Shown here: positions 1-64,000 of the stretch, piece by piece
Numbering within the stretch: position 1 is the stretch's first letter
Layout of the letters: each line of letters starts with the position of its first letter
Assembly (NCBI RefSeq): GCF_000255115.2
Contig: NC_018068.1
Location: 620,001 to 684,000 of the forward strand
Source: Desulfosporosinus acidiphilus SJ4
Lineage (GTDB): Bacteria > Bacillota > Desulfitobacteriia > Desulfitobacteriales > Desulfitobacteriaceae
Direction: 5' to 3'
DNA length: 64,000 bases
Notes under the pieces: model-generated
Database searches by the model: none
Seen by the model: the letters and a program-made list of their open reading frames with translations, nothing else
Told to the model about the DNA's origin: nothing
Program-made: the position numbers and the translations under genes

Positions 1-1
1 A

Positions 2-352
2 ACGGGAGCAACGGGAGCCGCAGGAGCAACGGGAGCAACGGGAGCCGCAGGAGCAACGGGAGCAACGGGAACCGCAGGAGCAACAGGAGCTACAGGAGTC
101 GCAGGAGCGACGGGGGCTACAGGAGTCGCAGGAGCAACAGGAGCAACAGGAGTCGCAGGAGCAACGGGAGCAACGGGAGCCGCAGGAGCAACGGGAGCAA
201 CGGGAGCCGCAGGAGCAACGGGAGCAACGGGAGCCGCAGGAGCAACAGGAGCTACAGGAGTCGCAGGAACAACGGGGGCTACAGGAGTCGCAGGAGCAAC
301 AGGAGTTGCAGGAGCAACAGGAGTTGCAGGAGCGACGGGTGCCACAGGAGCG
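2..352 (+). repeat. Coding 9-bp Gly-X-Y triplet repeats
   Basis: Tandem 9-base units built on GGAGCAACG/GGAGCCGCA encode GAT/GAA/GTA triplets in the frame of the downstream head domain. The repeat runs off the left edge of the window. Confidence 0.9.
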
Positions 353-754
353 GGCTTAGCAGCATTCGGTTATGTTTATACACTGGATACAGTCGCACAA
401 ACAGTTGCGGGTGGAGCGCCGGTCGTGTTTAGCAGTAATGGTCCACTCGTAAATGAAACTCATGCTGTGGGAACTGCCCCGGTAACCGTAACACTTGCCG
501 GTAATTATCAAATTGATTACAGTGTAAGTATAACTGCTGGGGTCGGCTCGGAAATTGCAATCGCAGTGAATGGCACGGTCAACGCATCTACTCCAATTAC
601 TGCGTTGGTGGCTACTGGGCAGGTAACTGGGCAGGCTATTTTAACCCTTGCAGCAGGTGATGTCATTACGCTTGTAAACAATTCCGCTGTTCCGTTTACA
701 CTCACAGCAGCACCTGAAGTTGGAGCACAATTAACCATTGACAAATTAGATTAA
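2..754 (+). CDS. Collagen-like surface protein, C-terminal part (5' end outside window)
   Basis: The frame is open from the first bases of the window, so the start lies upstream; 250 codons are visible. Residues 1 to about 117 are Gly-X-Y triplets ([12 protein letters not shown]) with no proline. They are followed by about 130 residues rich in Val, Thr, Ala and Gly, with alternating hydrophobic strands ([27 protein letters not shown]). This matches the layout of BclA-type exosporium filament proteins, where a collagen stalk carries a TNF/C1q-like trimerising head. A terminator hairpin follows directly. It sits next to a second collagen-like gene and a glycosyltransferase cluster, which suggests the threonines are glycosylated (inference). 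The N-terminal targeting domain is not visible. The family call is confident; spore location is inferred. Confidence 0.85.
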
Positions 755-772
755 TTTCTATATCAAGGGCCA

Positions 773-810
773 GCTGCACTATGTATGAATTGTAGTGCAG
801 CATTCTTTTT
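773..810 (+). terminator. Rho-independent terminator after collagen-like gene
   Basis: A perfect 9-bp stem (GCTGCACTA with TAGTGCAGC, 773-781 and 793-801) is followed by a T-rich run. It lies 19 bases after the stop codon at 754. Confidence 0.85.
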
Positions 811-2935
<2,125 letters not shown>

Positions 2936-2952
2936 AATTCAGATCAATAAAA

Positions 2953-2981
2953 CCAAACGCGGCCCCAAAGGTCGCGTTTGG
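2953..2981 (+). terminator. Terminator hairpin after collagen-like gene
   Basis: A 12-bp stem pairs 2953-2964 with 2970-2981 (one G-T pair) around a 5-base loop. It lies 18 bases after the stop at 2935. The T tract is poor, so termination may be partial. Confidence 0.7.
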
Positions 2982-3054
2982 TCAAGCTGCCACTTGATCA
3001 TAAAGCGAATATTATAGAGTATGACCTAAAATCATGACTTTGAGGTGCTGATGA

Positions 3055-4161
3055 ATGGGGGATAAAACCATTACCATTAGTTTATGCATGATCGTCCGAA
3101 ACGAAGAGCAGACTATTGCTCGGTGCCTTGATTCCGTAAAGGGAATTCCGGATGAAATTATAATTGTAGATACAGGTTCTACTGACCAAACGAAGGAAAT
3201 TGTACGTCGATATACGGATGAGGTAGCCGATTTTACCTGGATTGATAATTTCGCGGCTGCGCGTAATTTTGCATTTAGCCAAGCAACTAAAGATTATATC
3301 CTTTGGTTGGATGCCGATGATATTTTGGCTGATACTGATCGTGAAAAATTTCTAAAGCTGAAAAAGGAATTTGATACATCTATAGATATCGTTAATATGC
3401 CCTACCTCTTGGCATTCGATCAATCCGGCGCAGTTACGTTCAGTTTAAGACGAAACAGGCTAGTCAGAAGAAGTAAGAATTTTCGCTGGATCGGTGCTGT
3501 GCACGAGTATCTGGAAGTTTACGGATCAATTTTGAACTCTGATATTTGTATAACCCATAAAGGAATAGAACGAAATGATTCCGATCGTAATTTAAAAATC
3601 TACGAGAAACGTAAGGCTGAAGGAGAGTCGTTTTCTCCCCGAGATTTATATTACTATGGCAATGAGCTTTTTGATCATAAGTTTTATAAACGGGCCATTA
3701 AAGTGTATCAGGACTTTTTGGAAACAGGACAAGGTTGGCTTGAAGATAACCTTTCTGCTTGTGGGAAGCTCGCGGAATGTTTTGAGAAGTTAGGGCAGAA
3801 AGATAAAGAGTTGGAGTACCTCATGAAATCCTTTGAATATGCGATTCCAAGAGCTGAGTTTTGCTGTCGTTTAGGATTTTATTTTCTAGAGGCTAAGAAA
3901 TATGAACAAGGAGCTTTCTGGTATAATCTGGCGACTCAATTGGAAAAACCCGTTGACAGCTGGGGTCCCCGGATAGAAGCCTGCTGGACATGGCTGCCGC
4001 ATTTACAGTTGTGCGTTTGCTATGACCGCTTGGGTAACCAGGAATTAGCCTACAAGCATAATGAGATCGCAAGGAAATTTCGTCCGGATAATCCTCAGGT
4101 GCTTTTTAATAAAAAGTATTTGGAAGGTGTCCTGGGAATGAGCAAAGGAGTTGAATCTTAG
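3055..4161 (+). CDS. Family 2 glycosyltransferase with C-terminal TPR-like repeats
   Basis: The protein has 368 residues. It begins with a GT-A fold: SLCMIVRNEEQTIARCLDS, then IIIVDTGSTDQT for nucleotide binding and LWLDADD as the DXD-type metal motif near residues 83-89. VHEYLE near residue 150 is typical of the SunS-like GT2 group. After about residue 190 come helical repeats (LYYYGNELFDHKFYKRAIKVY; LGFYFLEAKKYEQGAFWYN) that read as TPRs for protein-acceptor binding. It follows the collagen-like gene and is joined to the next methyltransferase by a 1-base overlap. A role in O-glycosylating the collagen-like threonines is plausible but inferred. The start has GAGGTG 7 bases upstream. Confidence 0.85.
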   Translation: MGDKTITISLCMIVRNEEQTIARCLDSVKGIPDEIIIVDTGSTDQTKEIVRRYTDEVADFTWIDNFAAARNFAFSQATKDYILWLDADDILADTDREKFLKLKKEFDTSIDIVNMPYLLAFDQSGAVTFSLRRNRLVRRSKNFRWIGAVHEYLEVYGSILNSDICITHKGIERNDSDRNLKIYEKRKAEGESFSPRDLYYYGNELFDHKFYKRAIKVYQDFLETGQGWLEDNLSACGKLAECFEKLGQKDKELEYLMKSFEYAIPRAEFCCRLGFYFLEAKKYEQGAFWYNLATQLEKPVDSWGPRIEACWTWLPHLQLCVCYDRLGNQELAYKHNEIARKFRPDNPQVLFNKKYLEGVLGMSKGVES

Positions 4162-4691
4162 TGAACTTAAACTGGCATGAAGATTTTATTGTTCACCTGG
4201 CGTCCGTTGTTCAGCCAAAGGTTTATGTGGAACTCGGTCTGTGTAGGTGTGCTCTTTTCAATCGAATTATCCCTTACGCAGAACAGCTGATTGGCGTCGA
4301 TATCAATTCGGATGCCGGCGGCTATATGGAAGCGTCTGTAAAAGCCCGGTTTTTCAACGGGACTACTCAGGAGTATGCTAAAGAACTTGCCGCAAACCCT
4401 TTACAGATAAATATGCTTTTCATTGATGCCGATCATTCTAAAGAAGCAGTAATCCAAGATTTTCGGGACTATCTTCCCTTTGTGGCTCCCCATGGTTTGA
4501 TCCTGCTTCATGATACCCACCCCGGAAATGAATACTTGATCCAGCCTGAATGGTGTGGTACCGCCTATCAGGCCATTGAAGAGTTATTAAAGGAAACTGG
4601 TCCTTTTGAGTTGATGACGATCCCGGTTTCACCTGGTTTGACAATCTGCAGGAAACGCCATGCTCAGTTATCTTGGCAGGAAGGGTTGTAG
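4161..4691 (+). CDS. Class I SAM-dependent methyltransferase
   Basis: The protein has 176 residues and starts at a GTG that shares a base with the preceding stop codon, so the two are probably translationally coupled. VYVELGLCRCALFNRI matches the glycine-rich motif I of Rossmann methyltransferases in degenerate form. LIGVDINSD holds the acidic residue that binds the SAM ribose, and INMLFIDADHSKEAVIQDF is typical of the Methyltransf_24 type. LLHDTHPG follows. It probably modifies a sugar made or attached by the adjacent glycosyltransferase; the substrate is unknown. Confidence 0.75.
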   Translation: MNLNWHEDFIVHLASVVQPKVYVELGLCRCALFNRIIPYAEQLIGVDINSDAGGYMEASVKARFFNGTTQEYAKELAANPLQINMLFIDADHSKEAVIQDFRDYLPFVAPHGLILLHDTHPGNEYLIQPEWCGTAYQAIEELLKETGPFELMTIPVSPGLTICRKRHAQLSWQEGL

Positions 4692-4728
4692 TGCAGATTT
4701 CTGAAAACGGAACTCTTTAAATTAATTG

Positions 4729-4780
4729 AGCCAATAAAGTGGAAAGCGGGTAACTTAGGTCTGCTTTCACTTTATTGGCT
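4729..4780. terminator. Bidirectional terminator between convergent genes
   Basis: The arms AGCCAATAAAGTG(G)AAAGC and GCTTTCACTTTATTGGCT pair over 18 bp with one bulged G. The hairpin sits between the plus-strand methyltransferase (ends 4691) and the minus-strand gene (ends 4848), with T/A runs on both sides. Confidence 0.85.
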
Positions 4781-4847
4781 TTACTAACTATAAGAATAAT
4801 TTAAGTCTGGTTTTTGGCCTATATAAATCTAAAAGAAAGATTATAGA

Positions 4848-5489
4848 TTATTCTTCTAAATCTGTTTTCATTATGATTTCCTTAATATTGCCCTGATAGG
4901 GCATTAAAATTGATTTATCAAATTCAATAAATATTGTGCCCTGGTAGGGACCAATGTTATAGTCATATTTTTCTTCGGCTAATCTTCTGGTTATGACATA
5001 ACCTTCTTCTTTCCACTTTTTGAAATATTGATCTCTGGCAAAACTTGATTTTTCATAGTTCCAAGATGTTGGCAGGTAAATATAGTCGATTTCCTCATTT
5101 TCATAATAACCAATATTAGCTTCTTTTAGCCTTCTGGCGAAATCGACATCCTCATAACCTCCGCCGATAAAACGCTCGTCAAAAAAGCCGATCTTTCTTA
5201 TTAAGTCCTTTTTAAATCCAAAAAATCCAAAACGATAAAGGGCAACTAGTCCCCAGCCATCTTCTAGCATTGTTAGGATTTTCCCCACGGCCTTAGGAGT
5301 TGGCCGAGCTTTATCATTGCATATAATTATTGTCTCAAAGTTACTCGAGGTTATAGAGACATTAACAATTTTCGAAAATGAGGGATAATTAGTGCCATTA
5401 AATATTCGACTATTGAGTCCTTCCAAGCATGATTGCGCTTCCCTGCTTAAGAGCAGTCTGTTGGAAATTATGACTATTTCATAATTCAT
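4848..5489 (-). CDS. Small galactosyltransferase-like glycosyltransferase (GT2/GT7 C-domain type)
   Basis: The protein has 213 residues; GGAGATAAGTTA precedes its ATG. The N-terminal half (MNYEIVIISNRLLLS, FETIIICND) resembles a GT-A core. The best motif is GFFDERFIGGGYEDVDFARRL near residues 97-117, which matches the Glyco_transf_7C signature; the GGYEDVDF acidic cluster usually supports the acceptor or metal site. A canonical DXD is not obvious, and the protein is short for a complete GT-A enzyme. It lies just downstream of a GT4 gene on the same strand, with 26 bases between, so the two probably form one transcript in the surface-glycan locus. Confidence 0.65.
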   Translation of the reverse strand: MNYEIVIISNRLLLSREAQSCLEGLNSRIFNGTNYPSFSKIVNVSITSSNFETIIICNDKARPTPKAVGKILTMLEDGWGLVALYRFGFFGFKKDLIRKIGFFDERFIGGGYEDVDFARRLKEANIGYYENEEIDYIYLPTSWNYEKSSFARDQYFKKWKEEGYVITRRLAEEKYDYNIGPYQGTIFIEFDKSILMPYQGNIKEIIMKTDLEE

Positions 5490-5515
5490 TAACTTATCTC
5501 CTATAGAGTATTACT

Positions 5516-6505
5516 CTATTTTAGGCTTAGTAAAAAAGCTTCGACCTGATCTGCCGTACGCTGCCAGGTCCAGCTTTGAGCAAAAGCCTGGCCTGCCGAA
5601 GCTATTCTTTGACGTTCGGCATCACTTCTTAAAAGCCGGTAAATCGCTGAACTCAACTGCTCGAAGTCGCTGGGGGGAACAAGCAAACAGTTTTCACCAT
5701 TTATAACATAATCACGGTTTCCGCCGCAATCTGTAGTCACCACGGCAGTTCCGCAGGCCATTGCTTCAAGGGGAGGCAAGCCAAAGGCCTCGAAATAAGA
5801 GGTGTAAACAAAGAGGTCGGCCTGAGCATAAAGTTGGGCCATCTCAAGATCAGAGGTCGTGGTTTTAATTTGGCAAGGAACAGGGAATGCAAAATAGGCA
5901 TTTTCAGGAATTGAAACAGTAAGGTCAAAATCAACCTGATTTTTTAATGCGTTGACTGCTTTTAGAAATTCCGGACCTCCTTTCCAGGTGTACCCGGAAG
6001 CAGGGTCCCGCATTATATAAAAAATGTTTTTGCGCCCGGTTGCCGTAGATCGCTTAGGATAAGGATGAAAGGTTAAGGTGTCAACACCGGCGTTAATGAC
6101 GGTACTTTCCAGGCCCGTTTCCTTAAGAAGAAGTTGACGGTGCCATTGAGATATGGACATAATCGGAGCGCCGATCAGATAGGTTTGCTTGGCTGTTTCC
6201 GGATCGGGTACCCAGAGCGGCTCGTAGCCAAGACTAAGACGCACAACCCGTCCTTTTTGCGATTCCCAAGCAGGCTTAACTGTCAAATAGAAATTGGGCA
6301 GAATGAAATCTGCTGAAGGAATGGAGGAAGGAGTCAGCTCATTTACTCGTCTTAATTTGGTTCGCAGGGGCCAGACTTGAGCTCCTTTTTGGGGCATAAC
6401 AACTTCCACATCATGCCCTTTATCCTGCAAGGCATTGGCTAAATGATAAATAAAACGTGCTCCCCCACCCATTTCTAAACTAAGAACCGGAAACACAATT
6501 TTCAT
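5516..6505 (-). CDS. Family 4 glycosyltransferase (copy 1)
   Basis: The protein has 329 residues from MKIVFPVLSLEMGGG; AGGGAGGACAAACC directly precedes this ATG, so the upstream in-frame extension is not used. It has the two-Rossmann GT-B layout. The N-terminal GGGARFIYHLANALQDKGH binds the acceptor side, and the C-terminal LFVYTSYFEAFGLPPLEAMACGTAVVTTDCGG contains the E-x7-E nucleotide-sugar motif of GT4. It is clearly paralogous to the gene at 7296-8291 (same LSLGYEPLWVP, SQWHRQLLL and NGENCLLVPPSD segments). The two flank a methyltransferase on the opposite strand. Sugar and acceptor are unknown. Confidence 0.88.
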   Translation of the reverse strand: MKIVFPVLSLEMGGGARFIYHLANALQDKGHDVEVVMPQKGAQVWPLRTKLRRVNELTPSSIPSADFILPNFYLTVKPAWESQKGRVVRLSLGYEPLWVPDPETAKQTYLIGAPIMSISQWHRQLLLKETGLESTVINAGVDTLTFHPYPKRSTATGRKNIFYIMRDPASGYTWKGGPEFLKAVNALKNQVDFDLTVSIPENAYFAFPVPCQIKTTTSDLEMAQLYAQADLFVYTSYFEAFGLPPLEAMACGTAVVTTDCGGNRDYVINGENCLLVPPSDFEQLSSAIYRLLRSDAERQRIASAGQAFAQSWTWQRTADQVEAFLLSLK

Positions 6506-6645
6506 GGTTTGTCCTCCCTTTTGCTCGGTACTACATACTATGCGTCCAAGTGGGCGATTTGTGCTTGAAGGCACTTTACTGGACAATTTGAATAGGATGT
6601 AGGAATAGAGGATGTAAAAATAACAATTGGAAGGATGTTCAGCCA

Positions 6646-7254
6646 GTGACCGTTAATGTCGTAAATCATAAAGATTTCCTCGTATCAATTAATGAACTTC
6701 TTTGTGGTTCCCGAACGGTTTTAGATATTGGATGTGGCTTGGGTACGACTCTGAAACAGTTTTGCTGCCCGATAAAAATAGGTGTGGATGCTCATCGACC
6801 TTATTTAGAGAAGGCTAGGTTCGATGAGCCCTTGGTTACCTTGAACTTTAGAGCGGAACGCATGAGAGAATTGTTCCTGCCCAATTCTATTGATAGTGTG
6901 ACTCTCATTGATGTGATTGAGCATTTTGAAAAGGAAGATGCACTTGACGTCCTTCAGCAAGTGGAGGAAATTGCTGCGCAAAGGGTTATAATTTTTACCC
7001 CAAGGGGGTTTTTCCAACAAAATGACGTTGATCATTATGGTTTAGGGGGAGAAACTTACCAGCGGCATCGCTCAGGCTGGGAGGTCGAGGACTTTCAAAG
7101 GCTTGGCTACAATATAATAATTTTTGCTAAGTTCCACGATCAGAAGAATAAGGCTTTTTTAGAGGTTTACGGCGAAAAGGCTGACCCCATTGACGCTCTC
7201 TTGGCTTGGAAGGAATGCAGCTCGAGAAAATCAGAACCGGAAGGCGGAATGTGA
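6646..7254 (+). CDS. Class I SAM-dependent methyltransferase
   Basis: The protein has 202 residues starting at GTG with GGAAGGA upstream. VLDIGCGLGTTLKQF is a clear motif I, KIGVDAHRPYLEKAR supplies the motif II acid, and SVTLIDVIEHFEKEDALDVLQQVEEIA is the Methyltransf_11-like post-I region. RVIIFTPRGFFQQND then HRSGWEVEDFQRLGY is typical of glycan-biosynthesis methyltransferases. It lies alone on the plus strand between two paralogous minus-strand GT4 genes and probably decorates the same glycan. Substrate unknown. Confidence 0.8.
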   Translation: MTVNVVNHKDFLVSINELLCGSRTVLDIGCGLGTTLKQFCCPIKIGVDAHRPYLEKARFDEPLVTLNFRAERMRELFLPNSIDSVTLIDVIEHFEKEDALDVLQQVEEIAAQRVIIFTPRGFFQQNDVDHYGLGGETYQRHRSGWEVEDFQRLGYNIIIFAKFHDQKNKAFLEVYGEKADPIDALLAWKECSSRKSEPEGGM

Positions 7255-7295
7255 CATTAGATTTTGGCAAGAGATTTTAAAGCTGTTCCCTTTCT

Positions 7296-8291
7296 CTAGG
7301 GATGGCTGAGCTTAAACAGTAAGGCCTCTAATTTATCTGCCGAGCGGCGCCAGGTCCAGGGCTGGGCGAATTGCAGGCCGGTTAGAGCAAGCTGATCCCG
7401 TACATTTTTCTGTGTCAGCAACTGTAATAACGCAAGAGTTAATTGGCCAATATCGCTGGGGGGAACCATTAAACAGTTCTCCCCGTTTTTTGCGTAATCG
7501 CGGTTACCTCCGTTATCTGTAGTAACGATGGCAGTTCGGCAGGCCATGGCTTCCAGCAGCGGCATGGAGAAGGATTCAAAATAGGAGGTGGAAACAAAAA
7601 TGTCCGCCTGACCATAGAAAAGGGCCATTTCCCGGTCCGTTTGGGCTTTTACGATTTCATAAGGAACAGGCGCCGGGTAATTTGCGCCTTCGGTCGCGAC
7701 AACCCGGATGTCAAAGTTAGGAACAGTGTGTTTTATTTGCCGGCAAGCTTCCCAAAACTCTTCGCTGCCTTTCCAAGTATAGCCATGTTCCTTGGAACGA
7801 AGGATATAGGCAATGGTCAAGCGCTCTGTGGAGAGGGATTTTTTGGGGCAAGGATGAAAAACCGATGTATCAACTCCTCCGGGTATAACAGTGCTGTCTC
7901 GCCCGGTCCCCTGGAGAATTAATTGCCGATGCCATTGAGACAGAGAAATGATGGGAGCATCTATTAGGTAGGACTCTCGGGCTTTTTCTGCTTCCGGAAC
8001 CCACATAGGTTCATAACCAAGGCTAAGTCGAACGACTTGGCCTTTTTTGGATTTCCAAGCCGGAAAGACGGTGGGGTAAAAATTAGGGAGCAGGAAATCT
8101 CCGGGAGGTATGGCTTGCGGAGTAAGTTCCTTTACCCGGGTAATATGAGTGCGCAGAGGCCAGGCAATGGAGGCGTTTTCGGGGACTACGATTTCCACAT
8201 TGTGTCCTTTATCCGCCAGCTCATTGGCTAATTGATAAATATAGCGTGTTCCTCCGGTTTCTAAACTCAGAACTGGAATCACCAATTTCAT
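7296..8291 (-). CDS. Family 4 glycosyltransferase (copy 2)
   Basis: The protein has 331 residues; AGGAGGTTTCAT lies directly before the ATG. It is a GT-B protein with GGTRYIYQLANELADKGH at the N-terminus and IFVSTSYFESFSMPLLEAMACRTAIVTTDNGG carrying the E-x7-E motif. Sequence blocks match the paralogue at 5516-6505 throughout, so the pair arose by duplication and probably transfers related sugars. Copy 2 has one glycine fewer in the N-terminal loop (GGT for GGGA), which may alter acceptor choice. Function within the surface glycan locus is inferred. Confidence 0.88.
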   Translation of the reverse strand: MKLVIPVLSLETGGTRYIYQLANELADKGHNVEIVVPENASIAWPLRTHITRVKELTPQAIPPGDFLLPNFYPTVFPAWKSKKGQVVRLSLGYEPMWVPEAEKARESYLIDAPIISLSQWHRQLILQGTGRDSTVIPGGVDTSVFHPCPKKSLSTERLTIAYILRSKEHGYTWKGSEEFWEACRQIKHTVPNFDIRVVATEGANYPAPVPYEIVKAQTDREMALFYGQADIFVSTSYFESFSMPLLEAMACRTAIVTTDNGGNRDYAKNGENCLMVPPSDIGQLTLALLQLLTQKNVRDQLALTGLQFAQPWTWRRSADKLEALLFKLSHP

Positions 8292-8531
8292 ATGAAACCT
8301 CCTAATACATTCCAGAAGGAAATAATTTAAAATGGTGTCTTATCATTCTTTACAGGTCTTCTTTCAAAATTCACGGTTCATGTCAGTTTTCAAAAAACGG
8401 GTTCTTTATAGTCTATGATATATTCCTTGACAAAGTGGCAAGAAATGGGTTAAAAACCGCCTTCCCAGTGTCAAGATTAAGTGGACTTCCATACCATATA
8501 GAGATGAGATATGGGGAGGATGGAACCTAAA
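8292..8531. other. Divergent intergenic region
   Basis: It separates the minus-strand GT4 gene from the plus-strand sugar-nucleotide operon. TTGACA at 8427-8432 with TTAAAA 17 bases later is a weak candidate sigma-A promoter for the operon at 8532. No other structure stands out. Confidence 0.35.
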
Positions 8532-9725
8532 ATGAAAATATGTGTCGTTGGTTTAGGCAATATCGGCTTTAATCTCTTCACATTTCTCTGTGAGAAATTC
8601 CCGGGAGAGGTCAGCGGAGTTGATGTGAACAGGAAAAGGGTCCAGGAGTTAAGGCGCCAAGGCTATGAAGTTACTGACAATTATGGGGATTTGGTTGGCA
8701 TAGATGTCTGGTTAATGGCTCCATCAACCGGCAGCCAGGCAGAAAACCTGTTTGCGGCCCTGGAAGAAATGATTATTCATCCAGGCTGTCTGATTTCCGT
8801 TGAGTCGACCTTACCGCCGGGCACTATGAGCCGTGTGCGTGATTTTCTGGAGAAAAAAGGATTCCAACTGGGAACCGATATTTTTTTGATTCATGTGCCT
8901 CACAGGGTCATGTTTGGAGTTGATAAAACGGTCTGTGATAGCCCTAGAGTCATGGGAGCTTTTACCGGCCTCTGCCTGGAGAAGGGGCGCGAATTTTATT
9001 CACCTTTAGTGCCTGAACTGATGGAAGTGGCAGATATACGAGTTGCTGAGTTGTCTAAGGTTATAGAAAATGTTAAACGCTATGTCGATATAGCCTTTGC
9101 CGAAGAAATTTATAGTTATTGTGTTGATCAAGCGCTGGATTTTGAAGATTTAAGAAGAGCGGTGAACAGTAAAAGCAACGTCGAACTTTTAGGGACAGAT
9201 TGGGGGATTGGCGGGGAATGTTTGCCTAAAGACTTAGGTTTCCTGCAAAGTGTATGTGCGTCCCCCTTATTGGAAGGCGCCGAAAAGGCGGATCAGAACT
9301 ATCGGGATAAGATTGTCCGGCAAGTGGGCTCCGGAAAGGAAGTCTTAGTTAAGGGGGTAAGTTACAAAGCAGGGGTGAAAGACCTAAAGTACAGCAGAGC
9401 CAGTGATTTGATCAAGGCTCTGGAAGCTGCCGGAAATACAGTTTGGGTGGAGGATCCCTTATTTTCCTCGAATGAACTTCATGATGCCGGTTTTAACACT
9501 TGTCAGACTGAACCGAACAATAAAAACAGGCAATTAACTCCCAATCGGATTATCCTTGAACGACAGAAAGCCTTAAATCTAAGCAAAACAACAAATACCC
9601 AATTAGATCCTAATGAAAAAACATTTTCCCGAAGATTAAAAAAGACAAATTTTCAGGATAAGGTTATCGATCTTATTCAAAAGAACTTAATCGGTACAAG
9701 AATTAGTGGAAAAAGGAGCAAATAA
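8532..9725 (+). CDS. Nucleotide-sugar dehydrogenase (UDP-glucose/GDP-mannose dehydrogenase family) with atypical C-terminus
   Basis: The protein has 397 residues from MKICVVGLGNIGF; GGGGAGG is 12 bases upstream and earlier in-frame ATGs overlap that site. GLGNIG is the NAD-binding Rossmann motif. VESTLPPGT near 95 and GGECLPKD with Cys230 match the family's active-site signature (usually GGHCIPxD). VSYKAGVKDLKYS opens the normal C-terminal domain, but after about residue 325 the sequence turns into an unrelated Asn/Lys/Arg-rich tail instead of the usual closing Rossmann half. The family oxidises UDP-sugars to uronic acids. With the WecB-like epimerase at 12217 the substrate could be UDP-ManNAc (inference). 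The 3' end abuts the next gene. Confidence 0.75.
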   Translation: MKICVVGLGNIGFNLFTFLCEKFPGEVSGVDVNRKRVQELRRQGYEVTDNYGDLVGIDVWLMAPSTGSQAENLFAALEEMIIHPGCLISVESTLPPGTMSRVRDFLEKKGFQLGTDIFLIHVPHRVMFGVDKTVCDSPRVMGAFTGLCLEKGREFYSPLVPELMEVADIRVAELSKVIENVKRYVDIAFAEEIYSYCVDQALDFEDLRRAVNSKSNVELLGTDWGIGGECLPKDLGFLQSVCASPLLEGAEKADQNYRDKIVRQVGSGKEVLVKGVSYKAGVKDLKYSRASDLIKALEAAGNTVWVEDPLFSSNELHDAGFNTCQTEPNNKNRQLTPNRIILERQKALNLSKTTNTQLDPNEKTFSRRLKKTNFQDKVIDLIQKNLIGTRISGKRSK

Positions 9726-9726
9726 G

Positions 9727-10647
9727 ATGGCCAAAGTATTGATCACGGGCAGCCAAGGAACTTTAGGTTCCCGACTTGTAGAAGCCATGAAAAAGCGAGG
9801 GCATGAAGTTTGGGAAGTTGACTTACAACACCATCCTGGTGAGAGATATTTTAGGGCAGACATTGCTGAATATCGTCAATTGGAACGGATTTTCGAGCAA
9901 AACTATGATTATGTAGTTCACTTAGCCGCTGAATTCGGAAGGATTAATGGAGAACATTATTATGACACCTTGTGGAAAACAAACGTTATCGGCACGCGCA
10001 ATATCTTGGAATGGCAATTGAAAAAAGGCTTTAAATTAGTATTCACGAGTTCTTCTGAAATCTATGGTGAGGCAGCGGAACCTCTCTTAACCGAAGATTT
10101 ACCTTTGAAAAAGACAATTATTCAGCATAACGATTATGCCTTAACAAAATGGGCCAATGAAGTTCAAATTTTGAATTTCGAAAAGAAATACCAATCTCCC
10201 ATCGTTCGACTTCGTTTGTTCAATGCCTATGGACCAGGAGAGTATTATCATCCTTACCGCAGTGTTATTTGTCTTTTCATATACCGGGCTTTAATGGGTA
10301 TCCCCTATGATGTCTTTGAAGGATATCACCGCGTCTTTATGTATGTGGATGATCTGATTCCGACCATTGCCAATGTAACTTCCAACTTTAAGCCGGGAGA
10401 AGTCTATAACATTGGCGGAATAGAGTATCGAAGCGTTCATGAACTCAGTGATTTAGTGCTTAAGTACACGAAGGGTGATCCCAAACTCGTCAATTATCTT
10501 CCGGAAGACAAACACAATACGGTCAGCAAACGCCCTGATATCAGCAAAGCGAAAGCAGACTTGGGGCATGACCCTAAAGTGACTTTGGAAGAAGGATTGC
10601 CGATTACAGTGGAATGGATGAAAAAGGTATATCGGGAGGGTCGTTAA
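9727..10647 (+). CDS. NAD-dependent nucleotide-sugar epimerase/dehydratase (extended SDR)
   Basis: The protein has 306 residues; AAAAGGAGCAAATAAG precedes the ATG at 9727. VLITGSQGTLGSRLVEAMKKRGH is the SDR glycine motif. FTSSSEIYGEA gives the catalytic Ser, and YALTKWANE gives the YxxxK pair near residues 138-142. VRLFNAYGPGEY and EVYNIGGIEYRS are typical of extended-SDR UDP-sugar epimerases. It belongs to the operon starting at 8532 and overlaps the following glycosyltransferase by one base. It probably makes an activated sugar for the surface glycan; exact specificity cannot be read from sequence. Confidence 0.87.
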   Translation: MAKVLITGSQGTLGSRLVEAMKKRGHEVWEVDLQHHPGERYFRADIAEYRQLERIFEQNYDYVVHLAAEFGRINGEHYYDTLWKTNVIGTRNILEWQLKKGFKLVFTSSSEIYGEAAEPLLTEDLPLKKTIIQHNDYALTKWANEVQILNFEKKYQSPIVRLRLFNAYGPGEYYHPYRSVICLFIYRALMGIPYDVFEGYHRVFMYVDDLIPTIANVTSNFKPGEVYNIGGIEYRSVHELSDLVLKYTKGDPKLVNYLPEDKHNTVSKRPDISKAKADLGHDPKVTLEEGLPITVEWMKKVYREGR

Positions 10648-11351
10648 TGCTGCCGCCGAAAGTAAGTGTCGTCATTCCCACCTATAATCACGCCAGGTAT
10701 TTGCCTTATGCCCTGGAAAGTGTCCTTCAGCAAAGTTATCCCAACCTGGAAGTTTTAGTTGTTGATGATGGTTCAACAGATGGCACGTCAGAACTTATGA
10801 AGCCGTACCTCCCTAAAATCCGCTATCTGTTTAAAGAAAATAAAGGAACTCCGAGTACCTTAAACTTAGGGCTATTGCACTCAACCGGCAAATACATTTG
10901 CTGGCTGAGTGCCGACGATGCTTTTTTAGGGGATAAAGTTGCAAAACAGGTTGCTCTCATGGAGAGTGAACCGAGTTTTGGCTTCAGTTACACGAGCTTT
11001 ATCGTGATGGATGGCAACGGTCATGTACAATACGAGGTCAATTCACCTTATTATCCTGACAAAAAGGAGATGGTGAAAAACCTCTTTCAAGGATGTTTTA
11101 TCAATGGCTCTTCCGTTATGATGAGAAGCTCTGCGTTGAAGCAAATTGGCAATTTTGATGAAAACTTGCCCCAGGCCCACGATTATGACCTATGGTTTCG
11201 TTTTTTGCGTGCCTATAATTGCGGCTTTTTAAACGATTATTTATTAGCCTACCGCTGGCACGGCGGCAATATGAGTCAAAATCCAGATGAGGCTTGTTCT
11301 TTAGTTGTCAGAGAACGTGCCAGGCAGCTTTTCCCGGAATGGTTAAATTAA
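10647..11351 (+). CDS. Family 2 glycosyltransferase
   Basis: The protein has 234 residues. Its ATG overlaps the stop codon of the epimerase gene (TAATG), with GGGAGG 7 bases upstream. KVSVVIPTYNHARYLPYALESVLQQSYPNLEVLVVDDGSTDGT is the GT2 N-terminus, and CWLSADDAF supplies the DXD-like metal motif. FDENLPQAHDYDLWFRF gives the acceptor-side ED-type motif. It is a single GT-A domain with no membrane segment, presumably cytosolic. The product following it is a surface protein, so this enzyme may glycosylate it (inference). Confidence 0.9.
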   Translation: MLPPKVSVVIPTYNHARYLPYALESVLQQSYPNLEVLVVDDGSTDGTSELMKPYLPKIRYLFKENKGTPSTLNLGLLHSTGKYICWLSADDAFLGDKVAKQVALMESEPSFGFSYTSFIVMDGNGHVQYEVNSPYYPDKKEMVKNLFQGCFINGSSVMMRSSALKQIGNFDENLPQAHDYDLWFRFLRAYNCGFLNDYLLAYRWHGGNMSQNPDEACSLVVRERARQLFPEWLN

Positions 11352-11368
11352 GCAAAGGGGATGGAACG

Positions 11369-12193
11369 ATGGCTTTATTATCAACTGGATTTATCAAAAA
11401 TTTGCAAGCCTCTGGCGAAAGAACAAGTTCCACTCTTGCAGTAAAAATCACGAATCGTGATTCAGTGAGCACCATGATTCGTGTTAATGGATTTTATTTG
11501 ACAAGTACAGAGACAAAAACGGAATATGTTTTGGATGTGTTAACCTTACCTCCCGGCGGGGAGGTAACGAATAACTATTATGCTGAGTTTGATGCTTTTC
11601 AATTTCAGTTTCTTTGTAATTCAGAGGAGGTGGGAATTTCAATCTGGGGAAAAAGTCCTGCCGGAAATTTGACTGAAGTCTATCAGGTACACTTGGAACA
11701 GTTATTCCCAATGGAAGTTAAAGAGCATATTTATGTTCCAAACTCCAATTCCAATAAGGTGTCCATTATTGATGGGGGGACAAATACCTTGCAAGGGGAT
11801 GTTGCTGTTGGCTTAGGTCCCTTTGGTATAGGAGTGAACCCTCTCACAAATCGCATTTATGTTGCTAATTTCTGGAGCAACAATGTCTCCGTTATTGACG
11901 GGGAAAGTCAAACTGTTATTACTAAGGTTGCCGTAAATTCGAATCCCCTCGGTGTTGGGGTGAATCCGGTTACAAATCGAATCTATGTTACTAATCGGGG
12001 GAGCAATAATGTCTCGGTAATCGATGGTTTAGCTAATGTCGTTATCGATAACATCATGGTCGGGGCTTCTCCGGAAGGGATAACCGTTAATCCGACTACG
12101 AATCGAATTTACGTTACGAATCTAGGCAATAAAGTCTCCGTTATTAACGGTAATACCAATACAGTTATTGCCACTGTAGAGGTCGGAGGCTGA
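11369..12193 (+). CDS. Surface protein: collagen-gene-type N-domain fused to YVTN beta-propeller repeats
   Basis: The protein has 274 residues from the ATG at 11369, with AAAGGGG 8 bases upstream; the earlier in-frame ATG lies inside the previous gene. Residues 1 to about 113 (STLAVKITNRD, IRVNGFYLT, NNYYAEFDAFQFQF, ISIWGKSPAG) are homologous to the first domain of the collagen-like protein at 1058. The rest is YVTN-type propeller repeats: IYVPNSNSNKVSIIDG, IYVANFWSNNVSVIDG, IYVTNRGSNNVSVIDG, IYVTNLGNKVSVING. There are only about four blades and the protein ends at VEVGG, whereas a closed propeller usually has six or seven. It may assemble as oligomers or be truncated. No signal peptide is seen. 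It is probably a spore or cell-surface protein. Confidence 0.8.
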   Translation: MALLSTGFIKNLQASGERTSSTLAVKITNRDSVSTMIRVNGFYLTSTETKTEYVLDVLTLPPGGEVTNNYYAEFDAFQFQFLCNSEEVGISIWGKSPAGNLTEVYQVHLEQLFPMEVKEHIYVPNSNSNKVSIIDGGTNTLQGDVAVGLGPFGIGVNPLTNRIYVANFWSNNVSVIDGESQTVITKVAVNSNPLGVGVNPVTNRIYVTNRGSNNVSVIDGLANVVIDNIMVGASPEGITVNPTTNRIYVTNLGNKVSVINGNTNTVIATVEVGG

Positions 12194-12216
12194 ATATGTC
12201 CGAAGGGGATTTAAGA

Positions 12217-13296
12217 ATGAAGGTCATGACAATACTAGGTACGCGTCCGGAGATAATTCGTTTGAGCAGGATTATACCTATCCTGGACAATCTCTGTGAG
12301 CATATCCTTGTGCACACCGGGCAAAATTTCGATCGAACCCTTAATGATATATTTTTTGCTCAACTTAACCTGCGTACTCCTGATTATTTACTAAATTGCC
12401 AAGCTTCTGCACCGATGAGCCAAATTGGTCAGATACTCAGTGAATGTGAAAGAGTCATGCTCAAGGAAAAACCGAATCGCCTGCTTATTTTGGGCGATAC
12501 CAACAGCGCTTTGACAGCAATGATCGGTAAACGTCTGCGGATTCCGGTCTTTCATATGGAAGCGGGAAACCGTTGCTATGATGACAGGGTACCTGAAGAA
12601 ATTAATCGCCGAGTGATTGATCATTGCAGTGATATTTTGCTGCCTTACACGGAAAGAAGCCGGGCTAATTTGCTGAGGGAAGGCATCGAAGGAAAAAGAA
12701 TTTATGTTACCGGAAATCCAATTGGAGAAGTTCTGGCTTATTATGCTGAGAAGATCGCTGCCAGCCAAGCATTAAAGACAATGAGCGTCAGCAGCAAGGG
12801 CTATTTTCTTGTGACTCTGCATCGTGCCGAAAATGTAGATGACGAGAGGCGGCTGAATCTGATGATTACTGCTTTGCAAAGGTTAGTTAGGGAATACGAG
12901 ATACCCTTAATTTGCAGTCTTCATCCCCGGACTCGTTCCCAATTAGAGAAGTATCGGCAATCTTTTGGCGGCCAAGGAATTCAAATCGTTGAGCCCTTAG
13001 GATTGTTTGATTTTGTCCATTTAGAGCAAAACGCCTATTGTGTCTTAAGTGACAGCGGAACCGTTCAGGAGGAGTGTTGCCTTTTTAAAATTCCTAATGT
13101 AACCTTGCGTGATGTCACTGAACGTCCCGAAACTGTAGAGTCAGGAAGCAATCTCATTGCAGGATGTGAACCAGATGCTGTCTTACGAGCCGTAAAAACG
13201 GTTTTGAGTCTGGAAGCGGATTGGGAATCTCCGGCAGAATATCAGGAAGGGAATGTCAGCCGGAAAGTCGTAAAAATTCTGTTTGGGGAAAGTTGA
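12217..13296 (+). CDS. wecB: UDP-N-acetylglucosamine 2-epimerase (non-hydrolysing)
   Basis: The protein has 359 residues from MKVMTILGTRPEIIR; GAAGGGG lies 8 bases upstream of 12217. An in-frame ATG at 12196 has no ribosome site. GTRPE, LVHTGQN, HMEAGNR, PEEINR and TLHRAENVD are the classic WecB/MnaA motifs. VLSDSGTVQEECC is the C-terminal UDP-binding segment. The enzyme interconverts UDP-GlcNAc and UDP-ManNAc in the cytosol. Paired with the dehydrogenase at 8532 it could feed UDP-ManNAc uronate to the surface polymer (inference). A terminator follows. Confidence 0.93.
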   Translation: MKVMTILGTRPEIIRLSRIIPILDNLCEHILVHTGQNFDRTLNDIFFAQLNLRTPDYLLNCQASAPMSQIGQILSECERVMLKEKPNRLLILGDTNSALTAMIGKRLRIPVFHMEAGNRCYDDRVPEEINRRVIDHCSDILLPYTERSRANLLREGIEGKRIYVTGNPIGEVLAYYAEKIAASQALKTMSVSSKGYFLVTLHRAENVDDERRLNLMITALQRLVREYEIPLICSLHPRTRSQLEKYRQSFGGQGIQIVEPLGLFDFVHLEQNAYCVLSDSGTVQEECCLFKIPNVTLRDVTERPETVESGSNLIAGCEPDAVLRAVKTVLSLEADWESPAEYQEGNVSRKVVKILFGES

Positions 13297-13365
13297 TGGG
13301 TAAGGATTGAAGAAAACAAAATGAGGCCGTTGCATAATGGGTATTTATACGTTTTTATAAACAAA

Positions 13366-13413
13366 CCCTGCATATAAGTGTGATTTAAACCACTAGTTAT
13401 GCAGGGCTTTGTT
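13366..13413. terminator. Bidirectional terminator between wecB and CAP-domain gene
   Basis: CCCTGCATA (13366-13374) pairs with TATGCAGGG (13398-13406), and an inner AGTG/CACT stem extends it. A T-rich run follows on the plus strand and an A-rich run precedes it, serving the convergent genes on both sides. Confidence 0.8.
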
Positions 13414-13470
13414 TAATGGGGAGATTTTAAGAATGATGGTTGATTTTTGAGTAAAACCGAGTTGAATAGT

Positions 13471-14463
13471 TTATTCTTGTAAAAATTCTTGAACATAAAG
13501 ATTACCATAGGCACTTCCGTAAGCAATTCCTATGCCCACGTGAGTAAAACGTGGGTCAAGGATATTGGCTTTATGAGCCGGACTTTGCATTAATGCCGCC
13601 ATAGCTCCAGAAACAGAGTCATTTCCGGCAATGTTTTCGCCTGCCCAGCCAACAGTTAACCCGACATCCTGCATCATGGCCCAGGGGCTGCCATAGGTGG
13701 GAGAAGTATGGGCGAAGTAATTATTGGCTTTCATGTCGTTTGCCTTAGCTTGTCCTACAGAAACTAAGCGGAAATCTACTTTAAGGGGAGCAACGCCGGC
13801 AGCAGCACGTTCCTGATTTATCATATCTACCATCTGCTGTTCGTCAGGCGTTAGTGAAGTAATCGTGGGAATAGCCGGAGTCGTGGGAGCTGTTGTCGGT
13901 GTGCTTGAAGAGGAAGACGATTGTGATGGGTTTGAGGATGGATTAGAAGGTGTTGGTGTCGATGTTACCGGAACCGGGGAAGACGGATTAATATTTTTTA
14001 AGGAAACAACGCTTCCTCCCCCTAGGTTTGGTTGTCCTATGGTCACAGTTACCGGCTGAGATTGAACGGTGGTAGGTGTTGAGTTGCTTGTAGTAGTTCC
14101 TTGCGGTGAACCTGGAACAGTCACCGAAGTTGAAGGAATTGTCGTTGTGGGGTAAATATTCTTTAAGGAAACGACACTGCCGGAATAATTTATCGACGGC
14201 GAGGTGTTGACAGTCGGCGCTGAACTCGGAGTCGATGGGGTCGCAGTGACAGTCGTTGGCGGCTGAGTTTCAGATGTCGTCGGAACGGAAACTACTTGCG
14301 GCGTTCCCGATGCTGTCGACCGAAGGGTAACTACTGATCCCGAAGCAGAACCAGGTAAGGACTGTGAACCACCTATAAGAAGGGCAGCTTGTGCCGGCAT
14401 AGCAACAGTGGTCATGAGCAAAGCCATTTGAATTCCTGCGAAGACTTTAAACTGTTTTTTCAT
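13471..14463 (-). CDS. Secreted CAP/SCP-domain protein with Ser/Thr/Pro-rich linker
   Basis: The protein has 330 residues from MKKQFKVFAGIQMALL; AAGGAGG lies directly upstream of this ATG. A signal peptide ends near MPAQA-A. The middle (about 30-205) is a Ser/Thr/Pro linker containing three related segments (GSVVTLRS, GSVVSLKNIYP, GSVVSLKNINP), a short degenerate repeat. The last 120 residues are a CAP domain: EQQMVDMINQERAAAGVAPLKVD, NDMKANNYFAHTSPTYGSPWAMM, GENIAGND and the closing HVGIGIAYG. This is the YkwD-like group found in many spore formers. It is extracellular; biochemical role unknown. Confidence 0.9.
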   Translation of the reverse strand: MKKQFKVFAGIQMALLMTTVAMPAQAALLIGGSQSLPGSASGSVVTLRSTASGTPQVVSVPTTSETQPPTTVTATPSTPSSAPTVNTSPSINYSGSVVSLKNIYPTTTIPSTSVTVPGSPQGTTTSNSTPTTVQSQPVTVTIGQPNLGGGSVVSLKNINPSSPVPVTSTPTPSNPSSNPSQSSSSSSTPTTAPTTPAIPTITSLTPDEQQMVDMINQERAAAGVAPLKVDFRLVSVGQAKANDMKANNYFAHTSPTYGSPWAMMQDVGLTVGWAGENIAGNDSVSGAMAALMQSPAHKANILDPRFTHVGIGIAYGSAYGNLYVQEFLQE

Positions 14464-14501
14464 GGATATCCTCCTTATTGTGACTGCAAAAATTTGTTGT
14501 T

Positions 14502-14547
14502 TTTGTCGAAGACAACTGTAGTATATCATGACAAGTTGTCTCGTCAA
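14502..14547 (-). promoter_or_regulatory. Sigma-A-like promoter overlapped by an inverted repeat and a Spo0A-like box
   Basis: On the minus strand TTGACG (14547-14542) is separated by 16 bases from TATACT (14525-14520), upstream of the CAP-domain gene. An inverted repeat AGACAACT/AGTTGTCT (14510-14517 and 14534-14541) brackets the -10 region like an operator. TTTTGTCGAA at 14501-14510 matches the Spo0A box core TGTCGAA. Regulation by Spo0A or another repressor is inferred. Confidence 0.55.
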
Positions 14548-14863
14548 ATGGTACTTTTTGACACAAGATCGATTGTATTCGTCTGTTTTTGACAATTTCC
14601 CTCTTTTGAAAAAAGAAGGTATAATATTTCTAATCATTCATTTTAGTATGGAAGACGTTATTAAAACTATTAAATATCTTTAAATCTCTTTAATGCTGTT
14701 GAGCGGCATCAACGGAAATTCAATTTTTCAGGGGCTAAGATGAAATTATTAATAGGATCGGTTTTACATAATAGTATGAAAATTTCTTGTTACTCAATTA
14801 TATACTTCTTTCTTAGGGGAGGAGAGGAGCACTTTAACGATCTGGAAAGGGTGAAAAACTCAA
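14548..14863. other. Intergenic region upstream of the DUF362 gene
   Basis: About 315 AT-rich bases. TATAAT at 14620-14625 lacks a well-spaced -35. GGGGAGGAGAGGAG at 14817-14830 resembles a ribosome site but is too far from the ATG at 14864; AAAGGGTG nearer the gene is the likely site. No gene seen. Confidence 0.35.
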
Positions 14864-16012
14864 ATGCAAGAAAAAGTAGTTTTAAAATACTGCCCGGATT
14901 ATTCGGCAGACATTGTCCAAAGCTTGAAGGGTGGTTTGGCAGAATGGGGCGGTATGTCTGAATTTGTGAAACCCGGTCAAAAGGTGCTGCTCAAGGTCAA
15001 TCTCTTGATGAAGAAGCGTCCCGAGGAAGCCGTAACGACTCATCCCAGTGTTGTGGAAGCAGTAGTACGTCTGGTGCAGGAAGCCGGCGGGATTCCCATC
15101 ATTGGAGACAGCCCCGGAGGGCCTTACACCTTGAATGCCCTTCAGGCCGTTTATACGCGCTCGGGTTTGCGTGACGTGGCAGAACGAACGGGAGCGCTTC
15201 TTAATGAAGACATTGGCCAAACGACGATTCCGTTTCCCGCGGGGAAAATAGTTAAAAGTTTGACAGTCACCAATTGTGCTCTTGACGCAGATGTGATCAT
15301 CCCTATATCTAAGCTTAAGACTCATGGCATGATGACCTTTACCGGGGCAGTGAAAATTCTTTTCGGAGTCATTCCCGGTTTTCTGAAGGCTGAATATCAT
15401 TTAAAAATGTTTAAAATTACGGATTTTGCCGATCTGTTGGTAGACATAGCCTCTTGGGTTAAACCAACCTTAAATATTATGGATGGAATTGTGGGAATGG
15501 AAGGGGATGGTCCTTCGGCAGGAAAGCCCCGTGACATCGGAGTATTGATCATGAGTTCTGATCCCTTCGCTCTAGATGTCGTTGCGGCAGATTTGATTGG
15601 GTTGAAGCCTGAAAGGGTTCCAACGGTGCTGGCAGCGCGTAATCGGGGATTAACCAGCCGAATGGACGAAATTGAACTAAAGGGGGATGCCCGTTCACTG
15701 TGGCGCATTCAAGATTTTGAAATTCCTAAAACAGTTTCCACAAATTTTCTGGACATGGTGCCGCTGCCAAAAACCGCTAAGAAGTTTATGCTTAATCGAG
15801 TCCGCCCACGCCCTGTTTTTGAACATTCTGTTTGCGTGGGGTGCAAAGACTGTGTGAATAACTGTCCGCCGAAAGCATTGAGCCTGAATGAACATCAGCG
15901 CCCAGAAGTCGATTTGGAGGCTTGTATACGTTGCTTTTGCTGCCAGGAGCTTTGCCCGCAGCAAGCTGTAAAAATCTTTAAGCCTTGGATCGGGAAAAGG
16001 CTTCTCAAATAA
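14864..16012 (+). CDS. DUF362 protein with C-terminal 2x[4Fe-4S] ferredoxin domain
   Basis: The protein has 382 residues. The N-terminal part ([70 protein letters not shown]) is the DUF362 domain. Near residues 322-365, two cysteine clusters [13 protein letters not shown] and [13 protein letters not shown] form a bacterial ferredoxin-type pair of [4Fe-4S] sites. The family is common in strict anaerobes and its reaction is not established. The protein is cytosolic. It precedes a DUF1786 gene by 91 bases. Electron-transfer function is a safe inference; the substrate is unknown. Confidence 0.88.
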
Positions 16013-16103
16013 TTGCATTTCTTACCAAAGTTTAGTAGTATGGGCGAAGATGATTCGGATTTTAAAACAGTCGGTTTTGTATATAGAGATAGAGGGTGTT
16101 GCA

Positions 16104-17129
16104 ATGGATAATAAGGTAATTGCTATTGATGTAGGGTCCGGTACTCAAGATGTCCTCCTTTATCAACCGGGCACCGCCCTGGAAAATTGTCCTAAGTTTA
16201 TTGTTCCCAGTCGTACTCAAGTTGTTGCAGCTCAGATACGGAAGGCCAGTTCTGCGGGCAGGGAAATTTTTCTACATGGGCACCTGATGGGCGGCGGAGC
16301 CTGTTCCCAGGCTCTTAAAGAACACTTGGCCTTAGGGCTGAAAGCTTATGCTACCCCAAAGGCCGCTCTGACATTCAATGATAACCTGGAAAAGGTTAAA
16401 ACTATGGGAATTGAACTCTGCTCGGAAGCCCCCGCTCCTGCAGCAGCTTCCATGTGGATGGGAGACATTGATACATCTGCCTTGGAGCAGGCTATTGGTG
16501 CTTTTGGCCTAGAGTACCCGCAGAAATGGGCTGTAGCTGTGCAGGACCACGGCTATAGCAAAACGGAAAGTAATCGAACATTGCGCTTTCGCCTTTGGAA
16601 GGATTTTGTGCTCCAGGGAGGCGATCTGAAAACCTTGGTTTTCCAAGAGGAGATCCCGGAGGTCTTTACTCGGATGAGGGCCGTTCAGGAGATCCTGCCC
16701 GGTGCGGTTATCACCGATACCGGGACTGCAGCGCTTATGGGAATTATGGCCGATCCTGTGGTGAAGCCCCATCTGGAACAGGGGATCTTAGCAGTTAACG
16801 TCGGAAATTCTCATACCCTTGTGGCAGCGATACGTGGAGAACGGGTCTACGGTATTTTCGAACATCATACGAGCTTGCTGACCCTTGAAACCTTGGCTGC
16901 CTTTGTTAAGCGCTTTCAAACGGCGGAATTGACGAATGAAGAAGTCTTTCAGCATGGAGGACATGGGGCAGCGTGGCATCCGGAAATGAAATCGGGTTGG
17001 GATTTTGTGGCTGTTACCGGTCCGAGGAGAAGTATGGTTAAATCTTTACAGTGGTATGAAGCGGCCCCTTATGGGGATATGATGTTAACAGGTTGTTTTG
17101 GTTTACTGGCAGGCCTAAAAATCCTTTGA
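16104..17129 (+). CDS. DUF1786 family protein (ASKHA-like fold)
   Basis: The protein has 341 residues from MDNKVIAIDVGSGTQDVLLYQ; GAGGGTG lies 8 bases upstream of 16104, while the in-frame ATG at 16050 lacks a site. The opening IDVGSGTQDV and the later AVNVGNSHTLVAAIRG resemble the two phosphate loops of acetate/sugar kinase-Hsp70-actin proteins. This arrangement is characteristic of DUF1786, found mostly in anaerobes and archaea. Enzymatic role unknown. It may be co-transcribed with the DUF362 ferredoxin-like gene. Confidence 0.7.
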   Translation: MDNKVIAIDVGSGTQDVLLYQPGTALENCPKFIVPSRTQVVAAQIRKASSAGREIFLHGHLMGGGACSQALKEHLALGLKAYATPKAALTFNDNLEKVKTMGIELCSEAPAPAAASMWMGDIDTSALEQAIGAFGLEYPQKWAVAVQDHGYSKTESNRTLRFRLWKDFVLQGGDLKTLVFQEEIPEVFTRMRAVQEILPGAVITDTGTAALMGIMADPVVKPHLEQGILAVNVGNSHTLVAAIRGERVYGIFEHHTSLLTLETLAAFVKRFQTAELTNEEVFQHGGHGAAWHPEMKSGWDFVAVTGPRRSMVKSLQWYEAAPYGDMMLTGCFGLLAGLKIL

Positions 17130-17235
17130 TTTTTTAAAAATATTTTTTAGCGGCAAGGTATTTTTAGAAATGTGGAGAATCAATAATTAGATGCAACTCT
17201 CTGTAAGATGGAGTATATAAGAAGGGGGGAAGACC

Positions 17236-18048
17236 ATGACGGGAGTTTTATCTCAATTTCGCAATTTTGGCTGGCTTGATGCTATTGATGTTCTAGTAGT
17301 GACAGTGGTCTTCTACCAATTCTATATGCTCATTAAACGAACCCGGGCAGTTCAGTTGGTCAAAGGTGTTTTGTTCCTTCTCGTGGCCTACCTTTTGGCA
17401 AAATACTTTCAACTGAGGACCCTCAGCTGGATTCTCGACAAACTGTTTCAGATGTTTGTTTTTGCAATTCCGGTGGTTTTTCAGCCCGAGCTGAGAAAAT
17501 TCTTGGAGCAGCTTGGCCGGGGAAGGTTCTTGACTCGCCATCCTTTAAATCCCGGCATTAATTCTTTAGAACAGGTAATTGAAGAATTAGTGCGCTGTAC
17601 CCAAGTCCTCTCGAAGAATCGCATCGGAGCTTTAATAGTCTTTGAACGAAAAACAGGCGTTCAGGATTTTGTAGAGACAGGAATTAAAATTGATGGTGTG
17701 GTTTCCTCCGAGTTTTTGGTTAATATTTTTATTCCCAATACACCGCTTCACGACGGGGCAGTCATCATACGTTCGGATCGGGTAGCAGCTGCAGGATGTT
17801 TCCTGCCCCTCTCCGAAAATCCTAACATTCAAAAAGATTTAGGGACCCGACACAGGGCTGCTTTAGGACTGACGGAAATTACCGATGCCATAGCTCTTGT
17901 TGTTTCAGAGGAAACCGGGGCAATTTCTGTGGGAATCGATGGTGCTCTGACTCGCTTCATGGATGATAAAATGTTACGTGAATTGTTATTAAGGGAGCTT
18001 GAACTGAATACCAGTTCTTCCCTGACAATTCCCTTTTGGAGGTGGTAG
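17236..18048 (+). CDS. cdaA: Membrane diadenylate cyclase CdaA
   Basis: The protein has 270 residues. Three hydrophobic segments occupy about residues 12-80 (IDVLVVTVVFYQFYMLI, GVLFLLVAYLLAKYF, LFQMFVFAIPVVF). The DAC domain follows with the catalytic DGA at 173-175 and RHR at 205-207. These bind ATP and metal and make c-di-AMP from two ATP at the inner membrane. It is followed two bases later by the CdaR gene and later by glmM, the conserved cdaA-cdaR-glmM order; GlmM is a known CdaA inhibitor in related Firmicutes. GGGGGGAAGACC precedes the ATG. Confidence 0.95.
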   Translation: MTGVLSQFRNFGWLDAIDVLVVTVVFYQFYMLIKRTRAVQLVKGVLFLLVAYLLAKYFQLRTLSWILDKLFQMFVFAIPVVFQPELRKFLEQLGRGRFLTRHPLNPGINSLEQVIEELVRCTQVLSKNRIGALIVFERKTGVQDFVETGIKIDGVVSSEFLVNIFIPNTPLHDGAVIIRSDRVAAAGCFLPLSENPNIQKDLGTRHRAALGLTEITDAIALVVSEETGAISVGIDGALTRFMDDKMLRELLLRELELNTSSSLTIPFWRW

Positions 18049-18050
18049 CT

Positions 18051-19295
18051 ATGATGGGGATTTTGCGGCGAAACCTCGGAGTCAAGTTGCTTTCATTCCT
18101 AGTTGCCATTCTATTTTGGCTTTTTGTCATTTACCAAGGAAGTTCCGATAAAATAATACCTGAACAGACGCTGAACGTTCCCTTAGTGGTCACTAACTTA
18201 CCTCAAAATATGATCGTCATGAGTACGCTTCCTCTAGTCAGTGTCCGTTTCCAGGGGATTAATCCCAGTGCTAATATTAAAGACATTTATGCCCAGGTTG
18301 ATCTGACTGGGGGGACTGCCGGGGACCATGATTACAATGTGAAAGTAAACTATCCATCGGGAACAAATGTTGTTGATTGGCAGCCTACCAGTATTAAATT
18401 AACTCTCGATACTGTTCAAGAGAAAATTGTACCGGTTCAGGTGGCTATGTCCGGCAATCCTGCTGACGGTTTTCAAGTTGGGACTCCAATGGTTAAACCT
18501 TCGGCGGTCAACGTCAGAGGTCCTAGTAAGTTTGTCTCGACCTTGGATAAAGTTATTGCAGAGGTTAATATTGCCGGAGCCAATAATACTGTTGAAGTCT
18601 CTCCGCCAATAAGTTTCCGCGATAAAGCGGGCAAGCCTATTCTTGGACCCAACCCCAGTGTCGATATCTTGACTGCTTACCCGAGCAGTGTCGATGTTGT
18701 CGTTCCGGTCACGGCTAAAGGCCTGTCTACCAAGATGGTAACCCTCAATGTGAAAACCACAGGGACAGTGGCACAGGGAAAGGTGCTGAAGTCTGTGCTG
18801 CCTTCGCCCATCAGTGTACAGGTTACCGGCAGCGCCCAGGCCTTAAAGGGATTTGATTCCTTGACGGTTGGCCCTGTGGATCTCAGCGGTCTTACGGAAG
18901 ACAAAACCTTTCCGATTCCCTTAGATAAAATCAGCCTGCCGTCGGGAGTCTCATTCCTCGATGGTACGACTATCAGCGTTATTGCTCAAATAGGAGCCGG
19001 TCCAATACAAAAAACCATTACAGGTGTTCCGGTTGAGATACGTAATGTTGACAAGAGTCTTCAAGTTGATCAAACAACTTCACCCCTCGATGTGGTGATT
19101 GAAGGCCTTCCGGATGTTGTGAATAACGTAACCACCGATCAGATTCAGCTTTGGGTCGATGCTTCCGGTCAAGCAGTAGGAAGCTATCCCAATACGCCGG
19201 TTCTCTGGCAGCTTCCCCCCGGAGTAACGATGCCTACGACGCCACAGATAACCTATAGTCTTAAAGCGAAGGCTTCTACGTCAAAAGGAGAATAA
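18051..19295 (+). CDS. cdaR: CdaA regulator CdaR (YbbR repeats)
   Basis: The protein has 414 residues from the ATG at 18051, with GGAGG 8 bases upstream inside the end of cdaA. One N-terminal membrane anchor (LLSFLVAILFWLFVIYQ) is followed by about four YbbR repeats outside the membrane, each with the pattern VxGxxxxVxxLxxVxAxVDLSG (e.g. VRFQGINPSANIKDIYAQVDL; VQVTGSAQALKGFDSLTVGPVDL). CdaR modulates c-di-AMP synthesis by CdaA in Bacillus and Listeria (established). It is coupled to cdaA here. Confidence 0.93.
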   Translation: MMGILRRNLGVKLLSFLVAILFWLFVIYQGSSDKIIPEQTLNVPLVVTNLPQNMIVMSTLPLVSVRFQGINPSANIKDIYAQVDLTGGTAGDHDYNVKVNYPSGTNVVDWQPTSIKLTLDTVQEKIVPVQVAMSGNPADGFQVGTPMVKPSAVNVRGPSKFVSTLDKVIAEVNIAGANNTVEVSPPISFRDKAGKPILGPNPSVDILTAYPSSVDVVVPVTAKGLSTKMVTLNVKTTGTVAQGKVLKSVLPSPISVQVTGSAQALKGFDSLTVGPVDLSGLTEDKTFPIPLDKISLPSGVSFLDGTTISVIAQIGAGPIQKTITGVPVEIRNVDKSLQVDQTTSPLDVVIEGLPDVVNNVTTDQIQLWVDASGQAVGSYPNTPVLWQLPPGVTMPTTPQITYSLKAKASTSKGE

Positions 19296-19301
19296 GCAAA
19301 C

Positions 19302-20903
19302 GTGGATTTTATATGGACAAGTTTAAGGATACCCGTGGAAAACGACGACTTGTTGACAGTTACTATGGCCCGCAAGTTAAAGGTCCCTGAAGCAATGATT
19401 CAGGGACTTCGTTTCTTGCGCCGTTCCCTGGATGCTCGTAAAAAACCTCATCTCGTCTTTGATTATACAGTTCAATTTTCTCTGGGAATCCCCAAAAAAG
19501 AGGGATCCAGGCTTTTATCAAGGATTCCCGGACTTAAAGAAGCCCCGCCGGAAGTTCCTGTCGTATGGTCCAAGCCCTGCAAAAAGCTAAAGCATCGTCC
19601 GGTGGTGGTTGGTTCAGGTCCTGCCGGATATTTTGCAGCCTTGGCCTTAGCTCGAAGAGGGTATAGGCCCATAGTGCTGGAGCGGGGAGATTCGGTGGAA
19701 GAGCGTACTCGGAAGGTTCAGGAATTTTGGCAGACAGGGAGATTAGACACAGAGAGCAATGTACAATTTGGTGAAGGCGGGGCGGGAACCTTTTCTGATG
19801 GAAAACTGACAACCCGCATTCAAGATCGCCGTATTACAGAGGTTTTAGAAACCTTTGTTAAACACGGGGCGCCCCCCGAAATCCTCTTCTTAGCTAAACC
19901 GCACATTGGTACTGATATTCTTAAAGATGTAGTCAGAGGTATTCGGCAAGAAATTATTTCTCTGGGCGGCGAAGTTCGCTTTCGAGCTAAAGTGACAGCT
20001 TTAAAGTCCTTAAGTGGTCAGATACAAAGTGTTACGGTGAATGGTCAGGTAGAAATTCCCGTGGAGGCCATTGTTTTAGCTGTGGGGCATAGCGCCCGGG
20101 ATGTCTATGGATTTCTTCATGACCGGGAGATTGCTCTGGAGAGGAAAGGTTTTGCCATAGGCCTGCGTATTGAACATCCCCAGGCCATGGTTAATTTAGC
20201 GCAATACGGTGTCGAGGAGCACCCCCTGGTGGGTCCTGCCGATTACCAGTTGACTTTTAAGGACTCCATGACCGGCAGGGGCGCTTATGCCTTTTGTATG
20301 TGCCCTGGCGGGAAGGTCGTAGCTGCTGCTTCGGAAGAAGGTGGAGTCGTTACTAATGGGATGAGTGAATACTCCCGGGACACTAACTACGCTAACAGTG
20401 CCATTGTCGTGACCATAGGAACCGATGATTTTGCAACGCCCCATCTTTTGGCGGGTCTGGAGTTTCAAAGGACCTGGGAAAGAAAAGCTTTCGCTGCCGG
20501 AGGATTCAGTTATCGTGCTCCGGCACAGCGGGTCCAGGATTTTTTAGCGGGAAGGGTTTCCGATAATTTTGACTTGCCTGCCAGTTATCTGCCGGGTATT
20601 GTGCCTTATGATCTTCATGGTGTCCTTCCCCAGGAGGTCGGGGACGTCCTAGGCAGGGCCTTACAAGCTTTCGATGGCAAGATTCATGGATTTACAGGGC
20701 CTAGAGCAACTTTGACTGGAATTGAGTCGAGGACAAGCTCTCCTCTTCGCATCGTACGAAATGAACGAGGAGAATCAATAAGCATAGCAGGACTTTATCC
20801 GGCGGGAGAAGGTGCCGGCTATGCCGGAGGCATCACAAGCGCAGCGGTGGATGGTTTAAGAATGGCCGAGCACCTTATGGCGCAATATGCGATGGTAGAG
20901 TAG
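19302..20903 (+). CDS. FAD-dependent oxidoreductase (BFD-like FAD protein, YhiN/GidA-like superfamily)
   Basis: The protein has 533 residues and starts at GTG with AAAGGAG 9 bases upstream. An N-terminal domain of about 95 residues (LTVTMARKLKVPEAMIQGLRFLRRSLDAR) resembles the small RNA-binding-like domain of this group. VVVGSGPAGYFAALALARRGY then binds FAD, GEGGAGTFSDGKLTT is a signature stretch, and PAGEGAGYAGGITSAAVDG closes the FAD site. The family is widespread in Firmicutes next to cdaA/glmM or as an isolated gene, and its substrate is unknown. It lies in a tight run after cdaR, with 6 bases between. Confidence 0.85.
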   Translation: MDFIWTSLRIPVENDDLLTVTMARKLKVPEAMIQGLRFLRRSLDARKKPHLVFDYTVQFSLGIPKKEGSRLLSRIPGLKEAPPEVPVVWSKPCKKLKHRPVVVGSGPAGYFAALALARRGYRPIVLERGDSVEERTRKVQEFWQTGRLDTESNVQFGEGGAGTFSDGKLTTRIQDRRITEVLETFVKHGAPPEILFLAKPHIGTDILKDVVRGIRQEIISLGGEVRFRAKVTALKSLSGQIQSVTVNGQVEIPVEAIVLAVGHSARDVYGFLHDREIALERKGFAIGLRIEHPQAMVNLAQYGVEEHPLVGPADYQLTFKDSMTGRGAYAFCMCPGGKVVAAASEEGGVVTNGMSEYSRDTNYANSAIVVTIGTDDFATPHLLAGLEFQRTWERKAFAAGGFSYRAPAQRVQDFLAGRVSDNFDLPASYLPGIVPYDLHGVLPQEVGDVLGRALQAFDGKIHGFTGPRATLTGIESRTSSPLRIVRNERGESISIAGLYPAGEGAGYAGGITSAAVDGLRMAEHLMAQYAMVE

Positions 20904-20930
20904 AATAAGAGTGTCTTGACAAAAAAGAAG

Positions 20931-20958
20931 TTGAACATCTTGTTTATAAGATTATAAT
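20931..20958 (+). promoter_or_regulatory. Candidate sigma-A promoter for glmM
   Basis: TTGAAC (20931-20936), a 16-base spacer and TATAAT (20953-20958) lie 79 bases before the glmM start, downstream of the previous stop. The match is good but not proof that glmM is transcribed separately from the cda block. Confidence 0.55.
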
Positions 20959-21037
20959 TAGATAATGTTATGTATAGTTCTATCGAGCTTAAACGTTTTA
21001 TGGGGATAAAATTTGAAACGAAAGGGAGAGAAAGGAT

Positions 21038-22375
21038 TTGGGCCGACTCTTTGGAACCGATGGAGTGCGCGGCGTGGCTAACAGCCAGCTGACACCGGGC
21101 CTTGCTTTTCGACTTGGGCAAGCAGGTGCGTATGTTTTAAGCAAGGAGCATCCACACCCACGAATTGTGATAGGTAAGGACACCAGGATTTCAGGGGATA
21201 TGCTTGAAGCGGCATTAATCGCCGGGATTTGCTCTGTTGGAGCGGATGTTTTACGGGTAGGTGTTCTGCCGACACCGGCGATCGCTTACTTAACACGTAC
21301 CTTAGATGTCAGTGCAGGTGTCGTGATTTCAGCATCCCATAACCCTGTTCAAGATAATGGAATAAAATTTTTTGATTCCACCGGATTTAAATTACCGGAT
21401 GCCATCGAGGATGAAATTGAAAGTATTGTCCTCAATGAAGATAAACCATGGGATACTCCCATTGGCGGGGAAGTTGGACGTGTTATTGAGGTTAAGGATG
21501 CCGGAGAACGGTACATAAACTTTCTTAAGCAGTCCATAGGACGCCTCGATGGTCTTAAAGTTGTGTTGGATTGTGCCAACGGCGCCGCGGCTTACGTAGG
21601 ACCGGCGGCTTTGCGGGAATTTGGCGTAGAGGTCATTCCGATTTTCCATACTCCGGATGGGGTGAATATCAACGCAGGCTGCGGCTCGACTCATCCTGAA
21701 GAGCTGCAGCGTGCTGTTTTGGAACACAGCGCAGACCTTGGCCTGGCCAATGACGGTGATGCCGACCGCTTGATAGCAGTGGATGAACTTGGAAATATTC
21801 TTGATGGGGATTTCATTATGGTGATCTGTGCTTTAGCCCAGAAAGCGAAGGGAACCTTAGCAGAAAATGCTGTGGTTGTTACAGTCATGAGCAATCTGGG
21901 GTTGCATTTAGCGCTTAAGGAAGCGGGAATCACCATTCACGAGACCCAAGTCGGAGATCGTTATGTCATGGAGGAACTGCTGCGCACAGGAGCGAAATTA
22001 GGCGGAGAACAATCAGGTCATATAATTTTCTTGGATCAGAACACCACAGGGGATGGCTTATTGACAGCCCTTCATTTGCTGTCGGTGGTCAAAGAACGGG
22101 AAATCCCGCTGTCCCAGCTTGCTCTGCAAATGCAGCGACTGCCTCAAGTTCTTCTCAATGCCCGGGTAACCAATAAAGAACGTTTAATGTCCGATGACAG
22201 GATACTCGCCAAAGTTAGGGAAGCCGAAGAAGTTCTGGGCGGAAGGGGCCGGGTTTTAGTACGTCCTTCGGGGACAGAGCCTTTGATTCGAGTGATGGTA
22301 GAAGGACCTGATCAGGAAAAATTAACAGAATTAGCCCAAGGAGTTATTGACTTTATCATTAAATGTGATGCATGA
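21038..22375 (+). CDS. glmM: Phosphoglucosamine mutase GlmM
   Basis: The protein has 445 residues and starts at TTG with GAAAGG 6 bases upstream; [15 protein letters not shown] is the standard N-terminus. SASHNP holds the phosphorylated Ser100, DGDADR is the metal-binding loop, and [15 protein letters not shown] is the phosphate-binding C-terminus. It converts glucosamine-6-phosphate to glucosamine-1-phosphate for UDP-GlcNAc and peptidoglycan synthesis. It lies between the CdaA block and glmS, so both steps from fructose-6-phosphate are adjacent. Confidence 0.97.
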
Positions 22376-22811
22376 TAACAATGCATAAAGATACCATTGG
22401 ATTACTTATTGACTTTAGCGTATAATAGGCTCATGTGTGGGAACAAATGCAGATATAACGCATAGAATGATATTGGCGTTATACTTATAACATCCATAAG
22501 TTCCATTGATTTATGAGAATTTATAAGGATCTATAAAGAAGCAAGAGTGGTCTAAATCTTAATAATATCAATATGATCTATATAAGGGTCCTTATAATTT
22601 ATAAATCGATCGGACTTTGTGATAAAACATACGTATTTGACTCATACATGAACCGTTTTGCGCAGATAGTAATGATTTAGCTGGCTGGTTTAGTTTGACC
22701 TGAGCTGCTAAGTTGGTTATTTGAAAGGAGTGATGCTATAAGAAAAGCAGGACAGAAATATCTTTAGCCAAGTGAGCTGTAGGTACAATTGAATTGCGTT
22801 GTTTCAGAAAC
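22376..22811. other. Long leader region upstream of glmS ribozyme
   Basis: A candidate promoter has TTGGAT (22397-22402) and TATAAT (22421-22426) with an 18-base spacer. A short inverted repeat TATAAGG/CCTTATA lies at 22581-22596. AAAGGAGTGATGCTATAA near 22724-22741 is a ribosome site with a two-codon start-stop frame of unknown meaning. No gene seen. Confidence 0.4.
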
Positions 22812-22975
22812 GTTTAAGCGCCAGGGCCTTATATAAAATAAGGTCGACGAGGAAGAGGGTTATCGAACCATTCGGCGGGTTCCTCTCGGTGGCTTGTCAC
22901 CGTTACGCTTACATAAAACCGGAAAGTAATTTTCGGGACAAAGAGTGAGTGAACAAGACAAGGGGGTAGTGTGCC
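22812..22975 (+). ncRNA. glmS ribozyme/riboswitch (glucosamine-6-phosphate activated)
   Basis: The conserved core is recognisable. AAGCGCCAGGGC at the 5' end has the cleavage site between A22817 and G22818. GACGAGG...GGGTTATCGAA with TTCGGCGG and the pairing CCTC follow, then the P3/P4 elements ending in AAGACAAGGGGG. The ribozyme self-cleaves when glucosamine-6-phosphate is bound and destabilises glmS mRNA (established). It lies 140 bases before the glmS start, with a terminator-like hairpin between. Confidence 0.93.
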
Positions 22976-23019
22976 CATTTACCTCCTTGACTTAAGCTAT
23001 GCCAAAAATGAAACAACGA

Positions 23020-23046
23020 AGTCGTCCAAGGTCGGGCGGCTTTTTC
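23020..23046 (+). terminator. Terminator-like hairpin between glmS ribozyme and glmS
   Basis: AGTCGTCC (23020-23027) pairs with GGGCGGCT (23034-23041) over 8 bp with two G-T pairs, followed by TTTTT. It lies 71 bases before the glmS ATG, so it should attenuate read-through into glmS unless anti-terminated. Confidence 0.65.
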
Positions 23047-23117
23047 TTGTGTTTTAAACTCGATAAAAATGAAAAGGTCACTAAAAGCAGAACAGAATTT
23101 GAGGGGAGAAATATAGA

Positions 23118-24941
23118 ATGTGCGGAATCGTTGGATATGTGGGGAAACAAGTTGCTATTCCTATTTTAGTAGAAGGTTTAAAGAAATTAGAATATCGTGG
23201 GTATGACTCAGCCGGGGTAGCCGTGTTGGATACTGATAAAATATCTGTGTCCAAAAGTGTTGGCAAATTGGTCGCCTTGGAGAAGGAGATCGGAGATAAT
23301 TTTTCCCAATCCTGCATAGGCATTGGTCATACACGCTGGGCTACTCACGGACGTCCTTCCCATGTCAATGCCCATCCTCATGGGGATTGCGGACAGGATT
23401 TTGCAGTGGTGCACAACGGGATTATCGAGAATTATCTGGAATTAAAAGATCAGCTTATCGAAAAAGGGCATTCCTTTGTTTCGGAAACTGATACAGAAGT
23501 GTTGGCGCACCTTGTTGAAGACTTTTACCAAGGAGATCTGGAAGCTGCCGTTCGCAAGGTCTTAGAAGTTATTAGCGGTTCCTTCGCTCTGGTCGTGCTC
23601 AGCCGCAAGGAACCGGATAAGCTGGTAGCGGCTCGCAAAGACAGCCCCATGGTTGTCGGGCTTGGTACTGGAGAATTTTTTGTCGCCAGTGACATAACCG
23701 CTATTTTAAACCATACTCGCCAAGTTTATATTTTAGATGACGGTGAAATGGTTGTAATCCAAGAAGATGGGGTTAGAGTTTCAGATTTCATGGGAAATCC
23801 TCGTGAAAAAGAAGTCATGCATGTTAAGTGGGATGCTGTAGCAGCAGAAAAAGGCGGCTATGAACACTTTATGCTTAAAGAAATTCACGAGCAGCCTCGT
23901 GCCTTAAGAGATACAATACTGGGGCGTTTAGAGGAGGAGAAAGTTGTTCTCCAGGAAGTGGATTTGTCCTCAGAACAACTCTCTCAGATGCATAAAGTAT
24001 ATATTGTTGCTTGCGGAACAGCTTGGCATGCCGGCTTAGTAGGCAAGACTCTGATAGAGCGCTGGGCCCATCTCCCTGTAGAAGTGGACATTGCTTCAGA
24101 GTTTCGCTATCGCTCGCCGCTCATTGATGAGCACACTCTGGTTGTGGTTGTAAGTCAGTCCGGTGAAACGGCAGATACTTTAGCTGCTTTAAGAGAAGCT
24201 AAAAATCGGGGCGCGCGTGTCATCGCCATCACCAATGTCGTGGGCAGCACAGTATCCAGGGACGCTCATGATGTAATATATACCTGGGCAGGTCCGGAAA
24301 TTGCGGTGGCCTCGACAAAAGCTTATACAACTCAATTAGAAGGTATGGTCTTACTTGGATTGTATCTTGCTCAAGTTAAAGGAACTTTGCCTGCAAGCAA
24401 AATCGGTGAAATTATCAGTGATTTAAAAGAGATCCCTGCTCAAGTGCAGGAAATTCTTGATCAGGAGAGCAGCATTCGTCAATTAGCCCAATCCTTTGTG
24501 GGCGTAGAAGATGCTTTCTTCCTGGGTCGCTCTTTAGACTGGGCCGTATCTATGGAGGGCGCTCTGAAGATGAAGGAGATTTCCTATATTCATGCTGAAG
24601 CCTATGCTGCAGGAGAATTAAAACACGGTACTTTAGCCCTTGTCACAGAACAGACCCCTGTCATTGCCTTAGCAACACAACGAGACGTATTTGATAAGAC
24701 TGTTTCCAATATCAAAGAAGTAAAAGCCCGGGATGCCAAAGTCTTCGGAATGACTTACAAAGGCAACACCAGTCTTGCCAAGTCTGTAGACCATGTTATT
24801 TATATTCCTGAGACAAGGGATGAACTGGCCCCGATTCTGACAGTTATTCCGCTCCAACTCTTGGCTTATTATGTCTCTGTGGCCAGAGGGTGCGACGTTG
24901 ACAAGCCGAGGAATTTGGCAAAGAGTGTGACGGTTGAGTAG
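23118..24941 (+). CDS. glmS: Glutamine--fructose-6-phosphate aminotransferase GlmS
   Basis: The protein has 607 residues and begins MCGIVGYVG, so Cys2 becomes the N-terminal nucleophile of the glutaminase domain (residues 1 to about 240; HTRWATHGRP, HNGIIEN). Two SIS isomerase domains follow (VACGTAWHAG; VVSQSGETADTLAAL; FFLGRSLDWAVSMEGALKMKE), and it ends in the conserved PRNLAKSVTVE. It makes glucosamine-6-phosphate, the first step of UDP-GlcNAc synthesis. It is controlled by the upstream ribozyme. The full length is normal for the family. Confidence 0.97.
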   Translation: MCGIVGYVGKQVAIPILVEGLKKLEYRGYDSAGVAVLDTDKISVSKSVGKLVALEKEIGDNFSQSCIGIGHTRWATHGRPSHVNAHPHGDCGQDFAVVHNGIIENYLELKDQLIEKGHSFVSETDTEVLAHLVEDFYQGDLEAAVRKVLEVISGSFALVVLSRKEPDKLVAARKDSPMVVGLGTGEFFVASDITAILNHTRQVYILDDGEMVVIQEDGVRVSDFMGNPREKEVMHVKWDAVAAEKGGYEHFMLKEIHEQPRALRDTILGRLEEEKVVLQEVDLSSEQLSQMHKVYIVACGTAWHAGLVGKTLIERWAHLPVEVDIASEFRYRSPLIDEHTLVVVVSQSGETADTLAALREAKNRGARVIAITNVVGSTVSRDAHDVIYTWAGPEIAVASTKAYTTQLEGMVLLGLYLAQVKGTLPASKIGEIISDLKEIPAQVQEILDQESSIRQLAQSFVGVEDAFFLGRSLDWAVSMEGALKMKEISYIHAEAYAAGELKHGTLALVTEQTPVIALATQRDVFDKTVSNIKEVKARDAKVFGMTYKGNTSLAKSVDHVIYIPETRDELAPILTVIPLQLLAYYVSVARGCDVDKPRNLAKSVTVE

Positions 24942-25071
24942 GAGCTCTACTACTGTCTACAGAAAGTGTTTCCCCCTGATAAACCCTTTCCCTCCAATGA
25001 AAGCTTTACCGTGAAGAGGAGAAAAGGGAATAGAAAAATAGAACTGAAAAATGCCCGAAACCCTTGAAAAC

Positions 25072-25123
25072 AAAGGGGTAGAGAAGGATTATCGAAAGTA
25101 AAATCCTCACTCTACCCTTTTTT
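25072..25123 (+). terminator. Terminator after glmS
   Basis: GGGTAGAG with AGGATT pairs with AATCCT and CTCTACCC around an 11-base loop (a short mismatch between the two stem parts), followed by six T. It lies 130 bases after the stop codon. Confidence 0.85.
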
Positions 25124-25620
25124 GCTTATCTTTGTTAGTATTTGGACGGTAACACTTTATTTCAAACGCTGAAAGGCTTATGTATCAAGGGATACGGGTC
25201 ACGGAATAACCTTTATTCCATGATACTTTACCCTGATTTGAGGGAAGACCGTATTCCATTTTCTTTGAAATTCTCAAACCTACTTCCCAGTAAGACTCTA
25301 TTCCGTGGAAATAGATGGACACTACGTAAATCAAACATTGAGAGATTGCGGGGGGAAGGGGCGTTTTTCAAATATACACCTTCGGGTAGCCCAGTTTTCT
25401 TTTAATGAGGGTGTCATCATGGCAAAACGCAAACGTGAAATCACGAAAGCTAAGGGGATGTTTTTTTTACCCTTAGAATAGAACAACAAAAGTTGAATTT
25501 AGGAAATTAAGAAAACTGTCACTTCGCTGGTACAGAGTCACTTAAAATATTCTCTTTCGAATGATTAACTAAAAATTACAGATACTAATTTCTAATTATA
25601 AAAAAAGTGGGGTGAATACC
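25124..25620. other. Intergenic region before the DUF3231 gene
   Basis: About 500 bases without a convincing gene. Small palindromes GGAATA/TATTCC occur near 25202-25220. A 20-codon frame from ATG 25420 (MAKRKREITKAKGMFFLPLE) follows GAGGG but has no other support, and its end coincides with a CTAAGGG/CCCTTAG hairpin. Possibly decayed sequence. Confidence 0.3.
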
Positions 25621-26682
25621 ATGGAAAATCTCAATGAGATTCAGCAAAGTACCCTCGAACAATTGCCATTTGGCAATTACCAACATAACTTATCAGATAT
25701 TCCGCCTACAGCTTCAGATATCGGACATCTTTGGACAGGTTATATGGCAGAAACCATGTCTGTATGTATGCTTAAACATATCACAGAACAAACGAAAGAC
25801 CCCGATATAAAGCCTATCCTGCAACAAGCTCTCGATTTATCAACCGAACGGGTTAAATCAATGGAAAACTTGTATACTTCCATCCATCATCCAATCCCAA
25901 TTGGTTTTGGGGAAAAAGACGTAGATGCCAGTGCTCCTGGTCTTTTCTCTGAAGCTTTTGGCTTGATCTACACGCGGCTCATGAGCCTTTATGTTGTGGA
26001 GCATTATCTTTTAGCATTGACTCGGAGTCCCCGCTCTGATTTTAGACAAATATATTTAAATGCAATTACGTCTTCGAGCAATCTCATCGAAAAGACAACG
26101 AATGTCTTATTAGCAAAAGGGCTACTTCCGAAATCCCCAATTATTGTTGTTCCCGATCAACTTAAACTTGTTGATGACAAAAATTATTATGGTTCAATTT
26201 TCGGAGGGAAAAGAACCCTAAATGCTGTAGAGATTAGTCACTTATACCATTGCATCGTAATCAAAATGGTATTTTCTACTTTGAATTTAGGCTTCGCTCA
26301 AGTTACTAAGTCAAAAGATATTAAGAAATATTTCGAGAGAGGAAAGCAAATTGATAGTGAACATACTAAAATTTTAGGAAGTATCCTACAAGAAGAAAAT
26401 TTAACTATACCCATGCCAGGGGAATTTCAGGTCTCTGACTCAAAACATTCTCCTTATAGCGAAAAGTTAATGCTTTTCCATTCAACTGTTGTAACATCTT
26501 ATAGTACATTGTCAGATGCCTTTGCTCTGACGAGCTCTGCCCGAAAAGATTTAGTTACTGCTTTTAGTCGACTGAGCATTGAGTCTTTAGAGTATGCCAA
26601 GCATGGCGCTGACTTATTGATTGAAAACAATTGGTTAGAAAGGATCCCAGAAACTGTTAACCGCAAAGAATTAATCCATTAA
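25621..26682 (+). CDS. DUF3231 family protein (tandem four-helix, coat/ferritin-like)
   Basis: The protein has 353 residues; GTGGGGTG precedes the ATG at 25621. Two similar helical halves are visible: the first starts at ASDIGHLWTGYMAETMSVCMLKH, and the second at NAVEISHLYHCIVIKMVFSTLNLGFAQ. Both are followed by helices with EHYLLALTR/SEHTKILGSILQEENL spacing and an IPMPGEF segment. This is the layout of DUF3231, found in endospore-formers and related to spore-coat CotF-like proteins. No catalytic motif is evident. Its promoter is not of the palindromic type found nearby. Function unknown. Confidence 0.8.
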   Translation: MENLNEIQQSTLEQLPFGNYQHNLSDIPPTASDIGHLWTGYMAETMSVCMLKHITEQTKDPDIKPILQQALDLSTERVKSMENLYTSIHHPIPIGFGEKDVDASAPGLFSEAFGLIYTRLMSLYVVEHYLLALTRSPRSDFRQIYLNAITSSSNLIEKTTNVLLAKGLLPKSPIIVVPDQLKLVDDKNYYGSIFGGKRTLNAVEISHLYHCIVIKMVFSTLNLGFAQVTKSKDIKKYFERGKQIDSEHTKILGSILQEENLTIPMPGEFQVSDSKHSPYSEKLMLFHSTVVTSYSTLSDAFALTSSARKDLVTAFSRLSIESLEYAKHGADLLIENNWLERIPETVNRKELIH

Positions 26683-26892
26683 TCGCAGATATTTAACAAG
26701 ATTTCATTAAGGGGCATTTCAATTGTTTTCACCTTAAGCCACTGTCTGTAATAACGTAATGTAAAATGCCCTTATCCACGTTATTTCAGCAACGACAGTC
26801 TATAACTTTATTTTCTGTACATTTATTGTTCATATGATAATAAACTCCGGTGAAAATAATAAAGTATGGTGAAAATGAAAATAAGGTGGTGA

Positions 26893-26940
26893 AACCCGTT
26901 GGTGTAATCAGGAGCAATCCTGTTACATCGGCGGGTTTTT
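26893..26940 (+). terminator. Very strong terminator hairpin with GCAA tetraloop
   Basis: A 15-bp stem (AACCCG...GTGTAA with TTACATC...GGGTT, several G-T pairs) continues into a 5-bp CAGGA/TCCTG helix capped by GCAA, then TTTTT. It lies 210 bases after the DUF3231 stop. A competing pairing CGGCGGG (26929-26935) with CCCGCCG (26946-26952) would disrupt it. Confidence 0.8.
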
Positions 26941-27128
26941 CTATACCCGCCGACTATAGATAAATAAATAAAAAGAGCCCCACGGGGCGTCATGGTTTCG
27001 GAAGAGATGCGGAGGTAGTTCTTCCAAGGACTTCTCGTGAACCCTTATTTAATTACATATAATGGCGGAAATCAAGCATTGAGAAAAGGTGGAGCCAAGG
27101 GGCATTAAAAATTAACATAAATAATAGG
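26941..27128. other. Intergenic sequence with small GC-rich hairpins
   Basis: GCCCC/GGGGC (around 26976-26988) and GGAAGA/TCTTCC (around 27000-27027) can form small stems in an otherwise AT-rich region. No gene or known riboswitch was recognised. Confidence 0.3.
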
Positions 27129-27165
27129 AAAATGTCATTATAATAACATTTTTTATAATTATCAT
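27129..27165 (+). promoter_or_regulatory. Palindromic promoter element, copy 1 (fprA)
   Basis: The palindrome AAAATGTCATTATAATAACATTTT (split here as AAAATGTCAT / TATAATAACATTTT) runs 27129-27152. A -10-like TATCAT lies at 27160-27165. The distance from the conserved CA of the right arm to the following RT is 9 bases, as in the other copies. The fprA ATG is 147 bases downstream of the hexamer. Confidence 0.75.
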
Positions 27166-27311
27166 TCTTAACAGGGGAAGACAGATATTGAGATTTAGAA
27201 ATGAATAAATCCCTAAAAATCGAGCAAATTGAGTCAATAAAGAAGATAATGAACATACCGTCAAATTTAATGGTGATAGATTAAATAACTATAATTATAG
27301 GAGGTAACTCA

Positions 27312-28505
27312 ATGAAGGCAATCGAAGTTAAACACGGGATATATTGGGTAGGAGCATTAAATCCTGATCTGCGCATTTTTGACGTCATAATGGAGACAAA
27401 AAGCGGCACAACCTATAACTCTTATCTAGTCAGAGGTGAAAATAAAACAGCCTTGTTTGAAGTTGTTAAAGATGGCTTTGAGAATGAACTTATCGAAAGA
27501 ATCTCAAGTGTGATTGACCCCGAAGCTATCGACTACATTATCTTTGATCACACCGAACCGGATCACTCTGGTTCTATTCAAAATGTTTTACTGAAGATGC
27601 CGAAGGCCCAGGTTTTAGGTTCTCAAGCGGCGATAACGTTTCTTTCTCAAATTCTAAACACTGATTTTAATAAACGAATTGTTAAACATGGGGAAGAACT
27701 GGATCTTGGCGGAAAGACATTGCGCTTTCTCTCTACACCTTTTTTACATTGGCCAGATACCATGATGACTTATTTGCCGGAAGATAAAATTCTGTTTAGT
27801 TGTGATGCTTTCGGCAGTCATTTTTGCAATCAAGAGCTATTCAATGACCTAGTAGGTGACTTTTCCGAAGAATTCAAGTTTTATTACGATGCCATTATAT
27901 ATCCTTTTAGTAATTATGCTCTTGAAGCAGCCAGCAAGATCAAAGATCTGGAAATTGACATGATTTGTCCGTCTCACGGACCGATTTTACGTCAGGATCC
28001 CTGGTCATATATTAATAGTTATGTTGATTGGTCTACAAGGGAAATGGAGGAAGGGTCAAAAAGTGTTATAGTAATATATACTTCAAATTATGGTTATACC
28101 GCCAGACTTGCCAAGGAAATAGCTGTCGGTCTGGCTGATGGGGGTGTGAAGGTTGAGGTAATGGATATCTTGGAGCACTCCAAAGCTGATCTGCGGAAAA
28201 AGATCGACCTAGCTGATGGACTCCTGATTGGTTCTCCCACCTTCAATAGGGACGCTATACCTCCTATTTGGGAATTGCTGGCGGAGGTTTCAGCAATTAT
28301 TAACAAAGGCAAACCTGCAGCTGCCTTTGGCTCCTATGGTTGGAGTGGTGAGGCAGTAAAATACATGGAACAGCGGCTGCAACAACTGCAGTTTAAGATT
28401 ACCCAGCCTGGTTTGCGTGTTAATTTCGTACCGAATGCTGACAATCTGGAAGAAGCCAGGAATTTCGGACGAGAATTTGCCTCAGTTGTTGCAAATAAGA
28501 CTTGA
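27312..28505 (+). CDS. fprA: FprA-type flavo-diiron protein (A-type flavoprotein)
   Basis: The protein has 397 residues; AGGAGGTAACTC precedes the ATG. The N-terminal metallo-beta-lactamase-like domain carries diiron ligands in HTEPDH (His80, Glu82, Asp84, His85), His146 (FLHWPD), the Asp in SCDAFGSH and the His in CPSHGP. The flavodoxin domain from about residue 255 has the FMN loops YTSNYGYTARLA and GSPTFNRDAIPPIW. Such enzymes reduce O2 or NO in the cytosol of anaerobes. It is preceded by the palindromic promoter element and followed by an iron-sulfur-flavoprotein-like gene. Confidence 0.95.
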   Translation: MKAIEVKHGIYWVGALNPDLRIFDVIMETKSGTTYNSYLVRGENKTALFEVVKDGFENELIERISSVIDPEAIDYIIFDHTEPDHSGSIQNVLLKMPKAQVLGSQAAITFLSQILNTDFNKRIVKHGEELDLGGKTLRFLSTPFLHWPDTMMTYLPEDKILFSCDAFGSHFCNQELFNDLVGDFSEEFKFYYDAIIYPFSNYALEAASKIKDLEIDMICPSHGPILRQDPWSYINSYVDWSTREMEEGSKSVIVIYTSNYGYTARLAKEIAVGLADGGVKVEVMDILEHSKADLRKKIDLADGLLIGSPTFNRDAIPPIWELLAEVSAIINKGKPAAAFGSYGWSGEAVKYMEQRLQQLQFKITQPGLRVNFVPNADNLEEARNFGREFASVVANKT

Positions 28506-28589
28506 GAAAGAATCATGAAGAAACCTGTTGCCGGTTCAGGGCCATCAAGTTATAACTACTTAGATTAGAAAAAGAGAGTTGGGGATTAT

Positions 28590-29171
28590 ATGCCGTTATC
28601 AGTACTTGGTATTGCCTGCAGTCCTCGCCGCAGTGGCAACACTACCCGACTATTATTAGAGGCAAAAGAAACTATAGTAGGTGAGGGTCACAATTTTGAG
28701 CTGATTTATCTTTCTGATCTGAAAGTAAATCCCTGTCAAGGCTGTAATGCCTGTTCGATTAGCGGGGTCTGCATAATCAAAGACGATATTTCAAAACTTC
28801 AAGATAAGCTGATCTCTGCAGATAGGATTATGATAGCTGCTCCAATTTTTATGATGGGCGTAAATGCCCAAACAAAAATTTTAATTGACCGCATGCAGGT
28901 GCTTTGGGCTCGTAAATACGTACTTAATCTTCCGTTAATTAATTCATCTAAATCCGAGCGGAGAGGACTTTTCCTATCGACCGCCGGTACTAAAAAACCA
29001 GATGTATTCAAGTGTGCCGAACGTTCTATTCAAACATTCTTTCATATGTTGGGAATCAAGTATGATCAACCTTGTCTTTACAGCGGGATTGATCGGGCCG
29101 GAGAGATCCTGGATCATCCTACAGCCTTGGAAGATATACGCAAGGCTGCAGAAGCGTTGCTTCGGGAGTAG
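28590..29171 (+). CDS. NADPH-dependent FMN reductase / iron-sulfur flavoprotein-like
   Basis: The protein has 193 residues. VLGIACSPRRSGNTTRLLLEA is the flavodoxin-fold FMN phosphate loop. NPCQGCNACSISGVC provides four Cys in the compact spacing C-x2-C-x2-C-x5-C of the Isf group, which can hold a [4Fe-4S] cluster. IAAPIFMMGVNAQTKILIDRMQ is the second FMN segment. It lies 84 bases after fprA on the same strand and may pass electrons to it (inference). Confidence 0.85.
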   Translation: MPLSVLGIACSPRRSGNTTRLLLEAKETIVGEGHNFELIYLSDLKVNPCQGCNACSISGVCIIKDDISKLQDKLISADRIMIAAPIFMMGVNAQTKILIDRMQVLWARKYVLNLPLINSSKSERRGLFLSTAGTKKPDVFKCAERSIQTFFHMLGIKYDQPCLYSGIDRAGEILDHPTALEDIRKAAEALLRE

Positions 29172-29220
29172 AATTAGATCAACTAAATATTGTTTAACTA
29201 ATTGGGAAGATAAGAGGGAA

Positions 29221-29658
29221 GTGAATAAAATAGAGAAGAACATAGTTAAAAATACTGATAATAATCGCCAGAAGAAGCCGTTAAAATTGCTAATCGTAGA
29301 GGATGATGAGATCAATAGAATGGTGATGGAAAAAATAGCAATTAGAAAAGGATGGGAGGTTTTATTGGCAGAGAACGGAGAAGTTGCTGTTGATATCTAT
29401 CAGAAGCTGGAATTTGAAGTAATCATCATGGATTGCCAGATGCCTATATTAGACGGGTTCAAGGCAACACGAGCGATAAGACAATTGGAGAGTAACAGCG
29501 GTACGCATATACCTATTATTGCCCTGACCGCTAACACCTTAGAAGGAGATAGGGAAAAATGCCTCAATGCTGGAATGGACGATTACTTAACAAAACCTAT
29601 TGAAACAAACGATTTTTACACTATTGTTGAGAAATGGTCCAATAAATCTTGTTGCTAA
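29221..29658 (+). CDS. Stand-alone response-regulator receiver
   Basis: The protein has 145 residues from a GTG at 29221 with GAGGGA 3-4 bases upstream; a longer in-frame ORF overlaps the previous gene and is not supported. After a basic N-terminal stretch, LLIVEDDEINRMVMEK gives the acidic pocket, IIMDCQMPILDG the phosphorylated Asp, ALTAN the switch Thr, and YLTKPIE the conserved Lys. There is no output domain. It is closest to the second receiver of the hybrid kinases at 47583 and 54969, so it may be a phosphoacceptor for one of them (inference). Confidence 0.85.
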   Translation: MNKIEKNIVKNTDNNRQKKPLKLLIVEDDEINRMVMEKIAIRKGWEVLLAENGEVAVDIYQKLEFEVIIMDCQMPILDGFKATRAIRQLESNSGTHIPIIALTANTLEGDREKCLNAGMDDYLTKPIETNDFYTIVEKWSNKSCC

Positions 29659-29795
29659 AATGTTTGGCATGAATAAGATTGATTGTTGTAATTGCTTTCA
29701 GGGAAACCTTTCCGATTCATGAGTGGCTTAAGTCGTTTTAAAGAATGTCGTCCATAAGTACAAGTTGATTCGTGCGAAATTTATATCTTTATTAG

Positions 29796-29833
29796 AAAAA
29801 TGTCATGATAATGGCATTTTTTTTTGTTACCGT
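29796..29833 (+). promoter_or_regulatory. Palindromic promoter element, copy 2 (wrbA)
   Basis: The palindrome AAAAATGTCATGA/TAATGGCATTTTT occupies 29796-29821. Nine T then GT precede the hexamer TACCGT at 29828-29833. The wrbA-like ATG is 118 bases downstream. Confidence 0.75.
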
Positions 29834-29950
29834 TTAATAGAGAAAATGGTTTATTACAACAAGTGATGAAGGGCTGAAGTGAACAATCGCAGAGGTTCAA
29901 GAAGGCAATGAAAATGCGTTGAAGTTCGCAAATAGAAAGGAGAATGTAAG

Positions 29951-30562
29951 ATGGAAAAGGTTAAACTTGCAGTTATTTATTACAGTATGACAGGGATAAA
30001 TTATCAGTTGGCTCAGTGGGCAGCAGAGGCAGCAAAAGAAGCGGGTGCGGAAGTGCGTTTGCTCAAGGTGCATGAACTGGCGCCGGAAATAGCGATTAAT
30101 AACAATCCTTTATGGAAAGCAAATGTAGAAGCTACCAAAGAAATTCCGGAAGCAAGCTCAAATGATCTTGATTGGGCAGATGCCATAATTTTTAGTGTTC
30201 CGACGCGCTTTGGAAATTTAGCTGCCCAGATGAAACAATTTATTGACCTTCAAGGAGGCTTATGGGCCCAAGGGAAGCTGATGAATAAGGTTGTGAGCGG
30301 TATGTCCTCAGCCCAGAATCCCCATGGTGGTCAGGAAGTCACCATTAAGAGTTTATATACTTCATTGATGCATTGGGGAGCAATCATTGTGCCACCTGGC
30401 TATACAGACCCTTCGATTTTTAAAGCAGGCGGCAATCCATATGGAACCTCAGTTACTCAAGGCCAAGATGGCAAAATGGTAGAAGACGTAAAAGAGGCTG
30501 TTTTCCATCAGGCCAAAAGAACTATCGAAATTGCCGGATGGTTGAATAAGGGTAAAGAATAG
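29951..30562 (+). CDS. wrbA: NAD(P)H:quinone oxidoreductase, WrbA-like flavodoxin
   Basis: The protein has 203 residues with GAAAGGAG before the ATG. AVIYYSMTGINYQLAQWAAEAA is the FMN-binding loop, FSVPTRFGNLAAQMKQFIDL is the WrbA signature, and GGGQ/HGGQEVTIKSL with HWGAIIVPPGYTD follows. The family catalyses two-electron quinone reduction, avoiding semiquinone radicals, in the cytosol. A palindromic promoter element lies upstream, placing it with other redox genes in this region. Confidence 0.93.
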   Translation: MEKVKLAVIYYSMTGINYQLAQWAAEAAKEAGAEVRLLKVHELAPEIAINNNPLWKANVEATKEIPEASSNDLDWADAIIFSVPTRFGNLAAQMKQFIDLQGGLWAQGKLMNKVVSGMSSAQNPHGGQEVTIKSLYTSLMHWGAIIVPPGYTDPSIFKAGGNPYGTSVTQGQDGKMVEDVKEAVFHQAKRTIEIAGWLNKGKE

Positions 30563-30686
30563 TCAAATTGGTGAAGGGACAACCCCGTCATTCTAGTCAG
30601 TATAGATAAAGGTCTTTATAAGGTACGGTTATGAAATTAAGGAAAAAAGGAGTTTATTTATAACTTGAAGTTACGAGGTGATTAAT

Positions 30687-32375
30687 TTGGATTTCAACAT
30701 ATTAGTGGGTGGCGCTGCTGGCCAAGGGATTGATACAGTTGGAAAAGTACTGGAACAAATCATCAAAAAACTAGGTTTCGAAGTTTTTTCCTACAAAGAT
30801 TACATGTCCCGTGTAAGGGGCGGACATAATTTCCATCAGATTCGTTTTGCAGATAGGCCCCTATACTCCCATCGCGAGGATATTGATGTTATCCTGGCGC
30901 TTGATTCCGCAACGGTAGAGCTGCATTCCTCTCAGCTTTCTCCAGGAGGTGTTCTGGTTAGTGACGAGAGTAACAGCGGGTCTCTAAGTAAGGGCGAGGC
31001 TTTTTGGCTTCCGTTGAAGGGTAAGGCTATCGAGGCAGGAAACATAGTGACGGAAGGGATTGTAGCCGTAGGTGCTATTTTGAGGCTGTTTGATTTAGAC
31101 CTCGCTAAGATCTGGCCGGTACTAAGAAGTCTGTTGAAAGAGGAGATATTTGAGATGAACCGGCGGGCTTTGGAATATGGTTACAATTTGACCCAATCAC
31201 GATTCAAGCTCGAATTTCCGGAAACTCAGCCGAGAATCATGGTAACAGGAAACCAAGCCATTGGATTGGGGGCTTTGGCTGCAGGGGTTAGTTTTTATTC
31301 GGGCTACCCTATGACCCCTTCAACAGGGATTATGACTTATTTAGCCGGCAAGATGGAAGAAGCGGGGATTGTGGTGGAACAGGCTGAAGATGAAATAGCA
31401 GCTATCAATATGGCTATTGGGGCATCCTATGCCGGAGCTCGTGCCATGACTGCAACATCCGGCGGAGGGTTTTGCTTAATGGTTGAAGGACTGGGCCTAG
31501 CGGCAATGACGGAAACGCCGTTAGTGATAGCCAATATTCAGCGACCGGGTCCGGCGACGGGCTTTCCGACACGCACCGAACAAGGCGATCTGAGTTTTGT
31601 TCTAACGGCTTCCCACGGTGAATTTCCGAGAATGATTATAGCTTTGCGTGATCCGGAAGATGCTTTTTATCAAACAGTGCGGGCCTTCAATATTGCTGAT
31701 AAATTTCAGATCCCGGTGATTTTGCTTGGCGATCAATATTTAGGGGATTATTATCAGACGATTCCTCCCTTTGATTTCTCCACGTTGACCATTGAACGTG
31801 CTTTAGCCGGTAAAGAAGTATGGCAGCAACAAGAACTGTATGAACGCTATAAATTGACTGAGGACGGGGTTTCTCCTCGCTTAGTTCCCGGTCGATGCGG
31901 ATCACAGGTGGTCATCGCGGATAGTGATGAGCATACTGAGACCGGACATATTACTGAAGCGGCAGAGGTACGAATAGCCATGACGCAAACAAGGCTGCAG
32001 CGTTGGGAGAATCTTAGGAAGGAAGTTCGGGAACCGTGGCTTATCGGACAGGCTAAGCCTGAGATTCTGCTCGTGGCTTGGGGTTCATCAGCCGGACCGG
32101 TGCGTGAAGCAATCAAACTATTGGAAGCAGATTACTCTGTTGGGGCCTTAATCTTCGGAGATATTTATCCGTTGCCGACCATGCTGCTTAAGGAGCTGCA
32201 TCCCGACGTTAAAATCATGATAAACGTGGAGCAAAATGCCACCGGCCAATTGGCAGCTCTAATCCGCCAAGAAGCCCAGCTAGTCTGTCAAGACAGTATC
32301 CTGCGCTATGACGGCAGACCAATGAGCGGTCGGTATATCTCGGCAAAAGTAAAGGAGGTCATGGCGAATGTCTAA
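30687..32375 (+). CDS. 2-oxoacid:ferredoxin oxidoreductase, fused gamma-alpha subunit
   Basis: The protein has 562 residues starting at TTG 30687, with GAGGTGA 5 bases upstream. Residues 1 to about 180 are the gamma domain (LVGGAAGQGIDTVGKVLEQI, RVRGGHNF). The alpha domain follows (MVTGNQAIGLGALAAGVSFYSGYPMTPST, EQAEDEIAAINMAIGASYAGARAMTATSGGGF) and ends near MINVEQNATGQLA. It forms a complex with the next gene's product and oxidises a 2-oxoacid to acyl-CoA, reducing ferredoxin. The gene overlaps korB by 8 bases. Specificity (2-oxoglutarate or other) cannot be settled. Confidence 0.93.
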   Translation: MDFNILVGGAAGQGIDTVGKVLEQIIKKLGFEVFSYKDYMSRVRGGHNFHQIRFADRPLYSHREDIDVILALDSATVELHSSQLSPGGVLVSDESNSGSLSKGEAFWLPLKGKAIEAGNIVTEGIVAVGAILRLFDLDLAKIWPVLRSLLKEEIFEMNRRALEYGYNLTQSRFKLEFPETQPRIMVTGNQAIGLGALAAGVSFYSGYPMTPSTGIMTYLAGKMEEAGIVVEQAEDEIAAINMAIGASYAGARAMTATSGGGFCLMVEGLGLAAMTETPLVIANIQRPGPATGFPTRTEQGDLSFVLTASHGEFPRMIIALRDPEDAFYQTVRAFNIADKFQIPVILLGDQYLGDYYQTIPPFDFSTLTIERALAGKEVWQQQELYERYKLTEDGVSPRLVPGRCGSQVVIADSDEHTETGHITEAAEVRIAMTQTRLQRWENLRKEVREPWLIGQAKPEILLVAWGSSAGPVREAIKLLEADYSVGALIFGDIYPLPTMLLKELHPDVKIMINVEQNATGQLAALIRQEAQLVCQDSILRYDGRPMSGRYISAKVKEVMANV

Positions 32376-33237
32376 CGGAGAGCTTATAAAAGAGCTGTTT
32401 GATTCCGATGACGAAATCACCTGGTGTCCGGGCTGCGGGAACTTCGCCATTCTGAAGGCGATCAAGACGGCTTTGTTTGAATTAAACAAGCGGCCGGAAG
32501 AAATTTTAATGGTATCAGGCATAGGCCAAGCGGCAAAACTCCCTCATTATCTGCGAAGCAATGTTTTTAACGGTTTGCACGGGCGTGCTTTACCCCCGGC
32601 AGCAGCGGCCAAAATCGTGAATCCGGAATTAACGGTTATCGTGCATTCCGGTGATGGTGATTCTTATGGTGAGGGTGGGAATCATTTTATTCACAATATC
32701 CGGCGCAATGTAGACATAACCCATTTTGTCCATGATAATCAGATCTATGGTTTAACCAAGGGGCAGGCTTCACCCACAACAGCTCTGGGACAGGTGACCG
32801 GAATTCAGACGAAAGGAAATATAGATCAACCTCTTAACCCGCTCATGTTAGCCCTGGCAGCCGGAGCCACCTTCGTGGGGCGGGGGTTCAGCGGACACCA
32901 GGAACATCTCATCAAACTAATGAAAGAGGCTATTAAACATCCCGGTTATGCTTTGATTGACATTCTTCAACCCTGCGTCAGTTTTAATAAAGTTAATACG
33001 AACCGTTGGTACGCGGAGCGGGTTTACGAATTAACAGAGGAGTTTGATACCGGGAATCTGAGTAAGGCCATGGAGCTTGCCCAGGAATGGGGAGAAAGGA
33101 TACCCATCGGCATATTCTACCGTGTGCAAAAACAAACATTCCAAGAACGTCTTAATTGGCTGTCTGATCGACCGCCGCTCGTCGACCGGGTTTGGGAACC
33201 GCGCGATGCCGAGAGGTTTATGAGAGAGCTGGAGTAA
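32368..33237 (+). CDS. 2-oxoacid:ferredoxin oxidoreductase, beta subunit
   Basis: The protein has 289 residues; AAAGGAGGTCATGGCG lies just before its ATG inside the alpha-subunit gene. CPGCGNFAIL is the cluster/TPP-proximal motif. GDGDSYGEGGNHFIHNIRRN is the TPP-Mg motif (GDGx n NN type), and HDNQIYGLTKGQASPTT is typical of the KorB/VorB group. The cytosolic enzyme binds TPP and one [4Fe-4S] cluster. No delta (ferredoxin) subunit gene is nearby, so free ferredoxin is the likely acceptor. Confidence 0.93.
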   Translation: MSNGELIKELFDSDDEITWCPGCGNFAILKAIKTALFELNKRPEEILMVSGIGQAAKLPHYLRSNVFNGLHGRALPPAAAAKIVNPELTVIVHSGDGDSYGEGGNHFIHNIRRNVDITHFVHDNQIYGLTKGQASPTTALGQVTGIQTKGNIDQPLNPLMLALAAGATFVGRGFSGHQEHLIKLMKEAIKHPGYALIDILQPCVSFNKVNTNRWYAERVYELTEEFDTGNLSKAMELAQEWGERIPIGIFYRVQKQTFQERLNWLSDRPPLVDRVWEPRDAERFMRELE

Positions 33238-33364
33238 GAGAGATAACAAAATAATCATTTATTCAGTAAACTAATTATGAAGTTTCTGGTGCGGATATAT
33301 ACTCAATGATGAGATTGTTAAGTTAAAAATATAAAATAATACTAAATAAAATCTTGAATATAAG
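33238..33364. other. Intergenic sequence downstream of korB
   Basis: AT-rich sequence without a clear terminator hairpin. It leads into the promoter element of the glycogen operon. Confidence 0.3.
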
Positions 33365-33402
33365 AAAAATGTCATGATAATGGCATTTTTTTTTATTAGG
33401 AT
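33365..33402 (+). promoter_or_regulatory. Palindromic promoter element, copy 3 (glycogen operon)
   Basis: The palindrome AAAAATGTCATGA/TAATGGCATTTTT at 33365-33390 is identical over 26 bases to copy 2. Nine T, AT, then TAGGAT (33397-33402) follow. The glgC start is 170 bases downstream, so the leader is long. Confidence 0.75.
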
Positions 33403-33571
33403 TTTACTAAAGACAACTTGAGCCAAGACGAAATGTTGGCAGCAACAGACCGGACGGAAGTCGAGGTTTATCTCGGACCTTCACAAAGCCGGATTATATA
33501 AATGGGCTAGCCCATTAAATTATGGGTTGAGAGAGTTTACATTCACTAGAATGAGAGAAGGGAGCACGAAG

Positions 33572-34771
33572 ATGTACAAGGAAGAATGTGTAGCAATGCT
33601 ATTAGCAGGTGGGGAAGGTAGCAGGTTGGGTGCTCTAACTGAGAAAAGGGCTAAACCTGTAGTCTCCTTCTACGGAAAATACAGAATTATTGACTTTAGC
33701 TTAAGTAACTGCGCAAATTCAAAGATTAACACGGTTGGAGTTCTTGTCCAATATAAACCTTTATCGCTTATTTCTTATCTCGGCTTGGGCTCAGCTTGGA
33801 ACTTAGCTAATCCATATGGCGGAGTCAATATACTTCCCCCTGTTCCCAATGAAACGGGTGAAACTAGGTATAATGGAACCGCAAACGCCGTTTACCAGAA
33901 TTTTGAGTTTATAGATTTGTACGATCCCAACTATGTGATTATTCTTTCCGGGGATCATGTCTACGAAATGGATTATTCACAGATGTTAGCGTTCCATAAA
34001 ATGAAGAATTCAGAAATAACCATAGCAACGGTTGAGGTGCCCTGGGAAGATTCTTCTCGATTTGGTATCTTAGCTCTCAATGGAGATCAACGGGTTACAG
34101 AGTTTGAAGAAAAACCAGCTCAACCTAAGAGTAATCTTGCTTCCATGGGAGTCTATATTTTTAACTGGTCGACACTTAAAGAGGCTTTACTTGAAGATGA
34201 AGGTGATTTTCAATCTCAGCATGACTTTGGTAAAAACATTATCCCTCAGCAACTAAAGCATGGGAAAAAAATCTACGCCTATAAGTTTCAGGGTTACTGG
34301 CGGGATGTTGGGACCATCGAAAGCTATTATCAGGCAAATATGGATTCTTTGCATAAGGATCATTTCATTAATACTTTTGATTCGAAATCCAGAATATTTT
34401 CGAATGAAGATATCCAATCACCCAGCTCGTTTGGTTTTACAGCAAAAGTAGAAAATAGCTTCGTGAGTAAAGGTTGTATTGTTCATGGCGAGGTAAGGAA
34501 TTCAATTCTGGCTCCGGGGGTTTATGTTGGAAAAGGTGTTCAAATTAAGGATTCGATTTTATTACCCTTTGCAAAGGTTCAATCGGGATCACGCCTTCTC
34601 AAAACAATTGTTGGGGAAAATGCCGAAATTATGAACAACTGTACCGTTGGTGCTTGGGGAAGTATCCATATGGACCAAGAGGAGATTACAATTATCAAGG
34701 ATTATCAGAAAGTTGCTGAAGGTTCAGTGATAGGAGAGCGTATAAGCGGAACCTGGCCTCGGGCTATTTAA
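33572..34771 (+). CDS. glgC: Glucose-1-phosphate adenylyltransferase GlgC
   Basis: The protein has 399 residues from MYKEECVAMLLAGGEGSRLG; GAGAAGGGAG is 10 bases upstream, and earlier in-frame ATGs lack a site. GGEGSRLG is the nucleotidyl-transfer loop, ILSGDHVYEMDY the metal-binding segment, and FEEKP and YWRDVGTIESYYQAN the glucose-1-phosphate site. A left-handed beta-helix (CIVHGEVRNSILAPGVYVGKGV) forms the C-terminus. It makes ADP-glucose, the committed step of bacterial glycogen synthesis. It is the first gene of a five-gene operon; no glgD partner is present. Confidence 0.96.
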   Translation: MYKEECVAMLLAGGEGSRLGALTEKRAKPVVSFYGKYRIIDFSLSNCANSKINTVGVLVQYKPLSLISYLGLGSAWNLANPYGGVNILPPVPNETGETRYNGTANAVYQNFEFIDLYDPNYVIILSGDHVYEMDYSQMLAFHKMKNSEITIATVEVPWEDSSRFGILALNGDQRVTEFEEKPAQPKSNLASMGVYIFNWSTLKEALLEDEGDFQSQHDFGKNIIPQQLKHGKKIYAYKFQGYWRDVGTIESYYQANMDSLHKDHFINTFDSKSRIFSNEDIQSPSSFGFTAKVENSFVSKGCIVHGEVRNSILAPGVYVGKGVQIKDSILLPFAKVQSGSRLLKTIVGENAEIMNNCTVGAWGSIHMDQEEITIIKDYQKVAEGSVIGERISGTWPRAI

Positions 34772-34827
34772 ATTATAGAAAGATTTAAAGGTAAGTTGCT
34801 ATCTCTGGATATAGAGGGGGAATAGTG

Positions 34828-34860
34828 ATGGATAAAAAGGATGTTCTGTTATGGAAATAA
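34828..34860 (+). CDS. Possible 10-codon leader peptide overlapping the glgB start
   Basis: ATG at 34828 follows the strong site GAGGGGGAATAGTG and encodes MDKKDVLLWK then TAA. The glgB ATG at 34851 lies inside it in another frame, 7 bases before the leader stop. Translational coupling is possible. It may simply be chance around the ribosome site. Confidence 0.35.
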   Translation: MDKKDVLLWK

Positions 34861-36797
34861 AGTCTTATCTTGAGCAGCATGAAATATATCTTTTTAATAG
34901 AGGCGAACTGTTCCGCAGTTACAGCAAATTTGGTGCCCATCTCACAGAAAGAGATGGAATTGAGGGGACACATTTTGCGGTGTGGGTGCCTGATGCCTTA
35001 AACGTAGGTCTCGTCGGGGAGTTTAACAATTGGGATTCCGCCAATAGTTTCATGGTTGAAATCGGAAACAGCGGGGTGTGGATTTTATTTGTGCCCGAAG
35101 TACTCCAAGGGCAGTTATACAAATATGAAATTCACACTAAAACCGGACAAGTGTTTTTGAAATCCGATCCCTTTGCTTTTTTCTCGGAGTTACGACCTGC
35201 CACAGCCTCAATTGTCTATTCGCTGGAGGGTTTTGACTGGCAGGATCAGGCTTGGATGAGCCGGCGTGAAAAGGTTAATGTATGGGAAAGGCCTCTTTTA
35301 ATTTATGAAGTTCACCTGGGGTCCTGGAGGAGGAGAGAGGATGGAGACTATTATAATTGGCGGACTCTGGCTGAGGAGCTGCCTGCATACGCTCTGAAAA
35401 TGGGGTATACCCATATTGAATTAATGCCCATTATGGAACATCCTTACGATGGGTCCTGGGGTTATCAAGTGACAGGGTATTACTCATGTACGAGCAGATT
35501 TGGCACGCCCCATGATTTTATGTATTTTGTTAATCAATGTCACCAAGTTGGGATCGGGGTCATTTTAGACTGGGTACCGGGTCATTTTTGTAAAGATGCT
35601 CATGGTTTAGGACGATTAAATGGCATGGCAGTTTTTGAAAGAACAGAAAACGATCAATGGGGGACATATAACTTTGATTTTGCCAAAACGGAGATCCGGA
35701 GTTTTCTTATTTCCAATGCGATGTTTTGGCTGGATAAATTCCACATCGATGGTCTGCGCGTCGATGGGGTAAGCAGTATGCTTTACTTAGACTTTGGCAA
35801 AAACGATCATTCCTGGCAAAGAAACATTAATGGAGGAAAAGAGAATCTTGAGGCAATTGCTTTTATGCAAAGGCTAAATAAAGAAGTTCTGCAAGCTTTT
35901 CCTGGGATATTGATGATTGCCGAGGAATCGACCGACTGGCCATTGGTAACCTATCCTCCATACGTGGATGGGCTTGGTTATAATTACAAATGGAATATGG
36001 GATGGATGAATGATACGTTGCGGTATATGAGTCTCGACTTTCCCTTGCGCCAAAACAATCACCAACTATTGACGTTCTCCTTGACCTATGCTTTTTCGGA
36101 AAACTTCATCCTTCCCCTGTCTCACGATGAGGTTGTCCATGGCAAAAAGTCATTACTGGACAAAATGCCAGGTGACTATGGTCAAAAATTTGCAGGGCTA
36201 AGAAGCTTATATGGATACTGGATGTGTCATCCCGGCAAAAAATTGGTGTTTATGGGTGGGGAGCTGGCCCAATTTATCGAGTGGCGAGATGCTGCAGAAC
36301 TGGATTGGTTTATTTTGGACTATGAGATGCATAGAAAATACCATAATTATGTTAGGGATCTGAATAAAATTTATCAGCGCGAAAAAGCCCTCTGGGAAAA
36401 TGAACAGAATTGGTCTGGTTTTGAATGGATTGATGTCCATAATCACCAGCAAAGTATCTTAATATTTTGCCGAAAATCACGGAAGGATCATGATTTTCTA
36501 ATCATTTTAATCAATTTCCAAGACCGGAGTTATGATAACTTTCGTTTAGGAGTTCCGAGCCAGGGGGGGTATCAAGAAATACTTAATTCCGATGCAGAAA
36601 TATATGGGGGGACGGGTCATGTCAATAAGTCGTTGATCTTGGCCGAAAAGGTTTCCTGGCATGGTCGAAAGTTCTCCTTAACCATCAAAGTTGCTCCCTT
36701 AGCAACAATTATATTAAAAGCAAAACAGCCTAGTAATGTATTGGAGGAACAAAAATTATGTTTGCGGACAAAGAAAGCTTTAAGCAGGCCTATCTAA
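34851..36797 (+). CDS. glgB: 1,4-alpha-glucan branching enzyme GlgB
   Basis: The protein has 648 residues. It has a CBM48 domain (HFAVWVPDALNVGLVGEFNNW), then a GH13 barrel with nucleophile Asp305 (GLRVDGV), acid/base Glu358 (MIAEEST) and LSHDEVVHGKKSL supplying the third acid. Near the N-terminus the branching-enzyme box YEVHLGSWRR is present. It makes alpha-1,6 branches in glycogen. The start is supported by an upstream AAAAAGG; the end overlaps glgP by 40 bases, with the glgP ribosome site inside glgB. Confidence 0.96.
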   Translation: MEIKSYLEQHEIYLFNRGELFRSYSKFGAHLTERDGIEGTHFAVWVPDALNVGLVGEFNNWDSANSFMVEIGNSGVWILFVPEVLQGQLYKYEIHTKTGQVFLKSDPFAFFSELRPATASIVYSLEGFDWQDQAWMSRREKVNVWERPLLIYEVHLGSWRRREDGDYYNWRTLAEELPAYALKMGYTHIELMPIMEHPYDGSWGYQVTGYYSCTSRFGTPHDFMYFVNQCHQVGIGVILDWVPGHFCKDAHGLGRLNGMAVFERTENDQWGTYNFDFAKTEIRSFLISNAMFWLDKFHIDGLRVDGVSSMLYLDFGKNDHSWQRNINGGKENLEAIAFMQRLNKEVLQAFPGILMIAEESTDWPLVTYPPYVDGLGYNYKWNMGWMNDTLRYMSLDFPLRQNNHQLLTFSLTYAFSENFILPLSHDEVVHGKKSLLDKMPGDYGQKFAGLRSLYGYWMCHPGKKLVFMGGELAQFIEWRDAAELDWFILDYEMHRKYHNYVRDLNKIYQREKALWENEQNWSGFEWIDVHNHQQSILIFCRKSRKDHDFLIILINFQDRSYDNFRLGVPSQGGYQEILNSDAEIYGGTGHVNKSLILAEKVSWHGRKFSLTIKVAPLATIILKAKQPSNVLEEQKLCLRTKKALSRPI

Positions 36798-39205
36798 TGA
36801 AGTTGCTTGAGGGGGAAGGGCTTACTCTCAATGAAGCAACTCTTTGGGATAAGTTTAGTGCCTTGGTCATCTTGCTCAAAGAAAAAATCAGTATGTATCG
36901 GGCCGTAAACAGAAATTCTCAGTCGCTGGTTAAACAGGTTTATTACTTTTCAATGGAGTTTCTTATTGGCAGGCTTCTGTTAAATTACTTAATTAACTTT
37001 AAAATTGAAGACCTTGTCAGAGAGGGTTTAGCGGATTTAAGTATTGACCTTGATGATCTCTTGGAGCAAGAAGCGGATCCGGGCCTGGGTAATGGAGGGT
37101 TAGGCAGATTGGCAGCTTGTTTTCTCGACTCAATGGCTTTCTTGGGAATCGGCGGTCATGGTAATGGGATTCGCTATAAGTATGGGTTGTTTGAACAAAA
37201 GATTGTAAGCGGCAACCAGGTTGAGGTAGCGGATAATTGGCTTACGAATGGATATCCCTGGGAGACTTGTAAGCCTGAAGAGGCGATTGTTGTAAAACTC
37301 AAAGGAAATGTGAGAACAGATATAATCGACGGGCGCCTGACGTTTTTCCACGAGAACTATGAATCTGTACTGGCTGTACCTTATGATGTTCCGATTATGA
37401 GCTACGATAACACTTTGAGTATTAACACATTAAGGTTATGGAGTGCGAAACCTATTTGCGGAGAACTGGATCTGGCCTGTTTCAATCGTGGAGAGTTTAA
37501 TCTGACTTCCAGTTATGAATCAGAAGTTGAGACCATCTCCTATATTCTTTATCCTGACGAGAGCAGCCGCGCCGGCAGAGAGTTAAGGCTTAAACAGGAA
37601 TACTTTTTTGTTGCCGCAGGCTTAGGATCCATCGTACGAGATTACAAAAAAAGGCATAATTCAAGTTCCTTACAAGGTTTCTCACGCTGGGTGGCAGTTC
37701 ACATCAATGATACCCATCCGGTTTTGTGTATCCCTGAGTTGATGCGCATCTTGCTTGATGAAGAAGGATTGGGTTGGAATGAGGCGTGGAATATCACTGT
37801 TAACACTATCTCATTTACTAACCATACCATTATGCCGGAAGCTATGGAGAAATGGCCGATTGATCTGGTTAAAAGTCTTCTGCCAAGAATCTATCTAATT
37901 ATTGAAGAAATAGATCGCAGATTTAAGGAGGACTTGAAGAGGAGGTTTATGGATGATGAGGAGACAATTGGCAATACCCAGATTTTTAAAGACGGCTATG
38001 TTAGGATGGCAAATTTAGCAATCATTGGGTGTTCATCGGTAAATGGGGTTGCTAAATTACATACCGATATTATTAAGAATGAGATATTTAGAGATTTTTA
38101 TCGAATTTTTGGCTATAAATTTAATAATAAAACAAACGGTGTAAATTATAGAAGATTTCTTTTGGCCGCTAATCCAAAATTGTCTCATTTGATAACGGAT
38201 GCTATAGGACCAAACTGGAAGGAAGATGCGGCTGAACTTAAGAAACTGCATGGCTTAAAGGATAATTCCAGCTTTTTGGAACAGCTAGCGAAAGTTAAAT
38301 ACGAAAATAAATGTCGTTTGGTGGAGAGGATTAAGAAGACCCAAGGGCTTATCCTTGACCCTGCGTCAATTTTTGATGTGCAGGTAAAGAGAATCCATGC
38401 CTATAAAAGACAATTGCTTAATGTCTTGAAGATTATGCACTTATACAACAAGGCGCTAAACGACCCAGAATCCTTAACCGGTTCACATACTTTTATCTTC
38501 GGCGGGAAGGCAGCCCCAGGCTATCATTATGCCAAAACCGTGATTAAGCTTATAAATGCTCTGAGCCGGAAAATAGAGCAAGACCCGAAGGTTAACAAAA
38601 AGTTGAAGGTCGTCTTTATTGAAAACTTCAATGTATCACAAGGAGAATTGATTTATCCTGCCGCAGATATTAGTGAACAGATTTCAACAGCGAGCAAGGA
38701 GGCTTCCGGGACCGGAAATATGAAATTCATGATGAATGGTGCCCTTACCCTTGGCACTTTGGATGGAGCCAATGTTGAGATTAAAGAGGCTGTGGGCGAG
38801 GAAAATATCTTTATTTTTGGGCTTAACGCCGAACAAGTATTGAATTACACTCGCAATGGCGGTTATAAATCTTGGGATGAATACCATGCCAATTCGGTTA
38901 TCAGCACGTGTGTGGATCAATTAAGGGGTGGATTTTTCGAGAACATGGGGGAGGAGTTCAGAGTATTATACGATTCCCTGCTGATCTATAATGATGAATT
39001 TTTTGTCTTAAAGGATTTTCCTTCCTATATTGATACCCATAAAAAACTCCAAGCTCTTTATTTAGATCAAAAAAGTTGGAACCGAATTTCTCTGGTTAAT
39101 ATGGCGGAGTCAGGGGTCTTTTCGAGTGACAGGTCAATTAGAGAATATGCAGATGGGATATGGAAAATCAAATATCGTAATGTTAATAACCTAACTTCTC
39201 ATTGA
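36758..39205 (+). CDS. glgP: Glycogen phosphorylase GlgP
   Basis: The protein has 815 residues; TTGGAGGAAC lies 8 bases before the ATG. YYFSMEFLIGRLL and GLGNGGLGRLAACFLDS are the N-terminal signatures. EASGTGNMKFMMNGA carries Lys656, which binds pyridoxal phosphate. NDTHP and VKRIHAYKRQLLN are also typical. It releases glucose-1-phosphate from glycogen ends. Placing breakdown within the synthesis operon suggests one regulated storage cycle. Length is normal. Confidence 0.97.
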   Translation: MFADKESFKQAYLMKLLEGEGLTLNEATLWDKFSALVILLKEKISMYRAVNRNSQSLVKQVYYFSMEFLIGRLLLNYLINFKIEDLVREGLADLSIDLDDLLEQEADPGLGNGGLGRLAACFLDSMAFLGIGGHGNGIRYKYGLFEQKIVSGNQVEVADNWLTNGYPWETCKPEEAIVVKLKGNVRTDIIDGRLTFFHENYESVLAVPYDVPIMSYDNTLSINTLRLWSAKPICGELDLACFNRGEFNLTSSYESEVETISYILYPDESSRAGRELRLKQEYFFVAAGLGSIVRDYKKRHNSSSLQGFSRWVAVHINDTHPVLCIPELMRILLDEEGLGWNEAWNITVNTISFTNHTIMPEAMEKWPIDLVKSLLPRIYLIIEEIDRRFKEDLKRRFMDDEETIGNTQIFKDGYVRMANLAIIGCSSVNGVAKLHTDIIKNEIFRDFYRIFGYKFNNKTNGVNYRRFLLAANPKLSHLITDAIGPNWKEDAAELKKLHGLKDNSSFLEQLAKVKYENKCRLVERIKKTQGLILDPASIFDVQVKRIHAYKRQLLNVLKIMHLYNKALNDPESLTGSHTFIFGGKAAPGYHYAKTVIKLINALSRKIEQDPKVNKKLKVVFIENFNVSQGELIYPAADISEQISTASKEASGTGNMKFMMNGALTLGTLDGANVEIKEAVGEENIFIFGLNAEQVLNYTRNGGYKSWDEYHANSVISTCVDQLRGGFFENMGEEFRVLYDSLLIYNDEFFVLKDFPSYIDTHKKLQALYLDQKSWNRISLVNMAESGVFSSDRSIREYADGIWKIKYRNVNNLTSH

Positions 39206-39226
39206 ATATTAGGAAGGTGGGAGAGT

Positions 39227-40660
39227 ATGAAAATTGTTTTTGTAACTGCGGAAGCTGATCCTTTTATTAAAACCGGTGGTTTGGGAGAAGTGATGGGCTC
39301 CTTACCGGCCTTCTTGCATAAAAAAGGTGTAGACGTTCGTGTTATTATGCCGAAGTACAATGCCATTCCGGAAAGTTTCCAAAGAGAGTTTGAGCATCTC
39401 GCTCATTTCGATGTCCCAGTCGCTTGGCGTAAACAGTATTGCGGTTTAGATGAGATTGTCTATGAAGGGGTTCATTATTATTTCCTTGACAATGAGTATT
39501 ATTTTTCCTCCCGGCCAAGTATTTATGGGGAATATGATGATGCGGAACGATTTGTATTTTTTTGCCGGGCAGCTCTGGAAAGCTTAATCCATATACCGGG
39601 GTTTAAACCGGATATTCTCCATTGTCAGGATTGGCATACGGCTTTAATTCCGCTCATGCTTAAGGTGTTTTACGGCCAGGAGCCCCTTTATTTTCCGATA
39701 AAAACTATTTTTACCATCCATAACCTTAAATATCAGGGGATATTTGCTAAGGAAGTCCTTGGCGATATTTTGGGGCTGGGCATGGAGTATTTTACGGAAA
39801 ACAGCTTGGAATTTCATGGCGGAGTCAATTTTATGAAGGCCGCCTTACTTTATGCAGATTGGCTAACAACGGTCAGTCCAACCTACGCTCAGGAAATTCA
39901 AAATCCCTACTTCGGAGAAAAACTTGATGGACTTTTGAGGAAAAGAAGTCAATCTCTAACCGGAATCCTGAATGGTATTGATTATGCGGTTTATAATCCG
40001 CTGACTGACCCCTATCTCGTCAGGCCGTATAACAATTTTCGTCTCGCTAAGGAAGAAAATAAGAAGAATTTGCAAGCAGATTTTGGACTCCCGGTTCGGG
40101 GAGATGTTGCAGTCTTGGGGATGATCGGCAGGCTAGCAGACCAAAAGGGTGTGGATCTATTGGCCCACGTCCTCAAAGAAATACTTGAGCTGGATATTCA
40201 AATAGTTATCCTCGGCTCAGGTGAAAAGAAATATGAAGAAATGCTTAGATATTTCGCCTCAAACTATCCCGAAAAGGCAGCCATAAAACTAGAATACTCT
40301 GATAGACATGCTCATGAAATTTACGGAGGAGCGGATATGGTTTTAATGCCCTCTCGTTATGAGCCATGTGGTATTTCCCAGATGATTGCTATGCGCTATG
40401 GGACAATTCCCATTGTGCGGGAAACGGGAGGATTAAAGGATACGATCATACCCTACAATAAATTTACCGGTGAGGGTAATGGGTTTAGCTTCACCAATTA
40501 TAATGCCCATGAATTATTGTTCGCAGTGCAGCGGGCGGTAAAATTGTACCAAGAGGATAAGGCTGTCTGGGACAACTTATGTCAGAACGCTATGAGAAGT
40601 GATTTCAGCTGGGAGAGATCTGCAAATGCCTACATGCAGATCTATGAGTCATTATTATGA
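39227..40660 (+). CDS. glgA: Glycogen synthase GlgA
   Basis: The protein has 477 residues with GGAAGGTGGGAGAG before the ATG. MKIVFVTAEADPFIKTGGLGEVMGSLP contains the KTGGL ADP-glucose-binding motif. HCQDWHTALIPLML, LTGILNGIDY and the C-terminal MPSRYEPCGISQMIAMRYGTIPIVRETGGL (E-x7-type GT5 site) complete the fold. It extends alpha-1,4-glucan from ADP-glucose. The stop overlaps the start of the next gene (TATGATAATG). Confidence 0.97.
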   Translation: MKIVFVTAEADPFIKTGGLGEVMGSLPAFLHKKGVDVRVIMPKYNAIPESFQREFEHLAHFDVPVAWRKQYCGLDEIVYEGVHYYFLDNEYYFSSRPSIYGEYDDAERFVFFCRAALESLIHIPGFKPDILHCQDWHTALIPLMLKVFYGQEPLYFPIKTIFTIHNLKYQGIFAKEVLGDILGLGMEYFTENSLEFHGGVNFMKAALLYADWLTTVSPTYAQEIQNPYFGEKLDGLLRKRSQSLTGILNGIDYAVYNPLTDPYLVRPYNNFRLAKEENKKNLQADFGLPVRGDVAVLGMIGRLADQKGVDLLAHVLKEILELDIQIVILGSGEKKYEEMLRYFASNYPEKAAIKLEYSDRHAHEIYGGADMVLMPSRYEPCGISQMIAMRYGTIPIVRETGGLKDTIIPYNKFTGEGNGFSFTNYNAHELLFAVQRAVKLYQEDKAVWDNLCQNAMRSDFSWERSANAYMQIYESLL

Positions 40661-43600
40661 TAATGTTTAACGCGTTTCATGATTCACATGATTTGCTTTA
40701 TCGGGAACCTTTTGGAGCGGTGGTATGCGGTCAAAGGATAACATTCCGTTTGAGAACGTTTTCAGATGTTTCTGTTGACCATTGCGTTCTTCGTCTTTGG
40801 GAAATGGATAGAGAAAGAACTATTGATATGTCCCCAAATACCAAGGGCCGCCAATGTCAATCAGCGGATTGCGGGACAGCTTCTGCGAATGAGGAAGTTG
40901 CAGATACCGGTATCTTTGAGGTGGAATACGAAGTGCCCGATGATCCTGGGCTTGTCTGGTACTATTTTGTGATTCAGGTTGGAACCCAAGTTCATTACTA
41001 TGGTAATAATCAAAAAGGTCTTGGGGGAGAGGGAGCACTCTGGGAGCGAGAGCCCAAGTCCTATCAAATCACTGTTTATAAGCAGATGACAGTACCTGAC
41101 TGGTATAAACGAGGGATTATGTATCAAGTTTTTGTCGATCGTTTTTTTAACAATGACCCTAACATGTTCGTTAGATATCCGCGCAAAAATGCTTTGCTGC
41201 ATGCCCGATGGTCTGATCAGCCGGTTTATATTAAAGACCAGCTCGGTAAAGTTACAGACTGGGACTTTTTTGGCGGAACATTGCAAGGGGTCATCGAAAA
41301 ATTACCCTACTTTAAAGAATTGGGAGTAAGCATTCTTTATTTTAACCCTATTTTTGACGCTCCAAGTAATCATAAATATGATACGGCGAACTATCATCGG
41401 ATTGATCCAATGTATGGAGATGAGGCGGTATTTCAAGCCTTAATTGAGACTGCCCGGCAATTAGGAATCTCTATAATCCTGGATGGCGTCTTCAGTCATA
41501 CAGGAAGTGATAGTATCTATTTTAACAAATATGGCAATTACCCGGGGGTGGGTGCCTACCAATCCTCTGACTCACCTTATTACAACTGGTATAAATTTAA
41601 TAAAGACAACCATGATTATAAAGCCTGGTGGGGCGTTGATTCCCTGCCTGAAGTCAACGAAATGGACCATACCTACAGAAGGTTTATCTATGGTTCGGAA
41701 GATAGTGTCATTAAGAAGTGGTTAACTTTAGGGGTTGCCGGATGGCGGTTGGATGTTGCCGATGAACTACCTGATGAGTTCATTCAGGAGCTCCGCCAGG
41801 CGGTGAAGACTGTTAGCCCCCACGCTGTTCTGATCGGCGAAGTGTGGGAAGACGCTTCCAATAAAGTAAGCTATAGTCAACAACGCAAATATTTCTTGGG
41901 AAATGAACTGGATGCGACGATGAACTATCCTTTTCGGGCTAGTTTTCTCCGTTTTATTCTCGGAACAGGTGATTCGGATTCCCTTGATCAAGAAGTTATG
42001 AGTTTATATGAAAATTATCCTCGAGAAAATTTTTATGCTGCTATGAACCTGATCGGGAGTCATGATACTATTCGAGTTTTGACCCTTTTGGGAGATGCTC
42101 CCCCGCAACAGAGTTTAACGGATACCGAACAGAGGACCTTTCGGCTTTCTCCTCTTGCCAAGCAATTAGCTGTACAAAGACTAAAATTATTAAGTTTAGT
42201 GCAAATGACCTTTCCGGGAGTTCCTTGTATTTACTATGGAGATGAAGCAGGTATGGAGGGGTATGCCGACCCTTATAACCGGGGGACATATCCGTGGGGC
42301 CAGGAAGACTACCGGATCATGGAGTGGTATCGACGCATCCTGCGCTGGCGTCAAGAATACGAGACGCTGATGATGGGTGATTTCCGATCGTTCTATTTCG
42401 CTCCGGATATTTTTGGTTTTACACGTTCCGTGGATGAAGAAGAAATCATCATCCTTATCAATCGTCATGCTTTGGAGTCTAAAATCGTAAATCTCTATAC
42501 AAAGCTAGAGCCTAGCCCATTTATAATTGATCTTATAAATGGGGAAACACTGGCGGTGGAAGCGCTAAGTGCCTTGCCCATAAATGCTTTGAGCGGAAGG
42601 TGTTTGTTGAGAAAGAAAAGCCGGCCTCGTAATTTGCAGCTTGACCGTTCATGCGGTGTATTATTGCATATCAGTTCATTGCCTTCCGTTTGGGGACTGG
42701 GAGATTTAGGGGAAGAGGCTTATGAATTTATAGATTTCTTGGCTGACTGCGGTCAATCTTTGTGGCAGGTCTTACCCTTGAATCCTGCCGGAGAAGGGGA
42801 TTGCCCTTATCAAAGTGATTCAGCGCTTGCCGGAAATCCGCTATTTATCAGTATTGATCATTTAATCAGGGAAGGATTATTAAATTTTGAGGAAACTAAA
42901 GAAAAATACGATAAGATTCGGAGCCTTGACCCGAGAGACAGCTTCTTATCTCTTGCTTTTAAAGAATTAAAACAGGAATTGCTTCGTGAAGCCTACCGGC
43001 AATTTATGAATCTTGTTGATGCTGTAAAATCATCGTATCTATCACAGGAAAGCTTTTTGGAATTTCAAACCAGAAACAAAGATTGGCTGGAAGATTATTC
43101 ACTCTTCAAGGCCTTAAAGGCATATTTTAGGGATGTTCCCTGGTATGATTGGGAATCCGAAATTGCTTGGCGTGATCCAAGTAAGTTAGCCGATTATGCT
43201 CGGCTTTTGCAAGATGATATTAATTATATAAAGTTCTTACAATATACTTTTTCCTACGAATGGGGTAAACTCAAGGCCTATTCCAAGGAAAAAGGAGTTC
43301 GAATCATTGGGGATTTACCCCATTTTGTTGCCGCCGACAGCTGTGACGTCTGGGTAAATCGCGGTTTGTTTGTTCTGGATGAGCATGGCCGACCTCTTAA
43401 AACTGCAGGGGTACCCCCTGATTATTTCAGCAAGACAGGTCAGTTATGGGGAAACCCTGTTTATGCTTGGGACGTTCATGCTGTTACTCGCTATGGTTGG
43501 TGGAAAAGACGGATTCAGCTCGGCTTGGAAATGTTTGATTACCTGCGATTTGACCATTTCCGGGGTTTTGAAGCCTACTGGGAAGTTGATGCTGGAGAAA

Positions 43601-44145
43601 AGACGGCTGAAACGGGTCGCTGGATTAAAGGACCTGGGAAAAGGTTCTTAGAAAGTATGTTAGAAGAGTTTGGACGATGCCCTTTTATTGTTGAGGACTT
43701 GGGGGTTTTAACTCCGGAAGTTAACATCTTAAAACAAATTTTCGGTTTTCCGGGTATAAAGGTCCTGCAATTTACTTCACTACAAGAGATATTAGGGAAT
43801 TCTGAGACCAATTTTGTCTATTATACAGGAACCCATGATAACAACACTTTATTAGGTTGGTATGAATTAAATAATTTGGTGGAAGAGGAAAATCAGCTCA
43901 GCAGTGGTGTTGACCAAAAAACATCGAATAAACAATCATGCCGTAAATTGATGGAAGAAGTGTATTCCAGTCAAGCGGCGTGGGTAATCCTACCGATGCA
44001 AGATATTTTAGGTTTAGGCGAGGAAGCAAGAATGAATGTACCTGGGACTATTTATGGGAATTGGCAGTGGAAGATGGATAAAAATTTAGTTACGGATGAA
44101 ATAAAAACTTGGCTGCGAACCCAAACCGAGAAAACAAATAGGTGA
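40657..44145 (+). CDS. Bifunctional GH13 glycan-debranching/neopullulanase-like protein fused to 4-alpha-glucanotransferase (GH77)
   Basis: The protein has 1162 residues in two enzymes. Residues 1-640 form an N-terminal beta domain and a GH13 barrel with YQVFVDRFFN, nucleophile Asp366 (GWRLDVADE), acid/base Glu395 (LIGEVWED) and Asp470 (GSHDT). From residue about 657, VLLHISSLPSVWGLGDLG begins a complete MalQ-type GH77 domain with Asp966 (LRFDHFRG), Glu1013 (VEDLG) and Asp1061 (GTHDNN). All six catalytic acids are present, so both halves should be active. The protein would debranch or cleave and then shuffle maltodextrins. The stop codon closes the glycogen operon. Confidence 0.92.
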   Translation: MIMFNAFHDSHDLLYREPFGAVVCGQRITFRLRTFSDVSVDHCVLRLWEMDRERTIDMSPNTKGRQCQSADCGTASANEEVADTGIFEVEYEVPDDPGLVWYYFVIQVGTQVHYYGNNQKGLGGEGALWEREPKSYQITVYKQMTVPDWYKRGIMYQVFVDRFFNNDPNMFVRYPRKNALLHARWSDQPVYIKDQLGKVTDWDFFGGTLQGVIEKLPYFKELGVSILYFNPIFDAPSNHKYDTANYHRIDPMYGDEAVFQALIETARQLGISIILDGVFSHTGSDSIYFNKYGNYPGVGAYQSSDSPYYNWYKFNKDNHDYKAWWGVDSLPEVNEMDHTYRRFIYGSEDSVIKKWLTLGVAGWRLDVADELPDEFIQELRQAVKTVSPHAVLIGEVWEDASNKVSYSQQRKYFLGNELDATMNYPFRASFLRFILGTGDSDSLDQEVMSLYENYPRENFYAAMNLIGSHDTIRVLTLLGDAPPQQSLTDTEQRTFRLSPLAKQLAVQRLKLLSLVQMTFPGVPCIYYGDEAGMEGYADPYNRGTYPWGQEDYRIMEWYRRILRWRQEYETLMMGDFRSFYFAPDIFGFTRSVDEEEIIILINRHALESKIVNLYTKLEPSPFIIDLINGETLAVEALSALPINALSGRCLLRKKSRPRNLQLDRSCGVLLHISSLPSVWGLGDLGEEAYEFIDFLADCGQSLWQVLPLNPAGEGDCPYQSDSALAGNPLFISIDHLIREGLLNFEETKEKYDKIRSLDPRDSFLSLAFKELKQELLREAYRQFMNLVDAVKSSYLSQESFLEFQTRNKDWLEDYSLFKALKAYFRDVPWYDWESEIAWRDPSKLADYARLLQDDINYIKFLQYTFSYEWGKLKAYSKEKGVRIIGDLPHFVAADSCDVWVNRGLFVLDEHGRPLKTAGVPPDYFSKTGQLWGNPVYAWDVHAVTRYGWWKRRIQLGLEMFDYLRFDHFRGFEAYWEVDAGEKTAETGRWIKGPGKRFLESMLEEFGRCPFIVEDLGVLTPEVNILKQIFGFPGIKVLQFTSLQEILGNSETNFVYYTGTHDNNTLLGWYELNNLVEEENQLSSGVDQKTSNKQSCRKLMEEVYSSQAAWVILPMQDILGLGEEARMNVPGTIYGNWQWKMDKNLVTDEIKTWLRTQTEKTNR

Positions 44146-44174
44146 TTGAAAGTGACTTAAGGGTAGAGGGGTGT

Positions 44175-44204
44175 TTATTTTTCAGGCAAAGCACTGAAAA
44201 ATAA
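44175..44204 (+). terminator. Hairpin after the glycogen operon
   Basis: TTATTTTTCAG (44175-44185) and CTGAAAAATAA (44194-44204) pair perfectly over 11 bp around an 8-base loop, 30 bases after the stop. The stem is AT-rich and no T run follows, so it may protect mRNA ends or terminate weakly. Confidence 0.55.
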
Positions 44205-44223
44205 TATAGCTTCGCAATGTAAT

Positions 44224-44261
44224 AAAAATACCATTATAATGGCATTTTTATTTGTTAATAT
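44224..44261 (+). promoter_or_regulatory. Palindromic promoter element, copy 4 (peroxiredoxin)
   Basis: The perfectly symmetric variant AAAAATACCATTA/TAATGGCATTTTT at 44224-44249 (except the A/C pair) is followed by ATTTGT and TAATAT at 44256-44261. The peroxiredoxin ATG is 114 bases downstream. Confidence 0.72.
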
Positions 44262-44374
44262 CCAAATGAGTAGAACGAATATCTGTAAATTCAAGAGATA
44301 TCTCGTTCCGATGTATGAAACTATTATTACTGAACAACAGAAGGTAAGTAGAATATAAATAGGAGGTACGAATC

Positions 44375-44833
44375 ATGGAAAATCCAATAATGATTGGAGC
44401 AACTGCTCCGGATTTTAAGTTGCAGGATAATCGTGGTAATATGCTTAGCTTAAGTGATTATACCGGCAAAAAGGTATTGCTTTCCTGGCATCCTTTAGCC
44501 TGGACTCGTGTATGTGCCGAACAGATGAAATCATTAGAAACGAATTATGCGCGATTTGCAGAACTCGGTACGATTCCCTTGGGGTTAAGTGTTGATCCGG
44601 TTCCTTCTAAAAATGCCTGGGCCAAGGAACTTAAAATTGCCAATCTCAAATTGCCCTCGGATTTTTGGCCTCATGGAGCCGTTGCCAAAGCCTACGGCTT
44701 GTTTCGTGAACTGGAAGGGTTTTCTGAAAGGGCCAATGTGATTGTTGATGAAAACGGTAAAATCAGTTGGGTTAAAATTTACGATATTCCTGAGATCCCA
44801 GATGTTGAGGAGGTTATTCAGCAATTAAAATAA
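44375..44833 (+). CDS. Peroxiredoxin (AhpC/TSA family, 1-Cys-like)
   Basis: The protein has 152 residues; AGGAGGTACGAATC precedes the ATG. GATAPDFKLQDNRGNMLSLSDYTGKKVLLSWHP is the thioredoxin-fold N-terminus. PLAWTRVC holds the peroxidatic Cys47 (family PxxxTxxC). No second cysteine in the usual resolving position is seen, so it may rely on an external thiol. The Arg of the active site at the helix further on is not clear. It reduces peroxides in the cytosol. It is one of several redox genes with the palindromic promoter element. Confidence 0.88.
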   Translation: MENPIMIGATAPDFKLQDNRGNMLSLSDYTGKKVLLSWHPLAWTRVCAEQMKSLETNYARFAELGTIPLGLSVDPVPSKNAWAKELKIANLKLPSDFWPHGAVAKAYGLFRELEGFSERANVIVDENGKISWVKIYDIPEIPDVEEVIQQLK

Positions 44834-44927
44834 ACCTACCTTGCACTGAAGAATTGTCAGACAGTGTAAATGAAATCATATCTTCACGTCAAAACAGAGA
44901 ATAAAAATTGCATATCTCTAAAGAAAT
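44834..44927. other. Short spacer left of the IS element
   Basis: Ordinary AT-rich sequence between the peroxiredoxin stop and the IS left end. No terminator is visible before the IS. Confidence 0.3.
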
Positions 44928-46808
44928 GGGGCCGTTGCAAAACGAACTAAAATAGTTCGCAAGCAACGGCCCTTTTTCTTACTAAAAATAGAAAACTGCG
45001 GGTCCCAAAGAACTCGCAGTTAGCGTATAATTTAAGTTATGCTAAAAACCAAATTACACACTAAGAATTATAACGAATTAGGTGGACACTATCAATTAGC
45101 TTTGCCATTTAATTTTAACGTGTTAATACCAGAGGATGACTCCGTTCGACTACTAAGCCACATTTTGGAGGGATTAAATTACGAAGCGTTGTATAAGGCC
45201 TACTCTTCCACTGGAAGAAAACCGGTAGTCGAACCCAAAATCCTGTTTAAAGTATTGACCTATGCCTATATGAATAACATTTACTCCAGCCGAAAAATTG
45301 AAGTCGCCTGTAAAAGAGACATTAACTTCATGTGGTTATTGGCAGGATGCAAAGCACCTGACCACAGCACCATTGCTCGATTCCGAAAAGACTATCTGAA
45401 GGAAGCCATAGAAGACCTCTTTTTCCAAATGGTAAAGCATTTACATGAGCTTGGTGAAGTAGAGTTTAAGAACCTCTTTGTCGATGGAACAAAAATTGAA
45501 GCCAGTGCTAACCGTTATACCTTTGTCTGGAAAAAAGTCGTTAACAAAAATGAGGCAAAGATGTTCTTGAAAATTCAGTCTTGTCTTGAGGAGATCAATT
45601 TGACCTATTTAAAGGACTTCAACGTAACCAAAGAGACGTTACTTAAGGATCTTAAGACTGCTATCTCTTACCTAGAAGAAAAATGTCAGCAAGAGCAGAT
45701 TGAATTTGTTCACGGTATTGGAAAACGGAAATCAAAGCTGCAGAAATTTATAGAAAGCCTGAAGGAATTCTATACCCGGCAAGAAAAGTACAATGCACAT
45801 CACCAATTCTTCGAAGGAAGAAATAGCTACTCTAAGACCGATCCTGATGCAACGTTCATGCATATGAAAGATGATCATATGCGCAATGCTCAGTTAAAGC
45901 CGGCTTACAATGTCCAGATTGGCGTGGAAAGCGAATATGTAACAGGGGTTGGGATCTTCCAGGATCGTAACGACATAGCCACATTAATTCCTTTTTTAAA
46001 ATGCTTGAATCAAAACTACAGGCGCATTATGAGAATGTTACCGCAGACTCTGGTTATGAGAGCGAAGAGAACTATCTTTATCTCGAAGGAAAACATCAGA
46101 CCTGCTACATAAAGCCACAGACCTATGAACAATGGAAAAAGAAGAGCTTCAAAAAAGATATTAGTAAGCGAGAAAACATGGCTTACAATGCGGAAATCGA
46201 TGAATACACGTGTCATAATGGAAAACAACTCAAACCCGTTGGAATCACTCATCGAACATCAGCAACCGGTTACCAGTCCGAAATAACAGTCTATGAATGT
46301 GAAGACTGCAGTGACTGTCCGTGTAAAAGTCGCTGTACAAAAGCTAAAGGCAATCGACGAATGCAAGTATCCAAAACGTTTGTGGCCAAACGCCAGATCT
46401 CGTATAGAAACATCACAACCAAAGAAGGAATACTGCTAAGAGTAAATCGGTCCATACAGGTTGAAGGAGCCTTTGGGGTCCTCAAAAATGACTATAACTT
46501 CAACCGCTTTCTAACACGAGGCAAAAACAGTGTGAAAACTGAATTTATGCTGCTGTGTTTTGGGTATAACGTGAATAAACTTCACTCTAAAATACAAAAT
46601 GAACGAATTGGGAAACCCCTTCATCCACTAAAAACCGCATAAAAAGGAGAGAAAAACGGCCTAATCCTGAAGGCTTATTTTGTTATACTCAAATTTAAGA
46701 AGAAAGTAGAGATTAAGCATTTCAATCAAACCAATAAATATCTTTCAAGGGAAAAAGAAAAAGGGAGCATCGCTTGCTACTTTAGAAAAGTAGTTTTGCG
46801 ACACCTCC
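44928..46808 (+). mobile_element. IS1182-family-like insertion sequence with imperfect, self-complementary ends
   Basis: The left end (44928-44973) begins GGGGCCGTTGCAAAAC, and the right end read inward from 46808 begins GGAGGTGTCGCAAAAC, so the ends are imperfect inverted repeats of about 46 bases. Each end also folds on itself (GGGCCGTTGC with GCAACGGCCC on the left; CTACTTT with AAGTAG on the right). The left hairpin is followed by a T run that would block read-in transcription. No clear target duplication was seen. The element sits between the peroxiredoxin and the ferritin-like gene. Boundaries are accurate to a few bases. Confidence 0.75.
45039..46642 (+). CDS. IS1182-type transposase, two frames joined by a putative -1 frameshift
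   Basis: The first frame runs from ATG 45039 and carries the DUF772-type N-domain (LFKVLTYAYMNNIYSSRKIE, DHSTIARFRKDYL) and the first catalytic Asp (LFVDGTKIEASANR). The second frame, from about 46001 to 46642, has the cysteine-rich patch CEDCSDCPCKSRC and the catalytic Glu in VEGAFGVLKND...NRFLTRG. The two join seamlessly (LIPFLK then MLESKLQ) if the ribosome slips back one base at T TTA AAA (45995-46001). Combined length is about 534 residues, normal for the family. It is either programmed frameshifting or a decayed gene. Confidence 0.8.
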
Positions 46809-46832
46809 ATTTTAAATCTTTATGATGATCAC

Positions 46833-47138
46833 TTAATTTGTCAATTTCTCAATTTCTTCTTCGACTTCCTCTGCGCCTTTCGCATAGAAATTTTCTTCAT
46901 CAGGTGCGAGTGCCATTAGTAACCTTAAAAACTCTCCTGCATGTACACGTTCTTCATCGGCAATATCTTTCAGAACTTCAATCGCTAGCTTGTTGTCAGT
47001 TGATTCTGCAAGCTGCATGTAGAGCTGAATGGCTTCATATTCAGCCGAAACCATGAACCGGATTGCTCTTATAAGTTCCTCATCGGTTAACTTGTGATTG
47101 TTTGCTAATCCTGAAAAAGGGTTTCCAAAGTCTGGCAT
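46833..47138 (-). CDS. Small ferritin-like diiron protein (rubrerythrin/encapsulated-ferritin type)
   Basis: The protein has 101 residues with GGAGACT before the ATG on the minus strand. Two helices carry SAEYEAIQLYMQLAEST and IADEERVHAGEFLRLL, giving one E and an E-E-x2-H set. That is only half of a four-helix ferritin site, so dimerisation is needed to complete a diiron centre, as known for encapsulated ferritins. The tail is acidic (KGAEEVEEEIEKL). No encapsulin shell gene is in the window. Its promoter is a palindromic element on the minus strand, linking it to the redox set. Confidence 0.82.
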   Translation of the reverse strand: MPDFGNPFSGLANNHKLTDEELIRAIRFMVSAEYEAIQLYMQLAESTDNKLAIEVLKDIADEERVHAGEFLRLLMALAPDEENFYAKGAEEVEEEIEKLTN

Positions 47139-47199
47139 GTTTTAGTCTCCTTCCTTCATTTTAGTTCTCTATTTAATAATAAAAACTTACCCAATAAAA

Positions 47200-47237
47200 A
47201 TGATAATAAAAGAAAATGCCTTTAATATGACATTTTT
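47200..47237 (-). promoter_or_regulatory. Palindromic promoter element, copy 5 (ferritin-like gene, minus strand)
   Basis: On the minus strand AAAAATGTCATAT/TAAAGGCATTTTC (47237-47212) is followed by CTTT, AT and TATCAT at 47205-47200, 62 bases before the start codon. It is inverted with the gene it precedes, so orientation follows the gene, not the chromosome. Confidence 0.75.
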
Positions 47238-47582
47238 GTTCTATTTTAAATTTATTCACTTGTAAAAGCACCGTGCTGAACTATTGAACATTGAACAATT
47301 CGAAGAATCGGAAATTGCTTAGTCAGTTACACAACCGGATCTATGAAATTGCCTACGTATATCAAAGATTTATTCGACCCACCGGGATGCTAAAGTTGAG
47401 TAAATAATGTTATAATAATTCAATATTAATATTAAATAAAATAATCCGTTATAGATTAAAAATCTTATCGTATGACCATCCGGAATTTATAAAGAGGGTT
47501 ACAGAATTACAAAGATCTGGTAATTATAAATATCTTTATCTAATAAATTAATTTAATCGTTTTGGAGAGAGGGGAATTATAA
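47238..47582. other. Intergenic region before the hybrid kinase
   Basis: About 345 AT-rich bases. TATAAT near 47411 lacks a well-placed -35. GAGAGAGGGG at 47564-47573 is the ribosome site for the TTG start. No other feature is visible. Confidence 0.3.
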
Positions 47583-50500
47583 TTGTTAACGGAAGCAAAT
47601 AACCTTGATTCTAAATATAATTCGAACATAATATCCTCGGACTCCAAGGTGACTTACATAGGTAATGGTTTTCTTGAGTTAACGGGATATTTAAAAAATG
47701 AACTTGAAAATAAAGATATTTCTGAAGTGTTCACCAAACTCTTAAGATTATCACAAAAGAAGTTTGAACAAATTGACTCGAAGAATGATTTGGAGTGTTA
47801 CATATTCACAAAGTCTTTAGAAGTAAGAGAAGTCATAATATCTGTTCAGGATCAAGATTCGAAAAGTCTCATTTATACTGTTGTCGAAAAGCAAAATTCC
47901 AGGCTAGACGATAAACTTATTTTTGAAGAGCAATTATTTAAAGATAATATTGTAGGTTGTTCTATTTACAGTGCACCGGATTTAATTTTGTTAAAAGCAA
48001 ATCACAAATATCTTGATTTCATGGATCAATCCTACAGTACAATGGAAAAATGCATAGGTTTATCGTTGTGGGAAAGTATACCCGGATTTGAAGGCAGTAA
48101 TTCTGAAGAGTTATTTTTATCTATCCTGAAAACCGGTATGCCTAGATATTATAACGAATTTAAATATGACCACTATGAAAGAGGAATTACCTATTGGGAT
48201 GGTTCGGTAGTTCCAATATTTCAAGGCAAAAAGCTCAAATATATCTTTCAAACATGCACGGAAGTAACAGAAAGAGTACTAAAAAAGACTCTAATTGAAG
48301 AGCAGATTGAAATTAATGAATTTCAAAATAAGAGGATTAATGAGGTTTTGAGCAGTATACGAGATGATGTTTATGTTCTTGACTATAATTGGAATTTCGT
48401 TTTTGCCAACCAACAATTTACCTCTAGAATCGGTAAGGAATCTAAAGATATAATCGGGAATAATATTTGGGATGTTTTACCGAAATATAAGGGAACACTA
48501 TTTGAAAAGAACTTTCGGGCAGCAATGAGCACAAGGGCGATAACACGCTTCGAAGTGAGCGGTATTTATTCTGAAGCCCATTATAGAATGGCTGCATTTC
48601 CTTCGGTGGAAGGAATTACCGTTCTGGGAACTGATATTATTGAACATAAAAAAGCCGAAGAAGCGCTTAGGAAAAGTGAGGCAGAAAAACAACAGCAAAA
48701 AGAACGGTTAGAAGCAATTATTAAAAGTATGTCTGATGGTCTGGAAATTGTTGATAATGAATTAAAAATATCCTTCTTGAACCAGTCTGCGAAAGATTTT
48801 TTTTATTGTCCCGAATCAAAATTAAATGCCGGGGATTCCTTAAAAAATAACAAGTACTATTATGGTATTGATGGTGAAGAGATCCCAAAGACTGATTTGC
48901 CGGCTTTTAGGATAATCAATAAAGGTAGTTTTGATAATTATATCTTAACAATTGTCCGGCCTGACAAAAAGATTTATACGAGCATCAATGGAAGCCCTAT
49001 TATAGGAAATGATGGTTTGGTTAAAGAAGCTATTCTTTGCATTAGAGATATTACCGAAAAAGTTAAACAGGAGCGGGAAAGCCAAGCAAAACTGGAATCA
49101 GCTCTTGCAAGCATGACCGATGCCGTCTTCATATCTAATGCAGAGGGTAATTTCATCAATTTCAATGATGCCTTCGCGACCTTCCATAAGTTTAGGGACA
49201 AAGATGAATGCTTGAAGACTCTGAGCGAATACCCGGATATACTTGATGTTTTTACGGCAGACGGCAAGCTAGCGCCTTTAGAGGGGTGGGCTGTATCGAG
49301 AGCATTGAGGGGTGAATCAATCAGCAATGCTGAATATACACTGCGGAGGAAAGATACCGGGGAGACTTGGATCGGCAGCTATAGCTTTGGTCCTATAAGA
49401 GATGAGAATGGTGTCATCATTGGTTCAGTAGTAACAGCGCGTGATATCACTCATCAAAAGCATGCCGAGGATGACATTAAAAAGCTGAATAAACAGCTAT
49501 TAGAAACAAACATGCTTCTGGAAGAGACAAATGCTTCTCTGGAAGAAGAAATTCATGAGCATCGAGAAACAACATCAGAATTACAAGAAACCTTGCATGA
49601 ACTTTTGGAGACGAAGATATACCTTAATAATATTTTAGAAAGTTCAACGAGGTATTCTATCATCGGTAAAGATTTAAATGGCCGGATACTCTCCTGGAAC
49701 GAGGGAGCGGTGCGAAATTACGGCTATAGAGCGGACGAGATTATCGGCCAGGACTCAAGCATCCTACATACACCCGAAGACCTCCAATCGGGTGAGGTGG
49801 CTAAGATGTTGAAGTTGGCTTATGAGCAGGGTATTGCCGAAGGTGAGTTTCAGCGCGTTCGGAAAGATAACTCGCGTTTTATTGCAAGTGTTGTTGTCAC
49901 ACGCCGAGATGACGCTGCAGGGAATCCCATTGGTTATCTTCTTATAAGTAATGATATTTCGGAAAAGAAGAAAGCAGACGAAGCAATAAAGCGAATGAAC
50001 TATGAATTGGAAGAAATGAATGCTGAATTAGAAGAAATGAATGCCGAATTAGAAGAAACCAATGCAACTCTTGAGGAGGAAATTTCAGACCATCAAAGAA
50101 CAGCCTTAGAATTACAAGCGTCGAAAAGAGCTGCCGAAGCAGCAAACCAGGCCAAAAGTCAATTCCTTGCCAATATGAGCCATGAAATCAGAACACCGAT
50201 GAACGGTATTTTTGGGTTTCTGGAATTATTAAATCATTCCCAGCTGTCACAGGTGCAACGGGAATATATTCGTGAGGTAAAATCCTCTTCCGAAACATTG
50301 CTGCACCTTATTAATGATATTTTGGATTTATCCAAAATAGAGTCTGGAAAACTCACGTTGGAAAACTTGAACTTTAATCTCAGAACTACTATAGAGGATG
50401 CAATGTCATTGTTTGTACCAACTGCTTATGAAAAACATCTTGAACTGTATACCCAAATAAAAGCAAACGTACCGGATGAAGTGAGCGGCGATCCTTCAAG

Positions 50501-51686
50501 ACTTAAGCAAATATTAAGCAATCTTATCTCTAATGCTTTGAAGTTTACTGAAAATGGGGAAGTATCGATTGTCGTTGAAACAGTTGAAGAAAAAAATGGT
50601 TTTGCAACCATTAGATTTGAGGTTAGAGATACTGGGATTGGAATCCCTAAAGAGGATACCAAAAGGATTTTCCGGCCTTTCGACCAAGCTGATGCATCAA
50701 CAACGAGGAAGTATGGAGGAACAGGACTGGGCCTTGCAATAACTAAAGAACTAGTAACGATCATGAAGGGAACCATCGGTGTGGATAGTGTGCCGGGCCA
50801 GGGCTCTACATTTTACTTTACGGCAAAATTTAAAATTCTTAATAAGAAAGCTGTTTGCGACAAGTATGTCAGCTTAAATAACGTCAATGTTTTTATTGTG
50901 GACGATAATGATAACAATCGCAGAATAGTTAGATCCTATCTTGAGGATGCAGGGTGCAAAGTTATGGAAGCCAAATCTAGTGATAAAGCACTATCTACTA
51001 TCCTAAACAATGCTTATTCAGAAAACAACAAGATACAGCTTGTTCTGGTAGATTATCATATGCCCGGTATAAATGGTTTTGATTTGGCCACAGCTTTAAA
51101 CATGATTCCCGCTACAAAGGATTTAAGATTAATATTATTAACCTCTTCTGCCCAAATGGGGGATGCTGGTAGGGCGAGAGAACTAGGTTTTTCAGGGTAT
51201 CTTACGAAACCGGTTAGAAGAGATGAGTTACTTAATTGTATGTCAATCGTATTAGGTTTGGAACGAGATCCAGAGAATAGCCGGGAAATAGTTACAAAAT
51301 ATACTCACAATGAAAATCAAAGTGTACTCAAACCCAAACTATTACTTGTTGAAGACAACGAAGTGAATCGTAAAGTCGTTTTAGCAACACTTAAATCTCG
51401 CGGCATGACCTGTGATGTTGCCATGGATGGACAAGAAGCCTATGAAGTCATGCTAAAAAAAGATTACGATCTAGTGTTTATGGATTGTCAAATGCCTGTT
51501 ATGGATGGGTATGAAGCCACAAAGAAGATCAGAGAAGCCGAAGGCAGCAAGCATACAAAAATTATTGCTATGACGGCAAATGCTATGATGGGTGACAAAG
51601 AAAAATGTCTTGAAGCGGGCATGGATGATTATATCAGCAAACCCATTGACTTTGAAGAAATGTTCAAAATCATTGATGAACTGTAG
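47583..51686 (+). CDS. Large cytosolic hybrid histidine kinase: multiple PAS, HisKA, HATPase, two receivers
   Basis: The protein has 1367 residues with a TTG start. About six PAS-like sensory domains fill residues 10-790 (SKVTYIGNGFLELTGYL, NWNFVFANQQFTSRIG, GRILSWNEGAVRNYGYRADEI), interrupted by coiled coils around 640 and 800-850. The phosphorylated His867 is in [11 protein letters not shown]. The ATPase domain has NLISNALKFT, DTGIGIP and GGTGLGL. Receivers follow with Asp1157 (LVDYHMPG) and Asp1301 ([10 protein letters not shown]). No membrane segment exists, so it senses a cytosolic signal. Its kinase-receiver part resembles the one at 54969. Partner regulator unknown. Confidence 0.94.
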   Translation: MLTEANNLDSKYNSNIISSDSKVTYIGNGFLELTGYLKNELENKDISEVFTKLLRLSQKKFEQIDSKNDLECYIFTKSLEVREVIISVQDQDSKSLIYTVVEKQNSRLDDKLIFEEQLFKDNIVGCSIYSAPDLILLKANHKYLDFMDQSYSTMEKCIGLSLWESIPGFEGSNSEELFLSILKTGMPRYYNEFKYDHYERGITYWDGSVVPIFQGKKLKYIFQTCTEVTERVLKKTLIEEQIEINEFQNKRINEVLSSIRDDVYVLDYNWNFVFANQQFTSRIGKESKDIIGNNIWDVLPKYKGTLFEKNFRAAMSTRAITRFEVSGIYSEAHYRMAAFPSVEGITVLGTDIIEHKKAEEALRKSEAEKQQQKERLEAIIKSMSDGLEIVDNELKISFLNQSAKDFFYCPESKLNAGDSLKNNKYYYGIDGEEIPKTDLPAFRIINKGSFDNYILTIVRPDKKIYTSINGSPIIGNDGLVKEAILCIRDITEKVKQERESQAKLESALASMTDAVFISNAEGNFINFNDAFATFHKFRDKDECLKTLSEYPDILDVFTADGKLAPLEGWAVSRALRGESISNAEYTLRRKDTGETWIGSYSFGPIRDENGVIIGSVVTARDITHQKHAEDDIKKLNKQLLETNMLLEETNASLEEEIHEHRETTSELQETLHELLETKIYLNNILESSTRYSIIGKDLNGRILSWNEGAVRNYGYRADEIIGQDSSILHTPEDLQSGEVAKMLKLAYEQGIAEGEFQRVRKDNSRFIASVVVTRRDDAAGNPIGYLLISNDISEKKKADEAIKRMNYELEEMNAELEEMNAELEETNATLEEEISDHQRTALELQASKRAAEAANQAKSQFLANMSHEIRTPMNGIFGFLELLNHSQLSQVQREYIREVKSSSETLLHLINDILDLSKIESGKLTLENLNFNLRTTIEDAMSLFVPTAYEKHLELYTQIKANVPDEVSGDPSRLKQILSNLISNALKFTENGEVSIVVETVEEKNGFATIRFEVRDTGIGIPKEDTKRIFRPFDQADASTTRKYGGTGLGLAITKELVTIMKGTIGVDSVPGQGSTFYFTAKFKILNKKAVCDKYVSLNNVNVFIVDDNDNNRRIVRSYLEDAGCKVMEAKSSDKALSTILNNAYSENNKIQLVLVDYHMPGINGFDLATALNMIPATKDLRLILLTSSAQMGDAGRARELGFSGYLTKPVRRDELLNCMSIVLGLERDPENSREIVTKYTHNENQSVLKPKLLLVEDNEVNRKVVLATLKSRGMTCDVAMDGQEAYEVMLKKDYDLVFMDCQMPVMDGYEATKKIREAEGSKHTKIIAMTANAMMGDKEKCLEAGMDDYISKPIDFEEMFKIIDEL

Positions 51687-51742
51687 TACATTATGATTCA
51701 AAGAAAACCCATGAGGGGCAGGGCGTAATGACTCTATTTGAG

Positions 51743-51779
51743 AAAAATGTCATAATCATGGCATTTTTTTTGTTATACT
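51743..51779 (+). promoter_or_regulatory. Palindromic promoter element, copy 6 (small RNA)
   Basis: The palindrome AAAAATGTCATAA/TCATGGCATTTTT at 51743-51768 is followed by T and GT, then TATACT at 51774-51779. The spacer is one base shorter than in other copies. A terminator follows only about 90 bases later, before any gene. Confidence 0.72.
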
Positions 51780-51784
51780 ATCGG

Positions 51785-51875
51785 AAAGTATAACCTTTGG
51801 TTGTATACTTTCTTCTGGCATAAGTGCAACTTAGCTGGCGCTTCGCCGGAGGCTAAGCGCCAGCTAAGTTTTCTT
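51785..51875 (+). ncRNA. Candidate small RNA between kinase and SOD-like genes
   Basis: From about 7 bases after the -10-like hexamer, the sequence holds a 9-bp hairpin (GAAAGTATA/TATACTTTC, 51784-51812), a short single-stranded stretch and a strong terminator. A transcript of about 90 bases with no convincing open frame is predicted. Inferred from promoter plus terminator only. Confidence 0.5.
51829..51873 (+). terminator. Strong terminator
   Basis: ACTTAGCTGGCGCTT pairs perfectly with AAGCGCCAGCTAAGT over 15 bp, followed by TTCTTT. It lies 140 bases after the kinase stop and before the SOD-like gene's own promoter element. Confidence 0.85.
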
Positions 51876-52003
51876 TATCATTTACTAAAAGACGAACGAA
51901 GTCTGCATATCATTTTAATGCAGAGGGACTGTAAAACTCCTTTAGTTGTTGTCTTTGATGTTTAGATGAAAATATTAACATTATGAAATCACTCAAATAG
52001 AAG

Positions 52004-52041
52004 AAAAATGTCATAATAATGGCATTCTTTTCAGTTAACAT
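52004..52041 (+). promoter_or_regulatory. Palindromic promoter element, copy 7 (SOD-like gene)
   Basis: The palindrome AAAAATGTCATAA/TAATGGCATTCTT at 52004-52029 is followed by TTCA, GT and TAACAT at 52036-52041, 57 bases before the ATG. Confidence 0.75.
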
Positions 52042-52097
52042 TCTATCTAAGGAAGACATTTGGTTAAAGATTTACAAATAACTAGGAGGAGATCAAA

Positions 52098-52622
52098 ATG
52101 ACAAGTCGATTACCAGAATGGCTATATCCTTATAACTTATCAGAATACTATTACAACAAGATCAATATAAAACCTTGCCAAGGTTTACATAGCAGAAAAT
52201 CCAAGTTAAACAACATTATTTTGCAGAATTTATGTCCTGGCGGCAATGGGCCGGTACAGGGAATATTAGCTGAGCAAATTACTAATGATTTTGGCTCTTT
52301 TGATAATTTTAAAAAGAAGTTTATGGATACTTCTGCATCAGTTGAGGAATTTAGCTGGACATTATTAGTTTGGAGTCCATGTTTTAAAGAATTGGAAATT
52401 ATCCAAGCAGAGAAAAATCAGGATCTTACCCAGTGGGGAGTTATTCCACTTTTAATCTTTGATGCTTGGAATCCCGTAAATGATCTCAATTATCAAGACA
52501 AGAGAGCAAGTTGGATCGAAGCATGGTGGAATTTCATTAATTGGCAGGATGTTCTTAATCTTTTCGAAGAAAATATTGAAAATTACCCTGATACAGACGA
52601 TGGAGAGTTATTAAGTTCTTAA
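52098..52622 (+). CDS. Fe/Mn superoxide dismutase homologue lacking most metal ligands
   Basis: The protein has 174 residues; AGGAGGAGATC precedes the ATG. The C-terminal SOD fold is clear: GILAEQITNDFGSFDNFKKKF and DLNYQDKRASWIEAWWNFINW. In active enzymes the metal site uses His, His, Asp, His. Here the usual DVWEHAYY is DAWNPVND, keeping Asp122 but replacing the His with Pro126, and the NHxxxWN helix reads LNNIILQN without its His. The first His helix is shortened, with at most one candidate His. It therefore probably does not dismutate superoxide by the normal site. It may be a structural pseudoenzyme, for example a coat component (inference). Confidence 0.82.
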   Translation: MTSRLPEWLYPYNLSEYYYNKINIKPCQGLHSRKSKLNNIILQNLCPGGNGPVQGILAEQITNDFGSFDNFKKKFMDTSASVEEFSWTLLVWSPCFKELEIIQAEKNQDLTQWGVIPLLIFDAWNPVNDLNYQDKRASWIEAWWNFINWQDVLNLFEENIENYPDTDDGELLSS

Positions 52623-52691
52623 AGGGTATATGTAATGGCGTTGTGATAAGTTTAATTCAAAATAAGATATATGGAATTGGTGATGGGGGAT

Positions 52692-52744
52692 ACCCATAGA
52701 AGGTCAGACTGTCTTTTGGACGGTCTGACCTTCTATGGGTTTTT
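52692..52744 (+). terminator. Strong terminator after SOD-like gene
   Basis: ACCCATAGAAGGTCAGAC pairs over 18 bp with GTCTGACCTTCTATGGGT around a short loop, followed by TTTT. It lies 69 bases after the stop codon. Confidence 0.92.
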
Positions 52745-52935
52745 CTGTAGATATCATAGGAGGAAACAGCGGTTAAAATGTAGAATAATAAATTATCATC
52801 TTTAAACTCATGTATATGCTCACTCAACAATATTTTCACGAAGTCAATTTATGCGCTAAGATAATCGAATTCCTTTGTATGTTACATCTGGCTAATGTAA
52901 TAATCATCAAATAAAAGCTAAGGAGCTATTTAGCA
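52745..52935. other. Intergenic region before the short kinase
   Basis: About 190 AT-rich bases, no gene. AAGGAGC at 52919-52925 is the ribosome site for the next gene. Confidence 0.3.
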
Positions 52936-53667
52936 ATGGAAGAAGATATAAGCAGCCATAAGTTAAAAAGCCATCTTATAGATTATAAGAGCCATGAAAT
53001 TCGGACATATATGACTAGAATCATTGGAATGACAGATTTAACACTTATGACGGAGCTAACAGAAGAACAGTTGGATTATTTAACAGTCATCAAGTCATCA
53101 ACAAAATCACTCTTGAAAGTGTTAAATGATATTCTGGATTATTCGAAAATCCTAGCGGGCAAAGCTAATCTAGAGCAAGTTCCATTTGCTATTCGTGAAA
53201 CAATTAATGAAGTGATTGATATAGTTACGATTGCGGCAAAACAAAAGAATATTCATCTAAGGCTTAATAGTTTGGATAAAAGTATTCCGAAAAAGCTTAT
53301 TGGCGATGCAACCAGACTAAAACAGGTACTTTCGAACTTAATTGATAATAGTATCAACTTCACTGACAACGGTGAAGTAACCATACAAGTTGATATTGAA
53401 GATCAAGATGAAATTAGTATGCAATTAAAATTCATTGTGACAGATACTGGTACAGGGGTACCTGAGGAAAAGCTTGTCCGACTGTTAGAGAGTTTCGGTC
53501 AGGATGGAAGTATCAATAGGTTGGAATCTGAAGGCGCAGGGCTGGCAATTTCCCAAAAACTCGTTGAATTAATGAAGGGTAAACTATATGTCGAAAGTAC
53601 GGAGGGGATTGGGAGTAAGTTTTATTTTACTGCAGTTTTCGGTATCCAGGGAAAAGGAGGTTGTTGA
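52936..53667 (+). CDS. Short soluble histidine kinase (HisKA-HATPase only)
   Basis: The protein has 243 residues. Phospho-acceptor His is in KSHEIRTYMTRIIG (the usual Pro after RT is Tyr). The ATPase domain has LIDNSINFT, DTGTGVPEE and EGAGLAISQKLVELMKGK. No sensory or membrane domain is present, so it probably needs a partner for input. Its stop overlaps the start of the OmpR-type regulator, which is its natural partner; the V4R protein that follows may be the sensor (inference). Confidence 0.88.
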   Translation: MEEDISSHKLKSHLIDYKSHEIRTYMTRIIGMTDLTLMTELTEEQLDYLTVIKSSTKSLLKVLNDILDYSKILAGKANLEQVPFAIRETINEVIDIVTIAAKQKNIHLRLNSLDKSIPKKLIGDATRLKQVLSNLIDNSINFTDNGEVTIQVDIEDQDEISMQLKFIVTDTGTGVPEEKLVRLLESFGQDGSINRLESEGAGLAISQKLVELMKGKLYVESTEGIGSKFYFTAVFGIQGKGGC

Positions 53668-54365
53668 TCATCGAAACAATAGTAGTCGCGGAAGATGATG
53701 ATAGTATCAGAAAATTCCTAAGTATATTGCTGACTAGAGAGGGTTTTGATGTAAAAGTCGTTGAAAGAGGTACTGAGGTAATCACTGAGTGCCGTATTTC
53801 TAAGCCGGATCTACTATTGCTTGATATAATGATGCCTGGGATGGATGGTTTTGAAGTATGTCGCAACATACGGAAAGAAAGTAATCTGCCCATCATCATT
53901 TTAACTGCAAGGGAAAATAATGAGGATAAGATTTCAGGACTAATCTTGGGCTGTGATGACTACATAACAAAGCCGTTTGATAGCACAGAACTTGTGTTAC
54001 GCATTAAAGCAGTATTGCGCAGAGCTAAAGAACACAGTAAGCCGGAAAACGAACGGAATATTGTTGAGCTTCCTGGCATGACAATTAATAATACCAGCAG
54101 AATTACCGAGGTTAAAGGGAAGGTTGTTGATCTAACCCCCAAAGAATATGCTCTGCTCTGGCTTCTGGCTAACCGCCCGGAACAGGTCTTCACAAGAGAA
54201 CAGCTTCTTGATCAAATATGGGATGTAGACTATTACGGGAGCACTTCAGTTGTAACCTCACTGGTAAAACGTCTTCGAGAAAAGATTGAGCCCGATGTTT
54301 CTAATCAATATTATATTAAAACGATCCATGGGGTGGGATACAAACTGGGAGTGAAACCTCTTTAA
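53664..54365 (+). CDS. OmpR/PhoB-family response regulator
   Basis: The protein has about 233 residues. AAGGAGG at 53654-53660 lies very close to TTG codons at 53661 and 53664; 53664 is chosen but the start is uncertain. VVAEDDDSIRKFLSILL gives the acidic pocket, LLDIMMPGMDGFEV the phosphorylated Asp, ILTAR and YITKPFD the switch and Lys. From about 135 a winged helix (VVDLTPKEYALLWLLANRPEQVFTREQLLDQIW, IKTIHGVGYKLG) binds DNA. It overlaps the kinase gene and could regulate this block. Confidence 0.9.
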   Translation: MIIETIVVAEDDDSIRKFLSILLTREGFDVKVVERGTEVITECRISKPDLLLLDIMMPGMDGFEVCRNIRKESNLPIIILTARENNEDKISGLILGCDDYITKPFDSTELVLRIKAVLRRAKEHSKPENERNIVELPGMTINNTSRITEVKGKVVDLTPKEYALLWLLANRPEQVFTREQLLDQIWDVDYYGSTSVVTSLVKRLREKIEPDVSNQYYIKTIHGVGYKLGVKPL

Positions 54366-54427
54366 CGAATTGGCCAGGGGTGGTTCGCTGTACCGTTTCG
54401 TATGTAAGAACGAAAGGAGGGGTATAT

Positions 54428-54949
54428 ATGGAACAAGGCCGAAAATACACGTTTTCGTGGAATCATATTGGCGATATTGCAGACGGTCGTCCTAATTTGG
54501 GCAATACGGCAAGTGTCGAGGCCTATCGTCTCATGCAGTTTTCTTGTCGAGATGTTATGGAACAATATCTAGGTACGGAAAAAACCGATGAAGTATTCTA
54601 TCAAGCCGGTAAACTGGCCGGTAAGGAATTCTATAATCACGTGCTTACTCCGACAAAAGATTTTAATGAATTCCTTCGACAATTACAATTGGCTTTACTG
54701 GAACTAGGAATAGGGATTTTGCGCGTTGAAAAAACAGATCTGGAACATGGAGAACTTGTCTGGACAGTTTCTGAAGACATAGATTGTTCTGGTTTGCCAG
54801 AAATGGATTTTGAAATTTGCACATACGATGAGGGTTTTATTTCATCACTGCTTGAATGCTTTTCGGGAGTACCATTCCAAGTCAAGGAAGTGGATTGCTG
54901 GTGTACTGGTGACAGAACGTGTCGCTTTAGGGCAAAGGCGATAAAATAG
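54428..54949 (+). CDS. V4R-domain protein
   Basis: The protein has 173 residues from the ATG at 54428, with AAAGGAGGGG 6 bases upstream; earlier in-frame codons have no site. The sequence EVFYQAGKLAGKEFYNHVL, then VWTVSEDIDCSG and the final CWCTGDRTCRFRA match the 4-vinyl-reductase (V4R) domain, a small-ligand-binding module often with conserved C-terminal Cys. It follows the OmpR regulator by 62 bases and precedes a hybrid kinase by 19. In known cases V4R proteins feed signals to regulators. Ligand unknown. Confidence 0.8.
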   Translation: MEQGRKYTFSWNHIGDIADGRPNLGNTASVEAYRLMQFSCRDVMEQYLGTEKTDEVFYQAGKLAGKEFYNHVLTPTKDFNEFLRQLQLALLELGIGILRVEKTDLEHGELVWTVSEDIDCSGLPEMDFEICTYDEGFISSLLECFSGVPFQVKEVDCWCTGDRTCRFRAKAIK

Positions 54950-54968
54950 AGTATAGGTGGCACTTTAG

Positions 54969-57287
54969 ATGGATAACTCGAAAGAAATTGTTCTACTTAT
55001 AAAATGTTTAAAGAGCCTCATTGAAGACAAAGAAGTTCCCGAAGTACCTCCGGAAGAGATTGCAAACATCGAAGAGTTTGGAGCAATATATTCCTCTTTA
55101 CTGGAGATTCGCAATGTTTTTATAGCTCTTGGTAAGGGAGAACTGACATATCCTATTAAGTCAAAAGGATACTTTCCCGGTGCGATCAAGAGTTGGCAAG
55201 CATCTTTGCGTCACTTAGTATGGCAAACGAAGGCAATTTCCTCGGGCGACTTTTCTCAACGTGTTGCTTTTTTGGGAGAGTTTTCTGAGTCATTTAACAG
55301 TATGACAGAACGTCTGGCAATGACAATAAATGAGCTCTCCAATCAAAACAAAGAGAAAGAAAAACGTGAAGCGGAATTAATTAAAGCCAAAGAGGCGGCC
55401 GAGGCCGCAAACATTTCCAAGAGTCTCTTTCTTGCGAATATGTCCCATGAAATTAGAACACCCATGAACGGCATCATGGGTTTTCTTGAGTTGCTGAATA
55501 TGTCCAACCCCTCTACAGAACAAAAAGAGTATATACGTGAGGCGAAGTCTGCTTCAGCGGTATTATTATATGTAATTAATGATATATTGGATTTTTCTAA
55601 GATTGAAGCTGGTAAGCTTACAATGGAAGAATCCTGCTTTAAGACCAGAACAGCTATTGAAGATGCGGTATCGCTCCATGTGCATAAAGCTTTTGAGAAA
55701 AATTTAGAACTTCATTCTATGATAAATGCCAATGTTCCGGAAGAGGTTATTGGTGATGCTCAACGGTTAAGACAAGTCTTAAATAATTTAATTGGGAACG
55801 CTGTGAAGTTTACCGAAAAAGGCGAGATTTCTGTTACAGTTGATTGCATAGAGGAAGAGGATGAAATTGCTTTACTTAAATTTGAGATTAAGGATACTGG
55901 AATCGGAATTAGTCAGGAAGACTTTCAAAAACTGTTCCAGTCTTTTAACCAAGTTGATTCCTCAACGACAAGAAAGTATGGGGGAACGGGCCTTGGGCTT
56001 GCAATTTCAAAGGAATTAGTGTCCCTGATGAGAGGGAATATTGAATTTAAAAGCATACTTGGAGAAGGTTCTAACTTTAAATTTGACGTGCGTTTCAAAA
56101 TAGCGAAAAGAGTTCCAGACCACAACTATGTCTTTAAAGAGTTGGCGGGAGTCAATATCCTTATCATTGACGATAATCCCAGTAATCGAAGAATTGCTAT
56201 ATCATACCTAGGAGGTATGGGTTGCAAAGTATTTGAAGCTAAAGATCCTGGCGAAGCAATCACTACCATTATTTCCAAAGTGAGTACAAGAGATAAAATT
56301 GATATTGCGCTAATAGACTACCGAATGCCCGGTATGAGCGGCTTTGAACTGGCGACTTCTCTGAAAGCCATTCCTTTTGCATCAGATATTAAATTAATAC
56401 TGCTTACCTCGGCAGCTCAAAGTGGAGGTGCCAAAGAGGCAAAGCAGTTAGGCTTCGCGGGATATCTTATTAAGCCCATTAAAAGAGATGACCTGCTTAA
56501 TTGTATTGCTATCGTTTTAGGCTTAAAAAGCGAGGAAAATAATGAACCTATTGTGACCAAATATGTTGTTCAAGAAGGTCTTGATCATAGGAAACCTAAA
56601 ATACTTTTAGTTGAGGACAATGAAATAAATCGTAAAATTGTCACAGCAGTGCTTAAAACGAGGGACATTACGTGTGATGTCGTGATAAATGGCCTGGACG
56701 CTTATCAAGCTGTTAAGAAAAAAGACTACGATATTGTTCTTATGGATTGCCAGATGCCGGTTATGGATGGGTATAAGTGTACAGCCAAAATAAGAGAGAT
56801 GGAGGGCAGCAGTAAACACACTACCATTATTGCTATGACAGCTAATGTTATGGAAGGCGATAAAGAAAAGTGTATTCAGGCCGGTATGGATGATTATATT
56901 GGCAAGCCTATCAATTTTGATAACTTGTTTCAAATAATAGAATCCTATATAGAGAAAAGTAAGGGCGGTTCGAAATACTTTAATTTTATCGTAAATTATA
57001 TTGAAGGATTTATTGATCGCACCGGCATTTCAAGAAATGATGCTGAGGAAATATTTATAGATTATGCTAAAAAACTCCCCCAGATATTGCTGGAGGCTGA
57101 AAATTATCTTGCCAATGAAGAACTGGATAAATTAGAGATTTTTGCTCATAAGGAAAAAGGGACCGCCGGAAATCTATGTATAACTCCAATTTATCAATTG
57201 GTTGGAGATCTTGAAAAAGCAGTTAAAAAGCGGGAGAAAAACGAATGCTTAAGAATCTATAAGGAAGTTCGAAAACTATTTCATTAG
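54969..57287 (+). CDS. Hybrid histidine kinase with HAMP-like region, two receivers and Hpt domain
   Basis: The protein has 772 residues. The N-terminal 130 residues have no membrane segment but contain a HAMP-like stretch ([26 protein letters not shown]). His160 is in [11 protein letters not shown]; ATPase motifs are [17 protein letters not shown] and GGTGLGL. Receivers carry Asp450 ([10 protein letters not shown]) and Asp593 ([10 protein letters not shown]). The Hpt domain has His727 in [10 protein letters not shown], giving a complete phosphorelay His-Asp-His. It is close in sequence to the kinase at 47583 and follows the V4R gene, so V4R may act as its sensor (inference). Confidence 0.93.
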
Positions 57288-57402
57288 TTACTTTCGGCCT
57301 TTGCAGATGAAATATCAGATTAAAATTAAAATCATACGCAAATTAAGTTTCTAGGTCGTTAATTTATAAATAATATTACTTAAATATTATTTGAATAGTA
57401 TT

Positions 57403-57439
57403 AAAATGTCATGATAATGGCATTTTTTTTTATTATCAT
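57403..57439 (+). promoter_or_regulatory. Palindromic promoter element, copy 8 (membrane peptide)
   Basis: The palindrome AAAATGTCATGA/TAATGGCATTTT at 57403-57426 is followed by nine T, AT and TATCAT at 57434-57439, 84 bases before the small ORF. It lies 116 bases after the hybrid-kinase stop. Confidence 0.75.
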
Positions 57440-57522
57440 TTACCCAAGATAAACGACAATAAATGCGGCACTCAGTAAGGGAAACACTTTAAGAAGTCTA
57501 ATAGGAAGCGGAGGAGGTAATC

Positions 57523-57657
57523 ATGAGGGAATCAAAAGAAATAATAATTTTCATTGCCTTATCGGCATTATTACTCATAGGAATAGGTTTTTTGCCTAAA
57601 TCAGCTGCTAATCTCGCTGTAAATCATGTTATCCAATCTTCCGGTCAGGTTCAGTGA
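57523..57657 (+). CDS. 44-residue single-pass membrane peptide
   Basis: The ATG at 57523 has GGAGGAGGTAATC upstream, one of the best ribosome sites in this window. After the charged MRESKE comes a hydrophobic helix (IIIFIALSALLLIGIGFLP), then a short polar tail (KSAANLAVNHVIQSS). No family is recognised. Its promoter element links it to the redox regulon. It may be a small stress-induced membrane protein (inference). Confidence 0.6.
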   Translation: MRESKEIIIFIALSALLLIGIGFLPKSAANLAVNHVIQSSGQVQ

Positions 57658-57798
57658 CAAAGGAAAAAACGGTAAATGATAGCGATTACCTAAGTCGATA
57701 AAGGCTTATACCGGGAAAATCAGCCTAAGTAAAATCAATCGGTTAGGGCCGGCAATCGCATGAAATGGGCCAATAATCGGAAGAAAGGTTGTGTGATT

Positions 57799-57975
57799 AT
57801 GTCGAAAGATAATTCATTGATTTTCGTTGTTAACACCCAACCAGAAGTGGAGGATACTATTCTGGAACTCCAAAAAGCAGGATTTGAAAAATGGGCTAAA
57901 ATAATTCGGGCAATCATGTCTAGCAAAAGCATAGATTCTTCAAACAAAAGACCTCCTGTAGGTTGGGTAAATTAG
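57799..57975 (+). pseudogene. Truncated copy of the YflT/GSP17M-like gene
   Basis: The 58-residue frame from ATG 57799 (AAGGTTGTG upstream) starts MSKDNSLIFVVNTQPEVEDTI, which matches MSKGNSVVSVFNTHQEAEEGI of the intact gene at 59031. Twenty-four bases are identical (57864-57887 and 59096-59119). After LQKAGF the sequence diverges and stops, lacking the glycine-rich membrane part and C-terminal domain. It is probably a duplication remnant, though the short peptide could still be made. Confidence 0.75.
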
Positions 57976-58077
57976 TATAGTTTCAGATGAGACGTTTGAA
58001 GAAGTGACCGGAAATGTCATGAAATTAATAATGACGTTGAAAGTGTTAAAAGGTCATATTCTTAGGGAGGAATTTAA

Positions 58078-58500
58078 TTGAAAAAGATATTGGTAGCAAC
58101 AGATGCTTCAGGTTATTCACGAAAAGCATTATTAAGCGCTCTGGAGCTTGCCCGGATATTTAACGCAGTAATCGAGCTTCTATTTGTTATGGAAATGCCA
58201 ATAGCATATGAATCAACTGTCTTTGCGTATTTAATATCGCCGGAAAATATAGAAAAGGAAAGTGAAAATGTTTTCGAAAACACACTTAGAGGAATTGATA
58301 CCAGTGGAGTCACTGTGATTCAGAAAAAGATCGTTGGGAGAAGACCTGGGGAAGTTATTATCCAAGAAGCTGAATCTGAAAATATTGACTTGATTGTTAT
58401 GGGGAGTCATGGATACGGGGCGTTCACGGGAACTTTACTAGGCAGTGTAAGTCAATATGTCATCCATAAGGCAAAATGTTCGGTACTAATCGCAAAGTAA
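58078..58500 (+). CDS. Universal stress protein (UspA family), copy 1
   Basis: The protein has 140 residues and starts at TTG after GGGAGGAATTTAA. KILVATDASGYSRKALLSALELAR begins the domain, and GSHGYGAFTGTLLGSVSQYV is the ATP-binding G-2x-G-9x-G-S motif near 112-125. It is a soluble ATP-binding dimer, usually induced in stress or non-growth. It is paralogous to the next gene. A degenerate half-palindrome (AAATGTCATGA at 58012-58022) lies upstream, which may be a remote member of the element family. Confidence 0.93.
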   Translation: MKKILVATDASGYSRKALLSALELARIFNAVIELLFVMEMPIAYESTVFAYLISPENIEKESENVFENTLRGIDTSGVTVIQKKIVGRRPGEVIIQEAESENIDLIVMGSHGYGAFTGTLLGSVSQYVIHKAKCSVLIAK

Positions 58501-58567
58501 GGATATGGTAACGGTCAAGAGCAATGAAAAATAATAAGATCATGACTAATAATGAGGAGTGGTGAAG

Positions 58568-58990
58568 ATGAAAAAAATATTAGTTCCGACCGATGCTTCA
58601 GAATATTCACGAAGGGCTTTAGAAACTGCCTTGGAGTTTGCCCGGAAATTTAATGCAGAAATTGAATTGTTATTTGTAATGCATAGTCCGATTTCATATG
58701 ATTCTAATTTCAATAGTTATATAATTTCGCCGGAACAGATTGAGGAAGTTGGAAACCACGTGTTCGAGGCCACACTTAATGGAATTGATATTAGTGATGT
58801 TAGCGTAATTAAAAAGAAATCACAGGCTGAAAAGCCGGCAAAAGGAATCTTAGAAGAAATCGAAAATGAGAAAATTGATTTAGTTATAATGGGAAGTCAT
58901 GGTTATGGGGCGGTTGCTGGTTCCTTAATCGGCAGCGTTAGTCAGCACGTCCTCCATAAAGCCAAATGTTCTGTGCTTATAGTTAAATAA
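58568..58990 (+). CDS. Universal stress protein (UspA family), copy 2
   Basis: The protein has 140 residues from ATG 58568, with GAGGAGTGGTGAAG upstream. KILVPTDASEYSRRALETALEFAR and GSHGYGAVAGSLIGSVSQHV repeat the pattern of copy 1, including ATP-binding residues. The two share length and most residues (for instance IELLFVM, ISPE, LHKAKCSVLI), so they are tandem duplicates. Expression is probably together. Confidence 0.93.
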   Translation: MKKILVPTDASEYSRRALETALEFARKFNAEIELLFVMHSPISYDSNFNSYIISPEQIEEVGNHVFEATLNGIDISDVSVIKKKSQAEKPAKGILEEIENEKIDLVIMGSHGYGAVAGSLIGSVSQHVLHKAKCSVLIVK

Positions 58991-59030
58991 TACGGTAACT
59001 AGACGAGCCTAAAAGAAAGGTTGTGAGCTT

Positions 59031-59549
59031 ATGTCAAAAGGGAATTCGGTTGTTTCTGTTTTTAACACTCACCAAGAGGCTGAGGAGGGTATAAAGGAAC
59101 TCCAAAAAGCAGGATTTGATATGAAGAAACTATCAGTCGTTGGCAAGGACTATCATACTGATGAGCATGTAGTAGGTTATTATAATACTGGCGATCGTGT
59201 AAAATACTGGGGAAAGCTAGGGGCATTCTGGGGCGGATTATGGGGATTTCTTTTTGGGTCAGCGTTCTTTTTCATTCCCGGAATCGGTCCTATAGTTGTT
59301 GGCGGTCCGCTAGTGACATGGATCATTGGTGCGCTTGAAGGTGCAGTTCTTGCGGGTGGGTTAAGCGCTTTTGGGGCAGCGTTATACAGTATGGGTATTC
59401 CAAAAGACAGCATCCTAAAATATGAAACTTCACTGAGGGCTGATAAGTTTCTGGTGATTATACATGGAACTGTTGAGGAATTAGAAAAGGCGAAAAACAT
59501 ACTGGATACAACTAATTGCGATGAGACCACGCTGCATTGTGCGAATTAA
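59031..59549 (+). CDS. General stress protein (YflT/GSP17M-like) with glycine-rich membrane segments
   Basis: The protein has 172 residues. VVSVFNTHQEAEEGIKELQKAGFDMKKLSVVGKDY is the YflT/GSP17M N-domain. Next a glycine-rich hydrophobic region (GKLGAFWGGLWGFLFGSAFFFIPG and WIIGALEGAVLAGGLSAFGAALY) forms probable membrane or glycine-zipper segments. The C-terminal KFLVIIHGTVEELEKAKNIL closes the domain. B. subtilis homologues are SigB-dependent stress proteins. A truncated copy lies 1.2 kb upstream, with the two usp genes between. Confidence 0.82.
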   Translation: MSKGNSVVSVFNTHQEAEEGIKELQKAGFDMKKLSVVGKDYHTDEHVVGYYNTGDRVKYWGKLGAFWGGLWGFLFGSAFFFIPGIGPIVVGGPLVTWIIGALEGAVLAGGLSAFGAALYSMGIPKDSILKYETSLRADKFLVIIHGTVEELEKAKNILDTTNCDETTLHCAN

Positions 59550-59592
59550 TGGCGAAGTGAATTCAATGGGTGAAGTTTTCAGATACGGAAAG

Positions 59593-59617
59593 AGTCCCGC
59601 TTTGCTGCGGGACTTTC
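59593..59617 (+). terminator. Terminator after the stress-protein gene
   Basis: AGTCCCGC pairs with GCGGGACT over 8 bp around TTTGCT, followed by TTCTT. It lies 43 bases after the stop. Confidence 0.8.
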
Positions 59618-59658
59618 TTGGTTATAAACTAGACCGAAATGTCAAAATGAAAATACAA

Positions 59659-59701
59659 AAGCGGGTTGCAAACTGTTATATTAAACTGTTGCAACCCGCT
59701 T
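59659..59701. terminator. Second hairpin, likely terminator for the minus-strand MoaE-like gene
   Basis: AAGCGGGTTGCAA pairs over 13 bp with TTGCAACCCGCTT. It lies 63 bases beyond the end of the minus-strand gene, with A-rich sequence at 59650-59660 that reads as T-rich on that strand. Confidence 0.7.
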
Positions 59702-59763
59702 CCTAATTTTGAAAACAGAATTAGCCTAGACCGTGAAGTATGACGAACACTTGAAGCAAACTA

Positions 59764-60162
59764 CTACTTTTGCTCAATTTCAGTAACACATTCACTCTTT
59801 ATCTTTCCAACCAGGAATTGCAGGGCATCAACAACATGAGGTCTGATGTCGCCGCCAATGAGTACATACATTATGTCGTCACCAAGTTCAAGCATACCTT
59901 CATTAAGCCAGACCCTGACATGGAAGATACCGCCCATCTTAGAGGTTTCAGCAATCGCGGCATCCACTTTTGCCGCGTTATAGGTAAATTCCATCCCCTT
60001 TACTGAAGAACCGTCATCAATTCCCTGGCGTACTTTGGCTTTGGGAGTTTGGCGCACAACTCCGTTATGCACTAGAAACATCCCTTCCTGTAATGCCGCC
60101 GAATCGCTTTTTGCTTCTTTGAGCCATTCATCCATTGATGGGGCTATTTTTTTATTAATCAT
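59764..60162 (-). CDS. MoaE-like protein without the usual catalytic C-terminus
   Basis: The protein has 132 residues with AGGAGCAGATTACTTTATG at the start region. GMFLVHNGVVRQTPK and FTYNAAKVDAAIAETSKMGGIFHVRVWLNEGMLELGDDIMYVLIGGDIR resemble the large subunit of molybdopterin synthase (MoaE), where VGTVR and HRVGxLxVGD occur. The family ends with a VPIWKKE lysine pair needed for sulfur transfer; here it ends ECVTEIEQK. So activity as MoaE is doubtful. No moaD or other moa gene is nearby. It may have another ligand-binding role. Confidence 0.6.
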   Translation of the reverse strand: MINKKIAPSMDEWLKEAKSDSAALQEGMFLVHNGVVRQTPKAKVRQGIDDGSSVKGMEFTYNAAKVDAAIAETSKMGGIFHVRVWLNEGMLELGDDIMYVLIGGDIRPHVVDALQFLVGKIKSECVTEIEQK

Positions 60163-60322
60163 AAAGTAATCTGCTCCTTTGCTTTTTTATTTGGCCACGG
60201 CTGCTCAAGAACTTTTCTTAGGAAACTTTTGCGTAATGTGATAATTCTCAGCGAATTCTCAGCTTCATTTTTTAGAATATCAACTGTAAACGATATCTCT
60301 GACAAGAAAGGAGGTCTGCTAA
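60163..60322. other. Intergenic region between MoaE-like and lipoprotein genes
   Basis: The region is divergent and holds promoters for both genes, but none is clear. A 10-base direct repeat ATTCTCAGC(G/T) occurs at about 60242-60265. GAAAGGAGG precedes the lipoprotein ATG. Confidence 0.35.
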
Positions 60323-60622
60323 ATGAAGAGATTCAATGTATACTTCATTGCAGTTTCGTTAGTAATCCTGTCATCCGTGTCAGTTCTAACAGGCTGTGGT
60401 ACTCAAACTTCTGCCTCGACTACAGGTGCTACAACTTCGGCTTCAACGGCTAATACTCAGGGAACCACGGATCCTCAGCTTATAACAAATCAGCAACAGG
60501 TAAAATCAATCGACATAAAAGCGGCCAAAGGACAGCAAGAGGTTAATGTTCAAATCAATAAAAACCTCAAAAACCTGGATAAATCTCTTAATGACCTAAA
60601 TAAAAGCTTAGGAAGCCTTTAA
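60323..60622 (+). CDS. Small lipoprotein with Ser/Thr-rich and Asn/Lys-rich segments
   Basis: The protein has 99 residues with GAAAGGAGGTC before the ATG. The signal peptide ends in the lipobox LTGC (Cys near residue 25), so it is anchored outside the membrane. A Ser/Thr/Ala stretch follows, then VQINKNLKNLDKSLNDLNKSLGSL, a short amphipathic helix with heptad-like Leu/Asn. No family is recognised. It may act with the next secreted protein. Confidence 0.75.
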   Translation: MKRFNVYFIAVSLVILSSVSVLTGCGTQTSASTTGATTSASTANTQGTTDPQLITNQQQVKSIDIKAAKGQQEVNVQINKNLKNLDKSLNDLNKSLGSL

Positions 60623-60713
60623 GTCTGGTTCTGGCCGTTGGTCAAGGATGATTTTAATGATACATGCAAAAACTTAATTTTCAAGTGAATTTACTTAAAG
60701 GAGAATTATTAAT

Positions 60714-61376
60714 ATGCGAAAATCAAGTAAAATGTTGGCTTGCCTTATTGTGTCTTCTTCTATCTTAAGTTTTACTATACCCGCACTGGCAGATACATCT
60801 ACTCAAACGACTGCACCCTCGACTAACCAAGTTCAAAATTCATCCACAGGAACTGCAACACCTTCATCGACTCAGATAACTCCGGCTGACCAAGCGGCAG
60901 CCAGAAAACAGAAGCTGCAAAATGAAATACTTCATTTGCAAAATGCCCAGCAATTCCAACAAGATTTAGCTCCTATTCGTCAGCTTCAGGCTCAAGACAA
61001 ACAATTGCACGATCAGGTGATAGCCCTGAGAAAAACTATTCAGGCACAGGTAAAAACGGACCGTCAAGCCAAAAATTATACCGCGTTACTTGCAGCACTT
61101 AATGATATGATCCCTATGCAAGATGATATAGCCAGTGCCCGGGAAGCTGCTCAAAACGCTAAAACCGATTGGGCCCAATTACGGACTGACAATAAAGCCA
61201 ATAACGCTTCGGCGGTCACGGCGGACTTGAGTAAAGTCCAATCAGACATTCAGAATAGAATTAGCGTCTATCAAAAGATTTTAGGAGATCTTCAGAAAAT
61301 TAATGGGGATTTGACTACAGCATCCTCGACAACTACTCCTTCCAATACTGCACCATCAAGTGCGCAGACAACCTAA
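60714..61376 (+). CDS. Secreted Gln-rich coiled-coil protein
   Basis: The protein has 220 residues; AAAGGAG precedes the ATG. A signal peptide (MLACLIVSSSILSFTIPALA-DT) is followed by a Ser/Thr-rich linker (about 26-62), a helical Gln/Leu-rich stretch (KLQNEILHLQNAQQFQQDLAPIRQLQAQDKQLHDQVIALRKTI is one long helix in two short runs) and DLQKINGDLTTASS at the end. This is similar to the preceding lipoprotein's composition. No domain family is recognised. Probably extracellular or wall-associated. Confidence 0.7.
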   Translation: MRKSSKMLACLIVSSSILSFTIPALADTSTQTTAPSTNQVQNSSTGTATPSSTQITPADQAAARKQKLQNEILHLQNAQQFQQDLAPIRQLQAQDKQLHDQVIALRKTIQAQVKTDRQAKNYTALLAALNDMIPMQDDIASAREAAQNAKTDWAQLRTDNKANNASAVTADLSKVQSDIQNRISVYQKILGDLQKINGDLTTASSTTTPSNTAPSSAQTT

Positions 61377-61767
61377 GGCTGAAGTCGCACGTCGGTTCAA
61401 GTTTGGAATGATTGTCTAAACTTGTTACTTCTTGTACCTAATCTAGGCCATCTATCATATTTTTCAATAAGTAAAGAGGAGCTGCTTAAAATTAGTAAGA
61501 CGGCTCCTTTTTTGTACTTTCGGCCCCTCATAGTAATACCGCTTACGATGGAAATTAATTTTCTAGGGCAGAAAGTGCAAATTTCACTTTTTGCTTTCCT
61601 CTGACATGGTGCAAATAACATGCTGCCGGCCAAGATAATATACGGACGAGCTTATCGCCACACTGCAACTCATTACGTATACTCCTGTAGTATGGATTAG
61701 CCGATTGTCTCTGGAGCCAAGGATGGCGGGAAGAGACCACTGGCCAAGGATGGCGGGGAGAGACCAA
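61377..61767. other. Intergenic region with terminator and short tandem repeat
   Basis: About 390 bases. Besides the terminator at 61478-61513, CCAAGGATGGCGGGRAGAGACCA occurs twice in tandem (about 61717-61739 and 61743-61765; written here as the shared 20-odd-base unit in two parts). No gene seen. Confidence 0.4.
61478..61513 (+). terminator. Terminator downstream of the secreted coiled-coil gene
   Basis: GGAGCTG pairs with CGGCTCC over 7 bp (one G-T) around a 16-base loop, then six T. It lies 100 bases after the stop. Confidence 0.7.
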
Positions 61768-63267
61768 CTATATGGAAAAACTAATGGTAAAAGTTGTTCC
61801 TTCACCCTGTTTGCTTTCGGCCTCAATTCTGCCGCCGCGTAAATTTACAATTTCCCAGACAATAGCCAATCCTAATCCGGCGCCACTGCCGGCCTTTCTT
61901 TCCCTGGAACGGCTGCCCCGATAAAAACGCTCAAATATATAAGGGAGATCTTGGGAAGCAATTCCTTCCCCGTTGTCTGCTACGGATAGGCATCTTAAGT
62001 TAGCTTTAGTTTCGGCTTTAAGCGTTATGACTCCATTGACTGGTGTATGCTGAATAGCGTTATGTACAAGGTTATAAATGATTTGTTTTAATTCGCCTGG
62101 TTCCACCGGCAGGGATGTTTCCTCAACATCGACTTCTAATGTTCGGTATTCCAGAAGCGAATTAAGCAGGGGTAAGAGTTCCGGAAGAATGCTTTGAATG
62201 GAGGTTTCTGGTTTTGACGAAGATTCCTGGTTGATCTGTTTAGTCAAGCGATTGAGAGTTAATAAATCCTCGGTAAGATGAATCAATCGTTCGGTTTCAG
62301 TCAGCATTGATTTATGGGCTGAAGTTAAAGTTTCTGGGTCTGTTTCCTGGTTGCGCAGCAAGATTTCCAGAAATCCGCGTATGGAAGTCAATGGAGTCCT
62401 TAATTCGTGGGAAGCATCGCCGATAAATCTTGCCATTTGTTCTCTCGCTTCTGTTTCAGTCGCTAAAGAACGGTTAAGAGTTTCTAACATTTGATTCAAG
62501 GCAGATCTTAGATGTGCTATTTCCGAGGCCGAGGGCTCGGAAGGAATTCGCAGGGTATAATTGCCGGCAGCAATCTTGTCGGATATCTCAGACATGCGGG
62601 ACAAGGGCTGAAGAGGTTTTTTCAATATATAAAATGTTAGAAGCCCGCCAATCACGAGGATTAGTAAAGTGCTGATAAGAAAAACCTGGAGTTGGTGGTC
62701 GAGGATATTACTCATTTGCGTTAGCGGGGCAGATAGTATCGCATAGCCGATTAAAGTGCTGTTGGCAGTCAGGCTTATATTTTGTCCGGTTAAACTGGTT
62801 ACCGGCTCTTGGTTGAGATATATAGGCCCGGAAATAACCAGATACCGGACTCCTTTTGGAGAAGTAAAAACGGCGGTAGTGCGAAGTTTGTTTTTAGCAA
62901 TCTGTTTTAGAAAAAAGGACCTTTCCAAGGCGTAGGGCCTTTTGGCTTCAGTTTCTTGCCGGCCTAGTATGTCCTCTAATTTTTTATCCGGTGAAAAGAA
63001 ACCGGCAACAACCCCGGGACCAAGGTTTGTCCAAGCTTTGGGAAAGGACTCTTTATGGTTAATCCATAGCTTTAGTTGATTGACATCGAACGAACCGATC
63101 TGTGCTTGCAGTGCTTGGGTTTCACCTTTCATTAAAAACGAATGAAGTGCCTGATATTGTATTTCTCCCATAAATAGGGAAACTAGTATAAGGCTTAACC
63201 AAAATCTCAATAATAATTTTCCGGTTAAGGAATCCTTCCAAGATACTTTACCTTCAGCCCTCGTCAT
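61768..63267 (-). CDS. Membrane histidine kinase (HAMP, HisKA, HATPase), PhoR-like
   Basis: The protein has 499 residues. A first transmembrane helix (LRFWLSLILVSLFMGEIQY) and a second (VFLISTLLILVIGGLLTFYIL) border an extracellular sensor of about 150 residues. A HAMP domain (LSRMSEISDKIAAGNYTLR), HisKA His in GDASHELRTPLTSIRG, and the ATPase (NLVHNAIQHT, DNGEGI, GAGLGLAIVWEIV) follow. It lies 58 bases downstream of the response regulator on the same strand, which is its cognate partner. The signal is unknown. Confidence 0.92.
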   Translation of the reverse strand: MTRAEGKVSWKDSLTGKLLLRFWLSLILVSLFMGEIQYQALHSFLMKGETQALQAQIGSFDVNQLKLWINHKESFPKAWTNLGPGVVAGFFSPDKKLEDILGRQETEAKRPYALERSFFLKQIAKNKLRTTAVFTSPKGVRYLVISGPIYLNQEPVTSLTGQNISLTANSTLIGYAILSAPLTQMSNILDHQLQVFLISTLLILVIGGLLTFYILKKPLQPLSRMSEISDKIAAGNYTLRIPSEPSASEIAHLRSALNQMLETLNRSLATETEAREQMARFIGDASHELRTPLTSIRGFLEILLRNQETDPETLTSAHKSMLTETERLIHLTEDLLTLNRLTKQINQESSSKPETSIQSILPELLPLLNSLLEYRTLEVDVEETSLPVEPGELKQIIYNLVHNAIQHTPVNGVITLKAETKANLRCLSVADNGEGIASQDLPYIFERFYRGSRSRERKAGSGAGLGLAIVWEIVNLRGGRIEAESKQGEGTTFTISFSI

Positions 63268-63325
63268 TTTGCACCGTCCTCTTCTCTGAATCTTAGATCA
63301 CTGAAACATAAGCTGCAAGCAATAG

Positions 63326-64000
63326 CTATTTGAGTGCAGGGTTTAGGCGATAACCTGCGCCACGTACTGTCTCGATCCATCGATGTTCTTTGTCGCCCAG
63401 TTTATCACGAAGATAACGGACATATACTTCGACGATATTGTCCTCACCTTCAAAGTCATAGCCCCATACGTGGTTCAAAATAGAATTCTTGCTAAGTATT
63501 CGGCCAGGGTTCCAAAGCATGTAGGTTAACAGTTTATATTCGGTGGGAGAGAGGGGAAGGGAGCAGTTGTTAAGGGTAATGGAATGGTGCGCTTCATCTA
63601 AGCAAAACGCCCCTATAGTATGTTGTCCTGCTAATTCCGGGTAGCGGTTGCGCAGTTGAACCTCGATTCTAGCCAATAGTTCTTCGAAATGAAACGGTTT
63701 CGTCAGATAATCGTTGGCCCCTTGCCTTAAGCCTATAACAATATCGGTAGCTGAATTTTTTGCTGTTAACATAATCATTGGCGCTTGACTGATTTCTGGG
63801 ACAGCCTGACATAAGCTGTTTCCATCCATAACGGGCATCATTAAATCTAAAATAATCAAATGAGGATCAAAATCAGGAATGAGATCCAAAGCGATTTGGC
63901 CATTGGCTGCAGTTTTAACAATATATCCTTCCTTACGCAAGCCTAAATCTAACATTTGCCGGATCGAGAGGTCGTCATCGACAACTAAAATTCGAAATGA
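63326..64000 (-). CDS. OmpR/PhoB-family response regulator (N-terminal residues outside window)
   Basis: The minus-strand frame is open to the window edge and reads FRILVVDDDLSIRQ before the internal Met, so the true start lies just beyond 64000. The DDD pocket, LIILDLMMPVMDG phosphorylated Asp, LTAKNS and YLTKPFH motifs are all present. From about residue 140, SLPLSPTEYKLLTYMLWNPGRILSKNSIL and ETVRGAGYRL form the winged-helix DNA-binding domain. It is the partner of the kinase at 61768. At least 224 residues are visible; perhaps one or two are missing. Confidence 0.93.
   Translation of the reverse strand, partial: SFRILVVDDDLSIRQMLDLGLRKEGYIVKTAANGQIALDLIPDFDPHLIILDLMMPVMDGNSLCQAVPEISQAPMIMLTAKNSATDIVIGLRQGANDYLTKPFHFEELLARIEVQLRNRYPELAGQHTIGAFCLDEAHHSITLNNCSLPLSPTEYKLLTYMLWNPGRILSKNSILNHVWGYDFEGEDNIVEVYVRYLRDKLGDKEHRWIETVRGAGYRLNPALK

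Follow-up and report, generated by a model that had tools for sequence, protein, structure and literature searches.

The question raised by this locus of Desulfosporosinus acidiphilus SJ4 is what an open reading frame with a recognizable superoxide dismutase (SOD) domain and a dismantled metal site might be doing behind a shared operator. We consider its product, termed here the pseudo-SOD, to be quite probably a pseudoenzyme of Fe/Mn SOD descent within a local oxygen-stress regulon, where it would act non-catalytically, in a partner-binding or scaffold role. No paper on metal-free bacterial relatives of the Fe/Mn SODs was found in the open-access literature. The window, that is, the whole 64-kb stretch analyzed out of the 5-Mb SJ4 genome, contains the following features that bear on the question (PR denotes Desulfosporosinus sp. 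PR):

27312..44833, + strand: other genes of the operator cluster, for a flavodiiron protein, flavin reductases, a 2-oxoacid:ferredoxin oxidoreductase, the glycogen operon and a peroxiredoxin, with operators at 27131, 29799, 33368 and 44227
47583..51686, + strand: hybrid histidine kinase rich in PAS domains, 5' of the pseudo-SOD gene (89% in PR)
51746..51765, + strand: second operator copy, about 350 bp 5' of the pseudo-SOD start, kept in PR with a 2-base insertion
51828..51870, + strand: terminator-like inverted repeat in the interval from the hybrid kinase to the pseudo-SOD gene, with 20-nt arms followed by TTTTCTTT
52007..52026, + strand: palindromic operator AATGYCATNATNATGRCATT = AATGTCATAATAATGGCATT, directly 5' of the pseudo-SOD gene
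52084..52089, + strand: ribosome-binding site AGGAGG (the consensus), 8 nt 5' of the pseudo-SOD ATG and identical in PR
52098..52622, + strand: pseudo-SOD gene, ATG start, 174 aa; C-terminal SOD domain with the hairpin deleted, the metal histidines lost and Asp122 kept
52692..52740, + strand: intrinsic terminator 3' of the pseudo-SOD gene, with 22-nt arms and a T run
52936..53667, + strand: short histidine kinase (HK2); several relatives have it close to their intact SOD
53661..54365, + strand: OmpR-type response regulator, associated with the operator across genomes
54380..54949, + strand: protein with a V4R domain and weak similarity to MsvR, a redox regulator from methanogens
54969..57287, + strand: hybrid histidine kinase carrying two receiver domains plus an Hpt domain
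57405..57424, + strand: operator copy whose PR equivalent precedes a desulfoferrodoxin (superoxide reductase) gene absent from the SJ4 locus

By descent, the pseudo-SOD is a member of the Fe/Mn SOD (SodFM) family: its residues 55-152 match the Pfam Sod_Fe_C profile (E = 1.1e-23; 83.7 bits, the cut-off being 20.9), its predicted structure is comparable to those of SODs (Z of at most 16.4), and it groups with them in the phylogenetic tree. Among proteins of solved structure, Fe/Mn SODs are likewise the closest to it in sequence, and the NCBIfam SOD equivalogs match it too, with scores far under their cut-offs. A Pfam-based annotation would misname the gene 'superoxide dismutase'. There is no second Fe/Mn SOD homologue in the SJ4 genome, and the same holds for PR.

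The active site, however, has been taken apart. In an alignment with 12 intact relatives (in what follows, the left-hand residue is that of the intact SOD L033 and the right-hand one that of the pseudo-SOD), with ligand and gate positions assigned as established for the Fe/Mn SOD family, all three ligand histidines are replaced in SJ4, namely His34->Cys27, His82->Asn38, with the canonical LLHSLFW reading LNNIILQ, and His170->Pro126, with the DVWEHAYY metal loop reading DAWNPVND. The Glu and Tyr of this loop are gone as well, and Trp86 has become Leu. Hence, Asp122 is the only one left of the four ligands (three His and one Asp), which a survey of the SodFM family describes as universally conserved (PMC10172142); like Trp124, it is invariant across the pseudo-SODs and the intact relatives. 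Additionally, a 37-residue in-frame deletion between the first two metal-His regions has removed the N-terminal helical hairpin, and with it 19 further residues that are invariant in the 12 intact relatives, one of which is the gate Tyr. Of the 92 columns that are invariant in canonical SODs, 38 are retained by both the SJ4 and PR proteins; within the C-terminal domain, 31-32 out of 45 are. From these losses, we infer that the pseudo-SOD lacks SOD activity.

An AlphaFold2 model built from an alignment of ten sequences has a confident C-terminal domain (block means of 80-94 for residues 51-120), whereas pLDDT stays below 50 both for residues 1-50 and for residues 126-131, where the metal loop used to be. 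When an intact SOD was placed first among the same sequences, the hairpin helices were recovered (residues 20-51 and 54-79, with block means of 75-91 past residue 30), so the low confidence of residues 1-50 does not stem solely from alignment depth. Searches with the pseudo-SOD model using Foldseek and VIA-align rank SODs first (Z up to 16.4), and also recover two groups of SOD-fold proteins embedded in larger assemblies. One comprises mitoribosome chains from Trypanosoma brucei (6hiw_Cr), T. cruzi (7aor_y), Leishmania (7ane_y) and yeast (8uxa_AD), with Z of 12.6-14.1, which are presumably mS42/mS43-type subunits and, we take it, devoid of metal ligands. These resemble the pseudo-SOD in fold and are placed within a structural complex, but are eukaryotic, larger (250-300 residues) and ribosomal, whereas the pseudo-SOD is small, bacterial and part of a redox regulon. 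The other comprises the PAP4/PAP9-type subunits of the plastid RNA polymerase (8r5o, 8ras; Z 12.4-12.5), SOD-family proteins that serve as subunits of another machine; these plant proteins are longer (215-263 residues), and no comparable complex is known for the pseudo-SOD. Metal-free SOD-fold proteins are known from eukaryotic organelle machines, and by analogy with such subunits a partner-binding or scaffold role appears most likely for the pseudo-SOD.

The lesions are not peculiar to SJ4. PR possesses a syntenic ortholog (NZ_JAVHUW010000050.1; 83% identical) with the same start, the same 37-residue deletion and the same NPV loop with its His->Pro change, indicating that both the deletion and this replacement predate the SJ4/PR split. 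Unlike SJ4, PR retains the middle metal His and its Trp (LHSILWQ). A search of genome contigs with exact peptide seeds recovered PR as the only further close ortholog; a class-level search yielded no third close copy, viral contigs contained no ortholog, and plasmid matches were all below 60% identity. Six other Desulfosporosinus genomes code for intact regulon SODs with all ligands in place (e.g., L033, L034 and L036; 53-59% identity over approximately residues 31-160), which share the upstream operator and mostly adjoin the same kinase-regulator pair, but keep the HHDVHH, LLHT/S and DVWEHAYY motifs and the full hairpin, where the pseudo-SOD has lost three ligand histidines and 37 residues. 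In yet other genomes the regulon SOD is broken by in-frame TGA and TAA codons (G034), reduced to an N-terminal relic (G032), or present as a relic (G011:C942) alongside an intact copy (G011). These broken and relic genes of three other Desulfosporosinus genomes lie at L039 1330-1860, L040 3587-3673 and L042 3106-3177.

These comparisons bear on the first-pass annotation of the gene, which was made from the sequence alone. Its identification of the open reading frame as a SOD relative is upheld by the Sod_Fe_C match, the frame itself and the ribosome-binding site, and the alignment bears out the exchange of His for Pro126 beside a remaining Asp122. Its claim that the mid-helix lacks its His is true of SJ4 (Asn38) but not of PR, and its inventory of losses was right for the second and third histidines but overlooked the first (Cys27) and the hairpin deletion. 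The preservation of the SOD fold, which it also asserted, is predicted to hold for the C-terminal domain and not for residues 1-50 or the loop 126-131. Although distant relatives keep the histidines, which it would have taken as a sign of a local mutation, the nearest ortholog has the same deletion and His->Pro change, and the low dN/dS of the pair (0.19, see below) leads us to reject that reading; the PR ortholog likewise rules out an assembly error in SJ4. Its suspicion that the protein is probably no ordinary SOD finds strong support in the loss of metal site and hairpin common to both orthologs.

The genomic setting is one of oxygen defense. The operator occurs in five exact copies in the 5-Mb genome, all inside the 64-kb window, as are 8 of the 11 sites found genome-wide with two or fewer mismatches. 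Sites of this kind precede the genes for the flavodiiron protein (one mismatch), flavin reductase, glycogen operon and peroxiredoxin (one mismatch), as well as the kinase region. The same kind of operator lies 5' of the SOD-type gene in PR, G009, G023, G027, G029, G033, G034 and G054; overall, it is present in all 10 genomes that have a regulon-type SOD or a relic of one, and in 3 of 35 others (Fisher p = 9e-8, ignoring phylogeny). Its association with the neighboring OmpR-type regulator (7/8 vs 6/37; Fisher p = 3e-4, ignoring phylogeny) makes this response regulator the candidate binder of the palindrome. The early proposals that the gene has its own copy of a shared promoter element and is expressed with redox genes agree, respectively, with the palindrome at 52007-52026 and its second copy at 51746-51765, and with the sharing of this operator, which would imply co-expression. 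Matches in a scan for sigma-70-type promoters were no more frequent than in shuffled sequences. The local regulon as a whole (27131-57424), defined by the 20-bp palindrome, looks like a system for glycogen-fueled oxygen reduction under two-component control.

Within this regulon, the strong terminator 3' of the pseudo-SOD gene suggests that it is probably its own transcription unit; PR retains the stem of this terminator, with its two arms changed to match each other. The stretch with the inverted repeat at 51828-51870 is replaced in PR by other sequence. In HK2, Pfam detects HisKA and HATPase domains only, with no sensor domain; a new sensor partner is unneeded, since genomes with intact SODs have similarly short kinases. 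The V4R protein adjoins a hybrid kinase, and no DNA-binding domain was found in it. On the minus strand at 46833-47138 lies a gene for an EncB-family encapsulin-type ferritin-like protein, and between it and the peroxiredoxin gene an IS-type DDE transposase (45039-46642, two overlapping ORFs) that is unmatched in the PR cluster. The pseudo-SOD as encapsulin cargo was ruled out, the shell gene (PF04454) being without a match in the SJ4 genome (G000), G016 and G054.

Desulfoferrodoxin is found in 28 of the 29 genomes of the genus, with two copies in SJ4 and three in PR, one of which sits in the pseudo-SOD cluster, preceded by the counterpart of the 57405 operator. Comparing SJ4 57405-58078 with PR L031 4200-4941 reveals that SJ4 has kept the operator and a small membrane-peptide ORF and lost the desulfoferrodoxin. 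Superoxide removal in the genomes with a pseudo-SOD is probably the work of superoxide reductases, and a take-over by these enzymes, which we infer, would explain why SOD activity became dispensable. In a peat bioreactor under oxygen stress, the SOD and desulfoferrodoxin genes of Desulfosporosinus were not identified or hardly transcribed (PMC11451228).

Such dispensability also invites the view that the pseudo-SOD is a pseudogene on its way out, its frame still open because decay is recent. In its favor, the same gene is broken in G034 and a relic in G032 and G011:C942, so that its loss is evidently tolerated, and SJ4 is still shedding conserved residues that PR keeps (His82->Asn, Trp86->Leu). 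Against this, the lesions are older than the SJ4/PR split, and the gene has been under purifying selection since, with a dN/dS between the orthologs of 0.20 over 171 codons or 0.19 over 165 codons (bootstrap 0.10-0.34), as compared to 0.08-0.21 for neighboring genes and 0.05-0.26 for pairs of intact SODs. Moreover, both frames, the ribosome-binding site, the operator and the terminator are intact, and when neutral drift was simulated, the two frames both stayed open in 0-0.1% of runs. The constraint is not exceptionally strong and is measured on one ortholog pair; the dS of this pair (0.46-0.51, others 0.22-0.36) and its dN (about 0.09-0.10) are the highest of the neighborhood, and hence the ratio may overstate the constraint. 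Nevertheless, with a frame open in two species and no relaxation of selection, the pseudo-SOD is probably not a decaying pseudogene, and we regard that account as improbable.

A further case comes from another family. The genome G054 codes for a degenerate SOD (L048 14818-15357, minus strand) that, like the pseudo-SOD, has the same operator upstream, lacks the hairpin and has the response regulator (78% identity) close by; a terminator-like repeat follows it, as do genes for a hybrid kinase and for a membrane protein of DoxX-like type. Unlike the SJ4 protein, it keeps the metal-loop Asp and His (DIWRHEHS), its deletion is larger and removes the second His region too, and its genome has an intact SOD (L055), whereas SJ4 has no other Fe/Mn SOD. 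The tree places it with the regulon-type SODs (99/97), apart from the intact SOD of its own genome; a single origin of the three degenerate SODs is neither established nor rejected by the tree test (p-AU 0.41), the G054 branch being very long. The differing lesions suggest that it is an independent conversion of a regulon SOD.

Returning to the pseudoenzyme that we favor, we envisage the following history. In the common ancestor of SJ4 and PR, the regulon SOD would have been stripped of the hairpin, of its first metal His and, in the C-terminal metal loop, of the Glu-His...Tyr motif; the SJ4 lineage would also have lost the middle metal His and the neighboring Trp. The remainder is mainly the C-terminal alpha/beta domain, which is expected to still fold. 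It would be transcribed, probably as its own unit, from the shared operator together with the flavodiiron, peroxiredoxin, glycogen and kinase genes, with superoxide probably being left to the superoxide reductases, and the retained domain would most likely play a non-catalytic part in the stress response, binding a partner or serving as a scaffold. A more specific version, in which the SOD domain is a redox-responsive partner of the kinase/V4R/response-regulator relay, perhaps via Cys46 and Cys95, with such conversions having occurred repeatedly (SJ4/PR and G054), is a speculative one that we deem doubtful.

The same cysteines, present in both pseudo-SODs and in none of the 12 intact relatives compared, could alternatively form, along with His31 and the invariant Asp122, a rebuilt site that binds metal or is redox-active and confers a new catalytic activity, and the invariance of Trp124 would fit this as well; however, the pattern comes from two sequences, and residues 1-50 are those modeled with pLDDT below 50, making such a site very unlikely. 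A structural role in the spore coat, as the first-pass annotation had proposed, draws on the fact that Desulfosporosinus forms spores and that SodA is found on Bacillus spore coats, but the operator and the neighboring genes constitute an oxygen/redox regulon, no sporulation gene was identified adjacent to it, and we hold this to be very improbable. That the protein remains a functional SOD whose ligands are unusual, a view for which its being the sole Fe/Mn SOD homologue of the genome might speak, is scarcely credible with three of the four universally conserved ligands (PMC10172142) replaced, the gate Tyr deleted and the metal-loop Glu and Tyr lost.

If our preferred reading of the pseudo-SOD as a non-catalytic SOD derivative is true, it would represent a bacterial metal-free SOD fold kept by selection in an oxygen-defense regulon, i.e., an enzyme in the course of turning into a non-enzyme, with plainly decaying copies of the same SOD gene present in sister species. 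As intact, degenerate-but-selected and broken versions thus lie behind one operator in a single lineage, the step of conversion itself would be open to experiment.
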